Part shown: one piece after another, positions 1-37,545 of the stretch | Numbering within the stretch: the stretch's first letter is position 1 | Layout of the letters: the number at the start of each line of letters is the position of its first letter | Source of the DNA: Lactiplantibacillus plajomi | GTDB lineage: Bacteria; Bacillota; Bacilli; Lactobacillales; Lactobacillaceae | Reading direction: 5' to 3' | Length of the DNA: 37,545 bases | Assembly (NCBI RefSeq): GCF_005405405.1 | Contig: NZ_BJDZ01000026.1 | Location: forward strand, 6,969 to 44,513 | Notes under the pieces: generated by a model | What the model saw: only the letters and a program-made list of their open reading frames with translations | The model's database searches: none | Told to the model about the DNA's origin: nothing | Translations under genes and position numbers: made by a program

Positions 1-109
1 ACAGCTGTAAAAGGCACCCGTAAAATGTAGGAAAACGGCAGGTTAGAACTGTTGGTTTTCCTACATTTTTTGTATCATGAATCACATCAGAGTGTAGGAG
101 GAATTTGAT

Positions 110-1333
110 GTGAGACGTGATTTAAGAGAAGGAGTGACGATTTACGTGACTGAAAATATTAAGCCTAACTTCGCCGAGATTGCCCGGCAATATAATGTTG
201 ATTATCGAACCGTTAAGAAAGCCTATGAGGAAGTCAAAGCTGGACTTAAGGGCCGACCAAGTGGTCGACCGAAACGGCCAAGTTTACTGGATCCATTCAA
301 GCAAACCATCGATTCAAAGCTTGAACTAAATTGTTCGGCTGCTTCAATTTTTAAATTTATCCAGAAGAAGGGCTTTACCGGCAGCTATACCCTCGTGAAA
401 GATTATTGTCGCCAAACCCGCCGAGAACGAGTTAAGAAAGCTACCATTCGGATTGAACATTCCCCTGGTCTCTCTGCTCAAGTTGACTGGACAGAAGAAA
501 TGGCCCTAGTGAGCAGCGAGGGTGAGCTGTTTAAATTCAATATTTTCTTGTATGTATTGCCTTATTCAAAACTCAAATATATGACACTAACCTTTGATCG
601 GAGCCAAGATACCCTCTTTTCTTGCTTACACGACGCTTTCCTTCATACCGGAGGTATTCCGACGGAAATCTGGTTTGATAATATGAAAACCGTTGTGGAT
701 CATACAAAATCCCAGTTTGGCCACGCTGTCTTTAACGAACGGTTCCACGAATTCTGTAAAGATGCCGGTTTCACACCAATTGCTTGTCGACCATTCAGAC
801 CACAAACTAAAGGTGCAGTTGAAGCCCTTGCTCGCACGGTTGAACGTTTACGGCCATACAATACTGAATTTGCTGATGGAACTGAGCTAATCGAACTAGT
901 TCATATGCTCCGAGATGATCTAAATCATGAAACTTCGCAGGCCACGGACGAAGTCCCGTACCTGAAATGGTTAGACGAAGAAAAAGAGTACCTTCATCGC
1001 GTTCCAGTTAATCTCCTTGAACCATACTTCGAAGAAAACATTACCCGTGTCGTTTCGAAGGAGGCCATGATCAATTTCCGCAAATGTAAGTACTCAGTAG
1101 ATCCGCGATACATTGGTTGTACGGTTGCTGTTGAAATCTCCAATGATGAGCAGCGCATCCACATTTATTATAACGGAGAAGAAATTCGTACGCACTCCAT
1201 AACTACCAATTCGCTGAATTATGACCCCCAAGATCAGTTCAATATCCTCAAATCTGATTTGCTTAAAGGGCGGACAGATGAAGACATTTCAGCTTACATT
1301 CGTGAACATATGACTGATTACGACAACTTATAG
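110..1333 (+). CDS. istA: IS21 transposase IstA
   Basis: This 407-residue DDE transposase carries out strand transfer of the IS with help from IstB. The N-terminus (about residues 1-50) is a helix-turn-helix region that binds the ends, and an integrase-core region follows. Candidate catalytic residues are D126 (in QVDW), D190 (in WFDN) and E238 (in KGAVEAL). The start is GTG at 110, because the ATG at 108 is followed at once by a stop and AGGAGG lies 7 nt before the GTG. istB follows 9 nt later with its own AGGAGG. Residue 128 is Thr here and Lys in copy 2, two positions from the first catalytic Asp. Family assignment is firm; whether this copy is active is unknown. Confidence 0.95.
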   Translation: MRRDLREGVTIYVTENIKPNFAEIARQYNVDYRTVKKAYEEVKAGLKGRPSGRPKRPSLLDPFKQTIDSKLELNCSAASIFKFIQKKGFTGSYTLVKDYCRQTRRERVKKATIRIEHSPGLSAQVDWTEEMALVSSEGELFKFNIFLYVLPYSKLKYMTLTFDRSQDTLFSCLHDAFLHTGGIPTEIWFDNMKTVVDHTKSQFGHAVFNERFHEFCKDAGFTPIACRPFRPQTKGAVEALARTVERLRPYNTEFADGTELIELVHMLRDDLNHETSQATDEVPYLKWLDEEKEYLHRVPVNLLEPYFEENITRVVSKEAMINFRKCKYSVDPRYIGCTVAVEISNDEQRIHIYYNGEEIRTHSITTNSLNYDPQDQFNILKSDLLKGRTDEDISAYIREHMTDYDNL

Positions 1334-1342
1334 GAGGCTACC

Positions 1343-2080
1343 ATGACCACTAATAATCAAATTCTTTTAAATAATCTTGAGCGCTTAGGGTTAAACAAAA
1401 TCCGTGAATACTTGCCGAATTACCTTGATCAAATTCACACTGATAATCTGTCATTAACTGAGGCGCTAATTGATTTAACTAATTCGGAACTCCAGAATCG
1501 ACACGAAGGTCAGATTGCACGGGCCATTGGCCGTGCTCGGTTCCCCAATACAAAATCCCTAGATACATTTGATTTTAGCTTTCAACCCAGTATTAATCGC
1601 CAAGAGGTTCTGGAATTCCAGAATCTGGCTTTTATGGAAAAGTCTGAAAACTTAATCTTTATTGGCAATCCGGGAGTCGGTAAAACCCACTTGGCAATTA
1701 GTATTGGGATTGAGGCCTGTAAACAGGGCTGTCGGGTTCTCTTTATTAATTGTCATGAGCTGTTGATTAGATTGAGAGCAGCTTACGAAAAAGGACTGCT
1801 TGATCGATCTCTAAGCCGCTATTCGCGCTATGACCTATTAATTATTGATGAAATTGGGTATTTGCCAATTGGTCACCAAGAAGCTAACCTCTTATTTCAG
1901 CTAGTCAATGCCCGCTATGAAAAGCATTCAACGATCATTACCAGCAATAGTGATCTATCCGCTTGGGTTGATATTTTCCAGAACCCAACTGTGACAGCAG
2001 CCATTCTCGATCGCTTGGTTCATCATGTTCACGTAGTGAAGATCACTGGTAAATCTTACCGATTACGTGGCCTCAAGTAA
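1343..2080 (+). CDS. istB: IS21 helper ATPase IstB
   Basis: A 245-residue AAA+ ATPase of the DnaC/IstB type that assembles on target DNA and activates IstA. Walker A is GNPGVGKT at residues 108-115 and Walker B is LLIIDE ending near residue 170. The length is usual for the family. The gene starts at ATG 1343, 9 nt after the istA stop, behind AGGAGG that overlaps the istA stop, so the two are probably translationally coupled. No difference from copy 2 was noticed in the protein. Confidence 0.95.
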   Translation: MTTNNQILLNNLERLGLNKIREYLPNYLDQIHTDNLSLTEALIDLTNSELQNRHEGQIARAIGRARFPNTKSLDTFDFSFQPSINRQEVLEFQNLAFMEKSENLIFIGNPGVGKTHLAISIGIEACKQGCRVLFINCHELLIRLRAAYEKGLLDRSLSRYSRYDLLIIDEIGYLPIGHQEANLLFQLVNARYEKHSTIITSNSDLSAWVDIFQNPTVTAAILDRLVHHVHVVKITGKSYRLRGLK

Positions 2081-2139
2081 CTGCCGAAAACCTACATTTC
2101 TTTCTGCCGAAAACCTACATTTTTAAACTGCCCTTGACA

Positions 2140-2145
2140 CTTGTG
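2140..2145. repeat. CTTGTG flanking repeat, inner side of IS21 copy 1
   Basis: Six bases directly after the right end of copy 1. The same six bases stand directly before the left end of copy 2 (20738-20743). Six bases is within the target-duplication range known for IS21, so the pair is read as one duplication split across the module. Confidence 0.7.
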
Positions 2146-2180
2146 CGACAACGTTAAGAAAAAAATAATTTCTTATGATC

Positions 2181-2210
2181 ATTATAGCGCTTTCAGTTGG
2201 CGGATTGCAA
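2181..2210 (-). promoter_or_regulatory. Strong minus-strand promoter facing the IS; probable lost promoter of the circular bacteriocin operon
   Basis: On the minus strand TTGCAA (2210-2205) is separated by 18 nt from a perfect TATAAT (2186-2181). In the present arrangement it only fires into the right end of IS21 copy 1. If the IS is removed and 2140 is joined to 20737, this promoter lies about 60 nt upstream of the bacteriocin precursor start at 20715, a normal leader length. The boxes are seen directly; the link to the bacteriocin operon is inference. Confidence 0.65.
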
Positions 2211-2293
2211 TTTTAATATAAACAATCACGGAAACTTGTAATTTACCCTAGTTATAAATAATTCCTTAAAGGGAACTATTTTACAATCTGAAA

Positions 2294-2309
2294 TATTCCA
2301 CGTGGAACA
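2294..2309. promoter_or_regulatory. parS-like palindrome upstream of the conjugation operon
   Basis: TATTCCACGTGGAACA contains the 12-base perfect palindrome TTCCACGTGGAA. It differs by one base from TGTTCCACGTGGAACA, a form of the ParB/Spo0J centromere site known from bacterial chromosomes. It lies 36 nt before the first gene of the transfer operon and covers the place of a -35 box, so it could act as a centromere-like site for host ParB or as an operator for the adjacent DNA-binding protein. Confidence 0.5.
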
Positions 2310-2322
2310 TTAGTGCTAAAAT
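2296..2322 (+). promoter_or_regulatory. Candidate promoter of the conjugation operon (extended -10)
   Basis: TGC-TAAAAT at 2314-2322 is an extended -10 box. The best -35 candidate, TTCCAC at 2296-2301, is poor, has a 15-nt spacer and lies inside the parS-like palindrome. This fits a promoter controlled by a protein bound to the palindrome. Confidence 0.35.
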
Positions 2323-2344
2323 ATAGACAGAAAGGAGGTTGAAC

Positions 2345-2638
2345 ATGGAAGAAAAATGGTTAACTTTTCGCGAAGCTAGTCAGCTAATCGGGAAAAACTC
2401 GCACTATCTAAGTACGTTGTTTCGGGTGCACCCAGAATATTTTGAAGGAGTTGAGGTTAAAAAGATTGGAACAACAAGAACAAAGATAATTAATAAAGAT
2501 CAGTTGGAAAAAGTGGAATTACAAGTAAAAAAAATTGGCGCTCTAAGAAAAAGTGAAGTTTTCCTTAGAGTTAAGCACAAGAAAAACAGTCTTGTGCAAC
2601 GCCTTTTAACATTCTATATGAAAGTAGATAATATTTGA
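2345..2638 (+). CDS. Small helix-turn-helix-like protein, first gene of the transfer operon
   Basis: A 97-residue basic protein. The N-terminal half (LTFREASQLIGKNSHYLST) reads like a MerR/excisionase-type winged helix that reads DNA, and the rest is Lys-rich. The start is ATG 2345, because AAAGGAGG ends 6 nt before it; an in-frame TTG at 2339 abuts the binding site and is unlikely. Its place directly behind the parS-like palindrome and in front of the type IV secretion genes suggests a role in transfer-operon control or DNA processing. The specific function is not known, and no family name can be given with confidence. Confidence 0.6.
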   Translation: MEEKWLTFREASQLIGKNSHYLSTLFRVHPEYFEGVEVKKIGTTRTKIINKDQLEKVELQVKKIGALRKSEVFLRVKHKKNSLVQRLLTFYMKVDNI

Positions 2639-2678
2639 ATATCATTTGTAAATACTTTTAGGAAAAGAGGCGAGAATC

Positions 2679-3668
2679 ATAAAAAAGTGGCTTAAAAAAA
2701 TCAAGGGAATGACTAACCAAGTAAAGGAAAATCAGGAGAAGAAAAAAATCCCTGAAATTCCTGCACAACATTCGTATAAAGCTTTTAGAATAATGCTTTG
2801 GTTAGTCATTGTAGTTGTTTTTGTAATTGCTTTAATGGCAGTTATTAGGCAAGCGCGGACAATCGCGCGTGAACGTTCGCTAGAAACGCAAGTTCAAACC
2901 ATGAGTAGCCAAGTAAGAAAGTTGAAAGAAGAAAGTAAACAGACGGGGAATATAGACGTTTTTGGGCGTTACTTCGTACAAGCTTATTATGACACTAATC
3001 AAAGTGGAGACGACTATAAAAAGAGTTTAAGCAAGTATTTAGCGAGTGGTGTGGAGGCACCAACGATAGATAATGCGAAAGGAACCAAAACACCTGCCTC
3101 AGTCATGATGTGGTCACAAGATACGCAAGACAAAACAACTAAATTAGCTTATTTGGTTAATTATAATTATGCTCCAAAGGACAAAAAGGACGATAAGGAC
3201 AAAACAAACGGGGCTGAAATTATTCATTTTGAAGTTGTGAACAAAAATAGTAAGTATAGCGTGGTTTCAGTACCATATACGCAGTATGTACCGAACTTCA
3301 AATCGACGAACGCCAAGAAAGCGACAAACAATTTAGACGGTAAAGAACAAGTATCAGCAACGATCAAAGAAAACGTACAAAATTGGTTAGATAAAACATT
3401 CTTGCCGAAGTATATCGATTCAAGCGATATTACAGACGTGCAATATATCATGAAGAACCCTGCTTTATTGGGTGGGTCACAGAAGTATAAAGACATTAAC
3501 GAAGTTGATGTTTACAAAGACGGAAACTACTTAATAGCTAAAGTGACAGTTGATGTTGAAGACGCAAAAACGCAGATCGATAGCACGCAAGAAATGACAT
3601 TGGAATTAAGGAAAGACGGTGGAAACAAGTTCTATGTAGAAAACTTGAAACACACGTTAGGAAAATAA
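2679..3668 (+). CDS. TcpC/VirB8-like conjugation channel protein (probable ATA start)
   Basis: A bitopic membrane protein of the TcpC type, the Gram-positive VirB8-like scaffold of conjugation channels. A single membrane segment (LWLVIVVVFVIALMAV) lies about 40 residues in, followed by a coiled stretch and an extracellular region of about 250 residues expected to hold two NTF2-like domains. The first ATG, at 2709, has no properly spaced binding site. Extending the frame gives ATA at 2679 followed by Lys-Lys-Trp-Leu-Lys-Lys, with AGAGGCGAG ending about 5 nt before it. An ATA start is therefore proposed (329 residues, against 319 from the ATG). Assignment to TcpC rests on topology, operon position and the FGRYFVQAYY segment. 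Confidence 0.75.
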   Translation: MKKWLKKIKGMTNQVKENQEKKKIPEIPAQHSYKAFRIMLWLVIVVVFVIALMAVIRQARTIARERSLETQVQTMSSQVRKLKEESKQTGNIDVFGRYFVQAYYDTNQSGDDYKKSLSKYLASGVEAPTIDNAKGTKTPASVMMWSQDTQDKTTKLAYLVNYNYAPKDKKDDKDKTNGAEIIHFEVVNKNSKYSVVSVPYTQYVPNFKSTNAKKATNNLDGKEQVSATIKENVQNWLDKTFLPKYIDSSDITDVQYIMKNPALLGGSQKYKDINEVDVYKDGNYLIAKVTVDVEDAKTQIDSTQEMTLELRKDGGNKFYVENLKHTLGK

Positions 3669-3683
3669 AAGGGGAGAAAACAC

Positions 3684-4016
3684 ATGAAAAAATTTTTAAA
3701 AAAAGCAGACCATTTATTTGACGTAGCCTACAAAACCGCGGCGACAAGTGCAGTAACTTTAGGAATCTCAACACCAGCTTTTGCGGCAAGTAGTTCATTG
3801 CCAACAGGGAGCGGAATAACCGACTGGATCAAGACTATTGCAGGGAACTTAGTAATCATTTATTTAATCGTTCAAGTGTTCAGAGGTATCTTTACACAAC
3901 GTTGGGGCATGGTTATCGGGAGTTTATTAGGAGCCGCATTATTAATTTGGATCATCAACTTTACAGATAGCTTTATCGGGGCATTAAAAGCACTTGTACA
4001 ACTTTTCCAAGGATAG
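3684..4016 (+). CDS. VirB2/TcpD-like small membrane protein
   Basis: A 110-residue protein with an N-terminal signal-like segment ending in PAFAASS (about residues 20-36) and two membrane segments (about 50-70 and 75-98) joined by a short loop with Thr-Gln-Arg-Trp. This is the layout of VirB2/TrbC-like pilins and the TcpD-type proteins of Gram-positive transfer systems. It lies between the VirB8-like and TcpE-like genes, 15 nt after the former, behind AAAGGGGAG. It probably forms part of the membrane channel or a short extracellular structure. Sequence evidence for pilin assembly itself is absent. Confidence 0.65.
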   Translation: MKKFLKKADHLFDVAYKTAATSAVTLGISTPAFAASSSLPTGSGITDWIKTIAGNLVIIYLIVQVFRGIFTQRWGMVIGSLLGAALLIWIINFTDSFIGALKALVQLFQG

Positions 4017-4019
4017 AGA

Positions 4020-4586
4020 GTGAGGAGTATGAGCGAAAAACAGACGAAAGAGCAAGTTTATAATTATAGAAAAATATTTAAAAAGCCAATTGTCATTTAT
4101 CGCTTAAACGACCAAATTAAGTTACCCGTGGGAGTTGAAATAAGAAGAGTGGCAATCGCAATTGTAATCGGGTTGTTATTGTGGCTGCTAAAAATTGTGT
4201 TACTGGACTATATCACGTTTGGGGTAATCAATAAGCAATTTATTCTATTGATTTATTTCTTAGTTCCAATGTGGTTTGGCAGTGGCTTTTTAAGTGAAGA
4301 ACGCGCCGCGTTTAATGGAAAAAATGTTTTTGCATTTACGAAAGATTTAATAGTTTTTTGGTGGACGGTTAAACGCCCACACAAAAGGTTTAATGATGAA
4401 CGTTCAATACCATACCAAGAAGAAAAAGTTAGTTTTAATGAATCGAAATTAGCAATTATGAAAGAAAGGGGGACAGGAAATGCAAAACCTCAAAAAGCCG
4501 TTCAAAACGATATTAAAGAACATGTTGCTAACGAACACGGGCCAAGTGTGGGCGTACTACAGAATACCGAGCCGAACCATCAGTGA
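4020..4586 (+). CDS. TcpE-family conjugal transfer membrane protein
   Basis: A 188-residue protein with the N-terminal YNYRKIFKKPIVIYRL signature of TcpE proteins and two membrane segments (about residues 44-62 and 72-92), followed by a charged cytoplasmic tail. TcpE proteins are inner parts of the conjugation channel. GTG at 4020 has AAGGA 6 nt upstream and is the preferred start; ATG 4029 lies only 1 nt behind a TGAGGAG block. The last 107 nt overlap the start of the VirB4-like gene in another frame, an unusually long overlap suggesting translational coupling. Confidence 0.75.
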   Translation: MRSMSEKQTKEQVYNYRKIFKKPIVIYRLNDQIKLPVGVEIRRVAIAIVIGLLLWLLKIVLLDYITFGVINKQFILLIYFLVPMWFGSGFLSEERAAFNGKNVFAFTKDLIVFWWTVKRPHKRFNDERSIPYQEEKVSFNESKLAIMKERGTGNAKPQKAVQNDIKEHVANEHGPSVGVLQNTEPNHQ

Positions 4587-6960
4587 AAACAACGCCGAGG
4601 AGATCGAGAGCTATAAAAGAACATTGGTACAAATGTTGTGGGAACTGAAAACTTATTATGAAATCGACTTGCAGTTATTGCCCGAAGATATGCGTTTAAA
4701 TGAGCGCTTTAAGCAGTTAGAGAAAGACTTTAGCAGTGAAACAGGTAAGATAGGCGAACGCTATGACGAGCGCGCAATGTACGTTTTAGGGCAGGAATTA
4801 GGCGAAGTTACACGATACGGCTTCACGGTCGGCGTGAAGTTGCACAATACAGCGTATTTAAGGCAAGATACCTTTAAAGAATCGTTTAAAACGGCGTTTG
4901 ATAGCGTCACAATGCAAGCTCTAAGTTACTTAGGTTTAAGCGTAGCTGATACAAAGAAAGCTTTTGAACCGTACGAAGTGAGCGAAAAAGAGGTGTTTGA
5001 CGGTTTATCAGTCTTAAAAGGCGAGCGGTTAACGGATAAACAACTTTACCGCAATACAACCGAACCCTTTAGGCGAGGAATTGCAGGGTCAGAAATACCC
5101 GCCAACTTGCAAACGACTAATACCACAATCGATCCAGTTTCGTATACAGGCTTTCTAAGGCTTACAAATGAATATGGCGAAAGTTGTATCGCACTAATGC
5201 CAATCACGAACACAGAAGTAAATATGACCTATGCAGAGATATTCAGAGTGGTTCAAAAAATGCCGTTTCCCGTGGAGTTCAAAGTTAAAGCTTTGCAGAT
5301 GAAACCAAGTTCAGCAGTTCGGAAAACGCAGTTTACCGCACGCCGTTTCAAGGAAACTGACAAAGATATGTACGCCAACGAGGATAGCGACAGTATTATC
5401 TTACAAGGAAAGCCATTATTAAACGATTTGCGAAATGATATTGAGAACAAAAAAACACCGTTTTATAAGTGGTTAGGTGTTTTTGTGGTTAGCGGAAAAG
5501 ACAAAACCCAGTGTCAAAATAGGTGTAATGCACTTAAAAGCTATATGGCTAATTATCACGTTGAATTAACACGACCGCTAGCCGATCAGATTAACTTGTT
5601 CTACACGCTTTTAAATGGCAACTCAATACAGTTTGAGCGTTACTGGTTGCAGTATACCAAAGATAGCGGAATCGCAGAATTATTGTTTGGTTTAACAAGT
5701 AACTTAGGTTCAAATATTGGTTTCTATCTCGGACGAGTAACCCACGGAACAGCGCCAGATACAAGCACCGCTATCCAAAACAGCCGTGATATTGTTTTGT
5801 ACCACCCTATGATAGCAAATGAAGGTATTGTCGGAGCAATGACGGACAGTCCGCATTGTCTGATCTCGGGTGAAACTGGAAAAGGGAAATCATTCTTAGC
5901 CAAGCTTTTAATGTTTTATATGACGTTCCTTGATGTTCAAATTTTAATGACCGACCCTAAAAATGAAAATCATGCATGGTTTGAAGAAGCGGTCAAAGAC
6001 CCTGAAATACAAAAAGATTACCCGTATTTTATCGACTTAATGAAGACTTTTCATTATGTAACACTTGACCCGAACGACAAAAATAATTACGGCGTGCTTG
6101 ACCCATTGAGCTTTTTAAATGGTGCACAGGCAAAAGATACCGCCGTGGCATTGATTGAACAAGTGTATAACCTAAAAGGCAAAGATGACGTAAAACGCGA
6201 GATTTTGGAAGACTTAGACATGTTAATCGAGCGCAAGCAAAAAGGCGAGAAAGTCGGCTTAATGGACTTAATCGAGATGTTAAAAACAAGCAAGGTTAAA
6301 AACATTGCCGAAGCAGGCGGGTTAATCGGCCAGTTAGTTAAAAATTCAATTTTGCAGTTAGCTTTTTCAGACGGAACAAGCCACGGTTTGAACATTGATT
6401 ACAAGCACACAATTTTAAGTATTCAAGGTTTGGACTTGCCAGAGGCGGGTACAAAATTTGAGGAAATGAACGACAGCGACCGTAAGGCGCTAGCGGTAAT
6501 GATACCGTTGGCGAAGTTCTGTCAATATTTCGGACAACGCGACCGCAAGCAAAAGACCTCAATTATATTTGATGAAGCATGGACGTTAACCGCAACTCGT
6601 GGCGGCAAGCGATTAGTTAAGGAGTTGAGACGTGCAGGACGAAGCTATAACAATCAATTAATCATGATTACGCAGTCCGTTAAAGACGCACAAAGCGAGG
6701 ACGACCGCGGGAACTTCGGAGCATGTTTTGCATTTGACGAGAGATCAGAGCGAGAAGATATTTTGAAGTTTATGGACTTGCCTGTAACCAAAGAAAATAA
6801 AGAGTTGTTGGCAGATATGAAAAAGGGGCAATGTTTGTTCAGAGACTTTTATGGACGGGTAGACGCGTTAAGCGTTGATTGTGTCTTTCCTGAATGGATA
6901 CGAGCATTCAAGACAGTTGATAAAAGCCATAGTGCCAAGGCAGAAAGGGAGTTTGTCTAA
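4480..6960 (+). CDS. VirB4/TcpF-like conjugation ATPase
   Basis: An 826-residue cytoplasmic ATPase that powers assembly of or transport through the type IV secretion channel. An N-terminal VirB4-type region (about residues 1-400) precedes a RecA-like ATPase domain with Walker A GETGKGKS (about residues 464-471) and Walker B IIFDEAW (about 695-701). The length matches TrsE/VirB4 proteins of Gram-positive plasmids. The start ATG 4480 has AGGGGG 7 nt upstream, inside the preceding gene. The stop shares one base with the start of the next small gene (TAATG), which implies coupled translation. Confidence 0.88.
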   Translation: MQNLKKPFKTILKNMLLTNTGQVWAYYRIPSRTISENNAEEIESYKRTLVQMLWELKTYYEIDLQLLPEDMRLNERFKQLEKDFSSETGKIGERYDERAMYVLGQELGEVTRYGFTVGVKLHNTAYLRQDTFKESFKTAFDSVTMQALSYLGLSVADTKKAFEPYEVSEKEVFDGLSVLKGERLTDKQLYRNTTEPFRRGIAGSEIPANLQTTNTTIDPVSYTGFLRLTNEYGESCIALMPITNTEVNMTYAEIFRVVQKMPFPVEFKVKALQMKPSSAVRKTQFTARRFKETDKDMYANEDSDSIILQGKPLLNDLRNDIENKKTPFYKWLGVFVVSGKDKTQCQNRCNALKSYMANYHVELTRPLADQINLFYTLLNGNSIQFERYWLQYTKDSGIAELLFGLTSNLGSNIGFYLGRVTHGTAPDTSTAIQNSRDIVLYHPMIANEGIVGAMTDSPHCLISGETGKGKSFLAKLLMFYMTFLDVQILMTDPKNENHAWFEEAVKDPEIQKDYPYFIDLMKTFHYVTLDPNDKNNYGVLDPLSFLNGAQAKDTAVALIEQVYNLKGKDDVKREILEDLDMLIERKQKGEKVGLMDLIEMLKTSKVKNIAEAGGLIGQLVKNSILQLAFSDGTSHGLNIDYKHTILSIQGLDLPEAGTKFEEMNDSDRKALAVMIPLAKFCQYFGQRDRKQKTSIIFDEAWTLTATRGGKRLVKELRRAGRSYNNQLIMITQSVKDAQSEDDRGNFGACFAFDERSEREDILKFMDLPVTKENKELLADMKKGQCLFRDFYGRVDALSVDCVFPEWIRAFKTVDKSHSAKAEREFV

Positions 6961-7136
6961 TGGTTAAATGGAAGTTTTTAGTTATCGGAGCAGTAGTAAG
7001 CCTTGCTGGCTTAATGATGGAAGTTGTAAACGTGGCAAGTATCTTAAGTAGTTCGGGTAGTTCAGATGTATTAGCAATTACGGGACTTGTGATTGCGGCA
7101 ATTGGAATACTTGCGGGAAGAGAGGCGTTTGCATGA
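6960..7136 (+). CDS. Tiny two-helix membrane protein in the transfer operon
   Basis: A 58-residue protein with hydrophobic segments near residues 5-25 and 40-54 and a Ser/Gly-rich loop (SILSSSGSSD). Its ATG overlaps the VirB4 stop (TAATG at 6958-6962) and its TGA overlaps the next ATG (ATGA at 7133-7136). AAAGGGAG precedes it. The tight overlaps on both sides support a real gene translated with its neighbours. No family is recognised; a small channel or assembly component is inferred from position. Confidence 0.72.
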   Translation: MVKWKFLVIGAVVSLAGLMMEVVNVASILSSSGSSDVLAITGLVIAAIGILAGREAFA

Positions 7137-7492
7137 AAAAGAAAGGGGGAGTATTAATATTAGCGATATTAGGAATAACGCTAATATTAACTGCATGTAG
7201 CCAAGGAAAAACGACAGCGGACTATAAAGAAATGGTATCGCAGGTTTTGAAGATTGATAAAGCGGACACACAAAGGGTAGACCCCGGAGTACCATACGGA
7301 CACCCGAAAGCAACGGTTTACCATGATGAAGATAACCCAAATACTTATTACGTACGAGTTACTGATAGCGAAACTTATACAGGTTTTTACAAAAAAGTTG
7401 GTAATGGTAAGTGGAAACAATTAACCAACAATGACCAAGCCGCAAAGGTTATGCAGATGAAAAAGGTTTATGTACACAAAGGTACAAGCTAA
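7133..7492 (+). CDS. Cystatin-like-fold lipoprotein of the conjugation operon
   Basis: A 119-residue lipoprotein. The signal peptide ends in the lipobox LTAC, with the lipidated Cys at residue 22, and a domain of about 95 residues follows (VPYGHPKATVYHD, YYVRVTDSETYTGFYKKV). This resembles the small cystatin-like-fold lipoproteins seen in Gram-positive conjugation regions. It is predicted to be anchored on the outer face of the membrane and may protect or stabilise the channel; the role is inferred. The ATG overlaps the preceding stop. Confidence 0.7.
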   Translation: MKKKGGVLILAILGITLILTACSQGKTTADYKEMVSQVLKIDKADTQRVDPGVPYGHPKATVYHDEDNPNTYYVRVTDSETYTGFYKKVGNGKWKQLTNNDQAAKVMQMKKVYVHKGTS

Positions 7493-7504
7493 GGGGGCAA
7501 ACAC

Positions 7505-9337
7505 ATGAAAATAAAAAAGCTAGTCCCCATAGTTTTAATTGCATTAGGTTTCTTATTTATCGGAGGTACAGCAGTTCACGCGGATAACGGTTTAGATAGC
7601 GTTAAAAAGGCGGCTACGGAGTTAGCTAAACAAGCCGCAAAAAAGTATAGCGAAGAAAACTATTACACCGCACAGGACGTTAAACAAGGTGGTGTGACCT
7701 TAAATAGTGAACGTTATCCAATCGATCAGTATAAAGGGTATGCCGATTTAAACACCACAACGCACCCCGTTAAAGACATGATTAGAGGGGTAGGAAATAC
7801 CTTTTTCTATATCAACAAATTAATTTGGCAAGGGTTTGATAAAGTAATAAATCTATTATCAACAACGGACGTTTTAAACGGGAAAATCGACCAGATAAAT
7901 AGTGCGGCGGCAAGCATTTGGCAAACCTTAATTGATAACTTTTTAGCACTGATTTTGGTAGTCGTAGCAATTGCGGCAGGCTATACATTCGCTTTAAAAA
8001 ATGATTTGGTCGGTGGCTTTGCCATTATTGGTAAAACGGTATTAGTATTTGTGCTTTGTAGTGTGTTTTTAGTATTTGGCACAAGTCTAATGAAAGGTGT
8101 TAATACAATTAGTGGTGGACTACAGGGCAGCTTTTTAAAAGCGGCGTTAGTTTTTGACGGTAGTTCACAAAATATTGACTCTAACCAACCAGAAGCAGGC
8201 ACAACCGCGGTATTACGTAATACTTATTTTGATACGGCGGTCTATCGCCCCTACTTATTGATGAATTACGGCACAACTGATAAAAAGGCAATAACCAAGA
8301 ATAATAGCGATAGGATAGATAATCTTTTAAAACAGAAAAAAGATAGTGGTTCGGACAAGACTGTTAAAGATGAAAATAAAAAGCTAAACAATAAGTACAT
8401 GCAAGATGGAGACGAGGGTATTAACACCAAGCTTGCAGTAGGGCTAATCGCCCCCATGATTACCCTAGGTTTGGGCATTCCACTACTACTAATTTCATTG
8501 TTTAATTTGATAATTCAGATTGGTATTTTAGCCCTATTGTTGTTAGTGCCGTTGTCGTTTTTCGTGTCACTGTTACCGTGGTTTGGGAACAGTGGTTATA
8601 AGAACCTCGCAAGAATTATTGGACTATTCTTTTTCAAGGCATTTACAGCAATGTTTATCATGTTTTTACTGCTGATAATTCAAATCGTAGACAGCTTTAT
8701 TAGTCCTAATTCAGTTGGTGGCTATATCGCAAATTCGTCATTATTGATAATTGTAGCTTTTCTAATGATCTTAAAGCGTGATTGGATAATATCAACGGTT
8801 ACAGGCGGAAGAGTGGCAACCGTAGGCGCAGGAAGCAACAATATTAGACAAATGGCAGGCGCGGCAAGTCGAAAGATTGAACGGCAAACAAATCATAGAA
8901 ACGAGCCAGCACGACCAAATAATCCAAATAAAAGCGACCCGAAGTCTAATGAACCACAGGGGCGGCAAGAACAACAGCCATACGGCAAAAAGACGACCCC
9001 AAATGCACGAGAAGAATCAGGACGTAAGACAGAACCACAGCAAAAGCAAATGAAACCCAAAGCGGACGCACGGGCAGAATCAGAGCAAAAGACCAAGCCA
9101 AGCCGCGAAAAAGAACCACAAGCAAAAGAAAACCCAAGAAGCGACGAGCCACAAACCGCAGAAGAAAGAAAAAGTAGTTACGGAAATGAAGAGCCTAAAA
9201 GCAACGAGCAGAGCAACGCACGCGAGAACTCGGAACAACGAGCGGCACACGGAGCAAACGCAGAGAGTAAACAGGGGAATGCACGCGAAGAATCGGGGCG
9301 TAAGACTAGTAAGGAACGACCGTTAGGAGCTGATTAG
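7505..9337 (+). CDS. VirB6/TcpH-like polytopic channel protein with long hydrophilic tail
   Basis: A 610-residue protein. A signal peptide (about residues 1-27, ending VHAD) and an extracellular segment come first, then about seven membrane helices between residues 145 and 440, and finally a highly charged cytoplasmic tail (about 445-610) rich in Glu, Gln, Lys, Arg and Pro. The topology fits the VirB6/TcpH core protein of Gram-positive conjugation channels. The tail contains a degenerate repeat: NAREESGRKT, DARAESEQKT, NARENSEQRA, and NAREESGRKT again. TcpH-type tails are known to contact other transfer proteins, so this tail is a likely docking platform. AAGGGGG lies before ATG 7505. Confidence 0.78.
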   Translation: MKIKKLVPIVLIALGFLFIGGTAVHADNGLDSVKKAATELAKQAAKKYSEENYYTAQDVKQGGVTLNSERYPIDQYKGYADLNTTTHPVKDMIRGVGNTFFYINKLIWQGFDKVINLLSTTDVLNGKIDQINSAAASIWQTLIDNFLALILVVVAIAAGYTFALKNDLVGGFAIIGKTVLVFVLCSVFLVFGTSLMKGVNTISGGLQGSFLKAALVFDGSSQNIDSNQPEAGTTAVLRNTYFDTAVYRPYLLMNYGTTDKKAITKNNSDRIDNLLKQKKDSGSDKTVKDENKKLNNKYMQDGDEGINTKLAVGLIAPMITLGLGIPLLLISLFNLIIQIGILALLLLVPLSFFVSLLPWFGNSGYKNLARIIGLFFFKAFTAMFIMFLLLIIQIVDSFISPNSVGGYIANSSLLIIVAFLMILKRDWIISTVTGGRVATVGAGSNNIRQMAGAASRKIERQTNHRNEPARPNNPNKSDPKSNEPQGRQEQQPYGKKTTPNAREESGRKTEPQQKQMKPKADARAESEQKTKPSREKEPQAKENPRSDEPQTAEERKSSYGNEEPKSNEQSNARENSEQRAAHGANAESKQGNAREESGRKTSKERPLGAD

Positions 9338-10420
9338 GTGGAAAATGCGATAAAGAAAAAAGCAAAACACAGCTTAATATTTATCTTTTTACCCCTTATC
9401 CTAATTGCTTTTCTTTTGGTTGGCACGGCTTTAATGGTTTCGTTGAGTGGTGGCGGAATTGGAACGACAGAAACAACGTCAACAACCACCCTAGCAACGG
9501 GAAGCTCGAAAGGTTTATCAGCTAAAACGTTGCGCTTTAAAGATCAGATTAAAGCTGAAATGGATAAACAAAATGTACCAGCTTCATGGTTAGGCGTTTT
9601 GTTGGCGCATGTGGAAGTTGAAACACACGGAAACGCGGAGCAATACCCTGATATATTTCAAGCAAGCGAGAGTGTGAAAGGCGCAAACGTCACGAATGCT
9701 TTAACGACAGAGCAAAGTATTCATTACGGGGTACTAGCTTTTAAGAACCAATTGGCGAGCGTTAAGAGCATAACAGGACATGACCCAAGCGCAACAAATG
9801 AGGGTGACGTTAACATAACTTCGGTTTTGTATAACGCCCCCGCGTTTGGACCGTGGTTGAAGAAAAATCACGGCGGAAAATGGTCCGAGGCGGCGAATGA
9901 TGACTTTTACAAGAACGTATTACCGAGTTATGGTGCAGGTTCGGGCGATAGTAGTTACTGGAAGAAGATTTTACAGTATTACGACCCAAGCACAGGACAG
10001 AATACTAGCGGCGGTACAGTTACAGTAAGTGGCAAGTCACACAGTTACTATAATGCAGTGATTACCGAAGCTAAGAAGTACGAGGGTAACCCGTACGTGT
10101 GGGGCGGGTCAAACCCAACAACGGGCTTCGATTGTTCAGGGTTAGTACAATGGAGCTTCAAAAAAGCGGGAATAAGTTTACCGCGAACAAGTCAGCAACA
10201 ATGGCAAGAAGTGACGGAGATTTCAGAGAACCAAGCCCAAGCAGGAGACCTAGTATTTTTTGAGGGAACGGACAGCCAAGGCGGAATGACCCACGTTGGT
10301 ATTTATTTAGGAAATGGAAAAATGTTTGACGCACAAGACAACGGGGTCAAAGTTGATGACGTTGCCGCGTGGCAAAAGCTTTATAAGACACATTTCGGCA
10401 AACTCAAAGGGGTAAATTAA
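9338..10420 (+). CDS. Bifunctional peptidoglycan hydrolase of the transfer system (lysozyme-like plus NlpC/P60)
   Basis: A 360-residue hydrolase that should open the cell wall locally for the conjugation channel. A membrane anchor (about residues 13-35) is followed by a CwlT/phage-lysozyme-like muramidase domain (about 60-205) and an NlpC/P60 endopeptidase domain (about 230-355). In the latter the catalytic Cys266 lies in FDCSGLV and His319 in THVGIYLG. The start is GTG 9338, directly after the previous stop, with AGGAG 9 nt upstream. The domain order matches TcpG/TcpI/CwlT-like enzymes of conjugative elements. Confidence 0.88.
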   Translation: MENAIKKKAKHSLIFIFLPLILIAFLLVGTALMVSLSGGGIGTTETTSTTTLATGSSKGLSAKTLRFKDQIKAEMDKQNVPASWLGVLLAHVEVETHGNAEQYPDIFQASESVKGANVTNALTTEQSIHYGVLAFKNQLASVKSITGHDPSATNEGDVNITSVLYNAPAFGPWLKKNHGGKWSEAANDDFYKNVLPSYGAGSGDSSYWKKILQYYDPSTGQNTSGGTVTVSGKSHSYYNAVITEAKKYEGNPYVWGGSNPTTGFDCSGLVQWSFKKAGISLPRTSQQQWQEVTEISENQAQAGDLVFFEGTDSQGGMTHVGIYLGNGKMFDAQDNGVKVDDVAAWQKLYKTHFGKLKGVN

Positions 10421-10444
10421 GCAGGTAAAAAAAGGGTTGAGAAG

Positions 10445-11053
10445 ATGAAAAAGAACAGAATACCACTAATTTTAGTAGCTGTATTCATTGGCTTGTTATT
10501 AGTGTCAAACTGGCAAACAGGGCAAGCCTTAAAGCGTGAAAGAGGGAGAAATCAAGACATATCAAGACAGCTAAAAAAACAAGCGGTAACGATTGCGAAC
10601 GCAAAAGAAAGTTCAGTGACCGACAGCAAAAGCAGTAGCACCGCTGAAGAGTCGACTACTACTGATAACACAAAAGATATTAGTAGCAACCTCGCAGCAT
10701 TTCTACAGAATTTATATGTTTCAAAAAATAAGAACTTACAAGAGCGATATAAAAAGATTTCGCCGTTTCTAACAGGCGACGCAGTGAAGCAATTAAAGCC
10801 AAGCGGTACAAACAACAACGACAGCCAAGACGACGGCTACACACCAACAACGATTAGAGATATAGAAACTTTTAATAGTGGTGATAGCAAGAATCAAGAG
10901 GCGGTCACATTCTATAAAATGGAGAACAAGGTAGGTGATACTACAAAAGAAGTTAATATGGTAATGAGAACGAAGTTAGTCAAGAGCGGGCAAGAGTGGT
11001 TAATTAGCAAGATTGAATACAATGCAGGTTACGAACCAAACAAGAGTAATTAG
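10445..11053 (+). CDS. Membrane-anchored conjugation protein, possibly VirB8-like
   Basis: A 202-residue protein with one N-terminal membrane segment (about residues 6-22), a coiled stretch, a Ser/Thr-rich linker (residues 50-75) and an extracellular domain of about 120 residues (NLAAFLQNLYVS, MRTKLVKSGQEWLISKIEY). The ending, with strands around EWLISKIEY, is like NTF2-fold domains of VirB8/TcpC proteins, so this may be a second, shorter scaffold protein. It sits 24 nt after the hydrolase and 15 nt before the LPXTG protein. Family not certain. Confidence 0.62.
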   Translation: MKKNRIPLILVAVFIGLLLVSNWQTGQALKRERGRNQDISRQLKKQAVTIANAKESSVTDSKSSSTAEESTTTDNTKDISSNLAAFLQNLYVSKNKNLQERYKKISPFLTGDAVKQLKPSGTNNNDSQDDGYTPTTIRDIETFNSGDSKNQEAVTFYKMENKVGDTTKEVNMVMRTKLVKSGQEWLISKIEYNAGYEPNKSN

Positions 11054-11068
11054 AGGAGGATATAAAAA

Positions 11069-11989
11069 ATGAAAAAAACAGTTAGTGTAGCGTCAGCAAC
11101 TTTAGCAAGTCTTTTAATTTTTGGAGCGGCAGGAACAACGATTGCGAATGCCGATCAAGTGTCATCAGCCCAGACAACAACAGTATTAGACCCAACAAGT
11201 ACCACGACAGGCGATACAAGCACCACAGCAACAGACCCAACAAACACAAGCAATCAGGCGAGTGACACGGCTTCAAGCAGTGGTACAAGTTCAAGTGAAA
11301 ATAATGATACTGGAAGTAGTGCAATAGTACCAACAGACCCGACAACACCAACGGGCGACACAACGGGGAGTAGTAGTTCAAGTAGTAGCAGTACAAGCGA
11401 TAACGACGGTAGCGCAAACAGTACCACACCAGTAAACCCAACTAACCCAGCAGGCAATACAAGCGATACAACATCAGCGAATAGCAGTACAAGCAGTAGT
11501 GACACAAGCAGTACAGGAAGTAATACGGTAACCCCTGTAAACCCTATTAATACAACGGGTTCAAGCGATACAAGCAGTAAGGAAAGTGACACAATATCAG
11601 CCGGAAAATCGACACAGAAGAGCAGTACAAGTAAGACTAAAACTTCAAGTGAAGCAAGTTCAACAGTGGCGGAGAGTTCAAGTACAGTGAAACAAACAGC
11701 CGCCACAACACCAGTAGACCCAAACACCAGTAGCGATAATTCAAGTACGGCAAGTTCAAGCAAAACAGCGGCTACCACGCAGAATACTAAAGCAAGACAG
11801 CCACAGGCAGTCCAGGACAATAGCAAGAAGGCACAACAAACAGCCGCAAAAGCGACTTTGCCACAAACTGGCGAGGATAATACTAAAAATATGAGCATGA
11901 GCATAGCGGGAGCAATATTGATCGCGCTATCAGGGTTAATCGCAGGAGCGCAAAAAATTGGTGGATTCAAAAAATTATTTAATAGATAA
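11069..11989 (+). CDS. LPXTG-anchored Ser/Thr-rich surface protein
   Basis: A 306-residue surface protein. The signal peptide ends near AGTTIANA (about residue 28). A long Ser/Thr/Asp/Asn-rich region follows with recurring PVNPTNPAG-, PVNPINTTG- and DPTTPTGD-type units. The sorting signal LPQTGE (residues 264-269) precedes a hydrophobic segment and a basic tail. Sortase should link it to the cell wall. It is the last gene of the transfer operon, before a terminator, so a role in mating contact or aggregation is likely but inferred. AGGAGG lies 9 nt before the ATG. The opposite-strand reading frame across it is only a by-product of the Ser/Thr codons. Confidence 0.85.
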   Translation: MKKTVSVASATLASLLIFGAAGTTIANADQVSSAQTTTVLDPTSTTTGDTSTTATDPTNTSNQASDTASSSGTSSSENNDTGSSAIVPTDPTTPTGDTTGSSSSSSSSTSDNDGSANSTTPVNPTNPAGNTSDTTSANSSTSSSDTSSTGSNTVTPVNPINTTGSSDTSSKESDTISAGKSTQKSSTSKTKTSSEASSTVAESSSTVKQTAATTPVDPNTSSDNSSTASSSKTAATTQNTKARQPQAVQDNSKKAQQTAAKATLPQTGEDNTKNMSMSIAGAILIALSGLIAGAQKIGGFKKLFNR

Positions 11990-11996
11990 AAAGAGG

Positions 11997-12024
11997 AGTA
12001 GCCCATTGAGGGCTATTTTTTTTT
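11997..12024 (+). terminator. Rho-independent terminator of the conjugation operon
   Basis: TAGCCC (11999-12004), loop ATTGA, GGGCTA (12010-12015), then nine T. It ends the operon that starts at 2345. Confidence 0.85.
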
Positions 12025-12033
12025 TGCTATAAT
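12006..12033 (+). promoter_or_regulatory. Promoter of the DUF536 gene, overlapping the terminator
   Basis: Perfect TATAAT at 12028-12033 with a TG extension (12025-12026). The -35 candidate TTGAGG (12006-12011) sits in the loop and 3-prime arm of the preceding terminator, with a 16-nt spacer. Confidence 0.6.
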
Positions 12034-12065
12034 AAACCTGTACTGAAAAAGAGAGGTGTATTGTA

Positions 12066-12749
12066 TTGGCTAAAAGGTGGTTATCGGCACCAGAAATCGC
12101 GGAAGAACTGGGGATAAATCGACAACGCGTGTATCGCTATATTAGTAAGAACCGTATTGATTACGATAAAAGGCTAAAGAATGTTAATTACTACGGAGAA
12201 CCTACTATTAAGCGAATTAGAGAGCATTTTATTGCGATAACGCGTGTCAGTGACACAGGAGCAACAAATGCTAGTGATACAGGAAAAACAGGAAAAACGG
12301 CGAAAAAACCTGATATAGAGCCAAAAAATAGTGATACAAAAAGCCGTGTATCAATACAAAAAAACAATACAACGATACAGGATAGTGATACAGAAGAAAA
12401 TGGCAAAATCCTTACATATAAAGGGTTTAAGGGCGATAATACTGCAGTACAAGCAGTACTGGAAGACTACCGCCAACAATTCGAGGTGTTAAAGCAACAA
12501 TTAGCACAGAAAGATAAGCAACTCGAAACGAAAGACAAACAAATGAGCGAGAAAGACGAGCAATTAAGTAAGGTTTATAAATTGCTCGATCAACAACAAC
12601 AATTGGAGCTAGGAACACAAAAACGATTGAAATTATTGGAAAATGGAGCCGATTTAAGCACAGATAAAGCGGAGGAGGTAGAAAAGGTTAGGGATGAACC
12701 GAAAACGCCAGAAACGGCAAAAAAACGGCACTGGTGGCAAAGACGGTAA
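12066..12749 (+). CDS. DUF536-type plasmid protein with HTH and coiled coil
   Basis: A 227-residue protein. The N-terminal helix-turn-helix (LSAPEIAEELGINRQRVYRY, residues 6-25) is followed by a polar linker rich in Thr, Asp and Lys, a coiled coil (about 130-185, with repeated KDKQLE/KDEQLS heptads) and the end segment LLDQQQQLELGTQKR typical of DUF536. Such proteins accompany replication genes on lactic acid bacterial plasmids and probably act in replication control or partition. The start is TTG 12066, since GAGAGG lies 9 nt upstream and no ATG suits. It ends just before the Fst toxin locus. No RepB/RepA partner was found in the window. Confidence 0.75.
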   Translation: MAKRWLSAPEIAEELGINRQRVYRYISKNRIDYDKRLKNVNYYGEPTIKRIREHFIAITRVSDTGATNASDTGKTGKTAKKPDIEPKNSDTKSRVSIQKNNTTIQDSDTEENGKILTYKGFKGDNTAVQAVLEDYRQQFEVLKQQLAQKDKQLETKDKQMSEKDEQLSKVYKLLDQQQQLELGTQKRLKLLENGADLSTDKAEEVEKVRDEPKTPETAKKRHWWQRR

Positions 12750-12755
12750 ATAAGG

Positions 12756-12761
12756 TATAAT
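12756..12761 (+). promoter_or_regulatory. -10 box of the Fst toxin RNA
   Basis: TATAAT lies 46 nt before the toxin start. No good -35 box is seen. The leader then folds as CCT-AT-CCAA pairing with TTGG-G-AGG (12773-12798), which buries the ribosome binding site, as known for Fst-family toxin RNAs. Confidence 0.55.
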
Positions 12762-12806
12762 GAAAAAGTTGCCTATCCAATCTGCAACGGTTGGGAGGTG
12801 TAAAAA

Positions 12807-12893
12807 TTGTTTACTTCTTTCTTTGCCCCGCTTGCGGTTGCGCTGATAACAGCGTGGTTTACGGACTGGCTAAAACGGAAACGCCGCAAGTAA
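12807..12893 (+). CDS. Fst-family type I toxin
   Basis: A 28-residue peptide (MFTSFFAPLAVALITAW, then FTDWLKRKRRK): one membrane helix containing the APL motif and a basic tail, as in Fst/par toxins. TTG 12807 is the start, 7 nt after GGGAGG. These peptides insert in the host membrane when the antisense RNA is lost, which stabilises the plasmid. The locus has every par feature: a hidden ribosome binding site, a shared terminator, a convergent antisense promoter, and a 12-base direct repeat (TTCTTTCTTTGC at 12815-12826 and 12975-12986) through which the two RNAs can pair. It follows the DUF536 gene, consistent with a plasmid maintenance block. Confidence 0.85.
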   Translation: MFTSFFAPLAVALITAWFTDWLKRKRRK

Positions 12894-12920
12894 AATAAAA
12901 TAGGCGACATTTAGCCCACT

Positions 12921-12963
12921 AAAAAAGCCCTTAGCAGTCGTAACCTGCTAGGGGCTTTGGTGT
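12921..12963. terminator. Bidirectional terminator shared by toxin RNA and antisense RNA
   Basis: A 14-bp near-perfect stem (12924-12937 with 12945-12958, loop TCGTAAC), with A-rich sequence on the left giving a T-run on the minus strand. Confidence 0.8.
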
Positions 12964-12988
12964 AAAAACGTTTATTCTTTCTTTGCGA
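12921..12988 (-). ncRNA. Antisense RNA of the Fst locus (RNA II type)
   Basis: Transcribed from the promoter at 13022-12993 toward the shared terminator. It carries the complement of TTCTTTCTTTGC, matching the start of the toxin coding region, and so can pair there and at the terminator loop. About 65 nt long, as usual for such antisense RNAs. The transcription start is estimated. Confidence 0.72.
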
Positions 12989-12992
12989 GTTC

Positions 12993-13022
12993 ATTATAAC
13001 ATGAAACAAAAAAGAAGTGCAA
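12993..13022 (-). promoter_or_regulatory. Promoter of the Fst antisense RNA
   Basis: Minus-strand TTGCAC (13022-13017), 18-nt spacer, perfect TATAAT (12998-12993). Confidence 0.8.
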
Positions 13023-13399
13023 AGAAGTAAAATCAAGGTAAGTGGTATAGATTGTGTAATTTTGAAAAACGGGCCAATTGTGAACGGAAGTTAAAGGGTT
13101 GAGGCGAGTTTGTGATTAGGGGGCAATGCACAAGGGTGCGTGAAGCACTGGTCTAGTTGTTGGTTGCGATAAGAGTGATTATGTAAACTAGAAGTGGTAT
13201 ATTTAGCATTCCTTATGAATTATCTTATAAAAGATTATAAATTGCATTGAAAAAAATAATAAGGGGGTTTAGGTGTTGAGAGACGCGTTCTAAGCGTCTT
13301 TCAAGGTGTTAAGTGGATAGTTAACGGTTAGATTGCTTGATATGTCGGTATTTAGACTTGTTTTTTTCTTTTTTGTAGGTTATCCTTAAAGAGATAAAA
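13023..13399. other. Non-coding stretch between Fst locus and small gene
   Basis: No convincing gene. A short hairpin AGACGC-GTTCTAA-GCGTCT lies near 13281-13299, and the phrase AGTGGTATA occurs twice (near 13041 and 13193). It could hold regulatory or origin sequence; nothing decisive is seen. Confidence 0.3.
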
Positions 13400-13609
13400 T
13401 TGAATACATATAAGAAGGCATTAGCGTTTTTGGACAAACTAAAAACGCTAGCTCGAAATTCGACTGGTAATCGAATGACGAGAGCCTTAATTGATGAACA
13501 CCCATCAATTAAAACTATAGCTCTAGCGCTAGAAGTTATCTCTATTATACAAGCTAATCAGCTTGTCCGCAACATAAGCGGCAGTAATAGAATAACCGAA
13601 AAAGGCTAG
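13400..13609 (+). CDS. Small basic hypothetical protein
   Basis: A 69-residue protein starting at TTG 13400 behind a weak AAAGAGA. It is helical in character (ALAFLDKLKTLARNST, IKTIALALEVISIIQ) and ends in GSNRITEKG, which resembles the wing region of a winged helix, so a small DNA-binding protein is possible. It is followed 30 nt later by a strong terminator and then by the large structured RNA. Family not recognised, and the start is uncertain. Confidence 0.45.
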   Translation: MNTYKKALAFLDKLKTLARNSTGNRMTRALIDEHPSIKTIALALEVISIIQANQLVRNISGSNRITEKG

Positions 13610-13638
13610 AAGTTCAAGATTTAATGATGAAATTAGAC

Positions 13639-13676
13639 CCGTCAATTAAGGCAAATGCCTTGGTTGACGGTTTTTT
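13639..13676 (+). terminator. Rho-independent terminator
   Basis: CCGTCAA (13639-13645) pairs with TTGACGG (13664-13670), with an inner GGC/GCC stem, followed by six T. It separates the 69-residue gene from the structured RNA. Confidence 0.8.
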
Positions 13677-13687
13677 AATGCAAAAAA

Positions 13688-14250
13688 AGTCAATCTGCAG
13701 GGGGTAACTGTAATGAAAATTACTTAAAAAGCGGAAGTTACACCGCTCAACAAATGGTAAACGTGGGTTATTTGTTTCGTTATTGCAGGTAATCTAAGGT
13801 CAACGGGTAAATGTTGCAAGCCCGTACTGATAAACGATCAGAAGTCTAAACTACGTGCGAAAAAGAGTAGTGCGTAGCAAGATAAAAAGCAATGGAAGTG
13901 CATGCACTTATTATGGCTAAACTTCGCCGAAAGATACGACTGGAGTTGTCACTAACAGGAAGATTGACGTAACAAGTAGTGTTGTGCGTGAGTGAATCAA
14001 GAAAGTTAGCTAGTTACTCGTAAGCGGTCGATTGGACTGTAGTGAACCTTGATAGGGAGCTTAGCAAACAGAGAGCCGAAAGGTCAACACGCGGGGCAAG
14101 GTAGGAGCGTGGAAAAAGCTAAGTGGGTAACTGGAATGTTATCCAAGTCAATAACGTGCTAAAACGATCGGGCTATACTGCGACGTTGATAATCGTCACA
14201 AGTTTTGGTAAAAGACTTTCTATACATTCAGATAGGGAAAGTCTGCCTTC
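13688..14250 (+). ncRNA. Large highly structured RNA of the ROOL/GOLLD kind
   Basis: About 560 nt without a useful reading frame but full of consecutive perfect hairpins: GTAAT-GAAA-ATTAC (13710-13723, GNRA loop), GCGG/CCGC (13731-13746), AACAAAT/ATTTGTT (13749-13776), ACGGG/CCCGT (13803-13825), CTACG/CGTAG (about 13851-13877), AAGTGCATGCACTT, CC-GAAA-GG, GACG/CGTC, and AGACTTTC/GAAAGTCT (14213-14244). Its GC and purine character differ from the AT-rich flanks. ROOL (about 580 nt) and GOLLD (about 800 nt) are large ornate RNAs known from Lactobacillales plasmids and phages, and an abundant one is known from an L. salivarius megaplasmid. Size and plasmid context favour ROOL, but the exact class, ends and strand need a covariance search. 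No clear promoter was found. Confidence 0.65.
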
Positions 14251-14352
14251 CTCCTGAACTACCAGCTCAATTGATAGCTCATCAAACCATAAAACACAAG
14301 TGAGATTATATATTTTTTTGAATGATAAATACTAAAATGGTCTTTTAATAGC

Positions 14353-14412
14353 AACCCTAAAAATATAAAATTGGAAGTTCTGAAAGAACTGAAATTTTTT
14401 GTTTTTAGGGTT
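14353..14412. repeat. Long imperfect hairpin, possible terminator of the structured RNA
   Basis: Arms of 11 bp (14353-14363 with 14402-14412) enclose AAATT/AATTT and a perfect AGTTCT-GAA-AGAACT hairpin, followed by a few T. A further perfect GATGAAC/GTTCATC hairpin follows at 14416-14438. Confidence 0.55.
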
Positions 14413-14463
14413 TTAGATGAACGGTTTATCAGTTCATCAGAACTTGACTTTGAATTTTATTTT

Positions 14464-14492
14464 TTGATTTTTGGTTGATTTTATTTTATAAT
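14464..14492 (+). promoter_or_regulatory. Candidate promoter upstream of the transfer-origin-like repeats
   Basis: TTGATT (14464-14469), 17-nt spacer, TATAAT (14487-14492). It would drive the Replic_Relax and coupling-protein genes with a leader of about 350 nt that contains the large inverted repeat. The region is AT-rich, so chance matches are possible. Confidence 0.4.
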
Positions 14493-14525
14493 TTAATTGA
14501 ATTTTAGTGGATATAATTTTCAATA

Positions 14526-14665
14526 ACTCACGCTATATTTTCCTTTATTTCAAAGGATTCCGCCAGTCGCCCGCTCGAAACTGCACTCTCTCCACGTAGT
14601 TACGATAGTACAGTTTCGAGCGGGCGACTGGCTAGAGATGATATAAATAAAAAGTAAGCGTGAGT
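14526..14665. repeat. Large nested inverted repeat, candidate transfer origin
   Basis: Perfect 22-bp arms at 14562-14583 and 14611-14632 with a 27-nt loop, GC-rich inside an AT-rich region. An outer 9-bp pair, ACTCACGCT (14526-14534) and AGCGTGAGT (14657-14665), surrounds it. The position just upstream of the Replic_Relax and coupling-protein genes is where oriT usually lies. No established nick sequence is recognised. Confidence 0.6.
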
Positions 14666-14721
14666 AAGATAGAAAGAGATAAGAAAAGATAGTAAATAAG
14701 AATGAGATAAAGAGAGGTAGA

Positions 14722-14818
14722 GTTCAAGGTCAGAAGATTAAGTTCAAGAGAAGAGTCAAGATCAAGAGAAGGTTCAAGGTCAAGTTCAAGAGCAGGTCAA
14801 AAGAAAGTTCAAGAGCAG
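14722..14818 (+). repeat. GTTCAAG direct repeats in a polypurine tract
   Basis: GTTCAAG begins at 14722, 14742, 14772, 14784 and 14807, with GTCAAG-type variants at 14755 and 14796. Spacings cluster around one or two helical turns. Nearly the whole stretch 14660-14835 is purine on the plus strand. This looks like a binding array for an oriT or replication accessory protein. Confidence 0.6.
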
Positions 14819-14848
14819 ATAGATAAAAAATATAGGTAGGTGTTTAAG

Positions 14849-15505
14849 TTGATTATTGGGTTAACAGAAAAAAGACAGAGAGTGTTAGAAATAATAGATA
14901 GATTGGGAATTGCAAATATAGAGCAGATTGTTAGTTTGACAGGTTCAAAAAAAACAACAGCATATTATGCAGTACAGGAATTAAAAAAGAACGGTTTAGT
15001 TGTAGAGTTTAAGAATATAAGACAGGCGGTTTTTTTGATAACTAAAGCAGGTAGTGAATTTGTTGGAGAACTAAATTTTGGTTTTTCAAGAGATAATAAA
15101 GCACCGAATTTTGCAATTTTTCGGCATAGCATGTTAGTAAATGAGAGCATGATTTTTTACAAGGAGCATTTAAAAGAAGCCAGTTTTGAGACGGAACGGG
15201 AATTGTTAGTGAATGAAGTTAGTGACAGCGGACAGGATAGAAGAGAATTAAAGAATTTACCTGATTTTGTAATTGATACAGAAGAAACAAGGCAGGCAAT
15301 AGAAGTTGAATTGACAAGGAAGACCCCCGTACGGATAAAGAAGAAGTTGCTTAATTATAAAAAGTTATTGGAGGCAGGGGAGTACACGCATATTGTTTAT
15401 TTATATCAGTCTATGAATGTTCGCCGATTGGTCGCAAAATGTGCGGCAGAGGTGGGAATAGAGGTTACTTTTGGTAATCTTGATGAGATGTTGGGGGGGG
15501 AATGA
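14849..15505 (+). CDS. Replic_Relax-family protein (winged helix plus PD-(D/E)XK-like domain), candidate atypical relaxase component
   Basis: A protein of about 218 residues. The N-terminal winged helix (about residues 5-70) has ANIEQIVSLTGSKKTTAYYAV as its reading helices. The C-terminal half holds RHSMLVNE, typical of Replic_Relax proteins, and the series LPDFVID...IEVELTRK, which fits the D-ExE-K core of PD-(D/E)XK nucleases (D139, E152, E154, K158). TTG 14849 is preferred over GTG 14840, because AGGTAGGTG lies 6 nt before the TTG. It follows the oriT-like repeats and overlaps the coupling-protein gene (ATGA), so it probably recognises or processes the transfer origin. The nuclease reading is inference. 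Confidence 0.7.
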   Translation: MIIGLTEKRQRVLEIIDRLGIANIEQIVSLTGSKKTTAYYAVQELKKNGLVVEFKNIRQAVFLITKAGSEFVGELNFGFSRDNKAPNFAIFRHSMLVNESMIFYKEHLKEASFETERELLVNEVSDSGQDRRELKNLPDFVIDTEETRQAIEVELTRKTPVRIKKKLLNYKKLLEAGEYTHIVYLYQSMNVRRLVAKCAAEVGIEVTFGNLDEMLGGE

Positions 15506-17502
15506 AAATGTTTGATTATCCGGATAATGATAATCAGAAGGGTGGAAACGGGCAAAGTAGTACAGATCGTGAGATTGGAATCTTTGCAGGTGTTTTGATA
15601 GGTGGAATTGTACTGTTAATCGCGCTAGGACTGTTTTTACCCGCTTTAATCGTTAGTTTTTTGGTTGGAGGGTTTGCGGTCGCTTTAAAAAAAATGAAGT
15701 GGTTGCCATTAGTTAGTGGAATTAGTCTAATTGTATTTGTTTTACTGTTGATGAAGTTTAAAATCACGGCATTATTTCAGTTTTTGGGTATTTACAAAAA
15801 TATGTTCCCTGCAAAATTAATGCAGATAGTGGAGAACGTTTTTAACCATGGAAAAACGTTTGAAATCACGTGGCAAAGTTATGTACTGGAAATCGTGTTA
15901 GGTGTTGCAGTAGCTTTTATTGTTGCGTTAGTAATTAATAAATTACAGGCAAATTATTTCGTTAAAACTAAAGAAGATAGTCAAGGCAAGTTTTTGAAGT
16001 CTGATCAATTCCAAAAAATTTTCAAAAAGCGCGAAAGTATAACGAGTAAACAACAAGAAAAATGGAGAAATAGCGAGAAAAAGAACGATATTTATTTTGG
16101 AATTGACATAAAAGGCAATGCGGTAGAATTACCGCTAAAACAGTTGTTTACGCACGAATTAATACAAGGTACAACGGGTTCAGGTAAAACAGTAGCTATG
16201 TTGGCACAAGCAGAAGCATGTATGAAAGTTGGTTTACCTGTAATCTATGTGGAAGCCAAAGGTGACCCGCAAATTGAACATGATTTAGGAAAGTTGGCCA
16301 AGAAATACGGACGTAAATTTAAAGTTTTTTCGGACAACACAGAAACAACATACAACCCGATTAAAAATGGTGCGCCGTCGGGGGTTGAAGAAAGATTAAT
16401 GAGTGTTTTCGACTGGAGCGAGCCATTTTATAAAAATGTTAGTGATAACATGTTGCTAAAAGTAATTAAGTTTATGGACGCATATCAAATAAAGCGTGAT
16501 TTACCAACGTTACTAGAGTATCTAAACTTTGATAATATTTGGAAAACTCTAAAATCAGATAGTACGAAACGTGAGAAAATCGTTAAGCAAAAAGTTAAAC
16601 CAAAAGGCGGAAAAACAGGAGATACAGGGCTTGTAGGAACTGAAAAGAAAGAAGAAGCAAAATACGTTGATAAAAAAGTAGTTGTTTATGATCTAAGCGA
16701 AAAAGCGAGGGAGTACACAAAACTATTTTTTGAAAAAGAAAATTTTGATGATGAAGACTTTAAGGCGTTTAAAGAAAATGAAAGTAACGTCATGAAAAAT
16801 ATTTATGGTTTAAAGGTACAAATTGAGTTGCTAGTTATATCTGATTTAGGATATAAACTAAGTGAAACAGAAAATAGTATTGATATGACAAGCTTTTTAG
16901 ATACAACCGATGTAATTTTATTTAGTTTTAACAGCAATAATTATGGTTCGTTAATACCAAAATTAGGGCGGTTTGTGGTTAGTGATGTTGCAACTGCGGT
17001 TACACAAAAATTTAATGCAGGTAACGACTTTAAAGGCGCAATCGGCTTTTTTGACGAGTGGGGCAGTTACGCCAATGATAAGATTATCGACGTGCTCGCT
17101 AAAGCGCGCAGCGCAAAGTTTGGGGCGGTTCTAGGTGTTCAGTCTATGGAAGACTTGAACACCAATGGCCCGGGCTTAGATAAGCGAATCAGAGATAATG
17201 TAAATACATTTATGTTAGGGCGTTCAAATGACCCCGAGAGTGCAGATTATGTCGCAAATTTGGTCGGAACATATGAAGATCTCGACAAAACAATTATGAC
17301 CGAAGATAAAGGGGGCATATTTGCCCGCATTGATACCAAAGCGGCACGGGGAACGGTCAGAAGTGTAAATAAGTTTGTGGTTAAGCCTGATAGTATCAAG
17401 CGTTTAGAAGACCATTCATTTTATTTAATAACTAAAGGGGCAAAGAGCGAAGAAGAGTATGCACGTAAGGTTTATACGCGCAATACAATGCAAGGAATTT
17501 AA
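15502..17502 (+). CDS. VirD4/TraG-type coupling protein (T4CP)
   Basis: A 666-residue membrane ATPase that brings the DNA-protein complex to the secretion channel. Membrane segments lie near residues 25-62, 68-84 and 125-147. A cytoplasmic ATPase domain follows with Walker A GTTGSGKT (residues 223-230) and Walker B GFFDEWG (about residue 520). Lys-rich inserts near 350-400 are unusual in length. ATG 15502 overlaps the previous stop; ATG 15508 is an alternative with better spacing from the G-run. With the VirB4-like and channel proteins it completes a conjugation machine. Confidence 0.87.
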   Translation: MKMFDYPDNDNQKGGNGQSSTDREIGIFAGVLIGGIVLLIALGLFLPALIVSFLVGGFAVALKKMKWLPLVSGISLIVFVLLLMKFKITALFQFLGIYKNMFPAKLMQIVENVFNHGKTFEITWQSYVLEIVLGVAVAFIVALVINKLQANYFVKTKEDSQGKFLKSDQFQKIFKKRESITSKQQEKWRNSEKKNDIYFGIDIKGNAVELPLKQLFTHELIQGTTGSGKTVAMLAQAEACMKVGLPVIYVEAKGDPQIEHDLGKLAKKYGRKFKVFSDNTETTYNPIKNGAPSGVEERLMSVFDWSEPFYKNVSDNMLLKVIKFMDAYQIKRDLPTLLEYLNFDNIWKTLKSDSTKREKIVKQKVKPKGGKTGDTGLVGTEKKEEAKYVDKKVVVYDLSEKAREYTKLFFEKENFDDEDFKAFKENESNVMKNIYGLKVQIELLVISDLGYKLSETENSIDMTSFLDTTDVILFSFNSNNYGSLIPKLGRFVVSDVATAVTQKFNAGNDFKGAIGFFDEWGSYANDKIIDVLAKARSAKFGAVLGVQSMEDLNTNGPGLDKRIRDNVNTFMLGRSNDPESADYVANLVGTYEDLDKTIMTEDKGGIFARIDTKAARGTVRSVNKFVVKPDSIKRLEDHSFYLITKGAKSEEEYARKVYTRNTMQGI

Positions 17503-17591
17503 ACGACTTGCATAGGCCTCTGAACGAATAGTTAGGGAGCAATTTTTTTAGAATATTGTTTTTTTCATCTATTTCCCCCATAAAATATACA

Positions 17592-17619
17592 TTGCACTTC
17601 TTATTCTTTAGTATATGAT
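17592..17619 (+). promoter_or_regulatory. Promoter of the small convergent membrane-protein gene
   Basis: TTGCAC (17592-17597), 16-nt spacer, TATGAT (17614-17619). Leader of about 43 nt. Confidence 0.55.
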
Positions 17620-17668
17620 GATTTCGAGGTTACTTTATGCATTATGAAAGTTAACGGAGGTAAAGGAC

Positions 17669-17839
17669 ATGAGTAGATTCTCAAAAGTATCAATTGGGGT
17701 TATCTATGTTATATGTACAATAGTGCCTGCTATAATTATGATATTTGAACGGGGCTTATTTTGGATTGGACTAGTAGCTCTAGGCTATTTTTGTTATATT
17801 GGCTGGTTTATTTTTATAAAATCGCATGATAATCTATAA
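17669..17839 (+). CDS. Small two-helix membrane protein, PlcC/GaaC-like
   Basis: A 56-residue protein with two hydrophobic helices (about residues 5-25 and 30-50: VIYVICTIVPAIIMI, WIGLVALGYFCYIGWFIFI). GGAGG precedes ATG 17669. Gassericin A-type clusters contain a companion of this size (GaaC) next to GaaB; here it has its own promoter and runs toward the last bacteriocin gene, overlapping its stop by 6 bp. A role in bacteriocin production or immunity is inferred from size, topology and place. Confidence 0.6.
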   Translation: MSRFSKVSIGVIYVICTIVPAIIMIFERGLFWIGLVALGYFCYIGWFIFIKSHDNL

Positions 17840-18355
17840 AAAAATTAAGCTATATATGGGTGTTATAATATTTATTACAAGAATTGTACTTGAAAATTCT
17901 ATATTGTTTTTTAAAGATATTTTTTGCTTTCTAAGATAGTTAAATATTAGAAAGCTGATAAAAGTTCCAAGTAGCAAGCTAAAAATATTTATTTGAAAGT
18001 TGGTTGCTGTTTTTTCGTATAAGTAGATATAAATGACATATAGTAAATTATATACAATATACGAAGACAGATAAATGTCATATACCTTTGTTTTAAAGCG
18101 AGGTAAGAATGTAAGGCTCAACCGTTTGATTTTATTAAATGCAAAGAATACTAGGTAAGTTCCCAAAGCTGATATAAAAACTACCAAACATAACAAGATT
18201 CCAAAGGTAGGTGCTGCTATACCAATAGGAATTCCCTTTAAAACACGGTTAGAATTAGGCAGGATTTTGAATGTTTTAAATATTCTTAGGATCGCTAATG
18301 TAAGTAATCCTCCCCATGCGAAAGTCCAATATAATATTGTATGTCTAAACTTCAT
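17834..18355 (-). CDS. Circular-bacteriocin membrane protein, PlcB/GaaB-like
   Basis: A 173-residue protein with about five membrane helices. GaaB of gassericin A is of the same size, and this is the last gene of the cluster. ATG 18355 lies 2 nt after the stop of the permease gene. In gassericin and plantaricyclin clusters the protein takes part in maturation or secretion, though its biochemical role is not settled. It ends in a convergent 6-bp overlap with the small gene on the other strand. Confidence 0.65.
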   Translation of the reverse strand: MKFRHTILYWTFAWGGLLTLAILRIFKTFKILPNSNRVLKGIPIGIAAPTFGILLCLVVFISALGTYLVFFAFNKIKRLSLTFLPRFKTKVYDIYLSSYIVYNLLYVIYIYLYEKTATNFQINIFSLLLGTFISFLIFNYLRKQKISLKNNIEFSSTILVINIITPIYSLIFL

Positions 18356-18357
18356 AT

Positions 18358-19002
18358 TTAGTCTTCTCCTCTAACTAAACTAATTACGTAGGCAATACTG
18401 TATGACAAAACAACAGTTATAATTAAAGTAAGAGCAACAAGAAATATTAATTCAATTTTAGAATCTAGTAAAATTAATTTTTTTATTTTAGACAAAACAC
18501 CAAAAAAACGTATACTTACAAAAGCTATCCCTAAAATCATTAACACACCAACAGTCAGTCCGTTTTGCTGAAAAGCATATAAAAAAGGAAGAATAAAGGA
18601 TATATAAATTATTGAAACCGTAAATAAGCAAATAGGAACAATCATGATACTTTCAATATTAATACCTTTGAAAAATAATGATATCACTAGAAAAAATAGT
18701 CCACTCAGTATAGCAGTTACAGCGCAGATAATGATAACAAATAGATACCTTGCAAGAACACTTATAGATTTTTTAATAGATAAAGTTGTTAAAAAATCTA
18801 TCCAGTTGTTTTTATTATCGGATAGAAAGAGTGATTGAATGCTATTAATCATTATCATTGATACCAATGTTGCTACTATCCAACTATCACTTTTTAGAAA
18901 AATTGAGGCTATAATTAAAGAAAAAGATACACCTAACAAATATGTCTTTTTGAACCACTTATCACACAGCTGATAATAATCTTTTAACATTAATCCAAGC
19001 AT
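18358..19002 (-). CDS. plcE: ABC-2 type permease of the circular bacteriocin system
   Basis: A 214-residue protein with six membrane helices, matching the length of GaaE (about 215). It pairs with the adjacent ATPase to form an exporter involved in secretion and added self-protection. ATG 19002 comes 2 nt after the ATPase stop. No ATP-binding motif is present, as expected for the membrane partner. Confidence 0.75.
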   Translation of the reverse strand: MLGLMLKDYYQLCDKWFKKTYLLGVSFSLIIASIFLKSDSWIVATLVSMIMINSIQSLFLSDNKNNWIDFLTTLSIKKSISVLARYLFVIIICAVTAILSGLFFLVISLFFKGINIESIMIVPICLFTVSIIYISFILPFLYAFQQNGLTVGVLMILGIAFVSIRFFGVLSKIKKLILLDSKIELIFLVALTLIITVVLSYSIAYVISLVRGED

Positions 19003-19004
19003 AT

Positions 19005-19688
19005 TTATTCACCTAACTTCGCCTTTTGTACTGTTTCTTCAAATAGTTTCTCAAGGTTTTCTGGCCCAAAGTTTTGCATACTTTTTTCCAAAATAATTTT
19101 TCCGTGATCTAGCAAATCAAAACGAGTACAGATTTCTACAACATCATTCAAATTATGGGTGGTAATTATTACTGAACAGTCATTTTGATCTACATATTTT
19201 TTGATTAGGCGCAACACTTTTCGGCGCATAAGAGGATCAAGGCCACTAGTTATTTCATCTAACAACAATAAATCTGGATGATGTGAAATAGAAATGCATA
19301 AGTTTAGTTGCATTTTCATTCCTTTGGAAAAATTAGATATCGGTGTTTTAGTAGGTAATTGAAGTGCTTTAATATAAGGCCAAAAAGCTTGGGTATCCCA
19401 GTTTATTCCAATGTTTTGAAATACGTGTTCCAACTGAAGAATATTTAGTTCTTCAGGAAATGGAATGCTGTCAAAGCAAAATCCCAATTCCTTAAAATCT
19501 TTTTTAATAGTCCCAAAATCTATCTTATTGATTCCTCCAATTGATTTTAATAGTGTAGTTTTTCCGGCACCGTTTTCACCAATTAAACCAATGATTTCTT
19601 TTTCTTTTGCTTGAAAATTTATGTCGCTCAATATAAAATTATCGTATTTTTTCTTGACGTGACTCATACTCACCTTAGTCATACACAT
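19005..19688 (-). CDS. plcT: ABC transporter ATPase of the circular bacteriocin system
   Basis: A 227-residue ATPase, the same length as GaaT. Walker A is GENGAGKT (about residues 36-44), the signature is degenerate (NFSKGMKMQ, about 117-125), Walker B is LLLLDEITSGLD (about 137-148) and the switch His lies in TTHN. AAGGAG lies 8-9 nt before ATG 19688. With the following permease it exports or gives resistance to the bacteriocin. Confidence 0.85.
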   Translation of the reverse strand: MCMTKVSMSHVKKKYDNFILSDINFQAKEKEIIGLIGENGAGKTTLLKSIGGINKIDFGTIKKDFKELGFCFDSIPFPEELNILQLEHVFQNIGINWDTQAFWPYIKALQLPTKTPISNFSKGMKMQLNLCISISHHPDLLLLDEITSGLDPLMRRKVLRLIKKYVDQNDCSVIITTHNLNDVVEICTRFDLLDHGKIILEKSMQNFGPENLEKLFEETVQKAKLGE

Positions 19689-19707
19689 TATTCTCGCTCC
19701 TTGGTAG

Positions 19708-19872
19708 TTAATCTGTATGCCGTTTAATTAGTTGATATACAAAAGACAATATTACTGTAATTATTGCACATACATAAGTTATAGTACTGAGGCCCTGGAA
19801 GAAAAATGCAATTATTGTCGCTAACAATACAATAATTGTAATGACACGTACTAACATATCTAAATTTTTCAT
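19708..19872 (-). CDS. plcI: Circular bacteriocin immunity protein, PlcI/GaaI-like
   Basis: A 54-residue cationic membrane protein (MKNLDMLVRVITIIVLL, then a second helix and the tail LIKRHTD), close in size to GaaI (53). ATG 19872 is chosen because TAGGAG lies 7 nt upstream; the longer frame from 19893 lacks a binding site. Such proteins protect the producer by acting in its own membrane. It starts 2 nt after the preceding stop. Confidence 0.75.
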   Translation of the reverse strand: MKNLDMLVRVITIIVLLATIIAFFFQGLSTITYVCAIITVILSFVYQLIKRHTD

Positions 19873-19874
19873 AG

Positions 19875-20360
19875 TTAATCTCCTAACAACCATAAGGCTA
19901 ATTCTGGAGTAACAAAAACTTCAATTATCGCTGCAAGGAACAAAAGACAGTAGGCTCTTATTATATTAATTTTCATGTGATTAACATGTGTTACAGCATA
20001 TACTAACCATACATATGAAGTTATTTCAATAATACCATGTGGTAAGAGTAAAACGATACTTTGAAAGATTGGTAATTGACCGCATATCAGACCAACGTTA
20101 AAGCCATTAACGCAAAAGAATATAACACTCACTATATTTCCTAAAAAAAGAGTAGAGCTTAATACTAAAAATGCTATTGTATTTCTAAAGATAATTTCAG
20201 TAAACCAGTTTAAATGAATTACTTTAAACGAATCCAATGAATGTTGAGAGCTTGCAGTTGCGAAATATTTGCTAAATAAGACACCTAAAATTAGAAAAAT
20301 TATAAATACTATCAATAAAGCAGGTATATTACTCCGTGATTTATTCACAAAGATGGTCAC
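19875..20360 (-). CDS. plcD: DUF95/SpoIIM-family bacteriocin maturation protein, PlcD/GaaD-like
   Basis: A 161-residue membrane protein with the hallmarks of the SpoIIM/DUF95 family found in every circular bacteriocin cluster: an N-terminal helix, FLGN, the pattern VNGFNVG, and PHGIIE in the middle (about residues 75-115). It is thought to act in cyclisation or secretion together with the ABC proteins. The start at GTG 20360 is uncertain, with a weak binding site; GTG 20348 is an alternative. A terminator stands between it and the precursor gene. Confidence 0.8.
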   Translation of the reverse strand: MTIFVNKSRSNIPALLIVFIIFLILGVLFSKYFATASSQHSLDSFKVIHLNWFTEIIFRNTIAFLVLSSTLFLGNIVSVIFFCVNGFNVGLICGQLPIFQSIVLLLPHGIIEITSYVWLVYAVTHVNHMKINIIRAYCLLFLAAIIEVFVTPELALWLLGD

Positions 20361-20374
20361 TTCACTTTACAAAT

Positions 20375-20424
20375 AAATAAAAAAGATTGAGACTAGCGAA
20401 TTGGTCATGCTAGACCCAATCTCT
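20375..20424 (-). terminator. Intra-operon terminator between bacteriocin precursor and maturation genes
   Basis: On the minus strand AGATTGGGTCTAGC pairs with GCTAGTCTCAATCT, followed by six T. Partial read-through would give much precursor RNA and less of the downstream messages. Confidence 0.75.
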
Positions 20425-20439
20425 AATGTATATAATAAA

Positions 20440-20715
20440 TTAAGCTGCGGTACCCCCGAGAGCCCCAGCTGCTGCAACTGCCCATCCTGGCAATGTAACG
20501 CCTAAGATAACAGCTGCCACGGTACCCAAAGATGCTCCAGAAGATAATAAATCTAAAGCCTTTTGTGTAAGCTTTGTTGTCAAATGCACACCAAATTGTT
20601 TTGCAATCCATACAATATTAACTGTGGCAAATAATAAAATAAAAAGAGAGATGATCATTAAAATAGTAACCTCAAATTTGTTCAATCCTAACCTGCTACG
20701 ATATGCTGAAAGCAT
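20440..20715 (-). CDS. plcA: Circular bacteriocin precursor, plantaricyclin/gassericin A type
   Basis: A 91-residue precursor: a 33-residue leader (MLSAYRSRLGLNKFEV, ending TVN) and a 58-residue core from Ile34 to Ala91 (IVWIAKQFGVHLTTKL at the start, AAAGALGGTAA at the end). Joining Ile34 to Ala91 gives a head-to-tail ring of subgroup II, like gassericin A, acidocin B and plantaricyclin A. The core contains the conserved LGVTLPGWA and SSGASLGT. AAAGGAGG lies 6 nt before ATG 20715. The start of IS21 copy 2 is only 29 bp upstream, so the native promoter is missing; the fitting one is at 2210-2181. Confidence 0.93.
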   Translation of the reverse strand: MLSAYRSRLGLNKFEVTILMIISLFILLFATVNIVWIAKQFGVHLTTKLTQKALDLLSSGASLGTVAAVILGVTLPGWAVAAAGALGGTAA

Positions 20716-20737
20716 AGTAATTCCTCCTTTTTAGAAG

Positions 20738-20743
20738 CTTGTG
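20738..20743. repeat. CTTGTG flanking repeat, inner side of IS21 copy 2
   Basis: Directly precedes the left end of copy 2 and equals 2140-2145. The outer flanks (1-5 and 22878 onward) do not match each other. Confidence 0.7.
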
Positions 20744-20847
20744 TGTAAAAGGCACCCGTAAAATGTAGGAAAACGGCAGGTTAGAACTGTTGGTTTTCCT
20801 ACATTTTTTGTATCATGAATCACATCAGAGTGTAGGAGGAATTTGAT

Positions 20848-22071
20848 GTGAGACGTGATTTAAGAGAAGGAGTGACGATTTACGTGACTGAAAATATTAA
20901 GCCTAACTTCGCCGAGATTGCCCGGCAATATAATGTTGATTATCGAACCGTTAAGAAAGCCTATGAGGAAGTCAAAGCTGGACTTAAGGGCCGACCAAGT
21001 GGTCGACCGAAACGGCCAAGTTTACTGGATCCATTCAAGCAAACCATCGATTCAAAGCTTGAACTAAATTGTTCGGCTGCTTCAATTTTTAAATTTATCC
21101 AGAAGAAGGGCTTTACCGGCAGCTATACCCTCGTGAAAGATTATTGTCGCCAAACCCGCCGAGAACGAGTTAAGAAAGCTACCATTCGGATTGAACATTC
21201 CCCTGGTCTCTCTGCTCAAGTTGACTGGAAAGAAGAAATGGCCCTAGTGAGCAGCGAGGGTGAGCTGTTTAAATTCAATATTTTCTTGTATGTATTGCCT
21301 TATTCAAAACTCAAATATATGACACTAACCTTTGATCGGAGCCAAGATACCCTCTTTTCTTGCTTACACGACGCTTTCCTTCATACCGGAGGTATTCCGA
21401 CGGAAATCTGGTTTGATAATATGAAAACCGTTGTGGATCATACAAAATCCCAGTTTGGCCACGCTGTCTTTAACGAACGGTTCCACGAATTCTGTAAAGA
21501 TGCCGGTTTCACACCAATTGCTTGTCGACCATTCAGACCACAAACTAAAGGTGCAGTTGAAGCCCTTGCTCGCACGGTTGAACGTTTACGGCCATACAAT
21601 ACTGAATTTGCTGATGGAACTGAGCTAATCGAACTAGTTCATATGCTCCGAGATGATCTAAATCATGAAACTTCGCAGGCCACGGACGAAGTCCCGTACC
21701 TGAAATGGTTAGACGAAGAAAAAGAGTACCTTCATCGCGTTCCAGTTAATCTCCTTGAACCATACTTCGAAGAAAACATTACCCGTGTCGTTTCGAAGGA
21801 GGCCATGATCAATTTCCGCAAATGTAAGTACTCAGTAGATCCGCGATACATTGGTTGTACGGTTGCTGTTGAAATCTCCAATGATGAGCAGCGCATCCAC
21901 ATTTATTATAACGGAGAAGAAATTCGTACGCACTCCATAACTACCAATTCGCTGAATTATGACCCCCAAGATCAGTTCAATATCCTCAAATCTGATTTGC
22001 TTAAAGGGCGGACAGATGAAGACATTTCAGCTTACATTCGTGAACATATGACTGATTACGACAACTTATAG
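20848..22071 (+). CDS. istA: IS21 transposase IstA, copy 2
   Basis: As in copy 1: 407 residues from GTG behind AGGAGG. The one difference is Lys128 in place of Thr, next to the catalytic region around Asp126. IstB follows after 9 nt. A Thr-to-Lys change so near the active site could affect activity, and which form is ancestral cannot be told from two copies. Confidence 0.95.
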   Translation: MRRDLREGVTIYVTENIKPNFAEIARQYNVDYRTVKKAYEEVKAGLKGRPSGRPKRPSLLDPFKQTIDSKLELNCSAASIFKFIQKKGFTGSYTLVKDYCRQTRRERVKKATIRIEHSPGLSAQVDWKEEMALVSSEGELFKFNIFLYVLPYSKLKYMTLTFDRSQDTLFSCLHDAFLHTGGIPTEIWFDNMKTVVDHTKSQFGHAVFNERFHEFCKDAGFTPIACRPFRPQTKGAVEALARTVERLRPYNTEFADGTELIELVHMLRDDLNHETSQATDEVPYLKWLDEEKEYLHRVPVNLLEPYFEENITRVVSKEAMINFRKCKYSVDPRYIGCTVAVEISNDEQRIHIYYNGEEIRTHSITTNSLNYDPQDQFNILKSDLLKGRTDEDISAYIREHMTDYDNL

Positions 22072-22080
22072 GAGGCTACC

Positions 22081-22818
22081 ATGACCACTAATAATCAAAT
22101 TCTTTTAAATAATCTTGAGCGCTTAGGGTTAAACAAAATCCGTGAATACTTGCCGAATTACCTTGATCAAATTCACACTGATAATCTGTCATTAACTGAG
22201 GCGCTAATTGATTTAACTAATTCGGAACTCCAGAATCGACACGAAGGTCAGATTGCACGGGCCATTGGCCGTGCTCGGTTCCCCAATACAAAATCCCTAG
22301 ATACATTTGATTTTAGCTTTCAACCCAGTATTAATCGCCAAGAGGTTCTGGAATTCCAGAATCTGGCTTTTATGGAAAAGTCTGAAAACTTAATCTTTAT
22401 TGGCAATCCGGGAGTCGGTAAAACCCACTTGGCAATTAGTATTGGGATTGAGGCCTGTAAACAGGGCTGTCGGGTTCTCTTTATTAATTGTCATGAGCTG
22501 TTGATTAGATTGAGAGCAGCTTACGAAAAAGGACTGCTTGATCGATCTCTAAGCCGCTATTCGCGCTATGACCTATTAATTATTGATGAAATTGGGTATT
22601 TGCCAATTGGTCACCAAGAAGCTAACCTCTTATTTCAGCTAGTCAATGCCCGCTATGAAAAGCATTCAACGATCATTACCAGCAATAGTGATCTATCCGC
22701 TTGGGTTGATATTTTCCAGAACCCAACTGTGACAGCAGCCATTCTCGATCGCTTGGTTCATCATGTTCACGTAGTGAAGATCACTGGTAAATCTTACCGA
22801 TTACGTGGCCTCAAGTAA
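22081..22818 (+). CDS. istB: IS21 helper ATPase IstB, copy 2
   Basis: 245 residues, with Walker A GNPGVGKT at 108-115, as in copy 1 with no residue change noticed. It supports transposition of both copies. Confidence 0.95.
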   Translation: MTTNNQILLNNLERLGLNKIREYLPNYLDQIHTDNLSLTEALIDLTNSELQNRHEGQIARAIGRARFPNTKSLDTFDFSFQPSINRQEVLEFQNLAFMEKSENLIFIGNPGVGKTHLAISIGIEACKQGCRVLFINCHELLIRLRAAYEKGLLDRSLSRYSRYDLLIIDEIGYLPIGHQEANLLFQLVNARYEKHSTIITSNSDLSAWVDIFQNPTVTAAILDRLVHHVHVVKITGKSYRLRGLK

Positions 22819-22984
22819 CTGCCGAAAACCTACATTTCTTTCTGCCGAAAACCTACATTTTTAAACTGCCCTTGACATATTTTAAGCGGTCGCTGGTTAA
22901 TTTGGAGTAACATAGTATCTAATCTATACGTTCAACACCAAACAATCAAACACCACGCCACAACACAGCACATCGTATAGACAC

Positions 22985-23073
22985 TTTAAAACGTCTTCTA
23001 AGCGATTTTAAGGTGCATTGCTTAATTTTTATATACCCAAGCATAATAAAACGTCTTAAAACCGATTTTAACG
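22985..23073 (+). repeat. Two imperfect AAAACGTCTT...CGATTTTAA repeats
   Basis: Units at about 22985-23013 and 23045-23073 share AAAACGTCTT and CGATTTTAA, each being a partial dyad. They lie 60 bp apart in a 240-bp stretch without genes. They may be binding sites (partition or replication) left from the second replicon. Confidence 0.45.
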
Positions 23074-23074
23074 T

Positions 23075-23125
23075 AATAAAAACCAGCAAGCTACTTAGTG
23101 TAATCTGCTGGCCTATTTTTTATTT
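23075..23125. terminator. Bidirectional terminator
   Basis: CCAGCA (23083-23088) pairs with TGCTGG (23106-23111), with an A-run to the left and a T-run to the right. It ends the minus-strand immunity-like gene. Confidence 0.65.
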
Positions 23126-23387
23126 AATTACAAAGGCTCATCACTGATTGATAACCTAACAACCTTATTAATTCATCAGTTAAATCATTTTTCCTATATC
23201 TATGGGCTAAAGAAGTAGCCAAAGAGCACGGTCTAAAATTTAACTCACGATAAAGTTGTTCTAAAACAGTTAATATTTTTGAATCAATGTTCGAAATACC
23301 ACTTTTCGATTGTCCACCCATAGAAGTAATCATTTTTTGTACTAAATCTTTTGTTATCATTTGCTGTATTGAATTGTCTAATTCCAT
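23124..23387 (-). CDS. Small helical protein, possible bacteriocin immunity protein
   Basis: An 87-residue, probably all-helical protein (IDSKILTVLEQLYRELNF, SLATSLAHRYR, LTDELIRLLGY). The pattern of a central LY.EL helix followed by LA..L..RY resembles four-helix immunity proteins of class II bacteriocins (enterocin A immunity type). TTAGGAG precedes ATG 23387. No bacteriocin gene is next to it. A terminator hairpin lies just upstream, so it may be expressed through an attenuated leader. The family call is tentative. Confidence 0.45.
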   Translation of the reverse strand: MELDNSIQQMITKDLVQKMITSMGGQSKSGISNIDSKILTVLEQLYRELNFRPCSLATSLAHRYRKNDLTDELIRLLGYQSVMSLCN

Positions 23388-23413
23388 AGTAATTCTCCTA
23401 AATATTTTTTCAC

Positions 23414-23448
23414 TAAAAAAACCGCTTAATATTCACACTAAGCGGTTC
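23414..23448 (-). terminator. Terminator or attenuator upstream of the immunity-like gene
   Basis: Minus-strand AACCGCTTA pairs with TAAGCGGTT and is followed by a run of T, only about 27 nt before the gene start. Read-through would be needed for expression from an upstream promoter. Confidence 0.7.
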
Positions 23449-23469
23449 CTTACTTAGGAGAATATCAAT

Positions 23470-23520
23470 CTACATTGAAGCACGTTGCAAGGCTTCCCTT
23501 GTACGTTGCTGTCGGGTCAT
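23470..23520 (-). CDS. Possible 16-residue leader peptide
   Basis: ATG 23520 opens a frame MTRQQRTREALQRASM that ends just before the attenuator-like hairpin. There is no good ribosome binding site. The region also contains the hairpin CAAGG-CTTC-CCTTG. It could be a structured leader rather than a coding one. Confidence 0.2.
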   Translation of the reverse strand: MTRQQRTREALQRASM

Positions 23521-23596
23521 TGTGTGTAGCCACTAACCGAACTCTCGATACTCAAACGATTTCTTTAATTAAAAGTAGTGTAACATAGCTATTCGG

Positions 23597-23645
23597 TAGA
23601 TTGCAAATTTAATCCGAATTTTTGGACAAATTTGCAATCTACCAT
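23597..23645. repeat. 16-bp perfect inverted repeat
   Basis: GGTAGATTGCAAATTT (23597-23612) and its exact complement (23630-23645), loop 17 nt. The half ATTTGCAATCTACC recurs, with one base changed, at 25883-25896 and 28107-28120. It also contains a minus-strand TTGCAA that could serve as a -35 box. Confidence 0.7.
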
Positions 23646-23818
23646 ACTATATTTAATCTATTTCGTTTAGTATCCTTTACTATATATAACAAGGAGGTCT
23701 CTAATGCTAGTTTTTCTGTCAACATCATTCATACCATCCAATGATAAGATGTGGTCACGAGTTGGCATAAATAAAAATCAACAATTCCCGCCATTGGCAA
23801 TAGATTTAGGATGACGTT

Positions 23819-23910
23819 CCCTTAATTTTGAATGGTGTCCATGGTCTTAGTTAAATTTTTCTTTTTTCTGCCCAATTGATTCAATTCAGTAACTATGACA
23901 ACACCACCTT
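23819..23910 (-). pseudogene. Degraded serine-resolvase fragment
   Basis: The segment TTTTGAATGGTGTCCATG, followed by CTTAGTTAA and ATTCAATTCAGTAACTATGA, parallels the interior of the intact resolvase gene at about 28450-28530 (TTTTGAATGGTGTTCATGAT, CTTAGTTAA, ATCTAATTCAGTGACCAGGA). The frame is broken and both ends are missing. It marks an earlier recombinase insertion. Confidence 0.6.
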
Positions 23911-24000
23911 AACAAATCATAATTTGGATAATAGTATGGTCCATTTGAAAGCTAAGCCTTATAATTAGCATAGGGTTAATAGCTCTAATCAAAATACCCA

Positions 24001-24040
24001 CAAAAGGCCTGCTCAACTAACAATTGAGTAGGCCTTTTGT
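24001..24040. terminator. Bidirectional terminator
   Basis: CAAAAGGCCTGCTCAA (24001-24016) pairs with TTGAGTAGGCCTTTTG (24024-24039), with one wobble, loop of 7. No intact gene ends directly here. The rest of the gene-free stretch 23400-24197 holds the inverted repeat and resolvase fragment described separately. Confidence 0.65.
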
Positions 24041-24197
24041 AGTACAAATTAATCCTTATCACAACTAACCTCAATAGCACAACAGGTATAAATAGTGCTT
24101 AAAATCCCTAAATAAATTTCTCTCACAACTGTTTAATAAAGCGGCAATCCCCGTCGTACGTGATTAATTAAACATTCAATTCTTAAAACACCTATTT

Positions 24198-24752
24198 TTA
24201 AATCGACTTAAACCTTCGCTGTTGCGTGCGTTTACTAATCCCCGTCTTTCGTTCAATCATCTTATAAGTCATGCCTTGTTTTCGCAACTCATAAGCAAAT
24301 CTGATCTGTTCATCAGAATACATTTTCGGTCGCCCTTCCCGAAACAACGGATCATGTTGCTTGGCATACAATTTACCTTCTTGTGTGCGCGTGACAATCA
24401 TATCGCGTTCAAACTGCGCAAAGGCGCTAAATATTGTAAAGACTAATTGGCCAGTCGGCGTATTGTCAATTAAGCCCATATTCAAAATGTTGACTTTGAC
24501 ATTTTCTTTAAACAACTCTTGGATAATGGCTAATGCCTCGCGCGTGTTCCGTGCAAACCGATCCAGCTTAGTGACAAGCAAAGTATCACCTGTTTTTAGA
24601 ACGCGCAACAGTTTTTGAAACTCCGGTCGTTCGGTAGTTGTGCCGGTAAACTTTTCTTGAAAGATTTTTTCTGCTCCTGCCAATCTTAGTAACTCAATTT
24701 GATTTGCTAATTTTTGATCAGTGGTACTGACCCGCGCATAGCCATATTTCAT
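24198..24752 (-). CDS. Serine recombinase (resolvase/invertase)
   Basis: A 184-residue small serine recombinase. The catalytic Ser9 is in [17 protein letters not shown] holds the catalytic Arg residues, the E-helix ([10 protein letters not shown]) is complete, and a C-terminal helix-turn-helix ([20 protein letters not shown]) binds DNA. The length is normal. Plasmids use such enzymes to resolve multimers or cointegrates. A dyad with a 2-nt centre lies 20 nt upstream of the start. The distant relative at 28102 has a different C-terminal region. Confidence 0.88.
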
Positions 24753-24771
24753 CTTTTTATCTCCTTACTTA

Positions 24772-24789
24772 TGTCATTAAGTAATGACA
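24772..24789. promoter_or_regulatory. Candidate crossover site of the serine recombinase
   Basis: TGTCATTA-AG-TAATGACA: two perfect 8-base half-sites around a 2-base centre, just upstream of the recombinase gene, where res sites lie. It could equally be an operator. Confidence 0.4.
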
Positions 24790-24817
24790 CGGTTCTAACC
24801 TTTTAATTATACAGTAT

Positions 24818-24851
24818 CAAAAAAGAGGCCACAACTGTTAAGTTGTGACCT
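24818..24851 (-). terminator. Minus-strand terminator
   Basis: AGGTCACAACT pairs with AGTTGTGGCCT around a 4-nt loop and is followed by TCTTTTTT on the minus strand. It insulates the recombinase gene from MarR transcription. The bases between here and 25040 show nothing further. Confidence 0.7.
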
Positions 24852-25039
24852 GGTTCGTTCTATTTAAACACTTTAATTATCACATATTCAAAACGTCAAA
24901 AAATTTGTATCTAAATATATCTAAGCTTTTTTAATGGTGAGAAACTTTGCCACTTGCAATGCTCGATTAATTACTTAGGTATACAAAATGATTATTGTCA
25001 CGAGACTAAAATAATCTTAATGTTTAAATTTTCTTCATT

Positions 25040-25091
25040 TCAATAAAAGACCGGTCTGCCAAAACCCAAAGATTTTAACAGACTGATCTTT
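25040..25091 (-). terminator. Terminator of the marR gene
   Basis: Minus-strand AAAGATCAGTCTG pairs with CAGACCGGTCTTT (25046-25058 and 25079-25091), followed by T-rich sequence. Confidence 0.65.
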
Positions 25092-25129
25092 ATTTACATT
25101 AGTACATCTTGACTTATCTTGAAAAAACT

Positions 25130-25567
25130 TTAATTTATCCTAGCAAGTTGTTGTGACAAAGTTTCCACTTGTTTAGTCAACTTCTCCAGATTGTGACTCT
25201 GGTTGAAAGCTTTTAAGTTCGCTTGCACTTGCCAAACACCTTCCTGGACCCTTTCTTGGCCATTAACAGTCAAAGATAGCCAAACAATTCGTCGATCATT
25301 TGGATTCACTTGTGATTGAATTAAATTATCTTGAATCAATCGCCAAGTATTCCTGGAAATTAGTGTGCGCGTGACCGTGAATGCATCAGCTAATTCACTA
25401 GCAGTAGCTTGCCCATGTTGTTCAAGATAGACTAATATTCCCCACTCACGCATTGAAAATTCAGTTTTGGCCAGTCCTTGCACTAACATCTGGTATGCCT
25501 GATTCTGAATAGCTTGCAGGGTTGTTAAGCTCTCAAACTGGTTCTTAATTTGCTGCTGATTTAGCAT
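25130..25567 (-). CDS. MarR-family transcriptional regulator
   Basis: A 145-residue regulator with the MarR winged-helix core: a helix pair around FSMREWGILVYLEQHG, the recognition region ATASELADAFTVTRTLISRN (about residues 53-72), the wing with NPNDRRIVWLSLT (about 88-100), and a C-terminal dimerisation helix. Such proteins usually repress a neighbouring gene and respond to small molecules. The nearest upstream sequence is a broken surface-protein gene, so its original target may be lost; kup lies beyond. No clear operator palindrome was picked out. Confidence 0.82.
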   Translation of the reverse strand: MLNQQQIKNQFESLTTLQAIQNQAYQMLVQGLAKTEFSMREWGILVYLEQHGQATASELADAFTVTRTLISRNTWRLIQDNLIQSQVNPNDRRIVWLSLTVNGQERVQEGVWQVQANLKAFNQSHNLEKLTKQVETLSQQLARIN

Positions 25568-25578
25568 ATAATATCATC

Positions 25579-25770
25579 CTATTCTTTGTACTGCCGCTGA
25601 GTCATTCCGAAGAGTTATAACAAACTACTCATGGCTAATAGTAATAAGCCCCTCAGTGTCATATGTCGTTGGTCAGTTTCATCAGTTCGAGGCAACCATT
25701 GATCTACAAAATTAGTAGCCTCTGTTTGACCAGCCTGAACCGGTTTAGCAGCATCGTTGATTGGCTCGGG
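25579..25770 (-). pseudogene. C-terminal remnant of an LPXTG-type cell-wall protein
   Basis: The minus frame reads PEPINDAAKPVQAGQTEATN, then an LPRTDE sorting motif, a short hydrophobic run ending MSSLL, a TAA stop and, in the same frame, LFGMTQRQYKE and a second stop. The tail fits a sortase signal whose hydrophobic segment is broken by the stop. No N-terminal part is present. The remaining stretch to 25950 has no gene. Confidence 0.6.
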
Positions 25771-25882
25771 TTAATAGAAACTCTAAAATCTGTCGATAAA
25801 CTATTTATAATTCTTATTATAATAAATTGATTCAAACTCATTATGAACGTTAGAAATATTATTAATATGCATTGAAGGTTAA

Positions 25883-25896
25883 TTTTACAATCTACC
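25883..25896. repeat. Boundary motif, copy downstream of kup
   Basis: TTTTACAATCTACC, followed by TAAAACTAAAT. It matches 28107-28120 and half of the inverted repeat at 23597-23645. The two copies at 25883 and 28107 bracket kup. Confidence 0.45.
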
Positions 25897-25950
25897 TAAA
25901 ACTAAATATAATTTTTCTAACTTAGTTGTTGCACTTAAACTACTGCATAC

Positions 25951-27987
25951 TCATTTTTCAGTCTTACTTAATCTGCCTCGATGATAAATTTTCTTTTGGA
26001 TTAAGTATTGATCCTGATCTTGAGTAATAAATAACGGAGAACTTTCTTCTATGACATTGCTAAACTCCAAACCATACCATGAAATAGGTGAGGCCGTAAT
26101 TTTCTGCAAATAGATGCGCCCGCCAATCAATCTTCTATCTAACGAGCTTAACTTATCATTGACAATTAAATCTGCTGGTTGTTCCTTTATAATAACAAAC
26201 TTAAAGTCGCCGACTTTCCGTTGTCGCTCTGTTGAATACGTGGGTATTTGTGGTTCTAAAATACCTTGTTCCACTAGATGATTTACAATTTGATGTAAAT
26301 AGACACTAACGGATTGAGATTTCTTAAACCCTAAGTAAAGTTGAACGTTAACAACATTATGCGTCTCAAGTAAATCAACTGTATAATTACTTTCATAAGG
26401 TGCATTGGTTTCATTGACTGTAACAAACCAATAAACTTTAGCTCTTTTAGGTTGTCTGTCGAGAATAGAATACATGGTGCTACGCTTAATTTGGTAATCA
26501 CCCTTAATTTTAGTCATATACACTAAGTTAGTCGTGAACAAAGGTACTGTATTGTCTGCGCTTAATTTAGAGAGTTGATCACGATAGTCAAGAAGTGAAA
26601 CATACTCGCTTTCTTTCTCATAATGTTCTCTTCGTTTATTTCCAAAGTACCAAAGCCACATAATATAAAGAATGCCCAACATGATTGTTAACGTAACATA
26701 ACCGCCATGAATAAACTTAACCAAACTTGAAATTAGAAAGATTAACTCAATAAAACCAAAAAACAAGGCAATTATAAGTGCTGTTCCCTTAGCCAGGTGT
26801 TTCTTTAAGAATTCATGCAAAAGCACAGTAGTCATAAGCATGGTAATAGTGATCGCTAAACCATACGCGGCCTCCATTTTTTGTGAACTACCAAAGAACC
26901 AGACTACACTAATTGTTATTATACATAGTATCCAGTTAACAGTTGCAATATAAATTTGATTTTTTATATTACTTGGATGTCTAATAACCATTCTAGGTAA
27001 AAATTTTAAGCCAATTGCTTCATCGACTAAAGTGTAAGAACCCGTAATCAACGCTTGAGAGGCAATAATTGCAGCGAGTGTGGCTAGCAAAATGCCCACT
27101 AGGCGCCAAGTTCCGGGGAGCATTTCATAAAAAGGATTTAAGTTCGATAAGTTCCTGTAAGCAGTATCACCTGCATGTCTAATTATCCAAGCACCTTGAC
27201 CTAAGTAATTTAAAAATAGGGTACTATATACTAGTGGCCATGTTACATAAATATTCTGCTTGCCAACGTGACCCATATCGGAATATAAAGCCTCTGCTCC
27301 TGTGGTTGCCAAAAAGATACTTCCAAGTATAAAGATTCCCACTTTGTTAACTGGACTGAATAGTATCCTAATTGCATAATAAGGAGAAATAGCCTTCAAT
27401 ATCATTGGATAATTGATTAGATTAACGATTCCAAAGACAGCCAAAAAGCCAAACCATAAAATCATCACTGGTCCAAAGGATTTCCCAATCATACCTGTTC
27501 CAAAATGTTGAATCATAAATAATACGAGTAGAACAACTGTTGTGATAATCAAGACGTTATGTTGAGAATTACTAAACACCACAGGGCCAAGGTGTTGTTT
27601 TTTTAATCCCTCAATGGCTGAAGTCACAGTTACTGCAGGAGTTAATGTTCCATCGGCCAAAATGGCCGCCCCGCCAATCAAGGCTGGCCAAATTAACCAT
27701 TTTGAATTTTTTCGAACCAATGCATATAAAGCAAAAATTCCGCCCTCACGCTTATTATCGGCTTGCATTGCAATGACAACATACTTCAACGTTGTAATGA
27801 TCATTAATGTCCAAAAAATCAACGAGATCGATCCAATCACGTAATTGGGAGAAATATTTCCCATTTTACCGGCGTCACCAATCAATGCATTCATAACATA
27901 CAATGGTGAAGTGCCAATATCACCGTACACAATTCCTAAAGTAACAAGTGCCCCCGCAAAAGAAACACGTTCTAGTTGCTTATTCAT
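25951..27987 (-). CDS. kup: KUP-type potassium uptake protein
   Basis: A 678-residue potassium/proton symporter of the KUP/HAK/KT family. The N-terminal signature GDIGTSPLY (about residues 23-31), the GGIFALYAL loop and about twelve membrane helices through residue 445 are followed by the cytoplasmic C-terminal domain. Full length for the family. GGAGG precedes ATG 27987. KUP proteins of lactic acid bacteria help with potassium and osmotic balance and are controlled by cyclic di-AMP in some species. The upstream 100 nt are too short for a cyclic di-AMP riboswitch. It is bracketed by the 14-base boundary motif and the two recombinase genes, which suggests it was acquired as cargo. Confidence 0.95.
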
Positions 27988-28101
27988 ATTTGCTTGCCTC
28001 CAACGCTAATTATTGAAATATAGCACTGCAAAATAGTAAGCCTAAACACGAAGAAAAGCAACTATGCCATATACATCATAATGAAATCACTTTAAAGAAG
28101 C

Positions 28102-28698
28102 TCATAATTTACAATCTACCTTAACATTAAATTTCTTTCGATACCTTATAAAGGTTGTCCGTTTAATTCCTGTATTACGGGCAACATCGACATCACTCAT
28201 GCCCGTCTGGTAAAGTTTAAAAGCATGTAGTAAACGGGGATCATCTTCGGCATATTGAGGTTTCCGACCATGATATTTACCCTGCTGTTTAGCGAGGGCA
28301 ATCCCTTGTTGCTGCCGTTCAATGATCCGCTTACGTTCGCTTTCAGCTTGATATTTATACAGTTCAATAATGAGATTCGTCATGAGCTGGCGTAAATTAG
28401 GATCCGCAATCCCTGTCATGGACGGCAAGTTTAACACATCTAGGGTGGCCCCCTTATTTTGAATGGTGTTCATGATCTTAGTTAAGTCCTGGTTGTTTCG
28501 GCCTAAGCGATCTAATTCAGTGACCAGGACAATATCACCCTCGCGAACATAGGCGAGCATTTTTTGCAGTTCTGGTCGATTAGTGTTAGCCCCACTTAAT
28601 TTATCCGTAAATAATTTATCAACGTCTTTTAAAGCCGCTAACTGTCGATCTAAATGTTGCTCCTTGGAACTCACACGCGCATAACCGATTTTAGCCAT
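28102..28698 (-). CDS. Serine recombinase (Pin/resolvase type)
   Basis: A 198-residue serine recombinase: Ser10 in ARVSSKEQ, TELDRLGRN, the E-helix LYKYQAESERKRI, GKYHGRKPQY, and a C-terminal helix-turn-helix (MSDVDVARNTGIKRTTFIRY). It could resolve or invert DNA. The last codons contain the 14-base boundary motif that also occurs beyond kup, which hints that recombination took place at this 3-prime end. GGAG lies upstream of ATG 28698. Confidence 0.88.
   Translation of the reverse strand: MAKIGYARVSSKEQHLDRQLAALKDVDKLFTDKLSGANTNRPELQKMLAYVREGDIVLVTELDRLGRNNQDLTKIMNTIQNKGATLDVLNLPSMTGIADPNLRQLMTNLIIELYKYQAESERKRIIERQQQGIALAKQQGKYHGRKPQYAEDDPRLLHAFKLYQTGMSDVDVARNTGIKRTTFIRYRKKFNVKVDCKL
28107..28120. 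repeat. Boundary motif inside the end of the recombinase gene
   Basis: ATTTACAATCTACC followed by TTAACATTAAAT, close to the sequence at 25883-25907. Confidence 0.45.
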
Positions 28699-28760
28699 TT
28701 CCAGTTCTCCTTTTGGACAGTTCTAATGAACACTTGTAATTCCTAGTATAGCACAGAAAT

Positions 28761-28797
28761 AAAAAAGACCAATAGGGTATACCCTAGTGGTCTTTTT
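28761..28797. terminator. Bidirectional terminator
   Basis: AAAAAGACCA, an inner TAGGG-TATA-CCCTA-type palindrome, then TGGTCTTTTT. It sits between the recombinase and the ISL3 element. Confidence 0.75.
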
Positions 28798-28807
28798 GCG
28801 CTATTAT

Positions 28808-30279
28808 GGGTCTACACTTTCTGGTGTTGAGAAATAATCAACACTGAACGTATAGGCCCTTTTTGGATAACGCAAAAAGACACCTACTCAGTGTCCATGC
28901 TATGCTTGTTAGCGTCGAAACCAAAAGCAAGCGAGGTTATGAGTAAATGTCCCAATACGATCCTACACTGTCCGTCCTTGGAATACCAGACCATAATATC
29001 AAAGTAGCCTTTGTTCGTCATGAATATCGCGGCAACGGGGTACGTCGCCGCCAGTATCATGTGATTGATGCCGAGCTGACTTACCGGTTAACCCGGTGCC
29101 CACTGTGTGGCTTTGTGGCTTTGAGGCCTTGCACCCTAACGGGTTTTACACGGCCCACGTGCGCGTCCTCAACGGGGTTGAAATGCCGACAGTCATTGAC
29201 TTGCACAAGCAACGATGGCGCTGTCATAACTGTTACCACACAGTCAGTGCCAAGACGCCACTCGTGCAACCCAACCACACGATCGCCGCTCACATGACAG
29301 AACGAATCATGAAGTTAGCGCATGAACGGTTGCCGTTCAAAACCGTCGCCCGTATTATCGGAATCTCAGCCTCCTCGGTTCAACGGATCATTGACCAAAA
29401 TCTCAAACTCCGACCGGCTCGTCGGCTACCCACGCGACTCTGCTTTGATGAGTTCCGTTCCACTCATGGCATGATGTCGTTTATCTGTCTTGATGCCGAT
29501 TCACATCGTCTGATTGCCTTGCTTGGTGACCGATTCAATCGCACGATTAAAAACTTCTTCATCGCTCATTATTCACTCGCTGAACGCACTCGGGTCCAGA
29601 CGGTCACCATGGACATGAATGCAGCTTATCAGACGATTATTCATGAGGTTTTCCCCAAGGCCCAAGTCGTCATTGATCGGTTCCATATCATTCAACTCGC
29701 GGCTCGTGCCCTTGATCAGGTACGCGTCCAAGCGCTCAAACAGCTTGATGACAAGCACAGCCGTCCTTATAAGATCATGAAGACAAACTGGCGGCTTTTT
29801 CATCAAACTGCGCCTGACGCTAAACACAAACAGTTCCTGTTTGGTTTGAATGAAGACGTCACGCAACAGGAGGCCATCGATATCGCACTTGATACTGAGC
29901 CCAAGCTCAAGCAAACCTACGAGACCTACTTAGCGCTTCATGATGCTTTGATGGTAAAGAAACATCCCGCGGAACTGGCAAACCTGTTAGCTACTTACGA
30001 GCCAAACGGTACGGCAATGGACATGACGATCGCGACGCTTAAGCGACACAAAGTCGCTGTTCTCGCCGCTGTCACCAGCCCTTATTCCAACGGTCCGATC
30101 GAAGGGGTTAACCGCCTCATCAAGTCACTCAAACGATCCTGTTTTGGCTTCAAGAATCAGCTGAACTTCTTCAAACGAATCTACCAAATCACGGCATAAC
30201 ATGACAAAGACGGCTCCCCAAATGGAGAACCGCCTCAAATGATAAATTTATTCTTCAACACCAGTTCTAATATGATGTC
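28808..30279 (+). mobile_element. ISL3-family insertion sequence (ends approximate)
   Basis: The element carries one ISL3 transposase frame, broken by an 8-base duplication. CTGGTGTTGA (28821-28830) near the left end and its complement TCAACACCAG (30255-30264) near the right end are inverted repeats that extend into AATAA-type sequence. The outermost bases and the target duplication could not be fixed. Confidence 0.55.
28947..30199 (+). pseudogene. ISL3-family transposase, frameshifted by an 8-bp tandem duplication
   Basis: Two overlapping frames together give one ISL3 transposase. The first (from ATG 28947) supplies the N-terminus up to the zinc-finger start RCPLCGF; the second continues EALHPNGFYTAHVRV, RWRCHNCYHTV, a helix-turn-helix, and the DDE core (LCFDEFRS, VTMDMNAAYQ, PIEGVNRLIK) to the stop. 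The break is at TGGCTTTG repeated in tandem (29108-29115 and 29116-29123). Removing one unit restores TGT-GGC-TTT-GAG-GCC in frame. The second frame alone, opening at 29096, lacks the first Zn ligands. Transposition from this copy is therefore unlikely without reversion. Confidence 0.8.
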
Positions 30280-30382
30280 AAGTATCAACTTATTAAAAAA
30301 AAGAGTACACTAAACAGTGATAGCTTTTTGACAGAAAAAAGCTGTCATAAATATCAACTATACTGGTATTTAAATAGTCTGC

Positions 30383-31636
30383 TTAATGGGAAGTTCTTGC
30401 GTAATTATAAATTTGGTTTGTGCGGACCAAATTCATAATCGTCCTATCAAGCCTGTTCACACAAGCAATCATGGCAACCATATCCGGTTTAGGATGTGGT
30501 CCTTTTTTTAACTTATAGTAGTAATCCACAATGTGATTATCAATGCGTGCTTTATTTCTAAGCATGGATCTAATCATTTCAAACATAATATAACGGGCAC
30601 TACTTTGGCCTCTCCGATTAATCCGGTCAGCTTCTTTGAGCCCTCCGGATTGGGTTCGTCGTAGATCTATTCCTACGTAAGCATTCAGCTGCTTATAACT
30701 TGGGAATCTCGCTATTTTTCCTGTAAATCCTAGTAACAGGGCAGTTGATATCTCTCCCGCCCCAGAAATACTCGCAATGAGTTTAAACTCCGGAAAAGTT
30801 TTCGCGTAAGTGATCAATTGGCGTTTTAATAAGTCATGGGCCTGATTATATCGCTGAATCTCTTCACAATAACTATGGATTTGATTAGTTAGAAATGAAT
30901 TCGCAGGTTGTGCTGGGTACGACAATTGGCCTGCCTGCCAGACCTCATTACATCTACGTACGATTAAATCCGAATGGATTTTAGGACTTACCAAGCCAAT
31001 GATTTGTTTTGCCATCGTTCCTGGAATATATCCTGTTAAAAAATCAGGGTGGGGAAAGAGACTAACAAAAGTTAAGCCGAGCACTGATCGAATTGGGTTA
31101 AATATATCGTTTAACTCGGGAAATGTTTGATCAAGTGCGGCATGTAAATGATTGATAATCCGGGACCTCTCTTTAGTTATTTCTAGATAGCGGTGTGCCA
31201 TTAAATGAAGTTGCTCATATGGCCTTGAATATGGTCTACGACCATGAATCAGTGACTTCTGATCAATTCCCAGGAGCGCTAATTTAACTGCATCTGAACG
31301 GTCTGTTTTTTGCCTTCTCAACCCCGCCATGCGAATTGAGGACTCCAAAGGATTTATTTTAAGGTAATTCATTCCTTCCTCGCTAAAAAAACGAGTCAGA
31401 ACTCTAGAATAAATACCAGTCGTTTCAAATACTGCCATGACTGGCAGATCACTCGTAATTATTGACTTGAGCTTTGCCAATCCAGACTTATTATGGATAA
31501 TCTGAAACTCCTTAATAACCGTATGATCGTGTAAAAGAGCACAATTACTCTTTCCACGACTCACATCAATACCTAAAACGTGCACTTTATCGCCTTCCAT
31601 ATATTTTTGAGGTAACAACTTCGCAGATTCGTTCAT
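30383..31636 (-). CDS. IS110-family transposase
   Basis: A 417-residue DEDD recombinase of IS110 elements. An N-terminal RuvC-like domain has Asp24 in LGIDVSRGK, Glu in FETTGIYS and Asp in KTDRSDA. The C-terminal transposase_20 region has SISGAGEISTALLLGF and the TQSGG motif with the catalytic Ser. IS110 enzymes cut and join DNA guided by a bridge RNA made from the element's own non-coding end. Full length, no break seen. Long non-coding sequence lies upstream of the start (31637-31765), the usual bridge-RNA side for IS110-group elements. Element ends were not fixed, since IS110 lacks normal terminal repeats. Confidence 0.9.
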   Translation of the reverse strand: MNESAKLLPQKYMEGDKVHVLGIDVSRGKSNCALLHDHTVIKEFQIIHNKSGLAKLKSIITSDLPVMAVFETTGIYSRVLTRFFSEEGMNYLKINPLESSIRMAGLRRQKTDRSDAVKLALLGIDQKSLIHGRRPYSRPYEQLHLMAHRYLEITKERSRIINHLHAALDQTFPELNDIFNPIRSVLGLTFVSLFPHPDFLTGYIPGTMAKQIIGLVSPKIHSDLIVRRCNEVWQAGQLSYPAQPANSFLTNQIHSYCEEIQRYNQAHDLLKRQLITYAKTFPEFKLIASISGAGEISTALLLGFTGKIARFPSYKQLNAYVGIDLRRTQSGGLKEADRINRRGQSSARYIMFEMIRSMLRNKARIDNHIVDYYYKLKKGPHPKPDMVAMIACVNRLDRTIMNLVRTNQIYNYARTSH

Positions 31637-31765
31637 TTTCTAAATTCGATCTCAAGGACCCACATCCTAAATCTAACTGTTCACTACGTGTTGTTGGGCC
31701 AGTTTGACACTCGGAATGTATATTCCACTGATGTTGACGACCTCAACCTCAATTTAAGTATAGTA
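31637..31765 (-). ncRNA. Candidate bridge RNA region of the IS110 element
   Basis: A non-coding sequence directly upstream of the IS110 transposase, with hairpins such as GGAAT-GTAT-ATTCC (31713-31726) and GTTGA/TCAAC (about 31733-31747). In IS110-group elements this end makes the bridge RNA whose loops pair with donor and target DNA. No loop-to-target match was worked out, so this is placement by family knowledge. Confidence 0.4.
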
Positions 31766-31766
31766 A

Positions 31767-31832
31767 AAGAGGTATCAAGATTGTCGTCACAATCTTGATA
31801 CCTCTTACTTTAGGATGTTTGACAAAGAGCCG
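31767..31832. mobile_element. Solo end of a second ISL3-like element with terminator hairpin
   Basis: A perfect 18-bp hairpin (AAGAGGTATCAAGATTGT, loop CGTC) followed by TACTTTAGGATGTTTGACAA and AGAGCC. Reverse complemented, the end reads GGCTCTTTGTCAAACATCC, typical of ISL3-family (IS1165/IS1167-like) terminal repeats. No matching transposase remains beside it, so it is probably cut off by the IS110 element. Confidence 0.55.
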
Positions 31833-31883
31833 TTAAACATGACTAGTTTTTATCTTTATAATTTATTTTTATTAACGATTAAA

Positions 31884-33248
31884 TTAGAATCTTGCCATAC
31901 CTAATGCATGTTGAGCAGCTAGGTTAAGCAAACTCCATTGACGGTCAAATCCTGGTTGGAAGAAGAAGTCTTGTTCAGCCAAGTCTTCCAAGCGCATCTT
32001 ATGACTAATTGCCAAAGCTAAAACATTGCCTTGAGCAGTAATATCATACTTAGAAAGGACAGCACCGCCTAAGATTTGGTGAGTATATGGATTAAAGGTT
32101 AAGCTGACATATACCTTAGGATTATCTGCTTCTGGGACATAAGCTGGACGCATATGATCTTCATAGAAGCTAGTTTGATAATCAAGCTTATTCTTAGCAG
32201 CTGAAAACTTATTTAATCCCGCAGTAGCGAAGTGATAGTCAAAGACGCTAAGAGCTGAAGCACCGATAACACCCTTGAAAGAGCGATCTGGCTTATCTTC
32301 AAAGATATGATCAACCACATATTGTGCTTCTCTTCTAGCAGTAGTAGCTAAAGCAATTGGCATTGGCTTACCTGCTGGAATAGAAAGTGGCAAAATTGCA
32401 TCTCCAATAGCGTAAACGTCTTTAACATTCGTTCTCAAGTATGGATCAGTCTTAATCCAGCCTCTTTGATCTAAATCAACTGTGTCCTTTAGCCAATCAG
32501 TATTAGGAGTTACCCCTGCTGAAACAACAACCAAGTCAGCTGGTATATCGCCTTGATCGGTCTTGACGCTTTCAACTTTTTCATTACCGTTGAAGCCTTC
32601 AATTTTAACGCCCATCTTCAAGTCCATATTCTTCTTAAAGGTAGGTTCCAAAACATCAAGCAATTCAGGGTTCAAGTAAGTTCCTAATGGACGATCAATC
32701 ATGTCCATTAAAGTTACATGCTTGCCAGCTTTAGCAAATACTTCACTAGCTTCAGTACCAATATAACCAGCACCAACAATAGCAACATTCTTAATTGCTG
32801 GATTGTTAACAGCACTCATTAACTTAGAAGCCCAATCACGTCCACGCATTAAATAGATATTCTTAAGATCATTGCCAGGTACTGGTAAAACCTTTGGCGT
32901 TACACCTGATGAAAGAATTAACTTATCATATTGAACTTCTTCTTCAGAATTATTGGTTAAATCCTTAACTGTTACTGTCTTATGTTCAGGATGAATCGCG
33001 GTTACTTCATGGTTGGCATAAACATGACCGCCCTTCTTTTCAACATCTTCAGGAGCAAAGTTTCTGACGTCATCTTCAGCCGTAACTTTATTTTCTAAGT
33101 ATAATTGCATACCACAGGACATAAATGAAATAAAGTCGCCAGCTTCATAAACAGTTACATCTACATCATTATATTTATCCAACAGCTCAATTGCTGATTC
33201 ATGACCACCATGTGAAGCACCAACAATTACAATTTTACGTTTATCCAT
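31884..33248 (-). CDS. nox: FAD-dependent NADH oxidase (CoA-disulfide reductase family)
   Basis: A 454-residue flavoprotein. The N-terminal FAD-binding motif is VIVGASHGGHE, the redox Cys45 is in FMSCGM, the NADH-binding motif VAIVGAGYIGTE lies near residue 155, the second FAD motif is VYAIGDA, and a C-terminal dimerisation domain completes it. This is the layout of water-forming NADH oxidases of lactobacilli, which reduce oxygen to water and regenerate NAD. AGGAGG precedes ATG 33248. The base composition and codons resemble the Lactobacillus acidophilus/delbrueckii group more than the neighbours, which hints at transfer, but this is an impression by eye. Related peroxidases share the fold, so the exact reaction is probable rather than proven. 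Confidence 0.88.
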   Translation of the reverse strand: MDKRKIVIVGASHGGHESAIELLDKYNDVDVTVYEAGDFISFMSCGMQLYLENKVTAEDDVRNFAPEDVEKKGGHVYANHEVTAIHPEHKTVTVKDLTNNSEEEVQYDKLILSSGVTPKVLPVPGNDLKNIYLMRGRDWASKLMSAVNNPAIKNVAIVGAGYIGTEASEVFAKAGKHVTLMDMIDRPLGTYLNPELLDVLEPTFKKNMDLKMGVKIEGFNGNEKVESVKTDQGDIPADLVVVSAGVTPNTDWLKDTVDLDQRGWIKTDPYLRTNVKDVYAIGDAILPLSIPAGKPMPIALATTARREAQYVVDHIFEDKPDRSFKGVIGASALSVFDYHFATAGLNKFSAAKNKLDYQTSFYEDHMRPAYVPEADNPKVYVSLTFNPYTHQILGGAVLSKYDITAQGNVLALAISHKMRLEDLAEQDFFFQPGFDRQWSLLNLAAQHALGMARF

Positions 33249-33340
33249 AAAATCCTCCTAACACAATAGTTTCTTCATTACATTTTCAAGGGTAACACTT
33301 ATTACTTAATGTCTATCATATTTTGCTCAATAAATTGATT

Positions 33341-33378
33341 AAAAATAAAAGTTTGGAGTTGACGCTCCAAACTTTTTT
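33341..33378. terminator. Bidirectional terminator downstream of the FMN-binding protein gene
   Basis: GTTTGGAG (33351-33358) pairs with CTCCAAAC (33365-33372), with A-rich sequence on one side and a T-run on the other. Confidence 0.85.
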
Positions 33379-33379
33379 G

Positions 33380-33766
33380 CTATATCTTCTGCTCAACATC
33401 ATGAATCTTCACAACTAATACAGTGCGAATCCAATCAAATTGGGCTTTCATTTGGTCAAAATATGCGCCTTCATTAATGAATTGACCACTGCCATGAATA
33501 TGATAACCGCGACCCATTCCAGCGGTTCCTGAATAATTGTAAGAACCAATCGTAATGATCAGTTCATGTTTTGGATCTTTTTCAAAATCTTGTTCAATCG
33601 AGTGCATCCCCGCAGCTGGAATCAAAATTATATCATCAGAAACCACGTTAATATATTGTGACCAAGTATTAACTACGCTAGCTGGATTACCATTAATCGA
33701 GACAATCGTTGCCGGCCCTTTGTCTTGTAAAACATCTAAAAAATCTTCGTTCATTATTTTTGTCAT
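33380..33766 (-). CDS. FMN-binding split-barrel protein (pyridoxamine 5-phosphate oxidase family)
   Basis: A 128-residue flavoprotein of the pyridoxamine-phosphate-oxidase-like fold (GPATIVSINGNPASVVNTWS, IILIPAAGMHSIEQDF, RGYHIHGSGQFI). Small members like this reduce or bind flavin and are often paired with oxygen-response genes. It lies upstream of the NADH oxidase on the same strand but is separated from it by a terminator, so it is expressed on its own. AGGAGG (33776-33781) lies before ATG 33766. The substrate is not known. Confidence 0.75.
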   Translation of the reverse strand: MTKIMNEDFLDVLQDKGPATIVSINGNPASVVNTWSQYINVVSDDIILIPAAGMHSIEQDFEKDPKHELIITIGSYNYSGTAGMGRGYHIHGSGQFINEGAYFDQMKAQFDWIRTVLVVKIHDVEQKI

Positions 33767-33779
33767 GATTTTTACCTCC

Positions 33780-34076
33780 TATGTTCTGCTATTCAACTAT
33801 ATTCCTAAACACCGCCAAGTTATGACAGAATTTCTTATTCAGCTGCTTCGTCATGGATTCCGTAAGCACGCACTTCGCATGAACGTTCAGGGAACTGTGC
33901 CTTCATTGCGTAAACCAGTGTTTACTGAATGGCAAGTTCTGATTCCAAATACAAAAGAACAAAAACCAATTTCTTACTTGCTGCGGTGTCTGGATAAAAC
34001 TATCGCTCTTCATCAGCGTAAGTTAGATTTGTTGAAAGAACAGAAAAAAGGCTTTTTACAAAAGATGTTTTGCTGA
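33780..34076 (+). pseudogene. C-terminal remnant of a type I restriction specificity subunit (HsdS)
   Basis: A plus-strand frame holding the end of an HsdS protein: a target-recognition segment (PKHRQVMTEF) and the conserved region VFTEWQVLIPNTKEQKPISY, then LDKTIALHQRKLDLLKEQKK and GFLQKMF, the last part of the second coiled coil. The N-terminal two thirds are missing and no hsdM or hsdR lies nearby. The frame runs back into the opposite-strand gene only by chance. A silent fragment that may serve as a recombination partner for other hsdS genes. Confidence 0.7.
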
Positions 34077-34135
34077 TTCTTAATTTGATCAAATTTAGGA
34101 TCCTATGAAACCCCATGACTTAATTTTTATTGTGC

Positions 34136-34164
34136 TTGGTCAATACTTAATTCACCTGTATAAT
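34136..34164 (+). promoter_or_regulatory. Promoter of the holin-like toxin RNA
   Basis: TTGGTC (34136-34141), 17-nt spacer, perfect TATAAT (34159-34164) with TG extension. Confidence 0.6.
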
Positions 34165-34262
34165 GGATTACGTAGGAAGTTTTAAGGGCGGTGGCTGTCT
34201 TTTCCCTTGCGAGGTGAGGCCCATGGGAACATGGAATAATCTTCAGGAAGGTTTCACAGTCA

Positions 34263-34352
34263 ATGAGCGTCTTCCAGACACTCTCGTTGATGTTACTGTT
34301 TGGCACGTTTTTAATCGCGCTACTCAGCTATATCGACAAGCACCACAAATAA
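34263..34352 (+). CDS. Putative holin-like toxin (small membrane peptide)
   Basis: A 29-residue peptide (MSVFQTLSLMLLFGTFLIAL, then LSYIDKHHK): one membrane helix with the SVF...LMLLFG pattern of the putative holin-like toxins of lactobacilli, and a short charged tail. ATG 34263 lies behind CAGGAAGG (34243-34250), with wide spacing. The RNA has a 100-nt leader. A convergent minus-strand RNA with its own promoter and terminator overlaps the 3-prime end, so this is probably a type I toxin-antitoxin locus. GGCGGTGGC in the leader (34187-34195) is complementary to 34417-34425. Confidence 0.68.
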   Translation: MSVFQTLSLMLLFGTFLIALLSYIDKHHK

Positions 34353-34480
34353 AAAAGCCGCCCCGATTATAACTTTGGCGAGTTACGGGACGACATTAAT
34401 ATAGTTTTGTAATTATGCCACCGCCTTTGAAGCGGCTTGCGTGGGAAGTCCTGTTTTCGGCGGGGCTTCCTTTTTCTGTC
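34351..34480 (-). ncRNA. Convergent antisense RNA of the holin-like toxin locus
   Basis: Minus-strand promoter at about 34514-34486: perfect TATAAT with TG extension, poor -35. Minus-strand GTCGTCCCG pairs with CGGGGCGGC around a loop and is followed by six T (34394-34351), a good terminator with wobble pairs only on this strand. It overlaps the end of the toxin message. Confidence 0.55.
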
Positions 34481-34509
34481 TCCATTATAGCATGCCCTTT
34501 AAAAACTGG

Positions 34510-35634
34510 CTAACGTTTTAGGCTTTGATCAGGTTCAGAATCTGGTTGTTTAATTTCTGGATTTTGTTTAGCAAATGCTTGCAGTTGCTTTTGTGTTCGC
34601 TCACTGATTTCATGGTGTATATCATTTAGTTTATTTTTTAGTTCTGATTTTTGTTGTGGGTTTCTTGCTTGCTGAACTTGTTGTTGCAAGCCTTGATAGG
34701 ACTTATTAAGATTATGGGCTGATAGCTTTTTTAGATCATGCTCAGGCTCTTTTGGGGCTTCTTGTAAGCCTAATTGTTTGGTTAAGCCATCGCTAAGTTC
34801 AATCACTTTGTTGCTCACTTGCTGGATTTCACTTAAAGCGCTATGGATCACGGCTTTATCTTTAGCCCAGGTGGCCACGTAACCGAGTGAGTAGTTGCTG
34901 GTATCAACGCCAATATTTTGCATGGCAACATACGCAACCGCTTCGGCTTGGGTTTCCTGATAGGCTCGTGGCCGATCTTTAAAGGCTGATTTTAAGCCGT
35001 GTAGCTGGCTATGCGCATATTCGTGGTATAACGTCTTTAGTTTCAAAGCATTGTCGGGCTCATCGCCACCAATGACGATTTCATTAGTGCTGGGTTGAAA
35101 ATACCCCTTAGCCCCATTTAGCGTCGCTAAAGGCACTTCACTGACTTTAAGGTCGGTTTGCTGGTTTAGATAGTCCTTGAATGCGTTATACAAGCTTGTC
35201 ACATTCTGATGATCGGCCAAATTTTCTTTGACAAAGTCTTTAGCACTTAACACTGGTTCACCGCTAGTTTGTGCCACATCAAAGACGGGTAGATAGCGAT
35301 AACCGACAATGGCGCGCTCATCGGTGGTATAAAGATGCTTCTGCTCGGCTGGTGTTAGCTTCTTAATGATCGGAGCCGCAATCCGAATCGCTTTTGCGCC
35401 CCGGTTGACGGTGCGGTTAAAAGCCTTCTGCCATTGCTTAAAACCGGCGACTTGAGTGGCTTGCGGATTTTGCGCATAAATTAAATCAATGTTTCTGGCG
35501 CTATAACGATGAAATTTAGCCAGGGTATTGAGATACTTTTTAAATTGGTCACTATCAGTTAATTTTAGGATTTACTGTTCAGCCTGGGCGACTAATTGTG
35601 CTTTCCAAGCCTTAACATCTGCTTTATTTGGCAT
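34510..35634 (-). pseudogene. ltrC: LtrC/ArdC-like transfer protein gene with premature stop
   Basis: The full frame from ATG 35634 encodes 374 residues but has TAA at codon 21 (35574-35572). The N-terminal part (KYLNTLAKFHRYSARNIDLI, QATQVAGFKQWQKAFNR, GAKAIRIAAPII) is an ArdC/LtrC-like single-strand-DNA-binding domain. The later part contains the zinc-metallopeptidase motif LYHEYAH and a Lys/Gln-rich helical tail. Such proteins accompany topoisomerase genes at the end of lactic acid bacterial transfer regions. The part after the stop could be made from an internal start (the ATG-less GTG at 35277 begins 255 residues that keep HEYAH). Stop read by eye on one assembly. Confidence 0.75.
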
Positions 35635-35637
35635 AAG

Positions 35638-35853
35638 TTACCCCTCCTCATCTTCAAAAATATCATTCAGTATGGGCGCCACTTTTGTTTGAATTGAGGT
35701 CGTGCCATAAAGGGCAACGTAACCGTCAGACAATTTTTGCCAAGCCACTTGATAATAGGCTCCGTTACCAGTGATTTCTTTTAGATACTTGTAGGTTCCT
35801 TTAGCCTGCAAAACGGGTAATTCACTCCCAATGACTTCTAATTTATTATCCAT
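35638..35853 (-). CDS. Small protein between topB and ltrC
   Basis: A 71-residue acidic protein (YKYLKEITGNGAYYQVAW, LSDGYVALYGT) ending in an acidic tail. AAAGGAG precedes ATG 35853, and ltrC starts 4 nt after its stop, so the two are one message. Homologous small genes sit in this place in related transfer regions, but no function is recognised. Confidence 0.65.
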   Translation of the reverse strand: MDNKLEVIGSELPVLQAKGTYKYLKEITGNGAYYQVAWQKLSDGYVALYGTTSIQTKVAPILNDIFEDEEG

Positions 35854-35882
35854 TTTATGATCTCCTTTGCTTTGTTAATCTC

Positions 35883-35936
35883 ACCCGTTGTTCAGGTTTA
35901 CTTTTAGGATTGTAAAAGTGAACCTAAATGACGGGT
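35883..35936. repeat. Imperfect inverted repeat between topB and the 71-residue gene
   Basis: ACCCGT ... AGGTTTACTTTTA (35883-35906) faces TAAAAGTGAACCT ... ACGGGT (35913-35936). One wobble and an internal bubble. No T-run, so an operator or RNA element is more likely than a terminator. Confidence 0.55.
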
Positions 35937-35974
35937 TAACCAACCGGAACGTAGTGTAGGGCGGTAGGCAGGTT

Positions 35975-37545
35975 CTAATCAAAATCAAAACTTAATTTAT
36001 GACCGTCAAGTTTTAGCTTGGCGTCAAACGACTTACCTTTTTTGCTCTTGAACCCCTTTAGTTTGCTGGTTTTACCCTTGGTGACTAAGGCTTTGACTGC
36101 AGTTTTACCGAGGGCTTTGCTGCTCCATTTCTTGGGTAGAGTAAAGTCTTCGCCTTGCTTAGGCTTTACAATGTAAAACTTCTGTTTATTTAAAACGGTC
36201 GCTTGCGGTGTTTCTAAGAAGACCTCGTCGGACTTTTGTGCTTGCTGTTGGTGATTGATTTGTTGCTTAATGGCTGCATTGCCGGTTAATTGTGTGGGGA
36301 CATCAGCAATTAACTTCGCCACAAACTTCTTAATCTGGCTCAAAAAGTTATCTGGGGTGCGTTCTTCGGTACTGATTTGCTGTAATGCTTGCTCCCATTT
36401 AGCTGTCATTTCTGGACTAGTTAGCAAGGGTTCGAGTTCGACCGCTTCACATAATGTTATCCCGGCTTCACTGACGTGCAGCTTATTTTTTTCAGTGACG
36501 AGATAGCCGCGTTTTTTTAATATTTCCAGTACATTTGCCCGGGTCGCACTTGTCCCAATGCCTTGCACGTCTTTGAGAATCGCCTGGGCTGCTTCATCAT
36601 CAAGCGTTTTACCGGCCGTCTTCATGGCCGTAATCAGGGTACCTTCGGTAAATGGTACCGGCGGGGTCGTTTCTTTTTGCGGCGTTTGCAGATTTGCTTG
36701 GACTTGATTGCTTTGGTGAACGAGCGGTAAAGTTGCTGCTTCTTGCTGTTCGGCTTTGTGATCATCAAATAAAGCTTGCCAGCCTTGCTTAGTTGGGACC
36801 TTACCGGTTGCTTTAAAATTAGCATCGCCGACTTGGGTAATAATGGTGATTTCCTCGTACTCGTATGGATCAGCAAACATCGCTAACGTCGTTCTTAAAA
36901 CCAAATCATAGACCTGTTGCTGTAATTTAGGCAAGCTGGCTAGTTTCTCTTTCGTCGGCACGACTTTAGTCATGATAATGGCGTAGTGTTCTTCAACCTT
37001 TTTTCCATTAACATAGCGCTTATTTGGGGTGGTATTGGTTAAAGCGACTGGCTTAGAGACCAAACCCAGATACTTCGTCAGATTAGCCACTAAATAATCA
37101 AATTCTTCATCAGTGATATAAGCACAATCGGTGAGGGGATAACTGAGCATTTTGTCTTCGTATAAGCTTTGAATAGCCGCTAAGGTTTGGCTGGCGCTGG
37201 CGTGATAACGTTTATTCATGGCACTTTGGAGACTAGATAGCGAGAATAGTTGTGGACTAGCTCGTTTTTGCCTTGCTTTTGGACGTCCTTGATTAAACCG
37301 GCCTGTGATCCTTTCTGAACGTGTTTAGCTTGCATGAATGTTATTAGCCCTGTTTCGTCTTTAAATTGCTGATAGGGGTCTAATTTTGCGACGAATTCTT
37401 GTTAATTAGCAAGAATTTCAGCATTTAGTTCAAAATAGGGTTTCGGCTTAAAGGTTTTGTTTACCTGGTCTCTTTGATAGACCATACACAAGGCTGGCAG
37501 CTATACGTAACTAATCGAGCACGCTCTACGTACCAAATTTTTCTC
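35975..37545 (-). pseudogene. topB: Decayed topoisomerase III gene, cut by the window edge
   Basis: Type IA topoisomerase of the plasmid TopB kind. The open part (414 residues from 37219) holds the active-site region SYPLTDCAY, the linker and a basic C-terminus. Upstream, the same protein continues in other frames: LFSLSSLQSAMNKRY after a frameshift near 37265-37285, FMQAKHVQKGSQAGLIKDVQ, then TAA after EILAN (37401-37403), and another stop after ISYV near the edge. The family active site is YPRTDS; here Arg is Leu (CTC, one base from CGC), which should hurt catalysis even if the C-terminal part were made. No functional enzyme is expected. Confidence 0.8.

Follow-up and report, generated by a model that had tools for sequence, protein, structure and literature searches.

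A structured RNA-like element beside the transfer genes of a Lactiplantibacillus plajomi plasmid appears to be a distant relative of GEBRO RNA

GEBRO RNA owes its name to its place between the single-strand and double-strand origins of a plasmid. Its original description is said to be that of Weinberg et al. in NAR in 2017; Rfam types it as an sRNA gene, we found no paper on this RNA in the open-licence literature searched, and it looks like an orphan RNA. We confirmed it full-length in the plasmids pUA140 (Streptococcus mutans) and pSt0 (Streptococcus thermophilus). For S. mutans plasmids, passages of one report describe a gene called Rep, a double-strand origin (DSO) located in repeats and a single-strand origin (SSO) upstream, the two origins flanking a GC-rich, highly structured region (PMC3547324). 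In pUA140, this region is GEBRO.

ROOL and GOLLD are presented in a section of PMC12286853 as RNAs of phages and prophages, often near tRNA islands, and the abundant lncRNA of the L. salivarius megaplasmid is counted there as ROOL. Deletion of that lncRNA lowered the ratio of megaplasmid to chromosome, and in the same extract the authors state that not all megaplasmids carry it (PMC5643018). The L. plantarum plasmid pB21AG01, as portrayed in excerpts of its description, has no rep gene and about 7.6 copies, with a replication mechanism that its authors call yet undetermined; these excerpts report no clear repeats upstream of orf2 (PMC7423119).

We analysed a window of 37,545 nt from L. plajomi (contig NZ_BJDZ01000026.1, positions 6,969 to 44,513); coordinates below count from its first base. 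A sequence-only reading had singled out about 560 nt at 13688-14250 as gene-free, rich in hairpins (at least nine perfect ones, some of them GNRA-capped) and unlike its flanks in composition, and had taken it for a large ROOL- or GOLLD-type RNA on a conjugative module. The stretch is indeed gene-free: no open reading frame of at least 60 aa overlaps 13610-14839, and the longest start-to-stop frame overlapping 13680-14330 has 44 aa. Instead of nine perfect hairpins we counted five in 13688-14250, requiring a stem of 5 or more and a loop of 3-8; this is near chance, as order-1 Markov sequences contained 2.3±1.5 and 25 of 300 reached five. A GNRA loop capped one of the five (at 13710). The GC content in 200-base windows was 0.395-0.47 from 13700 to 14299, compared with 0.225-0.315 in the downstream flank (14200 to 14599) and 0.30-0.375 in the upstream flank (13200 to 13699). 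Farther upstream (12500-13199) it was again 0.37-0.445, and the proposed compositional contrast is therefore sharp on the downstream side only. Folding of the single sequence gave a z-score of −1.17 for the + strand (2 of 20 shuffles equally good) and of −0.04 for the − strand (8 of 20); being only mildly better than shuffles, single-sequence folding alone is no proof of structure.

The element and its parts are as follows.

13690-14260 (candidate ends), + strand: structured RNA element of about 530-570 nt, recognized by covariation; alignable core 13726-14255
14011-14027, + strand: motif TAGTTACTCGTAAGCGG, identical in 11 of 11 rows of alignment A4
14030-14145, + strand: 3′ domain, homologous to positions 231-338 of the GEBRO model (RF02988; cmscan 33.2 bits, E 4.4e-7)
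14213-14244, + strand: 3′-terminal hairpin with AGGGAAAG in its 3′ arm (A4 helix 22, all lettered cells paired)

Alignment A4 comprised 11 rows, nine of them distinct, and yielded a consensus of 108 pairs. Among the distinct rows, standard pairs filled 97.6% of the cells in the consensus structure and 34 of the 108 pairs had changed on both sides, a number reached by none of 500 shuffles; compensatory changes in homologues are thus present. Sliding the pairing partner by 1-3 columns left 33-37% paired cells and 2-5 pairs changed on both sides. A further measure, counting additional pair types, was matched or exceeded by 32 of 500 shuffles. Since most rows are close copies, the diversity of A4 stems mainly from the Ca. 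Gallilactobacillus copy and its near-identical counterpart (L007/L040), the Ligilactobacillus aviarius copy (L008) and the L. plantarum group. An alifold consensus of six rows had a z-score of −18.6 on the + strand versus −9.5 on the − strand, against 30 column shuffles. A 5′-truncated homologue (G390, locus L059), found later by covariance model and hence outside the building of the fold, kept 48 of 57 pairs and broke nine, and in 20 of the 48 kept pairs both partners differ from those of the window; its version of TAGTTACTCGTAAGCGG differs by one substitution and one inserted base. A GAAA tetraloop sits on a covarying stem at 14075-14084 (A4 columns 364-373). A closing helix between the 5′ and 3′ ends (CAGGGGG/CCUCCUG), possible by eye in the window, was dropped, being absent from L008 and partial in L007.

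Comparison among homologues, unlike the single sequence, proves the structure; a genuine RNA-like element with a conserved fold lies at 13690-14260 (+). The sequence-only reading was right in its impression of a large structured element, for reasons invisible in the single sequence. Among 67 pairs predicted on both strands there were 14 G-U cells and three A-C cells, and in flanking pairs 40 and 18, respectively. The excess of G-U over A-C cells points to the + strand as the structured one, with the proviso that an RNA and a displaced + strand of DNA would look alike in this test.

The latter case deserves attention. Part of the S. mutans plasmid report places the nick on the + strand (PMC3547324). 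A nick on that strand in the present plasmids would give a displaced strand of the structured sense, so the strand test could not separate RNA from DNA. The element might act as folded single-stranded DNA, as an extended single-strand origin or a transfer-origin structure on the displaced strand. It lies between hairpins of the single-stranded DNA type and origin-like repeats, it co-occurs with the hairpins, and no good promoter site was found upstream of it (nor, in a relaxed search, a good site shared among copies). Against this stand its length and complexity, the frequent G-U pairs, the typing of GEBRO as an sRNA gene, and the conserved GAAA loop and purine-rich unpaired motifs, features typical of RNA. 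We regard folded DNA as possible and unlikely.

At curated cut-offs, no Rfam family matched 13690-14260, and the RNA-like element is without a name in the sources searched (Rfam and the literature). Matches to Plasmid_RNAIII (13452-13566, − strand) and to microRNAs were below gathering scores, lay on simple hairpins and were discarded as chance. The GEBRO match in the 3′ domain covers a helix that encloses a GAAA hairpin and a GGGC-loop hairpin, followed by a hairpin with a loop around CUGRAAUG. The window's 33.2 bits are far below the GEBRO gathering score of 284.7, as are the scores of the homologues in L007 (38.6 bits), L008 (30.1) and L040 (42.5), which match the same positions; in four of four copies scanned by E-value the match started at model position 229-233 and ended at 338. 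Of nine loci scanned, including two with mere fragments, none reached the gathering score.

We built a covariance model of the 3′ region (R1) from the present family only, without GEBRO. Searched at E up to 10 against 15 sources (131,680 bases), R1 found two family copies and four streptococcal GEBRO plasmids, pUA140, pLM7, pSt0 and pST64987, in all four with the match on the 3′ domain of GEBRO (42-46 bits, E values from 5e-8 to 3e-7). As pUA140/pLM7 and pSt0/pST64987 are near-identical within pairs at this place, these matches count as two independent cases. Models of the middle (R2) and the 5′ part (R3) matched none of the four plasmids at E up to 10, and the GEBRO 5′ domain (model 1-228) had no counterpart. 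Thus the 3′ domain match (model 229-338) is reciprocal, and the strand is the same, as is the slot, with a hairpin region upstream and, downstream, inverted repeats that are followed by a relaxase- or initiator-like gene and a TraD-like gene. In contrast, GEBRO measures 350 nt, the present RNA about 550 nt, and the GEBRO hosts found here are small streptococcal plasmids, whereas the present RNA resides on lactobacillar ones. One shared domain, a different remainder and scores short of the defining cut-off mark a relative of GEBRO rather than a member; that the RNA is a distant GEBRO relative with a shared 3′ domain and a 5′ remainder of its own is well supported by these model comparisons.

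Membership in ROOL or GOLLD, as proposed from sequence, did not survive the search with the Rfam models: neither matched anywhere in the window at its curated cut-off, and the 14 Rfam matches obtained in 13000-15000 with E values of up to 10 included neither. The RNA resembles these families in length, in its lactobacillar plasmid setting and as a large ornate RNA of Lactobacillales mobile elements. GOLLD, moreover, is described in part of PMC12286853 as more conserved in its 3′ part and less so in its 5′ part, which is also the case here. However, the window holds no tRNA, neither a phage nor a tRNA-island setting was found, and the match obtained was to GEBRO. Among 50,697 phage records there was no match; in viral contigs one loose pattern gave 13 matches, all judged unrelated, and a second gave none. 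We consider membership in either family refuted, with hardly any residual probability.

The neighbourhood of the element is composed as follows.

2709-12749, + strand: Tcp-type transfer genes (Pfam: TcpC, TcpE, AAA_10 ATPase, NlpC/P60, DUF536)
13299-14317, + strand: unit of hairpin array and RNA, 94% identical in the MOBQ plasmids pL1277-5 and pL125-4 (hits H10 and H11)
13415-13590, + strand: array of strong hairpins, single-strand-origin-like by resemblance (inverted repeats I16 and I17)
13422-13450, + strand: TAGCGT hairpin within the array
13487-13512, + strand: AATTGATG hairpin within the array
13639-13676, + strand: terminator-like hairpin with a 14-pair stem and a T run (one found, shuffle mean 1.0)
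14353-14412, no strand: 60-bp segment with an AT-rich 20-nt inverted repeat, inverted in pB21AG01
14464-14492, + strand: TTGATT-17-TATAAT, a promoter-like site after the RNA and ahead of the relaxase gene, which it may serve
14526-14665, no strand: nested inverted repeats, origin-like, with outer arms at 14526-14552 and 14639-14665
14562-14590 and 14604-14632, no strand: inner arms of the nested repeats around TCCACGTAGTTAC (repeats I1 and I2)
14840-15505, + strand: Replic_Relax protein (PF13814), putative MOBC-type relaxase or initiator (E 1.2e-5, 26 bits, cut-off 25.3)
15502-17502, + strand: HerA/TraD-like coupling protein (TraG-D_C, HerA_C and others)

The sequence-only reading was right to place the element on a conjugative module. 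Among the Tcp-type genes upstream, we take the AAA_10 ATPase to be VirB4-like; four of ten transfer-region proteins scanned had no Pfam family. The sequence-only reading had also placed the RNA between a maintenance block and transfer-origin-like repeats. Strong nested inverted repeats do lie downstream, but the upstream side is the end of the Tcp-type operon followed by the hairpin array and not a plain maintenance block. The inner repeat scored 23, compared with at most 12 in 100 mononucleotide shuffles, and in L. hordei (L018) and L. gastricus (L048) its stem is rewritten while the loop CCACGT is kept. The 60-bp segment at 14353-14412 behaves in this comparison as if invertible.

In pB21AG01 (L001) the Replic_Relax gene is orf2, and we found the nested repeats upstream of it. 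The Replic_Relax protein of the window has relatives of 97-99% identity in three L. plantarum plasmids that PLSDB types as MOBC. The NCBIfam MobC subfamily matched it weakly (20.1 of 200 bits), and a PD...EVELTRK motif was seen by eye; a single-sequence structure model (pLDDT 38) was unusable. MOBC relaxases are characterized, in an excerpt of PMC12857230, as restriction-endonuclease-like, with TraX of pAD1 as the studied case. The order of elements in pUA140 and pSt0 matches that of the window. The coupling proteins of the window and pUA140 share 25% identity (E 2e-25), the proteins in the relaxase position, compared for this one pair, match marginally (E 0.006), and Pfam Replic_Relax did not match the relaxase-like proteins of pUA140 and pSt0.

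Lying upstream of the relaxase gene on the same strand, the RNA might serve the relaxase mRNA as its leader or attenuator. The promoter-like site between the two argues against this, though its presence is chance-expected (one site found, 4.7 in shuffles). It is kept in the close relatives L001 and L010, with a 9-of-12 site in L018, and is absent from L037 within the 272 nt examined. Moreover, the RNA adjoins other genes elsewhere, and a leader seems very unlikely. A precursor of a replication primer resembling RNAII of ColE1, which is near 550 nt in size, would agree with the length of the RNA and its direction towards the origin-like repeats. However, the fold persists up to the 3′ end of the RNA, some 270 nt short of the repeats, and the unit occurs in plasmids in which the match lacks those repeats, making a primer improbable.

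The MOBQ-typed plasmids pL1277-5 and pL125-4 possess another set of transfer genes, and their match excludes both the inverted repeats and the MOBC relaxase. The L. aviarius copy lies between genes that we take to encode ParA and an UmuC-like protein, and the L. acidipiscis and truncated G390 copies likewise have other gene contexts. Hairpin arrays are alike upstream of the RNA in L008 and L040, and a hairpin at the terminator-like position is also present in L007, L008 and L040. From the occurrence of the unit on unrelated backbones we conclude that the RNA is associated more tightly with the hairpins than with the relaxase. TAGCGT is the SSO hexamer. It is lost in L003 and absent from L008 and L040, and as it is not conserved among relatives we rejected it as proof of an SSO; the hairpins bear that label for where they lie and how they are shaped. 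In GEBRO plasmids, too, a hairpin array is followed by the RNA, inverted repeats and a relaxase- or initiator-like gene, and in the window the array and repeats are origin-like by resemblance.

The variety of plasmid backbones, with different replicons and relaxases, would also suit a trans-acting plasmid RNA unconnected with replication, serving for example in host take-over or defence evasion or as an RNA cage. The slot common to GEBRO plasmids and the position of several copies near partition or resolvase genes speak against it, and we give this explanation a low but appreciable chance.

Drawing on the conserved fold, the strand preference, the domain and order shared with GEBRO and the observed co-occurrence with the hairpin array on different backbones, our preferred reading, with a probability of roughly 0.55, is that of a plasmid-borne non-coding RNA of ~550 nt with a GEBRO-like 3′ domain, lying in the GEBRO slot and having a plasmid-maintenance role at the origin; position and analogy suggest this role. 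The slot would consist of a single-strand-origin-like array, the RNA, nick- or origin-like repeats, a relaxase- or initiator-like gene (MOBC-type here) and a coupling protein. The RNA would be transcribed on its own, fold and, probably together with a plasmid or host protein, serve maintenance; its most likely target would be replication or the conversion of single to double strands, and in this way copy number. As the RNA occurs in plasmids without the relaxase in the match, the hairpin array or a host factor is the more likely partner. With an SSO upstream and a DSO downstream, as in the GEBRO plasmids, the RNA gene would turn double-stranded last, and its transcription could report a completed round of replication. 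The effect of the L. salivarius lncRNA on copy number provides an analogy for a maintenance role, and pB21AG01, which carries the RNA and is described as lacking a rep gene, also speaks for it. Points against this reading are the lack of a good promoter upstream, a GEBRO match confined to one domain and far below the gathering score, the missing Replic_Relax match in the streptococcal relaxase-like proteins, the poor conservation of TAGCGT, the other gene contexts, the RepA-like protein of the window's own plasmid (see below) and the rarity of the RNA.

A broader proposal, which we put forward as speculative and doubtful, is that MOBC-type plasmids without Rep form a distinct replicon class in which a large origin-adjacent RNA is a working part. 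The RNA and hairpin array would direct or time second-strand synthesis or initiation, and the slot would be filled by several unrelated-looking ornate RNAs, namely GEBRO, the present RNA and an RNA of Liquorilactobacillus plasmids described below.

The present RNA is rare. Close copies (95.8-99.4% identity) were found in five L. plantarum plasmid records; six of 72,556 records matched, the sixth being a Pediococcus plasmid with a 98-nt fragment. PLSDB classes the lactobacillar plasmids with the five full copies as mobilizable or conjugative. A DNA search matched six of 397 family genomes. Apart from the genome of the window itself, two held close copies, two held diverged homologues (in the part matched, 67% identity for L007 and 70% for L008) and one held a CRISPR spacer. 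Model R1 matched six of 397 family genomes and one of 395 order genomes, the window's own, and R2 the same six family genomes, in searches whose filters lose weak matches. Of 148 order genomes, the Rfam GEBRO model matched that of the window and no other. When GTDB genome contigs were scanned for an exact pattern, five stretches came up, from L. aviarius (L008), L. acidipiscis (L006), Ca. Gallilactobacillus (L007), Liquorilactobacillus capillatus (L005) and a contig binned as Ca. Ureaplasma (L040). The RNA of this last contig is near-identical to the Gallilactobacillus copy, and the bin label may be wrong. All named copies are on plasmids or on contigs that are not demonstrably chromosomal.

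The CRISPR spacer belongs to an array in L009 (G169:C24), presumably of type I-E-like, with 25 exact 28-nt repeats from about locus position 1470. This 33-nt spacer matches the RNA gene at 33 of 33 positions in L003, L005 (which shares its contig with L037), L006 and L010; L001 and the window (at 13913) match it at 32 of 33. RNA-bearing plasmids have apparently been targeted by CRISPR.

These results extend the GEBRO core domain to food-grade lactobacilli and identify its conserved part, and they tie the RNA to relaxase/coupling-protein modules and to plasmids with unexplained replication. Plasmid pB21AG01 in L. plantarum offers a tractable system for studying structured RNAs on the origin side.

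The window itself contains two near-identical insertion sequence copies, presumably IS21-like, at 6-2139 and 20744-22877 (identical at 1970 of 1971 coding bases). Between them lies the greater part of a pB21AG01-like plasmid, from which about 1.0 kb and 0.8 kb of the pB21AG01 sequence are missing, and a 6-bp direct repeat (CTTGTG) accompanies the pair. The window resembles a cointegrate formed by this pB21AG01-like plasmid and a plasmid bearing genes that we assume to be RepA-like, ParA-like and MobA-like; NCBIfam did not match the RepA-like protein. Because such a protein is present, the RNA module need not be the replicon in this cointegrate. An antitoxin RNA of the RatA type scored above its gathering score at 34395-34487 (− strand), and RatA-type matches also lie close to the RNA in L003 and L006. 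Genes resembling a circular-bacteriocin cluster lie at 17834-20611 (− strand), like those for the cyclic bacteriocin of pB21AG01 and for plantaricyclin A in L010.

A second, sequence-distinct structured RNA was found in seven records of Liquorilactobacillus plasmids, at about 5150-5660 in L018 and about 4000-4520 in L045, L046 and L047. An alignment of four rows shows covariation in 31 of 168 predicted pairs (alifold z-score −11), and Rfam gave no match at E up to 1. In L018 it occupies the same kind of slot, upstream of a conserved inverted repeat and a Replic_Relax gene; it differs from the present RNA in giving nothing below E 1 with R1, R2 or R3, and we dropped direct homology of the two on this result. 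Unannotated stretches of 1.1-2.1 kb also lie just upstream of Replic_Relax-type genes on two Bacillaceae plasmids and one L. gastricus plasmid (L050 1379-3488, L052 1789-3515 and L048 2390-3482), and in L049 the corresponding region holds annotated hypothetical genes. The L. gastricus stretch matches itself only, and that of B. licheniformis matched 14 Bacillus plasmid records, itself included.
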